This document shows, in pieces, positions 1-64,000 of a DNA stretch of 64,000 nt (within the stretch, counting starts at the first letter, position 1; every line of letters starts with the position of its first letter). A model generated the notes under the pieces. That model ran no database searches. It was not told the DNA's origin and was given only the letters and a program-made list of their open reading frames with translations. The stretch is from Pagrus major (lineage: Eukaryota; Chordata; Actinopteri; Spariformes; Sparidae), in contig NC_133232.1 in assembly GCF_040436345.1 (NCBI RefSeq), positions 28,645,315 to 28,709,314 of the forward strand, in the 5' to 3' direction. A program made the position numbers and the translations under genes.

Positions 1-859
1 GGACTAAAGAGAAGAGGACTCGGGGTTAGATTAAAGCCCATTTTGGAGGTTACACTGATACATCCTTTGTACTTTGTTCACTAAGCTATGATTACAAAGA
101 TGAGAGAAAATGGAAGCTTATTGTCAGGCTGTATTATACTTTATTATTCAAATAACACTGGCTACAATGAGGATAATCTTCCCCCGATGTGCTTTTAATT
201 TCCATAACAAATTCTTTTTCATTCCGTCTCGTGTGCGTCTGCTAAAAATTATTTGCACAGCTGCTTCAGTAAGACATGGTTGGTTTCACTGTCTCAAGTC
301 TAAATGAAAAACATCAATCATCAAAGGTTGATAAACTCATTAGAAGAAGCCATTCATCAGGTGATTGTGACCGTACTTACCGTGCATTATTTAATTATTT
401 TTTTTGGAGCTGCTTAAGTATTCGACCTGAGCAGCCAAGGAGACGAGGACTTTGGACGCACAGCCAAAGTCTTAATGCTAGGCTGATTACTCGTCTGGCA
501 CTAAAACCAATATTTGAAAAAAGGGCAGGCGGTACACTATTATTGTCATAAGGAACTGGGGATGCAAACGATTATAGCTCCACTAAGGAGTGCATTAAGT
601 GAGACACCACAGATAATTGAACTCTGCCCCGCACAAGGAAACACATACAAGACTGACAGCCGGCTGCTTCACCAACTGCAGATTATTGAGACTCTGTCCC
701 AACCTCAGATTTGCTTTTTTATGATATCAATAACCCCGGTCACATCTACTCAGCCGTCTTCGCCGTCACATTTCTTAGTGTGCTTGAAATTAAGCGTTTG
801 TAGGATCAGAAACCCACTGATTTTAAGATTATTTTAGTTGTTTGTCAAGCATTTATTGG

Positions 860-1060
860 ACCGACACCAGTTTACATCTCTGATCACCTCAGTCTCTATT
901 CTACATCCCGAGCCATCACATCCTATTATCAGTTTCCCCTCATCATTTCAAATTCACAGTTAAAAGTCTGAAGGTGATCAAGCCTTTTCTATTCCTGTTC
1001 CCGGACTGTGGAATAGTTTATCCCTCATTGTCAGGTCCTCCCCTCATCTATCGCCACAAA
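860..1060 (+). mobile_element. LINE ORF2 C-terminal remnant
   Basis: Conceptual translation around 955-1050 gives KSEGDQAFSIPVPGLWNSLS, which resembles the LINE ORF2 tail (...GDRAFSVAAPKLWNSLP). Stops are present; no intact frame. Confidence 0.55.
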
Positions 1061-2410
1061 TTGTAATTGCATTTCTTGAATTCTCTCAATTAGTAATATG
1101 ATTACATGAATGTTTCAAAGGACCTTCCATCCAGCTTCTTTCTATGAATTATAGGGTCCTACATAAACGCAAGGTTATCTACTTATTTTCATTACATATT
1201 TCTCGGTTAAGCACACACAATATGTAGGGTTTTTGAACTGTGCTCTATAAATACATTCTTGGCTTGACTTTCCCTTGATGGAATTGGGAAGGACTGCAGC
1301 CGAAACAGAAAATCTGACACTTCATGTGGCGACTGGCCAGGTGTGTGGAGGTGTTAATATAATGCAGGTTTTGAACTTGTCTCTCAAGCTCTTTTTTTCA
1401 GCCTTCAAACAACTACTTCAGTCACTTCTTGTGTGTACAGCTCAGCTCTGTGGAGGACTTCGGGGTTAGAAAGTCTGAATGTGTTTGTTGTTATTCTCAC
1501 TTGGTCAATTTATTGTACACAAACAACAAGGTCACAAAAGAGAAAGTGAGTTCTTGGACAGTGATCAGGAAGCTATGATGGCCGGCATTGAAGGTTGGCC
1601 ATTTGGTAGCCTAACAGTCAGACTGAGATAAGAAACGAAACAGTACACTTAAGAGTCATTTTGTGTATCTGTATCACCTGGGTTTTGCCACTGCCCCGCC
1701 CCTTTAGGAGACCAGTAGCAGGTTCTGAGTCTATTTATTCCAAGAGGAGAGGGAAACATGAGCACAGATTATGACCGAATCAGGAGAAAATTATCTTTGT
1801 TTGAGGCCTGGCGTTGCCTCAGCAAATCACTGTCGCGAGATCTGGAGCTGGAGACCTGGATCGAGCTAGCAGATACAAATCTCCTCACTCGAATGGAGGG
1901 TCTAAGAACAGAGGATGTCGTTCACTGTACAGATTGTAAAGCCCACTGAGGCAATGTGATTGTGATTTTGGGTGATACAAACAAGCAGCAAAAAAGGCTT
2001 TAAAAACTTTCCGTTTTTTTAAAAAGAAGAATCTTTATTTTGATCACATATAACACAATGTGCAACATGGTGAAACTGGTACACTGCATTAAACCCACCC
2101 TGAGGAAGCAGTGGGCAGTCGAGGTACAGCTCCCAGGGACCAAATCAAAGGCAGTACTTTGGTCGAGGGCACTGACTGGAAAATTACCTACTGTACATGT
2201 TTTGATGGTGGGGGGAGCCGAAGGAAACCCATGCAAGCACAGAGAGAACATGCAAATCCCAAACAGAAAGACATCGCCGGGATTTGAACTCAGGAAGAGA
2301 CCTTGTCGACTTAGGAGACCAGACGTGTATACCTTTTCAAACCATTGCCTTGTAATGTTTCATCTTTTTAATACAGAACACATTTGATGGCACTTCTTTC
2401 AGTCAGCCTG

Positions 2411-2438
2411 ACATCATCATCATCATCATCATCATCAC
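2411..2438. repeat. (CAT)n microsatellite
   Basis: About nine CAT repeats in macrod1 intron 3. Confidence 0.9.
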
Positions 2439-2539
2439 CAAAGAGTTGTTATTTCTGTAATTCAACCAACTTAAAACCTGCATAAATATCATCCATGCTT
2501 GGGGCCATTTTTCTGTTGCTATTTTTGTATTGATGTAGC

Positions 2540-2900
2540 TTTCTCATGGATCTAATAAGGAAAATCTGGCGTCAGAGGCAGAGCCCCGTTCATTACTATG
2601 AACGTTGCTCAGTGGCGTATGAAGCCAAAAAAGCTCAACTAACCGGGTATGAAATTACCTGGATCTTCTGCGTTGCGGGGCCCATAGAGTGTGCGCACTA
2701 GAGACTTCTGCCGACTGATCCGGCTAACATCCTGTTTAGCACCCGGCTAAACTTGAATAGAAATGAAATGATTTAATGGTGCAGCTCTTCTAGACTTTCC
2801 AAATGTTATCAGACTAAAGAGCTTGAATTATGACAGTGAACCAAGTCATTTCACCGGGGTTGTGATGCCCAAAAAAATGTATCCACTGTTTTACAGCTGC
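2540..2900. repeat. probable teleost interspersed repeat
   Basis: The stretch containing GTTGCTCAGTGGCGTATGAAG and CCGGCTAACATCC has the look of a dispersed fish repeat. I recognise it only by resemblance and see no second copy in the window. Confidence 0.3.
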
Positions 2901-5204
2901 TTCTTTCACAATTTAAGCTTACAGGGGTTAAATCTTTTTGGGGCACAGTGCATCACTTGACATTGTAATTGCACAGCTTGGCCACTATGAAAATTGGCTT
3001 CAAAGCCTGGCGCTCTTCCTGGGGGCTTGCCGCAAGATGATCAACATTCTTAATCCCACCTACAGATCTCTGATTGTTCACTGAGCACAACAATGGGCAA
3101 AGATTAAGAGGTCTGCAGCCTGGTCAATCATTCGGAGCAGATGCACATTTTTTTAAACGTGGTTGGACAATAAAACCTTGTTCAGTTTAGGTTCACTGAA
3201 ACCTTGCTCTCAACCAGGCTTTAGAAATAGGTCAAATTCTCTTTGATAATATTTCCTGTAACCAAAGACGGAACAAAAAGGCTAAACTAAGACGATCCAC
3301 CTTCAGAAGCTCTTCTCCCGGCCTACCAGGAGTCACAACGCTGCACAACAGACCAACAACAGACCAACACATTTGAACGCAGCACTTGTCTTGATGACAG
3401 AAGCTCTGATGGGCCAAGTGCTGATGATCAAGCTGACTCCTTTTCTCTTTTACTCCCTCGTTCGCTCCATCTCTTTCCATCTCCCACATAGGCCCAATCA
3501 GGCTAATGAGGCTCGCACTTCCTCCATCCCTTCCTGCTAGCTAAAGTGGCGATTGATTGGAGGGGTGGGAAAGCTTTTAACAAGGGAGGGGTGGGAGAGA
3601 AATAATTAGCACGAATGAGCTTTTCTGCAAACTCCTTCAGTTTGTCTTTTCTTCTTTCCGTTTATTTACTGACCCGGACAACATTAGGGATTAACTCTCC
3701 AAGGGGATGTTAACTTCTCAATGTCAGGGTGTAAATCAATGTCCCGCTCCTCTCAGGTCACAGCTCCGCGATGATGTCTAAATGGAAATGGTGAAGAAAA
3801 GAAGGGGGAAGGGAGAGGACAAAACTCTGGAGATGAACCGTAAAGAATTGTAGCTTTTCTTCCATCTTCCCACTCAAATTGAGACACAAACTGGAAATCA
3901 GAGCATCCCGCGGAAACTCGGGGCACTGGACCTTGAAAGCTCAAAATTTCAGTACACAGAGAGCATTAACGTCGCTGCCCAAATGACCAGTAAAGTGGTC
4001 TTTCTGACAGTTGTACCGTAATTAAGTCGGACAGATCTGGACTGGAAAAAGTAGAGCAGCAGCCCTGGCTAAATTCATGCTGCAGCCAATTCACAAAGAC
4101 CACTTCAGCCTCTAAACTTCACCCATGGCAAAGACACAGATACAAGAGGACAGAGTGGACTTAACAACACAACTTCAGAGCAGTGGCGAAAGCTATGAGA
4201 TACAAACATCTAGATTTCAGATTGGACAAAACAAGGGTCAGCAGCATGTTAACAAACCTCAGAAAAGTAGAGAAAAGACTTCAGTTGAACATGAAACAAA
4301 ATGTCAGTCAGAAACACAGTTTAAAGCGTCTTTTAAAGTGAATTTGAAGCACATACACCCTGATCCCTCAGAGTGTCTGCGCTTAGATCAGCTAAACCCT
4401 CAAAGACATGAAATACGCCTACAGCCTTTCATTTATTTCACCATCAAAAATGAGCCACTTCAAGAGGGCGTGGACGAGTAATTCTCTATTCATTTGATAT
4501 GTATTTTTAAATCATAAGGAGGATTAAGAGAAAATCCTCAAAACAAATACAGAGAGAATTTACTATTGCTTACATGTGAGCTTTCTCCAGAGGCAATATG
4601 AATGACCATGAAAATTATAGCAAAGCATGTCCCCTCGGTGACAGGCTATTCAACTGGCAATCAATATTTTAATTCAATTATTCATTTCACATTAACAGGT
4701 CTTCAAAGAAACACTTTGAGAAAGTAATATATATAAGCACATTTATGATTGTGTTTACAGTCATTTTAAGGTCATCAGATGCCTTTGTCACTGCTGTCTG
4801 TGGCTGTGAATCAAATATGACACCCAGTGGTTCTTCACTAACGATTCAATCCATTTCGACACATTTACAAGCTTCGGTTGGAGCCTAAAGGGCATGTTTT
4901 AGTCAATGAATCTTTTATTCAAACTACTGAAAATTATGCTCAAACTATTTTGATAAAAAATTAATCATGTGTGTTATTTTTCAAGCAAAAATGTAGTGGT
5001 TCCAGGCTCTGCAATCTGCTTTTCTTTGTCTGACATGACGGTGACTTGAATTTCTTTTGGGTTTGAACTGTTATTACAGATAAAACAGACAATTTCCTCA
5101 CTTTTCCTCCTTCGTCCTCAGCTCTTCCCATTGTCCCCCAGTCGCCTGATCTTTACCTGGCCCCCATTCCACTAATCAGCTCATTCTATATAAAGGTCAC
5201 TAAC

Positions 5205-5760
5205 TATTAAGTTCTACTAAGTACTATTTTGAGGAAATTGCATTTTAACATTTTATGCTGCTTCATAGTTTTACTCCACTACATTTCAGAAGCAAATGTT
5301 GTTCACTTGTTCTTTGCTTCAATACATTTATACATATAAAAAAATATTTATATAAAGTAATTAAATTTAGCTTCACCTCACCTAGCAATGTTGCAAACAA
5401 ATTAATGAATCAGTAATCATTATAATTCTATGTTGCGTGATAATATACAGTGTTTCCTCTGTAATTGTTCTGTAGCAGTGGTAGCAGGGGATAATTTTTG
5501 GTATTTTTTCCACATCCATCCCTGTTTGCCTCTGTTTTGGTCTGTAATATTGTTCATACAGCACCATAAAAAGGGGCATTCTGCTGCACTTCAAGTACTT
5601 TTACTTTTGATATTTTGAAGGTGCAAAGGTGAAAGTGCATTTTGTTTGTATAGCTTAAAAGTACAAATTTTAATCTTTTCTTGAGTATTTCTTTTAAACT
5701 ATGTGGTATTGCTTCTTTTACTCAAGTAAAAGACCTCAATATTTCTTCCAACACTGCTGA
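5205..5760. repeat. common teleost interspersed repeat
   Basis: The segments TTTTACTCCACTACATTTCAGA and, at the end, TTACTCAAGTAAAAGACCTCAATATTTCTTCCAACACTGCTGA are typical of a very abundant fish repeat. Confidence 0.55.
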
Positions 5761-7696
5761 CCAGCTGCTAACAAACTCCACTCGACTGCCTCTGAGTCGA
5801 ACTTGAACCCTGAGTGACCTCGGTCTCTGGGAAACTGTATTTTTTCGCAATTGACTGAAACAAAAGATCCATCAACTAGTCAACAAAGCCTTCTGACAGA
5901 TTAATCGATACTGAAAATAACTGTTAGTTGCAGCCCCACTGTAAGCTAATCAAAATAATTTGGTGCTCAAACAGCTGCTCCTTTCCACAAAATAAAAAAC
6001 TTGACGGCACAGTAAAGTAGGGACGATCGAGCATGTTTTCATTTGGAGAAACCTCTCAGTGAGCCGTCTCACACAAAACAGATCAACAAACACATCAACA
6101 CATGACGCATCACTGGACTTTTGTGTCCTGACCCAGCAAGAGCGAATACAACAGCCCTTTTTCTCTGTTTTCTCTGGTCGTGTAGCATCACTTTCAAAAA
6201 TATTTGTCTCTCTCTCTTATGTAAGGGCCATTTTTCCAGCTGTATAGTACTTCTCTAACAACTCTCAGCTGCTGATTGATGTCATGCACAGTTTAAAGCT
6301 TAAGCTTCCTCCACTCAGAGGTCTATTGTGTTGCTGAAGACACCCGGTTAATCTAGTCAACAACTCCATCGCCACAATTCTTTGTTTAGTGTCTTGTCTG
6401 CAGTTTAGTTGATTGTGTTGTTGTCTGGTTTTGTCAGTAGATTAGTGACTAAATGTTTGGCTATGAAGTCCTGTTTTTTTTAAATCTTACATTCAGTCCC
6501 TGAATCAATTTCCGATTCTGCTTATGCTTATCTAAATTACAATTAATTATTCCCCCACTCTCTCCTGATTAACAAGAGGTTTTATTGGTGCCATCAGGCA
6601 GACGCTGAGATCATATCGCTGGTCAAGTGATTAACTTTTATTAATGGCATATTAATATTAATGTTTGACCTATAATTTCCCCGACAATAAAATGTACTTT
6701 CATTCAATAAATAGTACTGTTTTATAATCAGTGTGAACTTTTCAGTGGTTTCAGTTCTTTGCGGCACTCACATCCTACAATCACATCTTTTAGTGGATTT
6801 TGCACAGCAAATCCTCTTTCCACTGAAAAAACAACAACAGGTTGGCACACTCTGCTCGACGCTCACTGTAATTTTGTCCTGGTTTAGTAGCTCATACAGT
6901 GGAGAGGTGGTCAGAGCAGGGTGAAGTTTTGACAGCATATCATATTTACTCTGAAATTGAAGAAGCATGAGCAATGCCAATTTGCCTCTGTAAGTGCTTG
7001 TGCGTACAGACAGTTGACGGGCATATAGTGAGAATGTGTCCATTAGCGATGCTTCACAAAACACAAAGTCAACGCCGTGGGAATACTGCTATAGGAACTG
7101 GAGCTAAGGAAGTACAGTTACTACGGCAAAAGACACAGTGCGGTTCATGTGGGATCTGTAACTTCTTCAAGGCAGCAGCACATGAACCCAGTTTACTTTT
7201 GGTGTAAACAATTCATCTCTAACTAAATTACTTTTCAGAGGGTAAGAGAGGTCAGCACAGAAAATGAGAGATTTAATCTTTTCTTTAATTTAAGCATCAA
7301 AACAGACACACATTAACACAACCAGGCCCATTTTACAGTATCTGTTTTGAGGATTTCTTCGAGCTTACACACACATGTAAAACATTTGTCTGCGATAGCA
7401 AAGCTGGTGTGACATTTTGCATCTTGTAATATGAGCCTGTCCTAAGAGGAGCTGACAAGAGCTCTAGGGTAAATGTATGGTGACTGCAGCACAGAGAGAG
7501 GGAGAGAGCACACACACTGTGGGGCCTGTGGGACCTCGACAGCACAAGAGGTCTCTGTTCTGGGCTTTCCATCACCTCCTCTGACCCCTGTTACTACCTG
7601 GGAGGCAGGGTGGATCACAACAACATGCCTCCGCTGATTAAACCACTGGATAACAGATGATGAAAAAGGCGCTGGTATAAGGATTAATGAAAACAT

Positions 7697-8166
7697 TAAA
7701 GGAGACCTATTACGATTTTTTCCTTTCATTCAGTGTTCAGTGATATAGTTTCAAAAGGCCAAAGTCAGCACCAACAGATGCTTCTCTCTCCCACAGGAAA
7801 CACTGCTCCTGAAACACCTGGTCAGTAGCCCCGCCTTTTATTCTGTGACTTTGTGACATCACATGATCACACATGAGAGTAATATATGTCCAGCGGCTAG
7901 TTTGGCACGTCAGATTTGCTTTAGCATAGCTGCTCTTGTTGTTAGCAGTGCTAGCTCAGGCATGTTTGAGCTGACCAATTAGAGCAGACTGGGTATTCGA
8001 GGGGGGGTTAAAGAGAATAAGAGCGATGCGGACAGAGGGGGAATACAGTGCTGCAGCACTGGACGGTATGAGAAAGCGTGTTTTTTGAGCACTAAATCAT
8101 GTAAACCTATTCTAGTCAAAATAAAATTATGAACCTCGAAATAAGCATAATTTGTTTCCTTTGAAA
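7697..8166 (-). mobile_element. non-autonomous DNA element, family shared with 37245, 39953 and 62118
   Basis: It is the reverse-orientation relative of 62118-62590. Both contain blocks such as GGAGCAGTGTTTTCTGTGGGAGAGA, TTAAAGGCGGG and GTGACATCACA-type sequence. The ends read TAAAGGAGACCTATTA and its inverted partner TTTGTTTCCTTT. Confidence 0.65.
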
Positions 8167-9789
8167 CACATGCTACAGCTGGACACTACTTGATTATCCT
8201 CTAATAACTGCTACATGTTGTACATACTTACAACAAACAGACTATCAAAAGCTTAAGCACTGGAGAGCGGAGCAGATACTGTGGCATTCAAAGTAGGCCT
8301 GTGACAAAATCACTTAATCCTTGGCCTGATGCTGGAAAATCCTTCTAAAGTAGTTAAGCATGCACAGATTCACACTATAGTATGTCCTTTATTACTCCAG
8401 TCAAATGAAGAAAAATGCAGCTCAGGTGAAATCTGAGAAATAATTTTAGCCATTCTGAAACAATTTAGAACAACAAGCCAGGCCTGACAATCTTCCATAG
8501 ACACTCGAGCAGAATGCTGAACGCAGGGATGTCTGCCAGGACTGATTTTGGCGGTAAGCACGGCGCTAAGCCCCATTGACAAAGCCAGCTAAGAATCAGT
8601 GAAGCCTTACAGAAGGAGTGTGATGCTGTGCCACTGTAGAGTAATGCTCTTGTAAGGGGCTCTACCTGCAGAGCCAAGAGTTCACCTGTTTTATCCTCTT
8701 AAAATCACCCAACAGGATCACTGAGCACATCCCTCTCACCTTCCTCCCGTAGCTGTAGTCGATGTCCTGCTGCCTGTCTGTCCGCCTGTCTGACTCCACT
8801 CATCCATGCCTTCCCTGCAACCCAGTCCCGTCATCCTCTATAACCCCCACGCTCCACAACCTGCGGTCATCATCAACCACGGACTTCTCTGGAATCAATA
8901 AAAGATGCTCCACCGCTGGGGTGAATTTATATTGCACCCAATGGAAGCATCCAAGCTTAAGAAACACAAACTTTCAATTATTGATGCTTACCCAACGCAT
9001 CCATCCTCATACAGTGCATTGTAATAATGAGACATTAAGTTGATTTTCAGAGGTTTCTGCTGCATTAATGTGCTCAATTAACTATGACTTGCATATATTT
9101 GAGGAAACTTTAAAACCATTTATGTGTTTCAGATCAGTCTGCCTTTATATTTGACATTTTTACACTCTGATTACCATGTCAGGCTTACCCACAATGCTGT
9201 GTAGCAGAGGCGTGCCGTCTAGACTGAAATAGAATCCACCTCCACGTACATCATTAAAAAATCACAGCTGCGACCAACCATTATTTGACAGTTCATTTCT
9301 TGATTAATCATCAAGTCTATGAGATATCGAAAAATAGTGAAACTTGACTTAACTCCTCGTGGATGTATGTCTCCGCGCCAAAGTCACGTTGCAGATTACA
9401 TCCATCCAGACTCATTTCATAAGGCCTAAGTACTTAAGACTTAAAAGGTATAATTCTCCCTGAAATGGAAGATATCTCTATGTAGACACGTTTCATTCAA
9501 GTAAATACATAGGCAGATAGAAAGCAGCATAACATGATGCAACAACAATCACCTTAAGCTCAATATCAGCAAAACCAATGATCTTGTGGTGGACTACTGT
9601 TGTCTATTAGTGTGTAGATTCATTGAAACAAACTAAAGACAAGGTCAAATTCGTTATACTCTATGTGTTCACATGTTTGGCCAGAAAAGCTGATTCTGAA
9701 AGAACACAAAGAGGCTACAAATTGAAAAAAACTGCATTCTTCACACACATTTTCAACTCAGCAGCACAGAAGAGCTATACAATCAGCAC

Positions 9790-10190
9790 AGTTTCAAGGT
9801 GGGCACCCAAGGTTGGTGTCACCAATTCATCCAAGCTAAGTTAGGGGCTTGAATAATGGCTAAAATGTTACAATAAAGTTGACCTTTGACCTTTTGGATA
9901 TACAATATCATCACTTACTTTATCTTATTAGACATTTGTGTGCAATTTAGTCATAATTAGTGTATGAATTCTTGAGTTATGGCCAATAACCTGTTTTGTG
10001 AGGTCACAAGTCAACCACCAAATTCTAATAAGCTCATCCTTGAGTCCAATTGGATGTTTGTGCCAAATTGGAAGAATTGTACTAAAAGTTTCCCGAGGTT
10101 ATAGCATTAACAAAAAAAATAGGATGGACGGATGGACAACCCAAAAACATAATGCCTCTATCCACTCTCGCAGGCGTGGAGGTATAAAAA
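9790..10190 (+). repeat. common teleost repeat
   Basis: It contains GTTGACCTTTGACCTTTTGGAT, GGATGGACGGATGGACAACCC and CATAATGCCTCTATCCACTC...GGCGTGGAGGTATAAAA, the signature of a well-spread fish repeat with a self-referring 3' end. Confidence 0.6.
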
Positions 10191-10389
10191 TGCAAAACTG
10201 TGATACCGCAGTGATACCTTTAATTTGCTTGTTCTGTCTAACCAACAGTTGGACATTGAAAGACATTCAATTCACTGATATATATGAAAAAGAAATTAAG
10301 TAACCTCACATGTGAGAAACTAGAATCAGAGAATGTTTTGCATTTGTGCTTGAAAAACCACCGAAACAATCAATCATCAGACGGGTGCC

Positions 10390-11345
10390 AATTAAAGGGG
10401 CTCTGTGGGACTTCTGTGTTGTGCTGGTAAACGGTCGTTGGTTTATGTTAGCAGACTCCATTTCTAATCTAACGTTAGCTACTGTTGCTCTCTGTTAGTG
10501 TAGCTGAGAGAGGCACTGAGACGAGGCACTTAAGAAAGTGCATTAAGCCCTTCATAAAGAAATCCACAGTCCAGCAGCATTAAACAACTTTCACAGGCTT
10601 GTATAGGCAACTGAGAGAGATGACAAAGTTCTCATATTTCACGTAAAGTTACAATCCGCTCGCATACGGCCAATTAAAAAGTGATTAATACATGTAAATT
10701 GCTACAAATTGTTAAACAGAACCCCTTTAATTTTCTGTTAACTGACAACTCAATTAATTGTTGCAGCTCTAAAAGAATACACAGCAGTATAAAACATTCA
10801 ACTTGCAATTACTGCCTTTTTGGCCACTTTGGGGCAGCAGAAACATTGACATATTATCACCTTTTGAGTTGATATCTGGGTATCTGGATATCTTTTCTAG
10901 ATAGTGAAGTAAACACAAAATTATCATTCATCCTGAGGAATGTTGCCTTATGAATGTACGTCCAATGTTCTCTCTCTTTTAGCTCTGTTATGGTCTCTAG
11001 AACCACCTGAGGGAAATATCTGGCTCGTCATCTGCTAAATATTTCACTATGTTCACACCAGCTCGTCTCTAACTGTGTCTGTCTGTGCCGAGCAGGTAGT
11101 GTACGGTGGGTTTTTAGAGCTTTTTCAGAGAAAACAGCTGCCTGCTGTAAACAACACTACGAGAGCTGTGAGAGTGAACCAGAGCAGTAAAGTCAGACAG
11201 CTGAACTCAATGTAAAGCTCCGTAAAGCCGAGCGGAGCTGCAGATTCAGGTGATAATTCTCTGTCGTCTCATCACTACGAGCTACACCTTTAACACTGTC
11301 ACATTGTTTTCACAGTCATCTGATACATTGTTATTATAAAGATAT
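10390..11345. repeat. degenerate interspersed repeats
   Basis: Two blocks (10395-10560 and 10965-11310) contain phrases typical of old fish MITEs, for example AACGTTAGCTACTGTTGC and GAGCTGTGAGAGTGAACCA. No coding signal is seen. Confidence 0.35.
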
Positions 11346-12531
11346 AGATTTAGCCTTTGGGGGGAAAAGAGCAGACGTACTACTTCACAAAACCAGTGCC
11401 ATATTTTTAATGAGTGTGGTTATTGTTTGGCTGTCATCTGCTACCTAAATTGATCATCAGACCAGGATTGATCATACATAGTTGATGGGCAGAGATGTAA
11501 CTGGCAATCATTTTGATATTGATTAATTCTGCGAGTCGTTTTTCAAGAGAAAATACCAACGATTATCTGGTTGCAGCTCCTCCAATGTCAAGTGAAGTCA
11601 GTTTTATTTAGATAGTTCAAAATCACAAATCACGATGCCTCACAGGCTTTACAATCTGTACACTGTGCAAGACCCTCTGTCCTTAGATCCTCGATTTGCT
11701 GTTTTTCTCTTATTTATTTTACTGTTAACTGAATATCATTACCATGGACCTTACCATGGACCTGCTAGGCATTTTTTAAAATTATTTTCTGGTATTTTAC
11801 AGACAGAGCAAGAAAACAATTAGCGGATTAATCAATAATGAATATATTTGTGAGTTGCAGTCCTGATGTTTTTATGTGGAAACTGCACATGAAAAATGTG
11901 GAGTTGTCTTAGACTCAAGGACAAGACATTTAAATGTCTTAACGCATTCACTCTAGCAGTTGTTCCACTAAAAACAACTGGAGCGAGGCAGCGAGGTACC
12001 GTCACTTGACAACTCCAGCACCAGGAGTGACCAACGAGGCAGTCATTAAACATCTGTCAAGCAGTCAAGAGACACTGTGCCATTAAAATACTGCGTTATA
12101 GGCTGGTGAGCCTGAGAAGACAGTCTGAAAAAATGAAAAATAGTCCCAACACTCCCAAAACTAACTGCTTGACAGGAGTGTGTGAAAATGTGACTGAAAA
12201 ACAGATGGAAGAAATGTTATTCATTCATGCTTATTTCATTTTACTTAAACTGGCGTGTATTGCTTTTGTGTTTGAACTCATCATTCTGAAGTAAAGATTT
12301 ATAATTATAATCTTCGTCGTCAAGGTCGAATTACATCACAAAGAAAGCGTGCCTGCTACTGTGCAACCAAAACAGGAAGAGGCATTGTTTTCCCCGGTCG
12401 CTATCCCCAGGTAATGGTGGAACAAATAGAATAATTGTGGAAACTCTACACTGCAAAAGGTAAAGAACCCCGCTGATAGAGGAGGCAAGAGGTGAGTGAC
12501 ACAAACAGAGGTATTCACTTGATGGAGAGCG

Positions 12532-12790
12532 CCAGTGTTTCCCCTTACCACCAGAACTTCAGATGGTTGTGTTTACTAGATCAGTCTGTAACAAAACTGC
12601 GTACTTATTTATACAACCGGGTGTTTTACTCTGCTTTTTCACAGCAGTGATATTGGGGTTTCTAGGTCAAATTAGGATTCATAGAGTTGTTATTTGCTTT
12701 GGACAGTAGCCAGGCTGTTAGTGGCAGCCATGTTGCTATCGCTGTCTTTGAGACAGCAGCGCCAACAGTAAAACCACAGGGAAACACCAG
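12532..12790. mobile_element. possible hAT-type MITE
   Basis: The left end CCAGTGTTTCCCC and the right end GGGAAACACCAG are inverted relatives of hAT termini. No convincing 8-bp target duplication was found. Confidence 0.4.
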
Positions 12791-13060
12791 GAGGGAGGGA
12801 ACGTTGAAAAGTTGTCTAGTCCTTGTCAGCTTTAAGGAGCTAAATCTAAAAATGTGAATCCTCTTCTTTATTTAATTGATTTACTGTATTTCATGTTTAC
12901 TTAAATGTGACATACATTTGCATTTTTCCCCACTTTCATCATAGAGATGCTCTCCAATTTCTACATAATGTTGCTTTAATCGGACCTTATCCAGGCTGAA
13001 GTTAAACTGATAATCACGAGTAAAACGCACATGCACAGTATATATAAGCTGAAGTTGGTT

Positions 13061-13340
13061 TAAAGGTCCAGTGTGTAACTGACCACCCCTGGCCTCACCC
13101 TTTCCTATACGGTGACGGCTAAAAATGCTAAAAATGCAAAAGGCCCTGTCTTAAGCCAGTTTTTGTTGGACTCTGTGGAAGAAGACTCCTTCTGTCTGTG
13201 TATATAAAGGTTTTACTGTAAAGATAACAGAAACAAAATGATTCTCAGTTTCAGGTGATCGGATTATTGAAAACATAATGATGAATATCAAATTAGATTT
13301 CTGCCCTACATCTGCCAAAATCCTACCCACTGGACCTTTA
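13061..13340. mobile_element. MITE with TIR TAAAGGTCCAGTG
   Basis: The left end TAAAGGTCCAGTGTGTA and the right end CCCACTGGACCTTTA are inverted repeats about 280 bp apart. The interior (GCAAAAGGCCCTGTCTTAAGCCAG) matches a widespread teleost MITE. Confidence 0.7.
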
Positions 13341-13611
13341 TAGTTCATTTTGACCAGCACTAATTTTGTCACTGGCTCTGATCAGTTGGTGTGAGGAGGA
13401 TGCATGATAAACACAACAAGTAGATTAGTCTTCCTTGTTTCATTCAAACTGTTTCTTTAGACAGTCTTTAAAGGAAAAGCAAAAAGGGGTTCATTTTATG
13501 ATCAGGATTATTTTAAATTCATGCCAGTGTTTATTTATAAATATGAATAAGATAGACACATGTTCCCCTGTCTGCCCTTGCTATGAATGATCAGTACTAC
13601 TTTCTTTTGTC

Positions 13612-14590
13612 ATTTGACCTTGAGCTGAGTCAGGCTCTGACCTATGTATGAACTACTCATCCTCCCCCACAACTTCTATTATCATTCCTGATGAGTGGAG
13701 CTTCGGGCTTTGATCGGCTTTTCTCAAGTTCATGTGGATATAACAAACTTTTATTAAGACTGCTATTAGTCATAACCCGCTTGTTGAAGAAATGCTTGTC
13801 CTTCAGACTCATGTTTTGTCCTGTGTTGTTGGTTGTTGCTACTCTGATGAAAATGGAAACCATCCAGAAATGATCCCACTTGGAATCACGAGGAGGGAGA
13901 AGTTGTCTGTTACCACTTAATCCACTCCATTAAAAAAATGGTTTACTGTATTTTATGTTTACCTGATATTGTCACATGACTTTGAGCTGAGTTTGCCTCT
14001 GACCTTTGTATCGACTACACATCCAAACTTTTATTATCATTCCTGATGAGTCGAGCTTCAGGCTTTGATCAGCATCTCAAGTTAATTCTGTGGATATCAC
14101 GCAGCTTTTCAAGTCTGCTATTAGACACATCCAGCTTCTTTGTGCTTGCAATCTTCAAACTTCTCTGAAGAAATGCTTGTCCTTCCGACTCATGTTTTGT
14201 CCTGTGTTGTTGGAAGTTGCTACTCTGAGGAAAACGGAAAGCAATTGAGTCGTCTTTGCGAAAGCAGCGCCAACAATAGTGCCAATTTTGAATCGCTAGG
14301 GGGGACAGTCGTCTGTTTCCACTTAATCCACTCAATTTAAATGTGAATCCTTTACTGTATTTTATGTTAACTTGATAATGTCACTAGCCTTTGAGTCTGC
14401 CTCTGACCTTTGTATCGACTACACATCCAAACCTTTCTTATCATTCCTGATGAGTGGAGCTTCAGGCTTTGATCAGCATCTCGAGTTAATTCTTTGAATA
14501 TCGCACAGTTTTTCAAGTCTGCTATTGATCCTATCTGGCTTGTTTATGCTCACAATTTCCAGACCTCTCTAAACAAATCCTTGTCCTTTT
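13612..14590 (+). repeat. three-copy tandem repeat, period about 360-410 bp
   Basis: Copies start near 13618, 13981 and 14390. Each holds GAGCT/GAGTCTG...CTCTGACCT, ATCATTCCTGATGAGT, GAGCTTCAGGCTTTGATC and GCTTGTCCTTC. The copies differ by indels and substitutions. No open frame spans them. Confidence 0.8.
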
Positions 14591-15299
14591 CAACTGACAT
14601 GTTCCTTTTTAAAAACCTACATCACAATGATGCCACGCTGATGATAACAGGATGCATTTAGTTGAGGGTGTACCCTTCACCTGCCTCATGACTTTCTGAC
14701 CTCTTTCCCTCTCTGTCTGTTGGCACACTGCTATCCATCCCCTCATCTGTCCATCCGGACTTTCTTTCTAGGTTCCTTATCTGTGAAGAAGTTACAGTAT
14801 AGTCCACAGACACTTCTCTCTCTCTCTCTCATCCTGTCTGTCACCTGCAGGCCATGAAAACTATTGGCTCTAATCTTGTATCTCTCAGCTGTTGCCACGG
14901 TGAGTGGGTTTCCAGCTCCAACCAACAGCTTTATCTCTGACCTGCAGAGGCAAACCTGGGAGACCCTATCTCATGCACACACACTCACATGCAAAAGTAC
15001 AGCACTCACGCACACACATTCACAGAGCCACATTTATGTGTGCTGCGCTTTTATTTCAGGCACAAGCAGGTGCAGCCGAGCTCACTCACATGTAGACATG
15101 CAGGAACACGTATGTAGTCTTGTCAATACTTCTGTGTGCAAAGGTGAGATGCAAACACTCGCACAGACCCTCAGCAAGCAGGGAATTGTCATGATGATGA
15201 GTGGCTCAGCTCTAAAGACTCAGATAGGACCAGAATATTCTTTATCACTTGACGGTGCACGGCTTAATTTTAGGGACAGTTTTTTATAGTCCAGCCTGA

Positions 15300-16440
15300 A
15301 AGATTTATCAGCCGACTCTGCCGCTGCATTTACTCTCACACACCGAGCTAGCTCCACTGAAAACAACGGACATTATACAAAAAAAAGGTGAAAGAACTTA
15401 GATGTCCACTTTTTAAATCTTTTTTTAACAAAATTCCAATTCAAAAAGGTAGGCCGCAACAAATGGCATTTAATGTCAAACGCGATCAACACCACGGCGG
15501 CTGCAAGTAAGTGCTGGAATGGAAATGAGGAATAAAACTTTTGCGAGTGAAAATGCAGCTCAGTGGAACTAAGCAAATTTGCATTTAATCAATTTGAAAA
15601 AGGGTTTTAATGCAAAGTTAGTTGCCGAGGCCCCGTTTTCCACGCACACACATTCACACACAAGCACACACTCCGAGAACTCATCACTCCAACGACATTT
15701 CATTGTGCAATCCATCTTAATCAGCTAGCCCATCAGAGACAATATATCCTCCCCTCCATCTCTCTCCTTCTCTGGACGGAGTGATTGAGGGGTGTAAAGA
15801 GGAGGATGTTTCTGCCCGCCGTCTCCTCCCCCCCATATTCCACCCCCTCCTCCTCCTCCTCACCAGGACGGCTCTTAAGTGCTTGTGGGTTTTTATGTTT
15901 GTAGTGTTTTATAGGAGTGGGCAGGAGCCAGGGGCCGTAAAAGTGTGGAGGAAGGAGGGGGGCGGGGGAGGAGGAGGAGAAAAGAAGGAGAAGGAGGAGG
16001 AATGGAGAGTTACTGTAAATCCAATCTTTATTGAGAGCGACACGAACGACAAACAGCGGCCGCCCGGCCTCCCTGCAACAGTCTGCGTACATGATCAATC
16101 AGTGCTGACCAAGGGAAGGAGAAAAGGAGGGGGGAAGGAAGGAAGGGAGGAAGGAAGGAGCATGTTACATCCACCTGTTAACTCACAGGTTTTTGTCGCC
16201 TGCATGTAACCACACACATGTCTTTTCATGCATGCGTGTGTGTTTTTGTGTGTCTGCAGTCAATTGCTAACCACCAGCCAGGCCTGAGAGCTCCCCTCCA
16301 AACCTTCCTACCAGTCTGCCAGTATAGCGCATAATTGGCCACAGTTGGCTTCAATTGAATGTTTGCAGCGTTAGGGGCTAAATGATTCTTCAAGGCCTTT
16401 CGGAGCAGCCAGAAAAAGAAAGAAAAAACCACAACACTCC
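15300..16440. promoter_or_regulatory. candidate non-coding element cluster in macrod1 intron 3
   Basis: This stretch lacks recognised repeats. It contains an octamer-like ATTTGCAT near 15578, a purine-rich segment (15945-16000), and repeat-free blocks at 15400-15620 and 16255-16400. There is no coding support. This is only a candidate for conserved regulatory DNA. Confidence 0.2.
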
Positions 16441-18241
16441 CCTCCACATGTTAAAAACCACATGCACTGGTTTGGCTGCTTTCTAATGCTGATGCTTTGC
16501 TGTTAAGATCTGCAACAGGAGAATAATTATGCCAGCAATTTTCTAAACGAGAGTAACTAACTGTCTGTTCTGTAATTGTCTGCGTGTCCCTCGACGTCTG
16601 CTCGCTGCTTTCTTTTATTTCAACGCCATATCTCTTTAAGTGCGACTGACATCACTCAGAGTTGCTTAGTCAATCAGTTAGTCATCGAATGAAAAGGTCA
16701 GCCGCTCAGTCGACAAAATGACCACAGAGGCGGTCAGCTGGGCAGCCAGTCAGCCAGTCCAGAAAAGGATGATCAGGCTATGCAGCCCAAAACCCCTTTG
16801 TGAGTATCCTGTACCTGCTTGTTGCCATGGCAATGCAGTCCGAGACTTAAATACTAGCCTGTGTCCCCTCCCTTCCTTTCTTTTATCCTCTTCTTTTCAC
16901 TCCTCCGGACTCTCCCCTCGCCTTTTTTATCAGTCAGAACGCTGACTCTCTCTGTCCCTCAGTCATCTTTCCTCTGGCACTGTTGTTTTTTCAGTCTCCC
17001 TCCGTCACCTTGCCTCGTCCTCTCTGCTAAATGACACTTTACTAGCTGTTTCCTCTTGTTAATTCCACACTACTTTGCATCGTGCGACTCTGTAAACGCT
17101 CTTGTAAAACATGCACCCGGACGCAAAGTCGCCTCTACAGACACACAGAGACAAATTACAATTACTTGCTGTGTACACACACACATAATTACTTAAGCAT
17201 TTGTAGGCAGATGTATGCGTGAATGCTTGCGAGCACACACACAAGTAATAACGCCATAAATGAGAGTCAACAATCAACATATTCACAGGATGCTGGCACA
17301 GCTTACACCTGCTGACAGTCAGCTGCCAATAGAGATCTATCATTCTCTGCTAAAGCCTCATCATCAAGCATCATTTAGGCATGCTGGCCTGCCTCGCTCT
17401 CCCCTGACACACTGTCTGTGCCAAGACACCGATTAAATTTCCCCCAAATGCACAAACAGCCTTGTGGGAAAAGGTCTTCAGCAGATGAACTGGCTTTGGG
17501 CTCCACCTAATGGTCACTAGAAAGACTCTTATCCTAGTTCTGAGTGCTGGGAAACAACAACTGGCGTGAGCAAATGTTAACCCTGTCTTTGAAACACTAC
17601 GAGATTTGGTATCAGCCTTTCTGTTTATTCAGCCCAGTGATGATGACTTAGATTACAGTTTGTGTAACTCATTTTATAAATGAGCACTATTACATCGGTT
17701 TGCCTCTGGAAAGCCCAAAATATAGTAAATAAACACGTTTTCCTCATACGCATTGATATTTTCATTATTGTTCATCTAGGTCCAATTTTCTTATTACCTG
17801 TATGGCATTTTTTCTTTTTTCACTGAGTCAAAAATGATTTAATACCAGAAAAACATTTGAGTGAGCTTGCATTTTGACAAACAAAACAAAGGCGCAAGGA
17901 TATGTCGAAAAAGGATGACCTTAAAAAAATATCTCGATGGGTAGTTTATTGAAGCTGACGGCTGGAAAGACATTTTTATTAAACTAGCAATGATTATTCC
18001 TTTGTGTTCTCTCTCTCTTGTATGTTTTCTATATAATTATATAATGACTATATGAAGATGAAGTAGGATCAAGTATTTTATTCATTTATGTACTATTTTT
18101 TTCTCTTTAATGTTTTTTTAGCTAGGTTGTAGGGCCTGTTGTTGAAGGTTGTGATAATATAAAGGTGTTTGTATCAGGATGTATCAGTTTGATTTTGTAT
18201 TTGGTATTGTTGGATTTCCTGTTTACCCTGTACACTGCAGA

Positions 18242-18860
18242 CTTCTCCCACCAATCACCCCACCGCCATCTACAAAATCCTCTGACAACTCTGCTGTCGT
18301 CGGCCTCGTCAGGGACGGGGACGACAGAGCCTACAGAGAACTTATTCAGGACTTTGTGGACTGGTGCCAGCGGAACCACCTCCAGCTCAACGCCAGGAAG
18401 ACCAAAGAGCTGGCTGCACACAGGTGAACATCCAGGGAATGGACAGATGGTGACATCTTACAAGTACCTGGGAGTTCACCTGAACAATAAACTGGACTGG
18501 ACTGATCACGCTGCAGCAACCTATAATAAAGGTCAGAGCAGACTCCATCTGCTGAGGAAGCTCAGGTCCTTTGGAGTGCAGGGGGCACTCCTGAGGACTT
18601 TCTATGACTCTGTGGTGGCATCAGCCATTTTCTATGGAGTAGTCTGCTGGAGCAGCAGCATCTCGGCAGCAGATAAGAAGAGACTTGATAAACTTATCAA
18701 GAAGGCCAGCTCCATCCTGGGATGCCCTCTTAACCCAGTGCAGATGGTGTGAGAGAGCAGGATGATGGATAAGCTATCTTTTGGTTTAGGACTGTCAGGA
18801 GGACAAAATAAGAAATCTGAAGACACAACTCAGGTCTCCGGACTAACTTGTGATACCGGT
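18242..18860 (+). mobile_element. 5'-truncated LINE reverse transcriptase remnant
   Basis: Two adjoining frames carry RT-like sequence. The first (18270-18425) has SDNSAVVGLVRDGDDRAYREL and HLQLNARKTKEL; the second (18420-18752) has YKYLGVHLNNKLDWT, LRKLRSFGVQGALLRTFYDS and KASSILGCPL. A frameshift near 18420 separates them, and the catalytic DD motif has decayed. It is a dead copy of a CR1/L2-like LINE inside macrod1 intron 3. Confidence 0.8.
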
Positions 18861-20279
18861 TGCTCTGATGTGGCAAACTTTTTCATTTTGGTGCACCAGC
18901 ACATAATTTAATTCAATTTAATCTAATTTAATTTTTTGACACATTAAGTAAAAGATTGTGAACAGAAGTGAAGGTGCAGATAAGTGTTTTGCAATAACCT
19001 CAACTGTTTAATATATAAAGTTAAAAAGTGCTTATATATGTTTAAAGACAAAATCAAACAGATAAATCAACCTTAAATCTTTGAAGTATTGTAAAAACGA
19101 TTAAAAGAGTGATTTTAATCTACGGAAAATGTGTGTATAGGCTAATATTTGTTCAAAGAAATCTGTCTACACACCAAGTTGGTGTTTGTTAAAAAATATT
19201 TTTAAACAGTATTTATTCTGACCCGGTGAACATCAGGTGCACCGGTGTGACCAATGAAAAAGTTTAGTTGCACTTCACAGATTTTTGGGCGTATGTTGGA
19301 TCACAAGAGTTGCACGCTGGAGCCATGTAACTTGATAAGATAGATGTACTAACAAAGCGATTAGTCAGAAAATAATAACTTATAATGAAAATAATCAACA
19401 GTTGCAGCACTAGTCTCCAGTTAATGCAACACATCAGCGGTTTGTTTGGTTGCGGTAACAGACGTGTGTCTTCAAAACACATGGCATGTGGATACTACAT
19501 AAACAAGACAAGACATGTCTGGCCTTTAACAAAACAAAACACTCTTTCTGTATACATGCAGTCTGTTCTAACCATTTATTACATGGCTGGTGTGGTACCA
19601 ATTAATTGCAGTAGCTGTGTTCACTGACAGCTGATTTTTCCTATTTTTTGACCAATTACTGCCTTCACAAAAGACCAGCTAACAGTAAATCAAAAGGAGC
19701 TGCTACCGGCCTTCAAAGGGCGCATTAGTTTAACTCCGGCTATTTTACATAGTTCCATTTCAAAGCAGTCAGTCCATTATCTGTTCAGTACCGAGACTTC
19801 ACATAATCGCTTGCTCTGCTTTCGGGTTACTTTGCCTCCTTTTGAAGTTTCAAAGGAGACAGTGAGCAATCCTTCTGATTCTAAAGCCTTTTGTTGTTCT
19901 TGTATTTGAATGTACTGTATGTTCACGTCTCTAAAGAAGACTTCACAGTATGTGTGCAGCCGTAATAAAGCCTGTAGCTGTCCCTCCCACACACACAGAA
20001 AACATCATACCCATAATCACAGCAAGAACCACCTTCACAGGTGTTTTCTGCTAAATTTATGTACAGCATATGCACGTCGCTGCTTAAACAGACTGGGGGC
20101 TGCACTTGCTTTTAGCACACAGATTTTTTTATCCATAATCTTCCCTCATATTTCCCACTGTTTGGCTTTCTGCTTCATATTGTTCTTGTGCATGTGTTGC
20201 TTTTTTTCTTAGAGAAAATACAATGAAATGTTGTATCTTGCTTTTTCATTTTCATTTATCATTTATGAAAACAGACCAT

Positions 20280-20380
20280 TAGATTAGATTAAATTAGATA
20301 GACATTACTTATCCCACAACGGGGAAATTCACTTGTTACAACAGCTCAAGATGCAACAAGTACAGGAAAAAGAGGAAAAT
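20280..20380 (+). mobile_element. LINE 3' end remnant
   Basis: An (ATTAG)n-like run followed by TTATCCCACAACGGGGAAATTCACTTGTTACAACAGC, a typical 3' terminal segment of teleost LINEs. It lies just 80 bp past macrod1 exon 3. Confidence 0.5.
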
Positions 20381-20460
20381 GAGTCAGACAAAATGACCAC
20401 CAAACCTACACACTGATCCAACTACACACAAACACTCATCACTCGTTTACACACACATAC

Positions 20461-23165
20461 CTGCATTGACGATAGCATCTATCTCCAGCTTGGTGATGTC
20501 ACCGCTGTAGAGGGAAATCTTCTGGTCAAGTTTTTCATTCCTCTGGTAGCGAGTTTGCCCAGATCCACCTGATAATGAGACAGACACATACAGTACATTC
20601 AGTGTCAAGATTTAATTACCTGCTCGGCTTGCACAATAAATAAGTCTTGAAGTAGTGATGTCTCTGTATTGGCTACTGGTTCACACAAGAGGTGACTTCA
20701 AAATTCTCCTTTTTACTTAGAAGGTTTTAAATGGACTGGCTCCCTCATATATTTACAGCCTGATCTCTCCAAATTATAACCCTTTTGGTAGTCAGGCCTT
20801 TGCCTACTGTGCTCCTCTTTTCTGGAATCATCTACCACTGCACATTTAAGAGGCAAGCTCTGTTGGCACTATCAATTACAGACTGAAAACACATTGTTTT
20901 CTCTTCTCACTAAGGTTTGTAGGCTAGCTAGCCTGTCATATCAACATTATTATTGTAGGTGTGTGAGTGAGTGTATGTATATGCGTGTGTACTTTTGCAT
21001 GTGATATTAAGTGTTTTCTTTTCTGTTGTCTGACTTGTAAAGGTGCACAGAGACTCCCCTGTAGTTAAAGTTGAAGTTGAAATGTTGTGAGTGTGCAAGT
21101 TATTTAACCTGATGTAGCCCACTACGCGATAACACTATCAAAAGAGATCATGTCTTTGGACCCTTCCCAGAAAGCCTCAACACCACTACCACCCAACCCT
21201 GAATGAACTTGACAGTGACTGTGATTGATGTTGGGAGTCTGACCTGCAGCGGGAGTCCACACTGGGATGTCCTCCAGTGGCACAGAGCTGGAAGTCCTGT
21301 AGTACTGACGCCTGTCCTTCACAGACAGAGACAGCAAGAAGTCTGAGAGATGATGGAGAAAGAGAACAGGCAGTGAATAATAAGCTTGACTTGAAAGAAA
21401 CATCTTGTTAAATATTTAAGTTAGGGAACAGAGAAACATGGCACTTTCGGCATACCAGACTGAAGAAATGTTTAATATCTAGGACAAAAAAGCTCCTAAA
21501 GAAACTCATGAACAGTAAAAATTTCTACTGTGACATTATGAAGCTAATGGTTTTTGTGTATTTTTACCAGCCAAGTTCACGTTTGTTCAAGTACAGATTT
21601 ACATTATGAAGACAGAAACATACTGTGTTAAGCCAATAAATCACTCGGTCAATCGATTATGATTACTGATTTTATTTTCATCCAGTTTATTTCTCAAGGA
21701 CTGTGCATATCAATGAACATTACTGTAAGTATGCCAAACAGCAATCATGATGCAAGGCATGTCGATTTCAGTAAAAGCAGGCCAAAGACATGGGCAGCAA
21801 CAAAAGCAGAGCAAATTAAAAGGCAACGAAAGACAAACAATACAACAAGCAAACACAACAGAGCACGAAAGTTACAAAACAGAAATAAGCAAGGATAGAT
21901 AAGTGCAAAGACAAATAGTCTGCCATATGATGACAGCACCCAAACTAATGTTGACAGATTTGATGGTTTATAAGCCATGTTCTTAACTGTCTAGAAATCA
22001 GTTTATTACATGATAAACACATTTTCTAGTCACACCTTCTCAAACTCAATAATTCACTTATTAGTTTTGTATTCTACAGTCTCAAATTAAAGGTGCACTA
22101 TGTAGTTTTGGGGAAGACATTTTGGATCAGAAGAGAAAGATCTTCATTGACTGTTTTTTAATGCCTAAACAAACTAAATAAACAAACTATCTTCGTTTTT
22201 CTGACAGCATAAAGTGAGTAAAAAAAACTGACCTTAAAGGACAACACAATTTTATAATGTTTTACTTTGTTTATATTTGGTGGACCCTGCCACCTTTCTA
22301 GCTTCAAACAGTGTTCTGGGGACCTTATTTGTTGATCGACTGAACATAAGACATCACTTTTCTGATAGATAATTGATTGTAATGATCATTAGCTGCAGTC
22401 CAAATGTTTCTGTACAATACAAATCGTGTTTTTTATGAAGGCTATTGTGTATATATCATATAGTTTATGGTGTACCAACTCTGATTTGACACTGCAGACC
22501 ACAATATTACAACTTTAACTATCTTAAGGTCTAATATGTATGTATGTAATGTGTGTTGCTGCTTTGTTGTGATGACTGATTTGACCAGCATCCATTTTAA
22601 AAAAGCACACAGGGTCACTAACTGGCAGCTGGACAGGTGCTTGCAGTAATGTGACGGCTCTTCTCCTTCGTTTATTGACAAAGCACAAGTGCAGGGCAGC
22701 TGCTGCATCGTTGCATTAAAATCCTCTGGGCCTCGGCTGCACACTCTCACCCTTGGTCTCCTTCCAGTCTCCCTCAGCGGAGTTCAGGTTAACTTTGAGG
22801 GCCATGGCGGTGAGGCTTCCGGTGTGGAGAGACCGGAACAGCGCGACCGTGCTCACTCCGAGGGCGGCACCGAGGGCGACTTTCCCCAGCCAGCCTCTCC
22901 TCCCCCGGGGTGAGGAGGATCCGTTCCCCTGGTTGGACTTCCAAAAGGCTGCTTTCGCCGATGTTGACAACTTCTCGGCTCTGGTGGCAACGTTAATATG
23001 GCCGCGGACGGGACTTGTTGCTGGCTTCCCTCCCAGCGGGGGGCTCCCACTAGTTAAAATGTGTTTGAACTTGACACCCTGGAAGTTAGCGCGGACACGG
23101 GACACGGGGCCGGTGTGCAGAGGGGCTCTGATGTATGAAAATAGAGCTGATATTTGCAGTGCCAT
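20461..23165 (-). CDS. macrod1: macrod1, mono-ADP-ribosylhydrolase (5' three exons, partial)
   Basis: Three minus-strand exons can be joined: 23165-22751 (ATG at 23165, donor GTGAGAG), 21342-21244 and 20568-20461. They give about 207 residues and phases agree at each junction. The N-terminus is basic and rich in S/T/A, as expected of a mitochondrial targeting region. It is followed by MALKVNLNSAEGDWKETK, which resembles the start of the human MACROD1 core (MAAKVDL...DWKEAK). Exon 3 encodes the start of the macro domain, LYSGDITKLEIDAIVNA, and stops just before the expected NAANSS ADP-ribose loop. MACROD1 family members remove mono-ADP-ribose from acidic residues and hydrolyse O-acetyl-ADP-ribose. 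The catalytic core exons must lie beyond position 1. A second in-frame ATG at 22805 could start a form without the leader. The family call is strong; the exon joins are inferred. Confidence 0.9.
20656..20910 (+). mobile_element. LINE ORF2 C-terminal remnant
   Basis: Translation gives LYWLLVHTRGDFKILLF, KVLNGLAPSYIYSLI and FAYCAPLFWNHLPLH, the classic LINE ORF2 C-terminal pattern, with stops. It lies in macrod1 intron 2. Confidence 0.7.
22089..22360 (+). repeat. common teleost repeat
   Basis: Starts AAAGGTGCACTATGTAGTTTTGG and holds GGTGGACCCTGCCACCTTTC and CTTCAAACAGTGTTCTGGGG, a pattern I recognise from many fish genomes. It lies in macrod1 intron 1. Confidence 0.6.
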
Positions 23166-23560
23166 GCCTGAGTGACGCCGAGGGGACTAAACGGATCGTG
23201 CTGCTGCAAGTCAAATGTCACCGAGTCAGCCACACCGCGGCTCGGTTTCGTTTTCGACGAGGCGCACACACCTCCGGCATCAAACGCTCTCATGTGCCAT
23301 ATTTGTTTTGGACGTCAACGTGTGGAATGTTCCATTTACAAGGGGTGCTAACTGAGTGTTGCTGAACGACGACAGGCTGTTAAAAGTTTAAATAAGCGTT
23401 AATGTGGTGTCAATTGCCGGCGTTAGTAATTTACTTTATCACCAATGAGAAGGATATGCTGCGGTGTTACCAGCGTTTCTACGTTTCCGTCTCAACACCG
23501 AGTGTAAACCCCTACTGAGATGACATGGGGAAGCCGAAGCCAGCGACGACAAGCTCACGC
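22750..23560. promoter_or_regulatory. CpG-rich 5' end of macrod1
   Basis: CpG density rises sharply over exon 1 and about 400 bp upstream (for example GCGCGACCGTGCTCACTCCG and GCGGACACGGGACACGGG). This fits a CpG-island promoter reading leftward. Confidence 0.55.
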
Positions 23561-23637
23561 CTCCTTCAGGACTGTCGGAAATATTAGAATTAAAAGATGA
23601 AGGCAGATTAGCTAGTGGGCTAATTGTTTATTTATTC

Positions 23638-23672
23638 ATTCATTTATTTATTTATTTATTTATTTATTTACA
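23638..23672. repeat. (TTTA)n microsatellite
   Basis: About eight TTTA repeats in the macrod1-fermt3 spacer. Confidence 0.9.
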
Positions 23673-25369
23673 CTGTTAGTTAGGGATGTTGGGATATTTT
23701 AAGTGCTTCACTTGATTGTTTATTCTGTGACGTGTCTGAATTTTTATTTTGTGTTTTATGAATATTTTTGGTCCTCAAAAATAATGTGACACATTTAATT
23801 TGACTTTTATTGCATATCCATGCACACGCATATATGCACCAATATCCCAATATTCCTAACTAATTCTGAGGTCATTTTTAAATGCCACAAAATGCTACTG
23901 GGCTAAATATAGCTGGCTAGTATTCTAGCAAGGAGAGATAAAACATGAACCATCTGTAGTAAACAGGACATTTGGGGAAAATATATGTAGCCACAGATTC
24001 TACAGCACTACTTGATATACCATACAGTAGGCTACTTGATTTTACATTGTAATATGCAATGTAAAGTGGGTTTTTATACATCCTAATACTGTTTTTTCCT
24101 TATTAGAGCACACTGTAGTGTGTCACCCCCTAGCTGTTTGTAGGCCTACATCTAAATGTGTGAAAAATGTGGCCATGCATATAGTTCAAGGACATTCAGA
24201 TCATTATTTAAAGGTAGAATTATTTTCCCCAAATGAAACCAGTGGAAGCTAATCCGGACTTGTCACAGTGACACGAGCCTTGGGCCTTTTTGTTTTAATT
24301 GAACCAAATTATTATCTATTACTATTATGTAGTAAAGCCTTAAAACTGCTGCCCCCTTTAGAGGGATATTATCAATTTCTTGGCTCTCATAGCTTCACTT
24401 TTTGCCTAAATATTCTTTACTCTGCCTCTGACACATCAAAAAAAGCTGCTAAAATGTAGCATTACTAACCCACACCCAACTACTCATTGCTAATCTTGCA
24501 ACACACAAAAGATGATCAATAATCAAACTGTTCCATGTGTGCTTACAGTTCTCGGAAAAAAGAAAAGGGAGGAGAAAGACAAAGAGAGGAGAGCGATAAT
24601 GTGCGTCTGTTCTTTTAACATTTCATATCTCTCGCCCCAAATAGGCTGTATGCCCTTGCACACACACATTGCCTAATATGCATCACTCACACAGCCTGTC
24701 ATTCAAATCGTGAACCCTTTTCACATTTCCGCCTGGCGGAAACCGACAAAGAAAAAAGGAACAAGTCTTTATGACAAAAGTGACACAAGCAGCGACGACA
24801 ACCACAACTTGCCCAGCCCGAGAGAGACGAAACTGCTGCAAATTTTCGCAGAAAACCACTGGGAAACTTCTTCACAGATCTGCCAGAGGCCCAGGAGTCC
24901 CCCCAGTCTCCATTTCTCAAAACCTTGGACAAAAGGAGACTTAACGGTACTGTCTTTCAGAGTGTGTGTGTGTGAGTGTGTGCGACAGCGTGAGAGAAAG
25001 GGAGAAAGCATGAAGATAGAGAGAGAGTTCAGGCAAGGTGTATGTGTGAGGCTTTCGTATTGAATATGCAGATGTGGGGTCGATTATTGGGCCACATTAG
25101 GTGAACTGGTCACAGATCAGAACTTATATTCAGAAACATGCAGATAAATAAAGTTTAGGCTTCCAAAAGAAGTAAAGAGTGGTGCAGGCATGTCGTCTGT
25201 TCATTGTTATCTAACTGTAAATGGTATATTCCTTGAAAATACAGATACATGGGGGAAAGACGGACATTTTAATCCTTAAATGTAATATATTTAAGGTGGG
25301 TTTACACTTTCATACACATGCAGTTGGTTGCTGTATTGGCATTGGATGAACATCTCACCTTGGGCGGGT

Positions 25370-25425
25370 CAGAAAGCGGAAGTGTGTCCCTGGTGATAGT
25401 TCAAGTCAGAAACAGGAAGTATCCA
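25370..25425 (+). promoter_or_regulatory. paired ETS-like sites upstream of fermt3
   Basis: GCGGAAGTG and ACAGGAAGT lie 37 bp apart about 850 bp before the fermt3 ATG. Kindlin-3 is blood-cell restricted in vertebrates and ETS factors such as PU.1 drive many such promoters. The link is inference; no TATA box or mapped start site is visible. Confidence 0.3.
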
Positions 25426-26243
25426 TCACACTGGACATGTTGCCAGAATCAACTCACTCATCCAGCGTGTGTGTGTGTGTATGTGTGGCAGTGCTACTCA
25501 GTATCATGTGATATTGAACCATGAGTTAAAGCCTTTTTTCCTCACAGCTGATTTGTCTAAATTATGATTGTCATTTGTCCTCTCTTTTTGTCATTTACTA
25601 TCTGCAATGTCCTGGTGAACTGGAGTGAGCTATCAAGTTACCAACAACTATAATAGACATTTTTTTAAAGCAACATTAAGTCACTTTTTACCTTATAATA
25701 ACAGCTTCTGAAGTATCATAAAACTCCAGTCGTCACTTTTTATGCACCGATATGAAGTTCTTTAGAAAACATTCATTGATATCAAAAATACTTTACTTAC
25801 TTAAAGTTCATAATTCTTCAGTCATGACACTAAATGAATAATTGCTTAAATGCTAAATTTGGGATTGCAATACATTTGAACATTTTTCATGTTAGACTTA
25901 GTACAAATGTAGTTGGCAGTTTAATCAATGTGGCAGAAAAACAAATGAAAGAGTAGCCTCACTGAAGTGATTCATCATAAGTATTATTTATCTACTTGTC
26001 CTTCACTGCTTTGTCTGAGCTGTCCCATATTTTTGCTCAACAAAAACACAAAAAAATAACATTTGTCAAGCATAGCAGATCATTTAAAGAGCATTTGTTT
26101 AGCAGCCTTTCATAATGATTTGTCAACAGTCTGACAATATAACTAAATCTCACTCTCTCCATGTTTATCTGTCCTGCTTTCTACTGTCTCCTCTTCTCCG
26201 TCAGACCTGTCTCCTGTAGATCTCTCTCTCTCTTTCTCCCAGT

Positions 26244-29200
26244 ATGGCGGCGTGGGACCTGTCAGTCACAGTGGAGGAACTGGGCCCTGATGCGCCTCCT
26301 GTCACCCTCAGCGTGGCCTCTGAGCTCCATGTTGGAGGGGTCATCCTCAAGCTGGTGGAAAAGACACGTGGGTCACTCTCTGTCTGCCTGTGTTTGTCTC
26401 CGTCTTTCTCTCAGACACTAAAAATAGTTACATCATTTGCATGGGCATGCAGGAATTCACATACAGTGTATAGTTAACACTCTAAATGAGAGTCATGATA
26501 CACCCTACATACATTAAATCATCATGAGTCATTCATTATTTAAGCATGTGTTTGGTAACCTTACTATGTTACCAGTGTGACATATATACTCCTCTGTTTG
26601 TTTGTGCCTTCAAACATTTTCATCCAAAGTAATAAGAGTATCTTCCGCCTGTGGCTGAACACAAATAGCAAACTCCCTGTCTTCTTATTACATACGTCAT
26701 GCACTCAACAATCAGCACATAGTGGTTACTTCAAATGCAATCCAGGCACTCCAAAAAAGAAAATATCAAGAAACAAGGAAGGAAAGCCCGGATGAAGACC
26801 AGACGGTCGAAACATGTTGGCTTTTTGAATGATTTCACTTTTAATGATTTAGAACGATAATAAAGGCTTTTTAATTATTTAGTTAGTTAGTTATTAGTAG
26901 TTAGTTATTAGACTATTAAACAAGCTTAACATCTCTTTGAAATGTGTTGTTTCACCTGTTCAGTGAGGGAATCTGCAGACTCTGTGGCGCAACGGTAGCG
27001 CGTCTGACTCCAGATCAGAAGGTTGCGTGTTCAAATCACGTCAGGGTCAAATCTTTAAATGTGATGTTAATATCTAAATAAAAACAGAAATCTAAAAAGG
27101 TGAGTGTAGACTATATTGACCTCTTGTCTGCCAGACCGGCATGAAAGAAAACTAAACTGTGGAATGGAACAAAGAAACCTTTCCTTTTTCCTCACCCCCG
27201 ACTCTCATTTATCAACAAGCGTATTTGGTTTGTAAGCTGATAAATGGATGAAATTGCTGTTAAAGTTAGACTCTGTGGCGCAACGGTAGCGCGTCTGACT
27301 CCAGATCAGAAGGTTGCGTGTTCAAATCACGTCAGGGTCAAATCTTTAAATGTGATGTGAATATCTAAATAAAAACAGAAATCTAAAAAGGTGAGTGTAG
27401 ACTATATTGACCTCTTGTCTGCCAGACCGGCATGAAAGAAAACTAAACTGTGGAATGGAACAAAGAAACCTTTCCTTTTTCCTCACCCCCAACTCTCATT
27501 TATCAACAAGCGTATTTGGTTTGTAAGCTGATAAATGGATGAAATTGCTGTTAAAGTTAGACTCTGTGGCGCAACGGTAGCGCGTCTGACTCCAGATCAG
27601 AAGGTTGCGTGTTCAAATCACGTCAGGGTCAAATCTTTGGGATGAAAACAAAGAAACTAAATGGCTTTTAGAAAACCTAAAACTTGTCGTCCGGGTGCGA
27701 GAAGGACATGAATAAAGAAAACTGCGATCATTCACTGTGAGTGTAGTAGAGTGTGAGCTCTTAACTGGACCAGTTGGGTGACAGAAATAGACTCTGTGGC
27801 GCAACGGTAGCGCGTCTGACTCCAGATCAGAAGGTTGCGTGTTCAAATCACGTCAGGGTCAAATTTCTTTTTGACAGTAAGTGTCCTGGTTGATGAAAAC
27901 TGTCAAATATGCTTTCTAGATATGTTTGGTCTTCAAGCTTGTGGTGCTTGTGGGCAAAAAATTGTGTAGGATGCTCTTGGAAAACGGGAGAATTGAAAGT
28001 GAATCAAAAGACAATCCAGGGACTCCAAAACAGAAAATATCAAAAAAGAAAATAATTTAAAAGCCTCTATTGTTGTGGCTAAATCATTAAAAGTACAATC
28101 ATTAAAAAGCCGACATGTTTCAACCGTGAGGTCTTCATCTGGGCTTTCCTTCCTCATGTCTTGGTGTTTTATTTTTTGGAGTGTCTGGATTGCCTGGACT
28201 TTATCTTTGGTTGTTTCCTTTTTGTTTCCTTGTTTCCTCACTTTACTTCCTTGTGTCTTTCTTTTGCTTCCTTACTTTGTTTCATTTCCTTGTTTTCTGT
28301 CTTTGTTTCGTTGATTTGTTTCTTTCTTTTGGTTCCTTAAAGTAAAATGTATGACTGAGCTTAGTGTCCACACTACAAGGATGAAGACTAAACATACCTA
28401 GAAGTCACATTTGTTTCACACACTGCTTTGCCTGTTGTCATTAAACAGTCACACACACTGTTTTCTGAATTTCATCATAAGTAAAGGTTGACCCTAACAT
28501 GATTTGAATAGGTAACCTTCTGATTTGGAGTCAGTTGCACCACCTTTACGCCACAGTGTCTGTAAACAGCTCCACCGAACAGTCAAAAACAATTTGACAA
28601 TGCATTTCACAGAGTCGTACAAAATGTGTAATTACTTCTCTATATCAGCCTTTTAACCATTTTCTGACAGTTTATTTTCTAGCTGAATCATTTATCAAAG
28701 AGGTTGTCTATCCAGTTCTTGAGGTGAGAAACTCTCTGGACTAAATGCTCATGGTACTTGACAGATATACCTAATTTAAGAACCATCTGCTAAACTGAAT
28801 ATCAGAAGAAGTAACATTGACCCTGACGTGATTTGAACACGCAACCTTCTGATCTGGAGTCAGACGCGCTACCGTTGCGCCACAGAGTCTAGCATTCTGT
28901 TGATCAAATGAGCCAGAAGGACTTCAAGGTGCATTTCACTAAGACCTTTAAAATGTGTAATATGATGTCATCATTAATCAATTTCTTCTTAAGTATCACT
29001 ACTGTCAGTTTGATTTCTAGTAGAATAATTTGCTTCTATTTTAATTCCTCAGATGTCCAGACTGATAATCTTGGTCTGTGAGAGGTATATAACCTAAATG
29101 TCAGTTAAAAACATCCAAGGTAACAGAAACAATGACCCTGACGTGATTTGAAGACACAACCTTCTGATCTGGAGTCAGACGCGCTACCATTGCGGAGTCT

Positions 29201-32200
29201 ATTTTTGTTACCCAACCGGTCCATTTAAGAGCTCACACGCTACTACACTCACAGTGAATGCCTGCAGTACGCAGGCAGGCATTCACTGTGAGTGTAGTAG
29301 AGTGTGAGCTCTTAAATGGACCGATAAACGGACCGATAAAGAAAAACCGATAAAGAAAAATGAACATTTCTCACCTCTGCCTGCGTACTGCAGAGGTGAG
29401 AAATGCTCATTTTTCTTTATCGGTATCTTTCTTGCACCCAGAACAGGTTTTAGGTTTTCTAAAAGCCCTTGAGTTTCTATGTTTTCATCACAAAGGTTTG
29501 ACCCTGACGTGATTTGAACACGCAACCTTCTGATCTGGAGTCAGACGCGCTACCGTTGCGCCACAGAGTCTAGTTGTTGTGATTAATTCATCCATTTATC
29601 AGCTTGCAAACCAAATATGCTTGTTGATAAACGAGAGTTGGGGGTGTGGCAAAGGAAAGGTTTCTTTGTTCCATCCAACAGTTTTGTTTTCTTTCGCGTC
29701 CGTCTTGCAGACAAGAGGTCGATAGTGTCTACACTCACCTTTTTAGATTTCTGTTTTTATTTAGATATTGTCATCACATTTAAAGATTTGACCCTGACGT
29801 GATTTGAACACGCAACCTTCTGATCTGGAGTCAGACGCGCTACCGTTGCGCCACAGAGTCTGGAAACTAGGGGGTTAAACACCCGCAAAAAACTTTAACG
29901 TTGTGTGTTCAAATTACGTCAGGGTCAAAACTTTGTGATGAAAATACAGAAAATAAATGGCTTTTATAAAAACAAAAACTTGCCTTCCGGTTGCAAGAAG
30001 GACAGGAATAAAGAAAACCAAAGATTTCTTACCTGTGCCTAGCTCTGGCTGGGTGTTTCAATCAATCACCGTGCATGTATGGTTTGTTAGCTCTTTACTT
30101 ATCAGCTAACAAACCAAATATGCTTGTTGTTGATAAATGAGAGTTGGGGGTGTGGCAAAGGAAATGTTTCTTTATTCCATCCAACAGTTTTGTTTTCTTT
30201 CCCGTCCGTCTTGCAGACAAGTGGTCGATACTGTCTACACTCAACTTTTTAGGCTTTTGTTTTCATTTAGATATTCCCATCACATTCAAAGATTTGACCC
30301 TGACGTGATTTGAACACGCAACCTTCTGATCTGGAGTCAGACGCGCTACCGTTGCGCCACAGAGTCTGAAAAGCTGTGGGCCAAACATCCATAAAGAACA
30401 TGACAATGCATTTTTATTTTATTTACTTTTAAAGAGACGTTTAAAATAAAAAATGTAATTACCTCTTCATATTACCTTTAATCTTGTTCTTTTAAACTGA
30501 TAATATCATTGTCTAACTGCTGGGTTATTTCCCCGTAGAATCATTTCCCTCTATTATAATTCTGCCGCTGTCCTGTCCTCGAGGTGAGAAAGTCTCCAGA
30601 TGGACGACCTTGGCGCAGACAGCTATCACCTCGTCATATGTTTAACAGAGCCACACAAATATTGACCCAGTGAGATTTGGACATGCATCCTTCTGATCTG
30701 GAGTCAGACGTGCTACCGTCACACCACAGAGTCTGTGAAATGGCTGAATAAACAGGCAAAAAGAACTTGAAAAATGAATTTCACAGAGACCTTTTAAATG
30801 TGTGATTATTCATCTACATCAGCCTTAATCTGTTTCTTTAGTTGATAGCATTATTTTTCTGACTGACAGTTTAATTAGAAGAACTATTTAATTGTCCAAC
30901 ATTAGCCACTGTGCAGTCCTGTATGTGAAAATACCTCCACACTGATGACCTTGATAATTGACAGATGTATCTAATTTAGCAGCACCACAGAAGCAGTAAT
31001 AATGATGCTGACGTGATTTGAAATACGCAACCTTGCGCCACAGAGTCTATTTTTGTCTGTCAACCGGTACATTTAAGAGCTCACACTCTACTACACTCAG
31101 TGAATGATTGCAATACACAGGCAGAGGTGAGAAATGTTCAGTTTTCTTTATTTTTGCCCTTCTTGCACCCGTAACAGGTTTTAGGTTTTCTAAAAGCCAT
31201 TTAGTTTCTTCAAAGATTTGACCCTGACGTGATTTGAACACGCAACCTTCTGATCTGGAGTCAGACGCGCTACCGTTGCGCCACAGAGTCCATTTTTGGC
31301 AGCTAATTCATCCAGTTATCACCTAACAGACCAAACACTCCTGCTGATAAATTGACGTTGGGGGTGAGGCAAAGAAAAAGGTTTCTGTGTTTCACCCAAC
31401 ATGTTTTCTTTCATGTCCGTCTTGCAGACAAGAGGTCAATACTGTCTGGACTCATCTTTTTCAGCTTCTGTTTTCATTTAGATATTCTCATCACATTTAA
31501 AGATATGACACTGCATGATTTTGAAGATGCAATCTTCTGATCTGAAGTCAGACACACTGCCGTTGCGCCACAGAGTCTGAAATCCAAGTAGTTTAACATC
31601 CTCAGAGAACTTGCCAATGCATTTTTTTTTTTTTTTTTTTTGAGCATTTAAAATGTGTGACACACAGTCTATTTTTGAAGGCCAATTCAACCACTTATCA
31701 GCTTACAGACCAAACATTTGTGGTGGTACAGTCAGTCCATAATGTTTACACATCCAGGGGTTTCAAGGCTACTGTTGAGTTTTTGAGGCAAAAAAAAGTC
31801 TGCACTGTGGAAGAGAATTTTCAGTTTTGTTCTGTGATTAAAGAACACAACTCCTGACTTCACATCAGTGCTTGAAGATAATTGATGCTGACTGTGTTTC
31901 ACTTTGCAGTGACATCTGTTTTGTGTCTGTCCTCTGCAGAAATCAAGCGTGATTGGTCAGACCATGCGCTGTGGTGGGAGCAGAAGCAGTGCTGGCTGCT
32001 GCGGACAGCCTGGACTCTGGAGAAATATGGCATCCACGCCGACGCCAAGCTTTTCTTCATGCCCCAGCACAAGCCCCTGAGGCTGTGTCTGCCCAACGGC
32101 ATTACCCTGAGGCTCCGAGCCTGCTTCTCCAACCCCGTCTTCCAGACCGTCATGGGCATCTGCAGAATGCTCAGTGAGCCACAGCTTCTTTCTTTCTTTC

Positions 32201-35200
32201 CTTTTGCTGACTGTCCACACGACATCCGCTACGACTGAACATGTGCTAAAGTAATACTGACAGTTGGTTTGTGCACCTAATTCCACATTCTTGTTAAGAG
32301 GTAATACACACAGCACTTTTTTTTATTCTCCACAAAGAAGGGTGACCAGAAACTGACCCTGACGTGATTTGAAAACATAACTTTCTGATTTGGAGTCAGA
32401 CGCACTACCGTTGCACCAGAAAGTCTAAACAACACCCATTAAACTTGTGAGAGGCTTAACACCGTAGGGAGGGGGTGAATTGACAACATTTTTATCTAGT
32501 TGTTAGTTTAATGGCCAGTGATTTATGTTCACCTGTCCAGTTGTTCAGGAACCACTTTCCAGTTCTTAAGATGGTAAAAAGACGACAGAAATGTTGGCCT
32601 CTTGTACTTCAACCATACATGCAATGCAAACAACAGCCATAGTGGGCTCTCTTTAGGCGGTCATAGACATTAATCACTGTCGTTGGTTAAATTTCATTAA
32701 CAAAGCAGTGACCCTGATGTGATTTGAAGATGCAACCTTCTGATCTGGAGTCAGACGTGCTACCATTGCGCCACAGAGTCTGATCTGTAATATGAACAAA
32801 ATGAGACACAATCAAAATGTTTGATGACTTATAGATATGACTGTTCATGTGTTTCTTTTAAATTGATATTATTATCAACTTTTAGTTCTATCAGAATTCC
32901 TCCACTGTCGGTCCTTGAAGTGATCTGAGTTCTTGTATTTAACCTACACATCATCCCTTAACCAGAGCCACATAAATAGATTTACTGACCCTGACGTGAT
33001 TTGAACACGCAACCTTCTGATCTGGAGTCAGACGCGCTACCGTTGCGCCACAGAGTCCATGTGACAAACCACGAAAAAAGCCAACCAGACTTGAAATGTA
33101 TTTCACAGAGACGATTGAGATGTTTGGTCACTTATCTGAACTAACTTATCTTAAATTGATTTCATCAACATTTGATTCTATTATAATTCCTCCACTGTCA
33201 AGTCCTTAAGGTGAACTCAACATATACTGTTGGTCATTCGCTGTTCCCATAATAATCAGACTTTCCCTTCTCTGTGTTTTATTTCTGTCATTATTAAAGC
33301 TGAGGCAAAGTCAGTCTGTTTGATGAAAAATAATTTCATTTCCTCTCTGTTACCAAAACAGATATCCGTCACCCTGAGGAGCTTTCGCTTCTTCGGCCCG
33401 TGGAGCACAAAAAGAAGAAGAAAGATAAGGACTCAGCTGAGGAGATCTATGACCTGACCGAGGTGCCCCTCTCCTCGGGTACATTCATCACTCTTCATTC
33501 ACACTGCAGACTTGACATGCGCACATTTTTATAACTGATGGCCCTGAGCAAAAAACTGCCAAGATTTTTTCCTTGACCCCAAATTCACCAGTTTGTCAAG
33601 AATATGGTTTTTACAGCTTTGACTTGCCTTTAGCACTTTACCATCAATACAGAAATTGCTTCGATGTCCTTACAGTTGTTTCTACATCGTCATAGCAGAT
33701 CAGGTGAACTATATGTGACAACAATAATCACTGTTTCTAGAGTCATGTTTTGCCTCTGAGATTTAGGTATTTGGGATGACGAGGACTGAGATCAGTACTA
33801 CTCAAAAGGCTTTATACACACACAAAGTGTACATGATCTACCTGTGAATGATCCAAAGAGAATATTAATATTAATGAATACAGCTATTTTCTTAAGCAGC
33901 TACTGTACATTTTAAGGCAGAAATACATAAGTCAGACTTTTGACTCAGTATCTACTCCCCTGGAAAGTTTGACCGTAACCCTCCTGCACTTCTTTTGCAG
34001 TATCTCGGCCCTGTCTCTATAACGGCATGCCGGCTCACTTCGCTGACTCACCTCAGATGGAGGCCATCTACAAGATGCTGTCAGTCACCCAGCCTCCCCC
34101 TGCCCCCGAGGTCGTAGCCAAGCAGTACCGCCCAGCCAGCGTGGTGGACAAGGCCCACATCCATGGCAGGTATGCCTTCACACATCAGTATGGTTCATCC
34201 TTCATTTATGTAAGTATCAACAACAGTCTGTAGAAAGATTTTGACACCATCGCAGTGAAAAGCGACAGCTTACAAAAGAGGAACAAAAACTCGGATCTTT
34301 ATCCACTTTCTCTTTTTAACTCACAGCTCACCCTTTAATTTAAACACTGTGTACAGACATAATAACATCATGTTCAGGTTCTCCTGAGGTCACACGTAGA
34401 GTAGAAACCTGACTTTGTTAGACAGTTGCTGTGTGAATGAGAGCTGTATAATCAAGCGCACACAGGTGCATGTTGTTTGGCTAATTGGGCTCCAGTGGAA
34501 AATTAGAGCTTGTGCCAACCAATTACTTGTCAAGCATGTTGACTCAGTGGTTAGAGCTGTTGTCTCACCATAAAAAAGCCCCCAGTTCAATCCTTATTAT
34601 AGGCAACAGTATTGTTCGCTAACAAATATGTCCTGTTTGTCAACACTAATCAAGGCACACGCTGATCGTTTAAGTTGGATCATTGAACAAAAGTTTCTGT
34701 TTTTACCAGACTACGCTGCAGTCACAGGTGTATGTGTTTAGCTAATTAAATCGAAGAAAGAGTTCCGTTCAGCTGCCTCCAAACTCTGTCTTTTTAACAT
34801 GTTTGTTGATAGAGATACTATTACCACTGCCCTAAATTGGATTATAATTTGTGCTCTTTAACGGGTTTCAGGCTTTATGATATGCACGGAAGCCCTCCAC
34901 TTTCACTCTCTACAGTGAGCACGCTCAACTTTTTGCCAGGCTGATTATTTCTCTTCCCATTTTCTTTCTCTCTCCCACTGTCCCCTTCTCAAGTTCAAAC
35001 CCTAACCTACTTTAAACTAAACTTGGTCATTGTTGCAAAAGCAAGCATAAAACATTATGTTTTAAAAAACCATGACAATGACAAATGAGAATTTAGATGA
35101 AACAAATGTTAACTAGATTTCTACTTAGTAGAGTGCATACCTCCACCTAGGCCCAAAAGTCCCTTTTAATTCAATCCCCAAAGTGAGAAGAAAATTCCTG

Positions 35201-38200
35201 GACCTGTCCCCTTTTTCCAGATATGCACCAAAAGCTAATGCGGTCTATTCTGGGCCGGAGACCCATCCTTCATCCAAGTTTTGTAGTTTTTGTGTAATCC
35301 TGCTGACAAACCAACCAACTAATAAACGGACACGGGTGAAAACCCTTGGTGGAGGTAAATAACCAAATAATTGTGGGTGGTAGGTAGGATTGCACATGGG
35401 GCTGTTAAGCTGTACGACAATGTTCAAAACCCCAATAAAAACATTTCAAAATATAAAATATATATGTGTGTTACATGTAAATATATAAACATGTACTTAT
35501 TCTTTTTCCCTCCTAGGTGGTTGGACTCATCCCGTTGTCTGCTGCAGCAGGGCATCCAAGAAAATGACAGAGTCTGGCTTCGCTTCAAATTCTATGCTTT
35601 CTATGATATAGAACCCAAGGTGTGTGTGTGTATGTGTGTGTTGTGTGTGTTGTTTGTATAGATATGATATGTGTGTATGTTTGTGCATTCCCCCTTTGAT
35701 TTGACTCTTTCTCTGTCCGTGCAGTACGATGTTGTGCGTCTGACCCAGCTGTATGAGCAGGCGCGCTGGGCCATCCTGCTGGAGGACATCGACTGCACTG
35801 AGGAGGAGATGATGCTGTTTGGAGCTCTACAGGTAGAAAACACTGCTGTGTGCTGTGTCTCTGTGTGTGTGTGTCAACTGGGTTGGAAACATGGGGAAAA
35901 CAAGTTAATGTTAAAAATACAGCATGGGAAGTAGATACTTCCCTCATAAAACCCTGACATGTCACACAGCACAAGATTTACATGTTCCATATTTATACAC
36001 AGTTATTGCAAAGATATATGATAACTATTAATAATTTTGACTTGTTTGACAGGATAAATATACAAAACTATCCAGTAATGAGTCAATGTGCTGGAAACCC
36101 TTTGCATGTTTAACTTATCTATATTAAAAGAGCATGTAAATACTCAACAGTCTTCAAATGTAGTCAATAAATGCCATTTAATCTAAACTACATTATTTGA
36201 TAATTAAGTACAGGAACACTTATAACCTCAACCACACTGTTGTGTTTTGCATTTGTTGAAAACAGTAAAGCTGTCTGTCAATCAGAAGAATCCAATTATA
36301 ATGGTGTATTTTCTGCTTTTGAGTTGCCGATGTCTCAGATAAAACTGAACTCTGTATATAGTTAAACATTTGTCACCCTCCTCTCTTATACTCACACTCC
36401 TCTGCAGTACCACATCAGTAAGGTGTCTCAGTCAGAGCCCCAGATGATGAGCTCCAGTGCAGCCATGGACGACCTGGAGTCCGCCCTGCAGTCCCTGGAG
36501 GTCAAGATGGAGGGAGAGGGCAGCTCCGCCTTAGAGATGCTGGTCAGATATATTGGATGTACTTGTCTGTTACTGAGTGTCAGGTATTGTCAGGATGAGA
36601 GTGAAGTCTTCTCACCTTATTCTTGACAGAAAAAGCAGACACTGATTTATGTTAAACCCTCAAATGTAACTGCATCTTTTAAGATCTGATGATTCATTTC
36701 TAATAATTGAAGTTATTATTATCTGTACCTGTGATGATTTTGAAGGACTGTACCTCTTCTACACTCTGCAGTGCACAATCCAAACAATACTACAATCTTT
36801 TATCCACTGAAAAACATTTTTGTCTTTCATCCAGGACAACATGACTGCACCAGAACTCAACGACTATCTGAAGATATTCCGGTGAGATTTATAGAAATGA
36901 GTTCAAACAGAGCAAAGCACCAGTTTCCGGAAAAAAAAAAACACATATCAGTAATTTTACAAACATGTTGAACTGAGCGATGGGACTGTGTGTTTCAGGC
37001 CAAAGAGGCTGACTCTGAAGGGATACAAGCAGTACTGGTTCAAGTTCCAGGATACCTCCATCTCTTATTTCAAGAGCAAAGAGGAGAGCATCGGAGAGCC
37101 CATTCAGCAGATAAACCTCAAAGGTAATGAATATCTCGTTGCATTTTTCATTATTATTATAACTTCCTGCTATGTCACCAATGATGTTCTCTATTATCAA
37201 TAGGTCTTTCAAGGCTAACTCCACCAATTTTACACATCAAAAGAGACATGCAGGTTTACATGCTTTAATGCTCAAAAACACATCAGCTGTCTCATACTGT
37301 CCAGTGCTGCAGCACTGTATTCCCCCTCTGTCTGAAACACTCTGTTTTAGCTCCTGTCTCTTTAAGGCCCCCCTTCTCCTGACTACCCAGTCTGCTCTGA
37401 TTGGGCAGCTCACACATGCCTGAGCCAGCACCGCTAACAACAGAGCAGCTGTGCTAAATCAATTCTCATGTGCCAAACTAGCTGCTAGGCATGAATTAAG
37501 CACATGTGTGACACAGTGACATAGTGTGATGTCACAAAGTCACTAAATTAAAGGCGGGACTACTGACGAGGCGTTTCAGGAGCAGTGTTTTCTGTGGGAG
37601 AGAGGAGCTTCTGTTGGTGCAGACTCCAATGTTTTTAACTTTCAAGATCTTTTACATGTACAAGAACCTATATAACACACTGAAGGAAAGGAAATAACAG
37701 AACAAGCATCCAGTGTGTAAGTTGCATTGTGGGTAATGTAGGTGCCAGTTTTTGAAAAGGAAGAGGAGTATGTGGACTCAAAAAGGTGATATCTCGGGTT
37801 TTGCTGGATCGATTTTGATTATTTGCAAATGTTATAGAGTGCATTTTTTAAAACCAGGTGCCTGCATTGACCACAATGCAACTCACTTGTGGTAATTTAT
37901 TAGATTACATGCAGCTTCTTCTGAAGCCACAAAAGGCTTGATACTATTCTTTTTTTTACATAATGCACTAGTAGACCTGTAAACACACTTTGATGTGTAA
38001 AATTAATGGTTCCCCTTTAAGAGTACGCTTGAATGAGTGGCCGATGAAGTAGTAGCTCTTCATTTATTCACCTCTGTGTAGCATCACCGCTTAGAAATGA
38101 CCACATATTACAGAATAATGCAATGATAACCGTACAAGGAAACCTCAACACAAACACGGAGCTCTCCATATATGGTAAAAATGAGAGTGCTGCTCTTGAG

Positions 38201-40187
38201 TCTGTTTTCCTCTTCAGTCACTGAGAAGCTAATGGGATCATTCGTAATCCTAGATCAGCACTATGAACCACTTAAAGGCTCTTGAAAAAACAGGATTCTG
38301 GGATCAAAGAGGAAATGAAGCATTAATAAAGAGAATAGATCTCAAATAGCCCAGATAATTAACTGTGAGCGTGACTCAGTGGGCTCAGATGGGACTCAAG
38401 ATGACATGGAAGTCTGACTCGGTGTTCATCATTAGTGTTTTTTTTCACCATCCTTCATTTAAATGTCATATTTCAGTACTGAACGTTGGTTTGATATTTA
38501 TTCTGCACACAGGATGTGAGGTGGCTCCGGACGTTAACGTGGCAGCACAGAAGTTTCTTATCAGACTCCTGATACCAGCACCTGAGGGCATGAACGAGGT
38601 CTATCTGCGATGTGAAAACGTGAGGTCACGCAAACGCGTCACATATGTCATTTCCACCACGTCTATCTTTGTCTCACTAGCTCACCTCTCTGACCACAAC
38701 CTTCTCTCTCTCTCTCTCTCTGCTGTGTGACTTTGTCTCTCGCCCCCTCAGGAGCAGCAGTACGCTCAATGGATGGCTGCATGTCGACTGGGCTCCAAAG
38801 GCAAGACTCTGGCCGACAGCAGCTTCCAGGGCGAGATCCAGAGCATCCGCTCCTTCCTGGCTATGCAAAAGACCAACTCTGGTTCCCATGGCAACGCACC
38901 AGCCAACGATGACAGCATCAATACTCACAGTCTGGTGTCGCCTCGCTACAATAAGAAGTACAAAACCAAACAGGTGCCAAAGAGGTGGAAAAAAAAAGAA
39001 TATAGTAAATGTTTCATATAAATGTTTCATTTTCAGGAGGCAGTACACACCCATCTGTCATATACTGTACATGACATTTTGCAGTGTGCTAAGTTTCCAA
39101 TTGAGATGACTTTAATCCTTTCTCTGGACACAAGTACAGTAACTTTACACAACTGAGCTAACTTTTGTGCTCAACGCAGCAAAATACAATCACATCTGAC
39201 ATCTTTTACCCTGTGTCTGCTCCTCCAGCTGACACCTAGGATCCTGGACGCATACCAGAACGTGGCTCAGCTCTCACTGACAGATGCAGTGATGCGCTTC
39301 CTGCAGATCTGGCAATCCCTGCCTGACTTTGGGCTTTCATACGTCGTCGTCAGGTAAAGTTCAAAGTTCAAATCAAAGCTTTTTAGAACGGATTGAAGGC
39401 CAATTAGTGAAAATTTAGGACCAGTTTGTCACAACACGAAAGGTGAAAAAAACTAATAAACTTTTATTCAAACATTGTGTTATGTCCCCTGGGAGGTCTA
39501 GGGGCCGTGGGGAGTAACACATTATAAAAGAAAGCTTAACTCCCGAATCAGTTTTCAGGTTTTATCATGTTACCCAAAAAAAACAAAGATTTACTCTTTA
39601 AACACACAAAGTGAAAATGCAAACAGAAAACTAACTTCCCCTTAGAAGAACAGGGAAGCTGGTGGCACTCCACAAACAAGTTTCCACTAACAGAAAAACA
39701 CTGCTGGATGACCCACTGGCTCCAGCTTAAATCTTTCCCTGATTACTAACTGGAGACAGCCATGCACAATCACCTGCTCCAGCGGAGGAGGGCAGCACCT
39801 GGAGGACACAAAAGCACAGAAGAGAGCAGCCACACCCACACACAACCACTGACGGCTCTCAGGCCATAACACATTGACAACATAAACAGAGTTTACTGTT
39901 AGTTATGAGTCTTTTGAAGCAGAACAGCACTCATGTGCAGTGGTACTTCAAAGAGCTCATATTATGCTAATTTTCAGGTATCATACTTTTATTTGGGGAT
40001 CCTAGTAGAATAGGTTTACATACTTTTATTTTCAAAAAACACATTATTTTTCTCATATGGTGCATTGCTGCAGTATAGCTTTTCACACTGTGTCTTGAAC
40101 GCTCTGTTTTAGGACATCTCGCCTCTGTTCAATCTTTGGTGAGAGTTGCACATGTCTGCTGACTAACTGGAGTGTATATATTTTATA

Positions 40188-40218
<31 letters not shown>

Positions 40219-41812
40219 AAAACGATGTTTTTTCTTAAAGAGAAACAGAGTGTTCGAGTGCATTTATAGCCAAGAAAACAAAGCTACCTAAACACTAAAA
40301 TCTTTAAACCTTCCACAGGTAGAAACTAAGATTTTGTTTTAAGTTCCTGTCAACAAATTCTTGCTGCGTTTGTCATTATTCCCAAGTCACACTTCATAAA
40401 CACAATTCTGCGGATAAATTGCTGATAAAGTGCTAGTCTGGGAAACTTTATGAAACAAGCTGTGAAACAAGCAGTCCCTGCTTCTGGAATAACAGTGCTG
40501 TAAATATGACTGTTGATAAAGGTGCAAAACAACATCCAGCAAGCATAATGGTCTGTGAATTGTCACAAAGTTTTGCAGGATTTCAGATTGACTTTTGAAA
40601 GAAGCTAATGATGTTGTTGCCCAACAGGTTTAAGGGCAGTCGGAAAGATGAGGTACTGGGCATAGCTCCCAACCGTCTGATCCGCATCGACCTGGGCGTG
40701 GGCGACGTGGTGAAGACCTGGCGTTACAACAACATGAAGCAGTGGAATGTCAACTGGGACATACGACAGGTGACACGACATTCAACTTTTGTCTTCCGCA
40801 AGATGTCAGACTTTTCCTTTGTGGTACACTGCAAAAACTGAAGATCAAACCAAGTGTAATAATCTTACATTTACATTTTATTTTTAACTAGATACAAGGG
40901 ACATCACTTCAAGGCTATAATGAATTAGCCTGAATTAGACTTTGCAAGGTTTCTTTCTGATTAGTGTTCCTGCTGACCATGGGACATGCAAATTTTCTTT
41001 TTAGCAAATCTTATTTTAAATCTATTTGTGATACTTAAATAAATTTAAGTAAGGTAAGAAAAAAATATAACCATGCTGCCAATGTAAGAGTGACCTCATT
41101 AACACTGCCCATAAAATGAAGAGAATTAGTTTTAAAGGTGCAATATGTAGAAAACATTCAACAAATTAAAAATGTATCAAATCAAAATTATATCAATTTA
41201 TTAACAGAATGTGAAGAAATAATAGTTTTGAAGTAATGAGTTATATGTATTGTACTGCAGAGATTTCTACTGAAGTTAGTCCTGATCCAACATTCCTGTG
41301 CAAATGACAACACTCCTCTGGTGCCTTGTGCTTCTAGTCTGGACCACTGGATGCACGGCTAACTGTGCTATCAGCAGCTACAGTTAAAGTTTTGAGTATG
41401 AATTCGACAGGTGGCCATTTCTTACTTATTGCACCTTTAACAGTGCAAAGCTGAACTTTTAAACTGACCCCAAATATAAAACCAACATCATTGTACTTTG
41501 TCGCTGCCTGCAGTTTCACAAGTGCAACATTTTGTCACCCCATAAAAAGTTCAGCTTTCATCTTAAAAGAATCTCTTTCGTGTGTGTGTGTGTGTGTGTG
41601 CGTGTGTGCGTGTGTGTTCTCGTCTCCTCCAGGTGGCCATAGAGTTCGAAGGCAACGTCAACATCGCTTTTAGCTGCATCACTGCCGACTGCAAAATCGT
41701 TCACGAGTTCATCGGAGGCTACATTTTCATGTCGACGCGCAGTCGTGAGAAGAGCAGCACGCTGAATGAGGAGCTTTTCCACAAGCTGACCGGCGGCCAC
41801 GAAGCTCTCTGA
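26244..41812 (+). CDS. fermt3: fermt3, kindlin-3 (fermitin family homolog 3), integrin activator
   Basis: Fourteen coding exons join in phase into 645 residues: 26244-26367, 31940-32173, 33362-33478, 34001-34169, 35517-35619, 35725-35832, 36408-36542, 36835-36881, 36999-37123, 38513-38619, 38752-38973, 39229-39353, 40628-40769, 41633-41812 (stop TGA). The order is FERM F0 ([13 protein letters not shown]...), F1 with a lysine-rich insert (HKKKKKDKD, exon 3), F2 interrupted by a PH domain ([15 protein letters not shown], exons 9-11), then F3. The QW pair used by kindlins to bind integrin beta tails is present ([13 protein letters not shown], about residue 577). The C-terminus LTGGHEAL resembles mammalian kindlin-3 (GGHEAF), not kindlin-2. 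Human kindlin-3 is 667 residues. An acceptor directly before the ATG (AG at 26241-26242) shows that at least one leader exon lies upstream. Introns 1 and 2 host the tRNA-Trp array. Which teleost paralogue (a or b) this is cannot be told. Confidence 0.95.
26738..26880 (+). mobile_element. MITE-like element, one end only
   Basis: It begins CAATCCAGGCACTCCAAAA and shares a long stretch (GGAAAGCCCGGATGAAGACC and following) with the inverted element at 28012-28193. It sits just left of the plus-strand tRNA block. Confidence 0.65.
26978..27049 (+). tRNA. tRNA-Trp (CCA), plus copy 1
   Basis: The 72-nt sequence folds as a cloverleaf. The 7-bp acceptor stem is GACTCTG/CAGGGTC with one G-U pair, the D arm is GCGC/GCGC, the anticodon loop is CTCCAGA (anticodon CCA), and the T loop is TTCAAAT. 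It is nearly identical to vertebrate tRNA-Trp. No intron and no encoded CCA end, as normal for eukaryotes. It lies in fermt3 intron 1. The 3' flank has only CTTT, a weak Pol III terminator. Confidence 0.95.
27269..27340 (+). tRNA. tRNA-Trp (CCA), plus copy 2
   Basis: Identical over 72 nt to the copy at 26978. It starts exactly 291 bp downstream of it within a tandem repeat whose spacers are almost identical. Confidence 0.95.
27560..27631 (+). tRNA. tRNA-Trp (CCA), plus copy 3
   Basis: Identical 72-nt gene, again exactly 291 bp after the previous copy. After it the flanking sequence switches (CTTTGGGATG) to the type that accompanies plus copy 4. Confidence 0.95.
27790..27861 (+). tRNA. tRNA-Trp (CCA), plus copy 4
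   Basis: Identical 72-nt gene, 230 bp after copy 3. It is the one copy with a clear Pol III terminator close behind it (TTTCTTTTTG at 27864-27873). Confidence 0.95.
28012..28193 (-). mobile_element. MITE-like element with terminal inverted repeats
   Basis: About 182 bp bounded by CAATCCAGGGACTCCAAAA and its inverted counterpart ending TTGGAGTGTCTGGATTG. The interior matches 26738-26880 in reverse orientation. It lies just right of the plus-strand tRNA block. Confidence 0.65.
28489..28560 (-). pseudogene. decayed tRNA-Trp, minus
   Basis: 72-nt relative of the minus-strand genes with many substitutions in the T and D arms. The CCA anticodon is still readable (loop CTCCAAA). Stem pairs are lost, so it is unlikely to yield tRNA. 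Confidence 0.8.
28818..28889 (-). tRNA. tRNA-Trp (CCA), minus copy 1
   Basis: The reverse complement is identical to the plus copies over all 72 nt. Flanks differ from the 291-bp unit, so this copy belongs to an older flank type. Confidence 0.94.
29133..29199 (-). pseudogene. tRNA-Trp with 5-nt acceptor-stem deletion, minus
   Basis: 67-nt copy that has lost CCACA in the acceptor/D-arm junction and carries a few substitutions. The anticodon arm is intact. It abuts the double hairpin at 29221-29423. Confidence 0.85.
29221..29319. repeat. long hairpin 1 (45-bp arms, 9-nt loop)
   Basis: Arms 29221-29265 and 29275-29319 are reverse complements with one mismatch. The loop is AGTACGCAG. Confidence 0.92.
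29347..29423. repeat. long hairpin 2 (34-bp arms, 9-nt loop)
   Basis: Arms 29347-29380 and 29390-29423 are reverse complements with one mismatch. The loop CTGCGTACT is the exact reverse complement of the loop of hairpin 1. Confidence 0.92.
29499..29570 (-). tRNA. tRNA-Trp (CCA), minus copy 2
   Basis: Exact 72-nt reverse complement of the plus copies. To its right is an inverted version of the spacer found between plus copies. Confidence 0.95.
29789..29860 (-). tRNA. tRNA-Trp (CCA), minus copy 3
   Basis: Exact 72-nt gene. It starts 290 bp from the previous minus copy, so the 291-bp unit is present here in the opposite orientation. Confidence 0.95.
29899..29928 (+). pseudogene. 3' half of a tRNA-Trp, plus strand
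   Basis: About 30 nt match the T arm and acceptor 3' strand of the gene in plus orientation, directly after minus copy 3. It is a fragment, probably left by an inversion or recombination breakpoint. Confidence 0.75.
30295..30366 (-). tRNA. tRNA-Trp (CCA), minus copy 4
   Basis: Exact 72-nt gene in fermt3 intron 1, flanked by a third inverted version of the shared spacer. Confidence 0.95.
30663..30733 (-). pseudogene. decayed tRNA-Trp, minus
   Basis: 71-nt copy. The CCA anticodon arm is intact, but the T arm, acceptor stem and D arm carry several changes that break pairing. Confidence 0.82.
31013..31047 (-). pseudogene. tRNA-Trp remnant lacking anticodon arm, minus
   Basis: Only 35 nt remain. 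The acceptor ends and part of the T arm are joined directly; the anticodon arm and most of the D arm are deleted. Confidence 0.8.
31219..31290 (-). tRNA. tRNA-Trp (CCA), minus copy 5
   Basis: Exact 72-nt gene. The left flank (TTCAAAGATT) matches the flanks of other minus copies. Confidence 0.95.
31506..31577 (-). pseudogene. decayed tRNA-Trp with anticodon UCA, minus
   Basis: 72-nt degenerate copy. The anticodon loop reads CTTCAGA, giving UCA instead of CCA. T-arm and acceptor-stem changes suggest it is not functional. Confidence 0.8.
32354..32425 (-). pseudogene. decayed tRNA-Trp in fermt3 intron 2, minus
   Basis: 72-nt degenerate copy about 180 bp after fermt3 exon 2. The CCA anticodon is kept, but the acceptor and T stems are damaged. 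Confidence 0.82.
32709..32780 (-). pseudogene. mildly decayed tRNA-Trp, minus
   Basis: 72 nt with about five substitutions. The anticodon arm and acceptor stem are intact, but the T stem and D stem have mismatches. It could still be transcribed. Confidence 0.72.
32986..33057 (-). tRNA. tRNA-Trp (CCA), minus copy 6
   Basis: Exact 72-nt gene in fermt3 intron 2, the last member of the array, about 300 bp before exon 3. Confidence 0.95.
34541..34604 (+). mobile_element. tRNA-like SINE head
   Basis: An A-box-like GTGGTTAGAGCTGTTG and a B-box-like AGTTCAATCC occur about 45 bp apart, the pattern of a tRNA-derived SINE 5' end. It lies in fermt3 intron 4. Confidence 0.5.
35125..35362. repeat. common teleost repeat
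   Basis: It starts ATACCTCCACCTAGGCCC and ends AATCCTGCTGACAAACCAACCAAC...CTTGGTGGAGGTAAA, with short inverted ends CCTCCACC/GGTGGAGG. Confidence 0.55.
37245..37700 (+). mobile_element. non-autonomous DNA element (same family as 62118)
   Basis: From GCAGGTTTACATGCTTTAATG to GGAGAGAGG-like ends it is closely similar to 62160-62560. It lies in fermt3 intron 9. Confidence 0.7.
39953..40135 (+). mobile_element. partial element of the same family
   Basis: Starts AAAGAGCTCATATTATGCTAATTTTCAGG and ends before the GC-rich centre. It lies in fermt3 intron 12. Confidence 0.6.
41132..41440. mobile_element. MITE with TIR TTAAAGGTGCAATA
   Basis: TTTAAAGGTGCAATATGTAG at the left and CTTACTTATTGCACCTTTAA at the right are inverted repeats about 300 bp apart. 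It lies in fermt3 intron 13. Confidence 0.75.
41581..41617. repeat. (GT)n microsatellite
   Basis: A GT tract directly ahead of the acceptor of fermt3 exon 14 forms part of its upstream tract. Confidence 0.9.
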
Positions 41813-42338
41813 GACTAAAACGCACAACAAATAGATCCTTCACAGCCCACATCAGATCTCCTGCGGGGGAAACCATGTGGAACAGGATTCCATGTTCCAC
41901 AAAAAACATCAGAACAGTACAACAAATGGTCAAAATAAGATGTTTTTAGATACTTTTTACGTGTTAAAATCCATCTTGTCAGTCCATTCAATTTTTTATA
42001 CAGCCACACACGCACTGTCATAATGGATGGATGATTTAATATGTTCAGACAGTTCAAGCCTTCTGTGGTCGTCATGCTGACTTCCCCTTTACTTCAGGAT
42101 GGACTGCTGCTGAGCCACACTGCTGGACATCTGGTCCAGGATCAGCAGGCTTGACATCAAACAAACTCATGGAAATATAAAATCAACAGATGTATCTGCC
42201 AGCAGCAACTTTCCCTTTATCGCCTCACAGTATCCGGACGAAAGCATTGCTTCCTCCAGAGCTAACTGTCACTTAGACTTTAGTTTGAAATGTAGCAACA
42301 TTATCACAGCCAAGAGTGTTTTTCGTGATAAACTTATG

Positions 42339-42364
42339 AATAAACAAACATTCAGTAGAATAAA
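42339..42364 (+). terminator. fermt3 polyadenylation signals
   Basis: Two AATAAA hexamers (42339 and 42359) lie about 530 bp after the fermt3 stop. Confidence 0.6.
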
Positions 42365-42700
42365 CACAACAATTCACTTTTCTTTCTTTGTTGTTTTCAC
42401 TCCTCATGCTTTTGACATATGGTGATACTTTCTGTTGTTACACAGGAAGCTTCAAACTATTTATCTCTCCTCACATTCTGTGTGTGTGGGTGTGTGTGTG
42501 TGAGTGTCCCTATCTTACAAGGAACTGTTGAAGCAGCCCGTTAACTAAAACCACAGTGTCTGCATCCTCCGCTTTTCCCAGACTCAACCACACACACACA
42601 ATATGTCTCCAATGGTTCCTCCATTTAAAGGCCTTCCTGGTGTCAGCAGTGTTTTACGACTGCTTGGTGAAATTTTCTTGGCAGTCAATGTGTGCCATAG

Positions 42701-42706
42701 TTTATT
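42701..42706 (-). terminator. trpt1 polyadenylation signal
   Basis: TTTATT on plus reads AATAAA on minus, about 300 bp after the trpt1 stop. The two convergent genes therefore end roughly 340 bp apart. Confidence 0.5.
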
Positions 42707-42998
42707 TAGCAGTAACAGTGCAATAGACAAAACAAAGCCACTGTGCTCATAAATAAAAAGTGACATTTGCTAGCATAAGATGGTTGAGTTGTCGTATAAA
42801 AATAAAGTATGCGACCCTTTCAATAATGGCATGTCTGAATGGATTCTCCTATTGCTGACCACAATCGCCTCCCTAGGATGCTCCTGCCAAACAACAAGTG
42901 TTACCAAGGGAACTGAGGTAAGCATCAACCAATCCTGGGATGCTAGCACAGTCAGACGAGTCTCGCTATGACCAATGACAGAACAGTGTCCTCTGCTG

Positions 42999-45266
42999 TT
43001 ACTGTAGTGGCAGGATGCTCCCTGAAACACAGGACAGACGTGACATCAGTGGACAAGCAAATTTAAGTTTTAAAAGAGCAGATTCTAGATTTAATTAATG
43101 TTTCTTACTTGTAGGTCTCAGTCTCAAGGCTCGGCTGAAGTATTTAGGGGGAAGTTTTCCCTCTGCGTTGCCTGCAGTCAGCAGCACACCGTTTTCTGAC
43201 CAGAAGAACTCGATACCGTCTGTTCAGTTGTATGCACAAACAAAACACATGTAAGAGAGTGTGTAGCCTAAACATATAGATTGAATTGAGCGTATTGAGT
43301 CATCAGTGGCTAAACTTACCAGCGAGAGCTTTGGGGACATCGATATACACGGCTAAATCACAGTCTCTCCTCATACCTGGTGGGGAAATGAATCACACTG
43401 TAGAACCTCTTTGTCTAAATGTTCAGCTGGCATCTCTTCTGACACATACACACTCATCTCACCACTGATGACACCATCCTCCCCTGGCAGGCCCGGTGCC
43501 AGGTGGATGTGTGTCCTCTTCATGCGGTTCAGGCCCTGCTGCTGGATGGAGCTCCAGTTGCGGAGGTAAGAGCCATGAATGGCCTCAGCAGGGCAGTCTG
43601 GAGAACCAGCCAGGACCGGTTTCATCTCTAAATCCGTTACCTGGCCACAGCGATGCAACCGGTATTAACACAGCATTTAAACTGGGGGGTACACTGGAGG
43701 TTTCTGGATTAAAATCTAACACACAGTGACAAGCTAACCTGAGTAGAATGACAATTTTGTTGCTTCACTACTTGTGAGAAGCAACATTTAACTTCTGTCA
43801 GGGGAAGATAGGTAGAGAACCAGGAGGCAGTATTAAAATCCAAGGCATGAATGCATCTGTCAATGAATCAGGAGGGAATAAAATAGCATAATCAACGCTG
43901 AAGATCTATTTTAGCACCAGCCTTGGTGTTATACCCCAGTGTCTTTCTCTATCTCCACCTGACACTAATTACTCTTATGTTAGATCAAAAAAATTACATT
44001 TTCATTGTAACTGATTGTCAGAGGACTAACAGCATATGTCACCTGAAAATTAGCTTCAAAGTGATATTTCGAAGGCGTAAATTGTTTTATTATATTTGTA
44101 TGCACTCAGTGGAACAGCATGGAGTGAGTTTTGAGCTATTGTGGGATCTCATAGAGTTAATTTTCCACCAGAAGAAAGTGAATCTGCAGTATAGTTTATA
44201 CTATAAAATGTCTTTAATTCACTCACACTCTCTCACGCTTATAAGAGACACAGATTGAGCATCTGAGTTTCCCAATTTTGGTGTAAATTTTATACATACT
44301 GACACTGATTTTATAACATTCTGGCATGCTGGTCTGCAACCAAATTAAATATTCCCTTCTCAGTGCCACAGGTTTCCACATGTGTCTTTTCAGAGTGGCC
44401 TTTATCTGAGATTTACCTGTAATGAATGGCCCTGACTGGCTCGAATCTGCAGGCGGCCGTCCTCCGGGTGGGAGCGAAGCTTAAAGCGCTGCTTGTCATT
44501 TGTGGCCACGACTCTTTCGACATCTTCCAGTGAGTATGAGCGGAACTGTGGGTGAGTCAGGAGTTCCTCCACGAACAGAAAGCCATCTATGAGGATAAGA
44601 GTTGTTTTGGTTAGAGAATACAGATGTTGGTATTATGAATGACGCAGAAAGAAAGAACTCAAACTAACAGTAACAAGGTTAATTTATAGCAAGAATGTCA
44701 CATCATGTCATGTCACATACTCAGGGTAGATTTGTTTTTAAACACCTGTTGAGTGAGCAAAAATTAGTTGCTACATTTAAAGGTAGCCTTTGTACAGTGA
44801 CAGAAGAAGTACTCAGTATTTACACATACTGAAAGGAACTTTTGAGTGTTTATAAAACAGTCTCAGTTTATAATACAGATGCCTCTATATGACCGACATA
44901 AGCAAACGAGACCATCAGCGAGAAGATGGCTAGTTCTGTCTGATTATCATGATTATTCTTAATGCCTGTCAACAAGTCAGATGTTGACTTATCTTGGTTG
45001 GATAAGTCATGAGAGTAAAATTATTTTTAGTGTTTAGGATGAATTAAGAAATCTCACAGCCTAAGGAAAGAAGCTGGTACGGTATGGCACGAAAACAAAG
45101 TTTACTTTGTTTAACCAGTGAAGGGACACTTTGTGTTGCTTACACTGGACTGCTCACCTGTACCCATTTGAAGACCCATCTGGCTGGCTCCATGACGAAG
45201 AGCATAAGACATGGACTTAGACAGGCGGACATCTCTGTCCTGGTAGGGGAGAGGGCATTACTCATA

Positions 45267-45357
<91 letters not shown>

Positions 45358-45608
45358 TTCAGCTCTAATAATAGCTCTGGTTTAAATATAGCAACTTGAC
45401 TTTACCATACCTAACAATTCACATAGATCAACTGAAACTTAATACAGAGGTGTTATTAATCAGAAACCAGTCTCTGGAATATTAAAGACATTGGGTAATA
45501 TCCCAATTTATAGGGGCTACTATACCCCCTCACCTCTCCACCACGATTTCCTCTCCTTCCTCTCCCTCCTCTGCCTCCTCGTCCTCCTCTGTCACTGTAC
45601 TGCGCCAT
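42999..45608 (-). CDS. trpt1: trpt1, tRNA 2'-phosphotransferase 1 (KptA/Tpt1 family)
   Basis: Seven minus-strand exons join in phase to 231 residues: 45608-45534, 45239-45158, 44586-44417, 43640-43463, 43376-43320, 43219-43109, 43021-42999. The enzyme transfers the splice-junction 2'-phosphate of tRNA to NAD+. Visible motifs are an RG-rich leader (MAQYSDRGGRGGRG), LSKSMSYALRHGA with the conserved Arg-His, KQRFKLR, IRASQGHSLQ, the RTHIHLAPGLPG block, and MRRDCDLAVYIDVPKAL. Human TRPT1 is 253 residues. Exon 1 ends at a GTGAGG donor and exon 6 at a GTAAGA donor. The last exon is only 23 coding nt (R-SILPLQ-stop). If that donor is not used, exon 6 reads on to TAA at 43095 (RPTSKKH-stop). The gene is convergent with fermt3 and divergent from zbtb3. 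Confidence 0.93.
45275..45358. repeat. (GA)n microsatellite
   Basis: About 80 bp of almost pure GA in trpt1 intron 1. Confidence 0.95.
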
Positions 45609-45852
45609 CAATTCTAGTAGCTTCAATTTTTTTTTACCAAAAGCTACACATTAATGTTCAGATTCCTGTCAACACACCATGGCTGCTGTATTCATGGGAC
45701 AGCCGTGCTGCTTCCTCACTTCCTGTTTGTTTCTGCTGTCAGCCTGAAGGGGGCGCTGTGGCCGCCCGCCGGGCTGCGGTACACTGACAGACACCACAGA
45801 GGAAAAGCAGCATTGTGTCCTGAAAGAAAACACCTCTCGGACAGCAGCTGGA
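45609..45852. promoter_or_regulatory. bidirectional promoter trpt1/zbtb3
   Basis: The trpt1 ATG (minus) and a probable zbtb3 leader exon ending at CTGGAG|GTAGGAAC (donor near 45853) face away from each other across about 245 bp. The DNA between is GC-rich (GGGGGCGCTGTGGCCGCCCGCCGGG). No TATA box is seen. Confidence 0.5.
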
Positions 45853-46510
45853 GGTAGGAACATTTTCATCGTACCCAAGAAAAACGGGAGGGTTTAACTC
45901 GGAGTCGATGCTGGCTGTTTCCGGGTAACTTACAACTCGTGCTCATGTGTCCACACAGAAAACCCGGAGAGCTGCCGATGATGGGATTTTACACAGAGGC
46001 TGAGCTAACTCGGCTAATCAGTGTTAGCATAGTTGAGCTGTGGCTGCCTGTTTTTCTTGACAGGCAGCCTCGTCATTTGGGTCGTCTGTATTACATATGG
46101 CATGCTGTTTGACAAGTTTATTTCTACTTTAGCCACGTGTTCTTGGCTTTCTTTGCATAAAGTTGGCGTTTCAAATTGTGGTTTAGCTCCGACACGAAAC
46201 TGCTAGTTGACAGAAAGGCACGTCACCATGGAAACGTAACGTTAACGGACGACTCTCAACTAGAAAATACATTTCCTGGAGTAAACACGGCGTGAATACT
46301 TACAGATAAATGAGTTTTAAAGTACTGCTGGAACTGCAGAAATTAATTATCTGAAGGAACCCGTATCCCTGGTACTGTACAGCTTGTGTCCTAAAATATT
46401 TTCCTTCTAAGTTGTTACATGTTTATGTTATTGCTGTTTTAAGATGCTAATTTTTCCTTAACTCGGCTAAGCATGAATGTGCCTTTTGATGTCCTTATGG
46501 TGGATAAAAC

Positions 46511-46862
46511 ATGATAAAGTGCCCTCTAGGGTGCCCTTCCAATGGAGAAAACGTAATGAAGTGCCTCCCAGGATGCGCTTCCAGTGGAGAAAATGTGATT
46601 AAGAGCCCTCTAGGGTGCCCTTCGTATGGAGAAAACATGATAAAGTGCCCTCCACGGTGCACGTCCAGGCAACAAAACATGATAAAGTGCCCTCTAGGGT
46701 GCCCTTCCAGTGGAGAAAACATGATAAAGTGCCCTCCAGGGTGCACGTCCAGTGGAGAAAACATGATAAAGTGCCCTCCAGGGTGCACGTCCAGGGAACA
46801 AAAAATGTTAAAGTGCCCTACAATGTGCGCTTCCCGTGGAGAAAACATGATAAAGTGCCCTC
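46511..46862. repeat. 42-bp minisatellite, 8.4 copies
   Basis: Units of 42 bp start at 46511, 46553, 46595, 46637, 46679, 46721, 46763 and 46805, then a partial unit. A decayed extra unit precedes at about 46469. Because 42 is divisible by 3, frames on both strands stay open. It lies in the zbtb3 leader intron. Confidence 0.93.
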
Positions 46863-46907
46863 TTTTTATTTGATTGACCCCTGTGCCCGAAACATCCTGA
46901 GTCCGCC

Positions 46908-47440
46908 CAAGGAACCTAATAAAGACACTGAATTTTGCTTTGGTGCCAGACTGTGGTGACAGCTGTATTGAAGTCCATTGGATGATGCATGAAGAAACAC
47001 ACCATGTATAGGTCGTATGACTTCTGATGAAGAAATGCCTCAACAAAATTAAAGTACACACTTCGGAGAGAAGGTTGACAATGGATTTTGTTATCGACAC
47101 ATTGTTTGTTCCTCCACTTTGTGTAGGAAAGGCTCCTGTTTACTGTGTAATTGCATCGTCTCATCAGCGGAAATCAGTCTGACTGGCCCTGTTTGATCAC
47201 AATATTATCAGCCAGTCATTGGGAAAAAGTTCGGTGGTTAACTTACTCTCTGAATTGTGTTGGAGGTGCTGGAGGCATTTCGTCATCAGAAGTCGTACAA
47301 CGTAGGTTTGTTTGGTTCTGGTGTGTTTCCCCATGCAGCTCCCATTGACTTCAATAGAGCTGTCACCACAGTCTGGCACCAAAGCAAGATTCGGTGACGT
47401 AATGACCCTTCCTTCTTTTTCAGGTTCCTTGAGTGTCCCA
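46908..47440. mobile_element. fold-back element with arms of more than 150 bp
   Basis: The left arm (46908-47080) and right arm (about 47225-47440) are imperfect reverse complements. Matching blocks include GCTTTGGTGCCAGACTGTGGTGACAGCT, GAAGTCCATTGG, GAAACACACCA and ACTTCTGATGA.GAAATGCCTC. It is probably a non-autonomous transposon. Confidence 0.75.
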
Positions 47441-47465
47441 CCATGCTTTAAAAAAAGGACAACAT

Positions 47466-47690
47466 TGTGTCCTAAAATCTTTTTCTTTTAAGTAGTTACG
47501 TGTTCATTTTATTGCTTGTTTAAGATGTTGATCTTTCCTTACTTTAGCGAAGCATTAATGTGCCCCCATGTTTGTAAAGATGCCACAAAAGAGCCCTCTT
47601 AGATGCTTCTTTAGAAGATAAAACATGGTTAAGTGGCACAGTGTGCAAGAAAAGTGAAAGTGCTCTCAAATGGGCCCTTTCAGTGGAAAT
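47466..47690. repeat. diverged second copy of the block at 46385-46600
   Basis: TTGTGTCCTAAAAT...AAGATG and GAAGCATTAATGTGCC repeat the sequence preceding the minisatellite at 46388-46480. Two or three decayed 42-bp-like units follow. Confidence 0.65.
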
Positions 47691-47984
47691 AAGTATAATC
47701 CACACACCTCATTTTACACAGTTTTCAGGAGGACTGTTTCTTCTTTTAAGAAAAGAACCAGCAGGTGCAGCCAAAACTATCTGCTTGGTTTTATGCCTTT
47801 AGTGGTATGTGAGATGACTGAATGTTACATTTGAGCTAGCTGTTACTTTCTAAACAAATCATAGAGAACTGACAACAAAACCACTCATACTTTTTGCAGC
47901 TGAATATGACAGTGCAGTGACATCAGCATTGTCTCTTTCTGTCCCCGTTTTCTCTCATTTTAATCTGTCTCTGCTGCTCAGGTG

Positions 47985-50856
47985 ATGGAGTTCCCCCAGC
48001 ATTCCCAGCAGCTGCTGTCAGCTCTGTGCTCCCAGCGCCAGCGGGGCTTCCTCTGTGACTGCACTGTCCTGGTCGGCTCATCCCGTTTCCTGGCTCACAG
48101 GGCTGTTTTGGCCTCCTGCTCGCCTTTTTTCCACATGTTCTACTCAGACTCTCCAGGGATTAGTGGTGGAAATGGCACCAGCAGCTCCGTCACACTCGAC
48201 AGCGACATTGTCACGGCTGCTGCATTTGGCATGCTCTTGGACTTTGTCTATGAAGGGGTGCTGCGGCTGGATGAGGCTCCACCAGTGGAGGACATATTGG
48301 CTGCTGCAAGCTTTCTGCACATGAACGAGGTGGTGAGAGTGTGTAAAAGACGACTGCAGAGACGAGGGCCTCTGGCTGAGGCAGACAGTACTCGCTCTGA
48401 AGAGAGTGGTGGGGCGAGGAGGGCAATAGAGACAGGAAGGGAGGGTGGGGGTGATGGTGGAGCTGAGCCTGCGGTGGCCATGGCAGGAGATCACTCGAAT
48501 CTTGTCGCCATGGCAGCGCCACTTTCCTCAGTGTCAGTTTCAGCAGAGAGGAGTCCGTTGGAGTGTGAGCGGAGGACTGGTAGGGGGTCATCAGAGACAC
48601 GAGTTCAGACTCCTTTGAGCCCTGACCTTGCTGACACCACGCAGCCAGGCATGGACGCCCCTCCTCTGCCCCCAGGTGGAGAGCTGGTGCAGGGCCTCAT
48701 GGTGGGCCCGTCTGCCCTTACATCAGGAGGTTACACCAGGTTGAGGGCTGGAGGTCATGGAGAGGGGTCGGTACTCTGCAGCCCTTGCAGCACCACTGAG
48801 ACATACAGGTATGGGTCGGTTGGGAATTTCTAGACTGTTCTAACTTGAAAAAAATAGGAACACTCCAAAAACAACAGTTTACTCTGAATATTAGAATATA
48901 ATATAATATAATATTTAAGCCGTTATTTAAAATCGAACCATTGAAGTTGCACTCATTTACAATGATGTTGAGTTACTGTTAAGTTAAAATAGGACAAAAA
49001 CAAATAAAAAAACAGTAAGAATCGGTTCATTTAAAGTTTAAAGTTCAAAGCAGAATAAAAGCAGAAAAGAAGTTGAAAGAGCATGCGAATCACAATCAGA
49101 AACTCCATTCAAAAAGTACAATACATTTAAAAAATAAGAAAACATAACAAGCTCATTGAGTTAACTTTTTGTTATTAACCATACAGCTCATGTGAGATGC
49201 TCTCATAAATTCTGCCTTTTGAATCAAGTGTTTTTTTTATTATTTATAATTCCTTAGCCTATTTATTGTTTATTATTAAAGCCAGCTGACATTTGGCATC
49301 TATATCCAGGAACTCTCATGCGATGAACAGCAATATAATATCTTAAATTCCAAGTCTAAACTGATATCATGTAGGTCTGTATATAATTGTATTTAACAAT
49401 ACTGATATGCATCCCAAGATAGTACTTTTTCTGGAGGATCAGTTTTTAGATAAATCCAGATGGGTATAGCTTTTAATCAATCCTCAATCAGTCCTGTTCT
49501 TTGATTTGCAACAATAATCTGTTCTGACTGGAGATATTAAAGACATTTTTTTAAATCAACTTTCAGTGTATATTGTCCGATCTAATTCCCCCACAAAAAC
49601 ATCATAGAAAGTAAGCAAAATAAAAGTGAAAATTATGCCCAATATTTAGATGAAAGTGTAGTTTGACACCTTTAGTTTAAGTGCACTCTTCTCTATGTAC
49701 ACTGGGTTGTTTCTCCATGTACTGATGGACATTTTTACAATTTGTTGTTAAGAAACGGTTGTTTACAGAACATCCTCTTTTGTTTCTGTTGTTCACCAGC
49801 CACAGCAGTAACCAGCAGCCCTCCTCTTCTTCCTCCATGGTGCCAGTGAGCCAGGCTTCTGGTCCATCAGCGGTTGCTCAGTCCCAGTCAGGGTCCAGCC
49901 TTTCCCCCAGCCCCCATCATGACTCTGTAAGGAAACCCTCAGAGACTGGCCACAGAGGTACATCAAGTGGAGGACAACAGATGGTCATGTTAATCCAATC
50001 ATCATCACTAGTGTCAAACTTAGAAACAAACCCGACAAACTCGCCTCCACAGCGTGCAACTCCCCAGATTCGAATCCAGAGTGCTGTGTCACTCCAACGC
50101 CAAAGCTTGAACTTCCACATTTCTGAAACCCAAACCATTAAGAGACCTGAGAGGGATATGAGAGCTATGGGCCATGTGAGGACAGATGACAATGATGGAG
50201 AGAATGTGAAAGTCAAAGTGGAGGCCATTGTTATATCGGACGAGGAGTTAGAGGAGGAGAGAGAGGAAAGCAGGGAGGGGGAACCAGTAATGGAAGTAGA
50301 CGATGAGTTTGGGGATGACATGCAAGAAGAGGAGCTGAACGACCCTCAGTTTCTCTCCTCCCACCAACAGGATCTCCTACAAATGTCATTCAAAAGCCAT
50401 TCAAATGACTACTCCTTCCCTCTCTCTCCCTCCTCCTCCTCCTCCGGTGCTGGGCCTTCCTCCCAGGACACTTCCTCCTTCACCGCCTCTCTCATTCCTT
50501 CATCTGCAGCTCAGCATCATTCAGACCACCCTGCCTACTTTCAGGACTTTCAGGACTCTATGGGGAACATTGTGGAGGATGTTCCCACATGTGGAGTCTG
50601 TGGAAAGACTTTCTCATGTACATACACACTAAGGCGCCATGCCATTGTACACACACGTGAACGTCCGTACGAGTGTCGCTACTGCTACCGGAGCTACACA
50701 CAATCAGGCGACCTGTACCGACACATTCGCAAAGCTCATGACCACACGCTGCCGGCCAAACGCAGCAAGTCAGACATGGAGCCGTCCCTGCCAACACAAC
50801 CACCACAACAACAACAACAACAACCACCACCACCACCACCACCTTCTCTGAGCTAG
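47985..50856 (+). CDS. zbtb3: zbtb3, BTB/POZ and C2H2 zinc finger protein
   Basis: Two coding exons, 47985-48808 and 49800-50856, join in phase (ACA TAC AG|C) to 626 residues. The start is the ATG right after an acceptor (AG at 47980-47981), so the 5' leader is spliced. The BTB domain covers about residues 1-120 ([25 protein letters not shown]...[19 protein letters not shown]). The middle is low complexity. An acidic stretch near 420-455 is preceded by VKVE (a SUMO consensus) and IVISDEE (a SIM-like motif). Two C2H2 fingers follow at about 538-560 and 566-588 ([10 protein letters not shown]...RRHAIVH and [10 protein letters not shown]...RHIRKAH). The tail has poly-Q then poly-P. Two fingers at the C-terminus with this BTB fits ZBTB3 (human 574 residues) better than ZBTB18/42, which have four. 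Role: sequence-specific nuclear transcription regulator. Confidence 0.88.
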
Positions 50857-53040
50857 CATTCAAACAGACACACTGTGGTATTTCTATACTTATACACAAC
50901 TTGATATCCTAACTCTAATTCTGCCTTTAAACCTAAATCAGGTGGGGCTGCGACAAATGATTATTTTCTGGATTAATCAATTAGTTTTTAAAAATCACCC
51001 AAATCACCTCCAAATGTCCTGTCATGTCTGACCAACAGTTCGAAACTAAAAAATATTTAGTTTGCTATCAAAAGAGACTAAAGGAACTGGTAAAGTAGAA
51101 ACTGTTACCAGAGGATGTTTGCATTTTTTCTTTAAAAAAATCAACTCAAAACTATTAGAGCTGTTATGACAATAAATAATAAGGATGAAATGTACTCACT
51201 TTGAATAATTTTCCATCTTAAACTGTCAAAATTCAGATTAAGAAATATCAGGCCTCAATTCATGGTCTTCATTTCAGTCATCCAAAACATTTAACTGATT
51301 TTATTTATATATTCATTTTCTTTTTCAGCATTAAACACAACAGCTACTAACCTCAGGCTTTTGCATCCTTTGCATTCTCACTAATCAAATGACCAAAGTT
51401 TTGTATAAAGCCCTCTCAACAAGTAACTTTGACTCTGTTGGCACCTATTTAAAAAGAAAGTGGCACAGTTTCCACTAGATGACACCTCTCAATTGAAACC
51501 TTCTGGCTCAATTTTTAAAAAAAAAATCTAAATATTTTTATATTTGTAAACACCCTGAATACACCCTGGCTTTCTATTATACTGAGGACATTTATGCCTA
51601 TAAGTACAGAAATACGATAACTCATACAGGCACACATTCAGAGTAAACACCAGCGGTGTGGCAGTGATATAAGAGCTCATTCATCACACCCTTTATGTTC
51701 ATGTATGACCATTGTCTCACTAGAACTGATTGATTTTAATCGATGTTTATATTTAAAATTGATTTTATGACATTGTGCTACTCTTTTACGGTTTTGTTTG
51801 TATTTTTTCACAAGAGTCACAAGATGTACAAAAATCTCTCAAAGACTTGTGTGACATCCCACAGCTGGTGTTTGCTACTCAAAACAGTAATAAGGGAAAG
51901 CTGTTGTATTTTTTTATCAGTTACATGAAATGTAATGTGTACGACTGCCTTTTTAGCGTGTGGCTTTTAGCCCGCAAAGTTTGTCTGTAACTGTAGTAGA
52001 ATTGTACTGTCTGTGTTTTATTTAGTGGATGAAACCAACTGTTGACTTAGAAGGAAATACCTGCACACATTTTAAAATTACAGTCAGATAGTGCATCAGT
52101 TTTGATGAGGCCACTTAATCAACAGCAGATGTACACAGATGTTTATCCAGTGAAGTAGGAAATCAACTGTGCCAAATGGCCTTTCTTTTGCCTTGTTTGT
52201 TTATCTTCTTTGTCCTTCCTTTTTTTCTTTTAAGCAAGAAATCTTGAGGATTGCTTAATGGGCCAGCTGACTCAAGAGTAATATCAGAGTGGCAGCTATA
52301 CAAACTAATGACATTCTTTAAATGCTGAAGAAAGGTGCTTAATTTCTCCTCTGCGTTAGAAAGACAGGACAATATCTTACATTAACAAGATTGTGGCCCA
52401 ACAATTTTCTGCTCCAGAAGTTTTTACCTGACGAACCATTTCATGCATTTCCAGTGGCTGTCCAGTAGTCTTCTGTAAATTCAGTCAGATCGCTTTGCAC
52501 TGTGGCTGTCTTGTCCAAACTTGTGATTTTGCGACTAATTTCATGCACCTTGCTTGACATTCGGGGTCAATTAATAGTTTAGGAATAGGAAACTGGTGTA
52601 TTGTTCAGTTTCCAGCCTATATCCCCTGGTAGGATAGCAGTGGAGGAGTGAATACGTTTGGGGATTCACCCTTAATGTGTTTGGCTTTTCTTACTGGCCA
52701 TGTGAGCTTTCCTTCTGTAGTGTTTCTCCTGTAGTATGACAGAATATACAGTTTGAGCACACTTTGACACCTACAGTAATTCTGCCGTCTCTTTAAATGT
52801 TTAAATTGAAACTTTAAATGTGCCTGAATGACTTTTTTGACACTTTGAATTTGTTGTCCTGCACCAGGTTTTACAGTCTCTGTACAATGAAAATGGACTA
52901 GTATTGGTAGTTACATACAAACCTAAGAGTTTTACACAGATATTCATAGGTTCACAGAGTCAGTGATTCCTTAGAGGGCTTCATGGTAGCTAGTGTGCAA
53001 AAAGCTCAATGTCACCTTGTGAATAAACACTGTTCAGTAG
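50857..53040 (+). other. zbtb3 3' untranslated region
   Basis: No further coding exon is seen. An AATAAA at 53022-53027 could end the transcript. The start holds an old fish repeat (GGGGCTGCGACAAATGATTATTTTCTGGATTAATC at 50943). Confidence 0.5.
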
Positions 53041-53118
53041 AAACAATGTGTAAGTAAATATTGTATTGTTTCAGTGATATCACACAATGCACTGGCCAGT
53101 CAATTTTATCTTTTTTTT

Positions 53119-53124
53119 TTTATT
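53119..53124 (-). terminator. rnaseh2c polyadenylation signal
   Basis: TTTATT on plus reads AATAAA on minus, about 185 bp beyond the rnaseh2c stop and within 100 bp of the candidate zbtb3 end. Confidence 0.45.
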
Positions 53125-53305
53125 TCACTACAAAAAGAACATATACAAAAATATAAACATTACATCTGTGATTGATTGCTCTGCCACAGTAACACTTGAC
53201 CTGGTCAGCATTTCTTAAATCTTCTCATGTCTGTAGCCAGTAACCAGCAAACTGTACATTTCATTCCTAACACGATGGGGTGATGCCAACCTGCCACCTC
53301 TGTCT

Positions 53306-55182
53306 TCAGTCATCTACTGGCCCGTGGATCTGTAAAGAGAGAAAATATCAGCATCCATCTACATCAAATGTATCTGCCTCTGTGTCCTTGTATTTTAATG
53401 ATATTCGGATGAAATATTGTTGTAAATGCAGCTGTTTCTGTCAATTTGACAGTATTTGTTAAACTGAGGAAAAACAATAAAAAGGACAACTGTTCCAACA
53501 GAAATTTCTTCAACCCAGAAATACATTTTTTATTTTAACCATATTGTTTATCTACTTCTGCAGGTGGTGAGCATGTGGTAGGACACAAAGGTAATAGGCT
53601 GTAGAATTAATTTTAACAGCTTACATGACAGAGACATGTGTTGTTGTTTTTTATATGAAAATTATTGTAAGTAAATCAGACTAGGTTTATTCATCACAAC
53701 AAAAATCAGTTTACAAGGACATTACAAATTTACTAATTAAAATTTGTTAAGTAAAAATGTGGATAAAGAAGACTTCATCCCAATAACTTTACTAATCCTG
53801 CTTAATGAGACAAGCCACTCATCGCTCAAAAAACAAGTTAAAGACTTGAAATACTTTCTTTTTTTACTTAGTCCTTTGAGACATGCTTGTGCTTAAAGGT
53901 TACATATTACTGTAAATAAAGGACCTCGCCATTAACTATAGCCTACATAATGATTAAACCAGGCTTTTTAAAGTCAGCTGTAAAAAAAAAAAAAAGACTC
54001 ACTGCCTCAGCCAACTCTGGCCAATCCATTGCCATCACAACTGTATCATCAGAGTTTGGAGGTGTCTCCAGGTTCCAGTAGGTCAGCTTGTCAAACACAG
54101 AGGATAACCTCACTGTCCTGTCCTGGACAGACAGACAGACAGACACAGACACAGACACACACACAACATTTAGCATCATGTAGACATAGTAACAACCTGT
54201 ATTCCCCATGCAGTCAGTGCTTTGTCATATATTTTTCTTAAGCGTGACATCAGTGATATTTACCTCTTGGTCCGAGCCAGGCTTGTCGATCTCTTTCAGC
54301 ACTAAGCCAGTGTAGCCCTGTGGACAGCTGAGCTCCTGCCCCTTCAACCCACGCCCTCTGAAAGACACTGTCTTCTCTGCAACAGGAAAAATAAACAAGA
54401 GTTGTAAGAGACAGTTTTCCTCCACTTTAAACGATTGATATTGAAATGTTGAGATATCCCTTTCTAAATCTGTGACTAGTTGAAGTCCTTAACTACTAGA
54501 TAGATTTTGAAACCATTCCTCATTAAATCATGGCATCCTAAATCACTTACCAAGAGCTGTAGATTATACATTTGGAATGATAATGCTACTTAAATTGATT
54601 TGTAAAGACAAGTAACTTATCCATTCCCTCATAATGAGGATCGCGGTGGAACAAACACCGATCCTGACCTGGGATCTATCTGAACTAAAGAAGCACAACA
54701 ATCTTTGAAACAGATGGGTCAAACAGCTGGATACCAGTACACTTTTATCTTTGGGACAAAAGACCCATATTGGGTCTAGTGGTTATAAGAGAAAGCAGCA
54801 TATAATGGTTCAAACCAGTATCTTTACACGACTGTCCAATTAAAACATGGTCACCAGTGTATAGACAGATTTAGAGAAATTTAGAATTGACCTTCCAGCT
54901 GTAACATTACGAGAAGAAAGGAGAAACTCCACATTTGGTGATATGTTTGATGGTTTTTATCTCCACCATTGTTTTCTATGAACTGGTTCAATAGAAATGA
55001 CAAGACATCAAACATATTCTGCGTTTACCATGTTTGCGGTCTTTAGTGGTGGCAGCGATGTATTGTGAGACCTGGGCCGGCCCATCGTGTTCAATCTCAC
55101 AGGGCATCAGGTGGACTGTGGCTCTCTGTGCCTGGCCCACAGATGACACCTGAACACGAGTAACACTTGTGTTACAGGACAT
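53306..55182 (-). CDS. rnaseh2c: rnaseh2c, ribonuclease H2 subunit C
   Basis: Four minus-strand exons join in phase to 136 residues: 55182-55029, 54376-54264, 54122-54003, 53329-53306. RNase H2C is the non-catalytic subunit that, with subunit B, scaffolds RNase H2A for removing ribonucleotides and RNA:DNA hybrids. Recognisable segments are [57 protein letters not shown] and MDWPELAEA, aligning with human LHLLPCEVAVDGPA, VSFRGRCLRG, FSRFTLWGLETIPG and LTWPSLAAA. The final exon encodes only IHGPVDD-stop, matching human IHAQVPED. Human RNASEH2C is 164 residues, so the fish protein is shorter, mostly at the N-terminus and in the acidic linker. An acceptor at 55191-55192 precedes the ATG by about 8 nt, so the leader is spliced. 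Confidence 0.93.
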
Positions 55183-55708
55183 CCTGCAACCTGAAGACAG
55201 AAGAGGACAAAACACACAAATGATAACAAGTTACACTCTTGTATTCCATTTAAACCAAAAATGTCTTTTAACATAACAAGCAGCCTCAGCAACCTTTACT
55301 GTGAAGGGTTTTTTTCCCCCCCAACTAAAACTAGTTATCACTATTTATTAACTGCAGGTGTCACTAAAGGGTTGTTATCCCTCTCTGTTGATGTAAGTTA
55401 ACCTGACTAACTTTAATTATGGCACAGTTCGTTAATATGTACAATGAATCATATTCTGAAGGCTTCTATAACAAGTGCTTTTGTGGATAAACATCAGTAT
55501 CAGAAGCTGTCAAGTCTTTAATAACTCCTTGTCAGGCCGAAGTGTGGGAGCTTTTACACAAACCAGTGCAGACTTTCCCTAAAATAAACGGCTTCGCTTA
55601 TAAAATATTTTGTCATATTAGCGTGATTTATCAGTTCCTCTTAAACATTGTCAAACATGCTGTTAAATTACTACAAAGGCGATTTGTAAAACATTACTCA
55701 AACATTAC

Positions 55709-55872
55709 CTTTCAGCAGTTTTCCAAACGTTTAAGCGAAATGAAATGTAAAATTGGACCTCTTCCGGTTTGCGCCAGTCGCTGCGTGTGATTGGACGAGA
55801 GCGTCTTCTTCTACGCTCGTAGATATTTTGGCGGGTTCTTTCTGTTCGGCCAGAGGAGGCCTCCCCCCTTTG
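55709..55872. promoter_or_regulatory. bidirectional promoter rnaseh2c/bscl2
   Basis: On minus a leader exon can end at GAAAG|GTAATG (near 55709). On plus one can end at TTTG|GTGAGA (near 55872). Between them are an ETS site (CTTCCGG, 55761-55767), two inverted CCAAT boxes (ATTGG near 55752 and 55790) and a perfect E2F site TTTGGCGGG (55827-55835). Use of the plus side for bscl2 is inferred; an alternative bscl2 leader exon could end at GCAGAG|GTGAGT near 57109. Confidence 0.5.
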
Positions 55873-57680
55873 GTGAGACATTACTTTCCCACTTTTCTTA
55901 CCTTTTCTCTGCCTTTCTCTAAACTTTTGTGTTTTATTATGCCTTTCTCCAAACGTTTATTGAGTACATATCTAATTTTGAAAATTACTTACTCTGTGTT
56001 ACATTACATCTTGATATTGTACTCATGTAATAATGTAGTAATGACGACTGAGTAGTCACAAACCAAGATAGTTTGTTTATAAATCTGCCAAAGTCTATCA
56101 ATGTTTATGTTCTCCAGCTTATCCATTCACTCTCTAGTTTATGTATACTGGTCAAGATCATAGACATTTCTGCACTTCCCTCTATTATTGAAGGAACTTT
56201 AAATGTTTTAGATTTCTAAAATAGTGCTCAAAAACTATATATACTCAAAAAATAATTTCCTTGCTGTAGTGGTGAATCACTGTAAAATTGATACAGAGTA
56301 AATGCTGCATAAAGTCACTGTTTTAGGCAAATTATTTAGATTCTTGTAAGGCTACATGAATTTGAAGATAACATCAGGTAATAGGAGATGTAGTCTCTTG
56401 GAAGTTTAAAATGAAGACTCTCTAAATGCAATGCGGGATCATGGTGTAAAGATCCAGATGTCTTTATGTAATACCAGCTCTTGAAATAGTCCATTTTACT
56501 TTAGCGGAGCATTGTGGCAACGACACGTGTATAAACAATTGAGATACCTTTTCACAATCACGTGAACATGTTTGGCATTTGGGGGTGTCATCGGACAGCA
56601 TCACAATTCAGGAGCGATATGTTGGGAAATTAGAGCTTTGGAGCACATTTAGCAGCAATGTAGAAAAGAAAAAGACACAAAAACATGAAAATCTCAGCAA
56701 TTTAATGCACATAACAGTAAGTATATATATGGATAAAATATGGATTAGGCCAAAGGATGTGCAAAAATACAATAAATGAATTAACTCAAAATATAGACTG
56801 CCCATCATCCAGCATTTTGATTGAAGACAATGGACTGATCAGTTTTAACAACTGCCAAAACAAAATATAACCCCGGCCGTGTTGTCAGAGTCACGTTCAA
56901 CATTCAGAACTCTGTCCCAGTTGGCAGCAGCATCTCTCTTCATATGGGATGGGCTAAACCCTGTCCAATGGCAGCTTTCTAGGAGCTAAGGATAAGTTAT
57001 AGGGGCGGTTTTCTGTTCATAACATTTCCCCAGGACAGTGGCAAGCTGTGGACCAAGAGACTTCAGGGAAAGGAGAAGTGATTTCCTAACAGCTCAGAGT
57101 TGGGCAGAGGTGAGTTTTTTATAGCGAGACAGCACACTGTTGCAAGTATGCTGCTGTTGGATACCACATGGATGTTTTAACTACACTGTTTTCTTGAAGT
57201 TTGGATTTGAATGTTGAGTTAAAATGCTGTAGTATCCCTGCACCCGAGCATAACTCTTGATCTGGAAGTAAGTCTGTTCAGCAAGTTGGTACTCCCTTCC
57301 TGTTTTGATATATCAGTAAATACCATTAAAAAACAGAGTCGGTGTCATGCCTCTCAATACATGTAATACAGTCAGACTGAAGTCATCTGATATGAAAGGC
57401 CTCTGCTTGTGACTCTGATTGGTCTCTGTGGTTTTGCAGCATGAGAGCGGTGTTTGTGTCTGAGGCTCCATGAGATCATAATATCCTTAACCGCACTGAG
57501 TTTGATATGACATTAAACAGACAAGGCATAGATCTTCTTTCACACAACAACCAGATAACCTTTAGAGTATTAGTCAAGCGTTGTACTCACGAGGATCACT
57601 GTGGAGCTAGCCTCAGCCAAACTGAGTCAGTAGCTACAGTCCTTTTGATTACTGATGTGATTGCCCTTACCTTCCTGGGT

Positions 57681-57708
57681 TGTTTTTGTTTGTTTGTTTG
57701 TTTGTTTT
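57681..57708. repeat. (TTTG)n tract before bscl2 exon acceptor
   Basis: Six TTTG-like repeats form the pyrimidine-rich tract before the acceptor of the first coding exon. Confidence 0.8.
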
Positions 57709-57740
57709 ATTTGTGTGGCTTTGCAGCTGTTCCTGGTATT

Positions 57741-60700
57741 ATGGATCTAGAGAGTAATTTGTGTCAAGGAGATGTTGGAGAGCCGTCACTCCTCATTGCT
57801 CAGGCGCTGCTGAAGCTCCAGAATGCTGTCGTCACGGTGGTCTTACGCATCCGACAGACCATTATACAAAGCTTTGTTTTGTCCTCTGTTGTTGTCCTGC
57901 TCCTCTGGATCGCCGCCTTTTTATATGGGAGCTTCTACTACTCCTACATGCCCAGGGCGGCTTTTTCCACACCTGTGCACTATCATTACAGGTGTGTATA
58001 TGAAGCATGACTGTTACTGTGTGTTTGATTCCCTCTTTTTTGCTTTTATCCTCACTCAGTCATTCATGTTTATGTCTGCAGGACAGACTGTGAATCCCCC
58101 TCTTCTTTTTTGTGCACTTATCCAGTGGCCAACATCTCACTGATGAGGAACAAGAAACATGTGTGTATGAATGTGTGTGTATTTGTACCTATCTCTGTGT
58201 GTTATACATTCATCTCCTAAAGGATTCTGTATTCTTTTTAAAATGCTCTTTCAGGTTCTGACATTCGGCCAGGCCTATCAGATCTCCCTGCAGCTAGAGA
58301 TGCCTGATTCTCCAGCCAATCAGGAACAGGGGATGTTTATGATCAGGGCAGCATGTTTCTCTCGGGATGGAGGCCAAGTTGCCTCCTCTTCTCGCCATGT
58401 AAGTTTCATTAAGTTTTGTTCAGCTTGTGTGTACATACAATAAGATAATGCTTCAATCAGATAATGCTTCTAGTTTGCACAAACTCCACTGATTCACTGC
58501 ATTGCTGTGTGTTTCTCAGGCAAGACAACAGCTGTCTGCCTCCAGCTCTCGCTTTGTGAGTACACCGCTGACGCACAATAACCTCTTAATCACACAGCCT
58601 GGTCAGAACCAGATTAGGGCTGCTTATGCTTGCTGCAGAGCTCTACTGCAACAGAAGGTGATCTCAGTGCTCAGGTGACTGAGATGGCAGGACGAACATG
58701 TCAACTAACGTCTGATACAAACACATGGTCTGAGTAAAGATCTTCCAAGTGTAAGGGATGCCTTCATTGACTTAGGTTACCATTATTATGTTTATTATTA
58801 AACACTGAGTGATCAGAAACAAATACATTGTAAATCAAATGTGTGCAACAGTCCTAATAAATACATCTTTTGAAGCCTAACACTATATCAGAGAGCTGTT
58901 GGTATGGTACTTTTTCAGGCTGTATTTTGTGTTGTTTTTGTATTGGACTGCATTAAGTTATACAATATTTTCTTATGTATTCTTGCCTCTGCATAGATAC
59001 TGTTCAGCCTAATACAATATTCCTTCCGATCAAATCCACTGTCGGGCACAGCTTCAAAACTGACCCTCGAACTGAGTCAACACAAAAAGTTTTAGTTTAA
59101 ACGATAACTGTTATATTGGACTTAATAACATTGCGCAGGACTTTGTATTATGAACTCGTTAAAAGTAAAGTCCACTGAGATCATCTTTTGTTAGTGTTCA
59201 TTAAAGTAAGCACACAACCCAATCATTGACTTATCCAGAAAATTAAACTTTTGCATCTATGACATCATCAAGCATTTTTTCCTACCCTGAAGACATCGTC
59301 TGGGGTTGTGGCATCAAACTTTTGTAAGAAAAGATTGATTCATTCCCAAAACAACTGTGTACTATATGTGAGTGTACGGGTGTGTGTCTGTGAGGGTGAC
59401 TGTGTTGTCCTGCTGTGGTCAGGGTATTCTGCGATACCAATCAGACCTGCTGAGGTACCTGGGAACACTGCTGTTCCTCCCAGCCTTTCTGAGTGGAGCC
59501 GCTGAGCAGAAACAAACACTGGATGTGGAGCTCTTCTCAGACTACACAGACGACCCGGTGAGTCCTGCACTACTGCAATGTCTTATCATGTGTAAGTATT
59601 TTGTTGAAGTCTACCTAATGTTTTTTTTCCATGTGCAGTACACCCCCTCCGTCACTGCCGTCATTGAGATCCTGTCCAACAAGGTTCAGATCTACTCATC
59701 ACATCTCTACGTTCATGCTCATTTCAGTGGTCTAAGGTAAGAGCCACTAGTGTGGTGCACATACCTGCAACATGAAACCGATGTGTACACCGTGCTATAT
59801 ACAAATCAAATAACCCCCCTGGTTGAGCGATCCCACTAGAGTCCTGAAACTGAGATCTAGGTAGGGCTCAAGGGCTCGGCTCATAGGTTATTATGTTCAT
59901 AACCCCCCAGCTGAACTTTTTCTGTTGCTCTGGGTAATCTTATTTTCCTTGTGGTGTCCCACCAGGTTCTGTTCTTGGCCCATTTTTATTTTCCATATAG
60001 TACATGCTGCTTCTTGCTTCTCGCTTCTTTGATTTTCACAGTGTGGTACGGATTCCTTTCTCGAGTGAATGATCTCTTTTTTTTTCTTCACTGGAAAAAC
60101 TTAGTTTCGTATGTCTCCGCCTACACTTATAGCCCACAGAGAAGTAAATACAACATGTTCAGATGTTTTATTCTGTTGCTTGCTGAAGAAAATGATTGAA
60201 AATCACAGACTGGTATAGAAGTAAGAGTAAAACAGATAAAGTAGGAGTACAGCCTTTTCTACCATTATATGCCATCATAATTGCTGTAAAGCTACAATGA
60301 CAGCTTTTTCCACCCTCTTTCAGATACCTGTTGTTCAACTTCCCTCTCATATCAGCCATGGTGGGTGTGTCCAGCAACTTCATCTTCCTCAGTCTGCTCT
60401 TCATCCTCAGCTACATGCGGCTACTGTTGAAAGTTGAATGGAGTCCAGGGCAGGTGAGAGGACACACCTGTTACTACAGACAGTAAGTGAGTATGAAGAT
60501 TCCTCTGATGTGTTATTAAGCTCAGACTCAACGAGCTCTCTGCACTTGTTTCCTTGTTGTTAACAGCTCCGATCAGATGGGTTGCTGTCAGCCGAGGGGA
60601 CGAACATGAACAACAACCAGCAAGAGGACGGAAAAGATTCTGCAAGTACAAAACCACAGGCATCAAGAATTTCAACACTGAAGTTATTTTCACCAGTGAC

Positions 60701-60933
60701 TATGTATTGACTGTAGAATAAATTCCTTGACAGGTGATGCAGAACCGCCTGGTCCCCCGCAGACAACCCCAACAAATGTGAGCCTGGATGGAAATGAGAC
60801 AGAGGTGCACAACAGACAGATGAATGGTCAGAGTGGAAGAAATCAATCAGAGTCCATTAATGATGGAGAGGTAGAAAGAGTAGAGGGAGGACTCAGAAAG
60901 CTCCCAAACGCCACTGACAAATATACTGAATGA
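57741..60933 (+). CDS. bscl2: bscl2, seipin, lipid droplet biogenesis protein
   Basis: Eight exons join in phase to 371 residues: 57741-57991, 58082-58160, 58255-58398, 59423-59557, 59639-59736, 60324-60453, 60567-60645, 60734-60933. Seipin is an ER membrane oligomer that organises lipid droplet assembly. The first membrane helix is near residues 45-65 (VVVLLLWIAAFLYGSFYYSY). The luminal beta-sandwich follows (TDCESPSSFLCTYPVANISL, LTFGQAYQISLQLEMPDSP, LRYQSDLLRYLGTLLFL, AEQKQTLDVELFSDY, VQIYSSHLYVHAHFSGLR). The second helix is VGVSSNFIFLSLLFILSYM, then a polar cytosolic tail. The ATG at 57741 is used because a good acceptor (AG at 57725-57726) lies just before it; the reading frame further upstream is intron. 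A possible extra in-frame exon at 58520-58555 is listed separately. The gene is divergent from rnaseh2c. Confidence 0.94.
58520..58555 (+). other. possible 36-nt cassette exon of bscl2
   Basis: Between exons 3 and 4 lies a 36-nt stretch bounded by TTTCTCAG and GTGAGTAC. It is phase 0 at both ends and free of stops (ARQQLSASSSRF). Direct joining of the neighbouring exons gives SSRH-GILRYQSDLL, which aligns without a gap to human SSRSVMLHYRSDLL, so the constitutive protein does not need this exon. Inclusion would add 12 residues after about residue 158 in the luminal domain. Its end (SASSSRF) resembles the end of exon 3 (VASSSRH), which hints at a small internal duplication. Confidence 0.4.
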
Positions 60934-61305
60934 TAACCTGAGTTGCCACGTTCAAGCTCTTCCACTCTGATGCTTTAATGTTAGAACCCTCTGATTTATG
61001 GGCTTGACTCATCTGAAACTTTATACAAATCTCTCACTGTCATTTCTTAGATTTCTTTTATTCCTTGAATACACAAGATTACTAAATAAATAAGCAAATG
61101 AATAAATACAGTCAAAATATGTAATACAACCTTGAAATAGTGAAATAATTCAACAGTTTTTTAAAACACATTACTGCACCTCTTGTATTTGTCATGTTTT
61201 ATTCCATTTCATTTCAACTCCCTTTTCCAAATTCAGTTTTTATTTCACGGTGCAATTTCCCCCAATTTTATTTAATAATGCCACATCTTTTTTTCTGTCA
61301 ATCAA

Positions 61306-61311
61306 AATAAA
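61306..61311 (+). terminator. bscl2 polyadenylation signal
   Basis: AATAAA about 375 bp after the bscl2 stop. An earlier overlapping cluster (AATAAATAAGC) lies near 61085. Confidence 0.5.
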
Positions 61312-62117
61312 CAGGGCAGAGACATTTCTGTAATTGACTCTCTTGTGTAATTGGCTTTGGTCTGAAAAACTGCACAGCCGTTCTGTCTCAGTCTTGTTTG
61401 TCTTGATTGACAGACATAGACTTTGTAATAAAAAGCAACATCATGAAATGAAGCATTCACAGGTAAGATGTGAAATAAAAACTGGGGGAAATACATACAA
61501 ATTTAAGACACAAGGAGTAAACACAGGACTGGGAAACAGACAATTACAACTGGACAACTGAAAGAGGTAAACACAAAATACACAGGGACTAACTAACTAA
61601 CTAAAAATGGGTGAACACAAAACAGGTGGAAAAAATACAAAGACAGGAAGTGTAAAGAAAAGCATGACACATGAGGAGTCTCTTTCAACATAAGACTAAC
61701 TAATTTAAAACCTCGGACCTTGACAGATGCAGGATGCATGATTTTAAAAATCTATTAAAACATTACACATTTTCATGGTTACATCATATATAATATCTGT
61801 ATTTATTCATATAAATATTTATTTCACAATGACTTATTTGTTTATCTTAGCACTCTGCGTGTCTGTTTACTTGGGACGTACATACACAGAAATACAGTAT
61901 ATTAATAAGTTTACACTGACACTGACTGGCTGGGATTCCTGTTTTCCTATTTCAGCTGTGTAATGTACGATTTTGGAGCTGTTTCTTTTGCAAGTTATAA
62001 CTATCATGCTGGCTGAAATGTTACTTTAAAATGTTGTTACCAATTGATTAAGATGTTAAATTATGATTATAGCATGTGAGGCAACCTGTGTATCTTTTTT
62101 ACCTATACAAAAATATC

Positions 62118-62590
62118 TTAAAGGAGAAATATTATACTCATTTTCAGGTTCATAGTTTTATTTTAGTTGCTACTAGAACAGGTTTACATGCTTTAATGCT
62201 AAAAAAAACTCACATCCGTTTTCTCATATTGTCCAGTCAGTGATGCAGCACTGTATTCCCCCTCTGTCTGAGTAGCTCTGTTCTCTTTAAAGCCTAGTCT
62301 CCTCCGATTGGTCAGTTCACACACGGCAGGGCCAGCAGCGTTAACAACAACAGAGCAGCTGTGCTAAATCAATTCTTATTCTTATTGAATTATGCAAATG
62401 TGTGACATGGTGACATAATGTGATGTCACAGAATTAAAGGCAGGACTACTGATGAGGCGTTTCAGGAGCAGTGTTTTCTGTGGGAGAGAGGAGCTTCTGT
62501 TGGTGCAGACTTTGACCTTTTAGATGCACAAGAACCTATAGAATACGGAAGGAGAGGAAAAAAGTGAAAAAGCACAATATATATCCTTTA
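62118..62590 (+). mobile_element. non-autonomous DNA element, most complete copy
   Basis: Runs from TTAAAGGAGAAATATTATACTC to ATATATCCTTTAA, so the ends are inverted repeats. It shares its centre (GGACTACTGATGAGGCGTTTCAGGAGCAGTGTTTTCTGTGGG) with 37245-37700 and with 7697-8166 in reverse. Confidence 0.72.
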
Positions 62591-63155
62591 AATTTATTGA
62601 GTTTTAAACCAAACTGTTTGTTACTTGGCTGCAAATCCATTCTAAGCTATATTCTGTTGCAATAAAACCTGTTAAAAATGTTCATCGGTCTTTTGGTCAA
62701 AACTTTTTCCAAAAAAAGAAATCACTGAGCTAAAACAGTTAACCCACAAAGTACATACTCATATGTGGTGGGAGGACACCTTCCTCGTCTGCTGACACAG
62801 TCACATCTGTCATTCCTGGATGTCCTCTTGGCTCTGTGACTCTGTTGGCTGATTGAAGCTTTGGAAACTTACTCACGTCACTGCATGCAAAATATGGCAC
62901 CAGCAGGGAGAAGAGAAGAGAGAGGGATGTAGCTCGGTGAAAGGCACGGAGCTTTCTATCACAGGTGGAAGACACAGGTAAGGTACAGTAAGGTAAGTTA
63001 GACATATGAGGATTTATAGTTTTATATTTCTGTTAGGGTCCTTTTAAGAGCGTTTTAGAGTGGTGTTTAGACTGCTAAATTCATTTCCTCGAACGTATTC
63101 AAAACTGCACCTCTTGTAAACATTTCCTTGTTTTGTACAGGCACATGTTGGGCCC

Positions 63156-64000
63156 ATGGAGCAAATACACCATCTGCCCTCCACAGTGGACTCAAAGATG
63201 GATGTGACAGATGACAACCACGTGGAGGGAATGAAGATGGAAACAGATAACAAGCAAACAATGGATAATGACTTCACTGCTGGACTATCAGATGAGACGT
63301 ACCAAAATCTGACAATCCGTGAAGGGCCTTCCAGCAGCTGCGGGAGACTCAGAGTTAGATCCAGACCCAGACTCCAGTCGACAAAAAGTTTCCCCCCTTA
63401 CAGTCAGTGTATAGGTGGACTTGGAGAGGATGGAGAGCAGGACAATATGATCACTCATCATCCCAATCTCAGAAATGATGACATGATGAGGGAGGACGTG
63501 AATGAGTTGGTTCAAGGCACAGAAAGAAAAGAGGACTTTGAGTTGAAGGCAAGATGTGCAAGGGGTGAAGTGAAGACGAAATGGAGGACGAGGAGGAGGG
63601 AGAGGTTAGGGGGGAGCTTTGAAGTTGATCCAGACGGATGGGAGAGCGCACAATGGAGTGGGAAAAGACGGGCAGAAGAGACTGAAAGAGAGAGGGAGCA
63701 TGATGATGAGGAGAGGCAAGGGGGCACAAACAGGGAGTGGAAACACTGGAGAAGTAAAAACTCGAGTTTTGAGATAGAGGCAAAAGAGGAAGAGGATGAG
63801 GAGGGGAAGAGATCTCCTGTTTCAGCAGTGGAGGGGGAGAATGAGGGCAGTAGGGAGACCCCAGAGGCTGAAGAAGCTGAGAGTCTGCCAGGGATGGTAG
63901 AGGGCCCCACAACACATCAGTGGTCCTCCCCACATCCAATCCTCTCCAAGATTTTGCACTCCTCCTCCACCTCCTCCTCCAGCTCCTCCATCAACCTCTC
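63156..64000 (+). CDS. unrecognised acidic/basic low-complexity coding exon, truncated by window end
   Basis: An acceptor (TTTTGTACAG, AG at 63139-63140) is followed by an ATG at 63156 and a frame with no stop to the window edge, about 281 codons. The protein is highly charged: MEQIHHLPSTVDSKMDVTD at the start, then E/R-rich segments (KWRTRRRERLGG, EREREHDDEERQGG, EEEDEEGKRS). It ends in a serine run (SKILHSSSTSSSSSS). No folded domain is visible. The length of the open frame and the good acceptor argue for a real exon with a long disordered N-terminal region. A possible leader exon ends with the donor ACACAG|GTAAGG near 62979. Long disordered leaders ending in serine clusters occur ahead of catalytic domains in several families, for example inositol-trisphosphate 3-kinases, but nothing here proves that identity. 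Confidence 0.6.
   Translation, partial: MEQIHHLPSTVDSKMDVTDDNHVEGMKMETDNKQTMDNDFTAGLSDETYQNLTIREGPSSSCGRLRVRSRPRLQSTKSFPPYSQCIGGLGEDGEQDNMITHHPNLRNDDMMREDVNELVQGTERKEDFELKARCARGEVKTKWRTRRRERLGGSFEVDPDGWESAQWSGKRRAEETEREREHDDEERQGGTNREWKHWRSKNSSFEIEAKEEEDEEGKRSPVSAVEGENEGSRETPEAEEAESLPGMVEGPTTHQWSSPHPILSKILHSSSTSSSSSSINL

Follow-up and report, generated by a model that had tools for sequence, protein, structure and literature searches.

Our preferred reading of the window (the whole 64,000-nt stretch of Pagrus major DNA that was analysed), to which we give a probability of about 0.8, is that a tRNA-Trp(CCA) cluster in two adjacent fermt3 introns has grown by local duplication and been pruned by decay. 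The array is real, yet it is a fairly ordinary product of duplication and decay; a large share of the genome's intact tRNA-Trp genes lies within it.

An exact search of the whole window located ten identical 72-nt tRNA-Trp(CCA) genes at positions 26978-33057, four on the plus strand and six on the minus strand. Sensitive blastn in the window added seven decayed copies, all on the minus strand, and one 31-nt half copy on the plus strand at 29897 (Table 1). The array spans about 6 kb and is distributed over the two introns. The gathering score of the Rfam tRNA model was passed at 15 places in the array, ten of which gave 68.3 bits (E 8.9e-13 apiece) with anticodon CCA; chance matches are therefore no issue for the array. 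ARAGORN made 12 calls in the window, 11 for Trp and one for SeC, and the cloverleaf and CCA anticodon of a eukaryotic tRNA-Trp(CCA) gene were found in ten copies. The first-pass annotation had counted 17 units plus a half copy, ten of them identical and the rest decayed, and exact search together with blastn confirmed this census. All four full copies on the plus strand and 6 of the 13 on the minus strand were intact, numbers too small for a claim of strand bias.

Table 1. Features of the tRNA-Trp array and its host gene in the window.
Feature	Position	Strand	Evidence or remark
fermt3 coding exon, first recognisable (...LVEKT)	26243..26367	+	Donor GT at 26368; in frame with 31940 exon
Dispersed repeat, shorter copy, 35-nt terminal inverted repeats	26737..26880	-	Inverted relative to copy at 28007
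tRNA-Trp(CCA), intact	26978..27049	+	ARAGORN, Rfam 68.3 bits, exact search
tRNA-Trp(CCA), intact; 291-bp tandem duplicate of 26977 unit	27269..27340	+	ARAGORN, Rfam, exact search
tRNA-Trp(CCA), intact	27560..27631	+	ARAGORN, Rfam, exact search
tRNA-Trp(CCA), intact; sole intact array copy with at least T4 within 12 nt downstream	27790..27861	+	ARAGORN, Rfam, exact search
Dispersed repeat, second copy	28007..28193	+	
Decayed tRNA-Trp copy, 82%	28489..28560	-	Rfam 37 bits, blastn
tRNA-Trp(CCA), intact	28818..28889	-	ARAGORN, Rfam, exact search
tRNA-Trp copy, 5 nt gone near 5' end and few substitutions	29133..29199	-	95% over 62 nt aligned by blastn
tRNA-Trp(CCA), intact	29499..29570	-	ARAGORN, Rfam, exact search
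tRNA-Trp(CCA), intact	29789..29860	-	ARAGORN, Rfam, exact search
Half tRNA-Trp copy (3' part), then spacer B	29897..29927	+	blastn
tRNA-Trp(CCA), intact	30295..30366	-	ARAGORN, Rfam, exact search
Decayed tRNA-Trp copy, 85%	30663..30733	-	Rfam 31.4 bits, blastn
tRNA-Trp copy with large internal deletion	31003..31047	-	blastn
tRNA-Trp(CCA), intact	31219..31290	-	ARAGORN, Rfam, exact search
Decayed tRNA-Trp copy, 85%; ARAGORN label tRNA-SeC	31506..31577	-	ARAGORN, Rfam, blastn
fermt3 coding exon, kindlin N-terminal region; divides array	31940..32173	+	
Decayed tRNA-Trp copy, 88%	32354..32425	-	Rfam 39.5 bits, blastn
Mildly decayed tRNA-Trp copy, 93%	32709..32780	-	Rfam 42.1 bits, blastn
tRNA-Trp(CCA), intact	32986..33057	-	ARAGORN, Rfam, exact search
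Following fermt3 coding exon	33362..33477	+	In-frame splicing

The best structure match of the exon at 31942-32172 was kindlin-3 (E 5e-32), and three exons (26243, 31940 and 33362) were spliced in frame, which identifies the host gene as fermt3. Fourteen of the 17 copies, nine of them intact, lay in the intron after the 26243 exon, and three, one of them intact, in the next. The earlier placement of the array in introns 1 and 2 of fermt3 was right as to two adjacent introns, but the numbering is doubtful. An acceptor-like CAG stands immediately before the 26243 exon, so a further fermt3 exon probably exists upstream, and 'intron 1' counts as first only from that coding exon onward.

The module gene-spacer A-gene-spacer B-gene-spacer C-gene occurred twice on the minus strand, and its A-B portion was also present in inverted orientation. 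A 291-bp unit of gene plus spacer A had undergone a recent tandem duplication, its two members (26977 / 27269) being 99% identical, while the spacer A copies otherwise diverged by 8-20%. Identity ranged from 99% to 80% among spacer A pairs and was about 65-75% in older parts of the array. Birth-and-death evolution, as suggested in the first-pass annotation, was borne out by these duplicated modules of several ages together with pseudogenes, the seven decayed copies being at various stages of decay. Local duplication would have enlarged the array by copying of the A-B-C module and later of the 291-bp unit, and the decayed copies would be those that lost function.

The 99% identity of one unit pair over 291 bp, and the presence in the array of inverted arms as long as 458 nt, might suggest that the assembler multiplied or misplaced copies. 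This is very improbable: apart from the tandem pair the spacer A copies differ by the 8-20% given above, which makes misassembly unlikely, fermt3 exons stand in order on both sides of the array and within it, and the contig is 38 Mb long. The 291-bp tandem pair itself could be a copy-number error. A tRNA-Trp-derived SINE family was also considered in place of tRNA genes, as several decayed copies are gathered in one place, and its probability is close to nil. Just 37 pattern matches and at least 41 blastn matches to tRNA-Trp were obtained in the 786-Mb genome, the flanks examined had no common tail, and ten copies scored as full tRNAs. SINE origin was rejected on the low copy number and the absence of a common tail.

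The mixed orientation of the cluster can be explained by one small inversion of the plus-strand block. Two copies of a dispersed repeat, at 26737-26880 and 28007-28193, were 86% identical, were the sole strong copies of this repeat in the window and bracketed all four plus-strand tRNA-Trp genes. As these genes lie between inverted repeat copies, a single event can account for the orientations; recombination between the two repeats would have flipped the block once.

To compare the gene bodies with a neutral expectation, a tree was built from five copies of spacer A, and expected changes were taken as summed branch lengths. The spacer at 30295 was non-homologous at its far end and was dropped there, and the tree was rebuilt on 195 columns. 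About 13.5 changes were expected in the four intact genes 5' of spacer A and about 21 in the four 3' of it (27269 belongs to both sets), and none was observed in either; the untrimmed alignment gave expectations of 21.8 and 23.7, respectively. For the decayed copy at 31506, about 11 changes were expected (branch 0.154) and 11 of 73 columns differed, gaps counted. That copy, whose spacer diverged by 17-20%, showed no repair and had drifted at the spacer rate. The unchanged bodies of the ten intact genes and the drift of this copy favour purifying selection over gene conversion as the main cause of the ten-copy identity, as judged from the sequence. The ten intact copies would then be working Pol III genes under purifying selection, and the role of the array would be to supply tRNA-Trp.

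The first-pass annotation had named gene conversion as the force keeping ten copies identical. Conversion is regarded as an important contributor to the concerted evolution of tRNA genes in PMC4981973, and all ten copies agree over 72 nt while a second cluster at C18:26.73M, 1.9 Mb off, carries its own private isodecoder (GACCTTG-type). Spacer divergence directly 3' of the genes was also somewhat lower than in the following 50 nt. However, no clear halo of identity was found around the genes (3' side, five spacer copies): the first two bins gave 0.096 and the next two 0.15-0.17, but among intact pairs divergence at 126-200 nt was as low as beside the genes, the far bins equalling the first two. 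The last bin of this table is inflated by the non-homologous spacer at 30295. For intact-decayed pairs the first bin (0.10) was among the lowest. Conversion of decayed copies back to the common sequence was not found in the one copy examined in this way, 31506, and the identical 72 nt occur as single unlinked copies at C16:9.67M and C17:28.22M with no clearly homologous flanks. With 31506 unconverted, no clear halo, a private isodecoder on C18 and singles on C16 and C17, conversion among array members, instead of selection on each, is unlikely to be what maintains the ten copies. Conversion limited to intact genes would resemble selection, and spacers close to active tRNA genes may be non-neutral; purifying selection is the simpler account.

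The array contains 10 of the 23 high-scoring tRNA-Trp genes found genome-wide and is the largest locus. Fourteen of the 37 tRNA-Trp-like places matched by a 29-nt core pattern in the genome lie within it, and the earlier remark that tRNA-Trp genes are usually few needs this context. Another identical copy is located between exons of a homeobox gene. Near the C16 copy, coding-looking frames gave no Pfam match.

Such a concentration in one gene raises the possibility that the fermt3 promoter governs the nested tRNA genes, or that these affect fermt3 splicing or elongation, with a tRNA-Trp supply linked to blood cells. According to PMC4999229 the C. elegans intronic tRNA-Trp gene sup-7 relies on its host promoter, but intronic tRNA genes occur in that species no more often than by chance and have lower Pol III occupancy, and in P. 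major the homeobox gene also hosts an identical copy. Coupling to the host is thus improbable. By analogy with C. elegans, where a host promoter controls an intronic tRNA-Trp gene, a vertebrate might keep its main tRNA-Trp locus in introns of a haematopoietic gene, so coupling fermt3 transcription to tRNA-Trp supply in blood cells; we regard this as more improbable still. That Pol III traffic interferes with Pol II transcription of fermt3 is a guess. No link to fermt3 beyond shared DNA is needed for the observations. A literature search, with subscription papers mostly outside it, found no paper combining fermt3 and tRNA-Trp and no title on such an array.

The fermt3 array belongs to a known kind of tRNA gene cluster. 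According to PMC2888827, 87% of tRNA loci in stickleback and 65% in zebrafish are in clusters, teleost clusters reach fifty and more with fast turnover, and loci of pufferfish and medaka are mostly isolated. Like those clusters, the array has many tRNA genes and pseudogenes at most 1 kb apart. In zebrafish, according to that paper, most tRNA pairs combine different amino acids and almost all run in parallel, whereas the P. major array has one amino acid, both orientations and a location in two introns of a protein gene. The nearest precedent is C. elegans, where, according to PMC4999229, eight tRNA-Trp genes are 100% identical yet differ in tissue expression, 7 of 12 are intronic, and intronic tRNA genes in general use both host strands. 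As there, identical tRNA-Trp genes lie in introns of a protein gene. Host control was demonstrated there for one gene, sup-7 in C03B1.2; in P. major ten identical copies share one host, fermt3. The Arabidopsis SYY Ser/Tyr cluster (PMC12308677) likewise has tandem tRNA gene repeats in one large local cluster, but with two amino acids and in constitutive heterochromatin, silent in most tissues. The fermt3 array offers, in a small space, a natural experiment on the persistence of a tRNA gene family, with constrained genes beside drifting sisters and spacers as a clock. A large part of the tRNA-Trp genes of one genome inside a lineage-specific Pol II gene also makes Pol II/Pol III coupling testable in a vertebrate. 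Should coupling and conservation both prove absent, the array would be no more than an ordinary tRNA cluster, intronic by happenstance.

Pol III terminators were scarce. T4 or longer was present within 12 nt downstream of one of the ten intact array copies, and six of the ten had no T4 within 100 nt downstream. Trailers of the TCTTT type occur, and several trailers vary from copy to copy, those of 26978 and 27269 by one base in the first 50, which makes most copies distinguishable. T4 or longer was close downstream of 4 of the 23 high-scoring tRNA-Trp genes, compared with 11 of 13 initiator tRNA-Met copies examined as a control. This scarcity might reflect weak termination at the intact array copies. 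Non-canonical Pol III terminators exist, so a missing T4 does not exclude these copies from tRNA genes. A scan of the window for bacterial promoters and terminators, models unsuited to a eukaryotic genome, gave no excess over shuffles. In single-strand folding the intact gene was only a little better than its shuffles (z -1.65), so no weight was given to folding energy. A palindrome at 29217-29323 adjoins the tRNA-Trp copy at 29133.

Ten identical tRNA-Trp(CCA) genes of 72 nt lie between 26978 and 33057, together with seven copies that are decayed or deleted and half a copy of 31 nt. This inventory is supported by direct searches as well as by ARAGORN and Rfam, so the cluster is real and its content is as described in the first-pass annotation. 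The assignment of the host to fermt3 was likewise upheld. The 77-residue exon at 31942-32172 matched kindlin-3 chains best (E 5e-32), with weaker matches to kindlin-2 (E 1e-27) and kindlin-1 (E 2e-18), and one reading frame runs through exons 26243-26367, 31940-32173 and 33362-33477. More kindlin-like exons were seen by eye downstream on the plus strand, to about 41.8 kb. The proposed intron numbers, 1 and 2, may each be one too low because an acceptor-like CAG lies just upstream of 26243.

The DNA between the genes is of only a few recurring kinds (spacers A, B and C), and the genes and spacers form repeated modules. The two minus-strand modules are just 65% identical in the spacer-C stretch. 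The plus block matches the second minus module at 90-92% in two arms, 373 and 458 nt long, that overlap. A tandem duplication of 291 bp, 99% identical, makes up the block's first two units.

Modules of the tRNA-Trp array and the repeat copies that bracket the plus block (window coordinates; gene starts for the minus-strand modules)
Feature	Position	Strand or orientation
Module gene-A-gene-B-gene-C-gene, first	31506, 31219, 31003, 30663	minus
Module gene-A-gene-B-gene-C-gene, second	29789, 29499, 29133, 28818	minus
Plus block gene-A-gene-A-gene-B-gene	26977-27864	plus
Dispersed repeat with 35-nt terminal inverted repeats, two copies	26737-26880 and 28007-28193	opposite orientations

The dispersed repeat occurs on many contigs of the genome (40 of 101 candidates scored), and its only strong matches within the window are the two tabulated copies. 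Between them lie all four full plus-strand genes and no minus-strand copy. Flipping the bracketed segment would place every full copy on one strand and preserve the A-B order. From this arrangement we infer a single inversion, which would have arisen by recombination between the two repeat copies; turning the plus block back would leave the half copy at 29897 on the opposite strand. The inverted-repeat bracket is new relative to the earlier account. The inverted arms 26976-27724 and 29408-29862 (373-458 nt, 90-92%) lie inside one intron and could make the fermt3 pre-mRNA fold into long double-stranded RNA. A near-perfect palindrome at 29217-29323, whose 107 nt match their own reverse complement at 93%, adjoins the deleted copy 29133 and resembles a template-switch or foldback scar.

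To place the array in its genome, 785,883,843 bases on 25 contigs were searched, the window being C18:28645315-28709314. The genes present and the way the genome is laid out suggest a teleost. With the 72-nt gene, blastn gave at least 41 matches (40 of 41 candidates scored), at least 12 of them full-length and exact: ten in the array and single ones at C17:28.22M and C16:9.67M, these counts being lower bounds. A 29-nt core pattern with up to three mismatches was found at 37 places in the whole genome, 22 of them exact; the array accounted for 14 and 11, respectively, and the reversed core, used as a control, gave no place. All 37 places are on contigs C16-C19. This kind of search does reach beyond these contigs, since initiator tRNA-Met gave 21 places on C7, C17 and C18 and the Lys core seven on C14. 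Few chromosomes hold most genes in each of the three families examined (Trp, initiator Met and Lys core). When the array and every other blastn or pattern-search place were scored, 13 genes outside the array and 10 inside reached at least 65 Rfam bits, giving the array 10 of 23 high-scoring genes. Two further clusters, at C18:26.73M and C17:21.97M, yielded five ARAGORN calls apiece; in the former, three copies are identical to one another and differ from the array genes in their acceptor stem (GACCTTG), and the latter has several fragments. A tRNA-Trp-like copy (88%) at C19:9.246M, positions 7605-7676 of stretch L017, has CAA (Leu) as its anticodon yet reaches 60 bits; it is probably an anticodon shift in a decaying copy.

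Gene conversion had been proposed to keep the ten copies identical. An alignment of five spacer A copies gave 195 homologous columns, on which the tree and distances were calculated. The tandem pair differed by 1% and all other pairs by 8-20%. Expected changes were summed over this tree for two sets of four intact genes, which overlap by one gene: those 5' of spacer A showed 0 changes vs about 13.5 expected at the spacer rate, and those 3' showed 0 vs about 21. Spacers adjoining active tRNA genes may have an above-average mutation rate. Decayed copy 31506, which is arranged in the same way, differed in 11 of 73 columns (gaps included) vs about 11 expected. On the 3' side, spacer divergence between intact pairs in 25-nt bins was 0.096 in each of the first two, 0.15-0.17 in the third and fourth and 0.08-0.12 in the following four; the final bin was excluded, one of its rows being non-homologous. 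Pairs including 31506 gave 0.10 in the first bin and 0.10-0.36 in the rest. The 3' bins thus show no clear halo of identity around the genes, and a weak one is possible. It is also possible that conversion was confined to the intact copies. Purifying selection on each gene is favoured because the intact genes fall short of the spacer-rate expectations and 31506 matches them, because there is no clear halo, because the cluster at C18:26.73M, 1.9 Mb away, has its private isodecoder, and because single copies on other chromosomes are identical although their flanks are not clearly homologous. The birth-and-death part of the proposal was borne out: the cluster is mechanistically ordinary, a product of birth-and-death in which ten copies are under strong constraint.

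The earlier account did not include the missing T4 terminators. Among the ten intact genes, only 27790 has a run of four or more T within 12 nt downstream; the run lies at 24-35 nt for 27560, 29499 and 31219, and at 136 nt or more for the remaining six. CTTT occurs inside the first nine nt in eight of the ten (exceptions 28818 and 32986), and also behind unlinked tRNA-Trp copies, e.g. in stretches L011, L012, L015 and L016. T4 within 12 nt was found for 4 of 23 high-scoring tRNA-Trp genes vs 11 of 13 initiator-Met copies, the 13 being those of the 21 pattern places that were matched within ten stretches of sequence (Fisher p 0.0002, which overstates the evidence because copies inside one cluster are related). 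In human non-canonical terminators a short T-run is enough. By analogy, either a short T-run may suffice for termination here, or the genes without a close T4 may yield long pre-tRNAs.

The exact single copy at C17:28219264-28219335 is flanked by two same-strand stretches that each encode half of a homeodomain; both were recognised by motif and one also by Pfam. Presumably this homeobox gene is meox. An intronic tRNA-Trp gene is therefore not peculiar to fermt3, and the location is unusual, yet precedented. Pol III activity at the array might conceivably interfere with fermt3, or fermt3 might drive the tRNA genes. In C. elegans, introns harbour 7 of 12 tRNA-Trp genes and, at a frequency no higher than chance, 44-47% of tRNA genes overall; even so, 32-52% of tRNA-host pairings show conservation across Caenorhabditis, and in one case the host's promoter controls the intronic tRNA (PMC4999229). 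Teleost tRNA clusters have been known for long (PMC2888827). In early zebrafish embryos, most predicted tRNA genes seem inactive and tRNA level is not predicted by copy number (PMC11574265), which cautions against inferring array function from copy number.

Elsewhere in the window, a 208-aa open frame at 18126-18752 looks by eye like a non-LTR retroelement fragment. Long open frames cover both strands of a minisatellite at 46500-46862 (42-bp unit, 8.6 copies). BTB and zinc-finger frames and a seipin-like exon lie downstream of fermt3 at 47964-58010, a gene order that we take to be syntenic with human 11q12-13.
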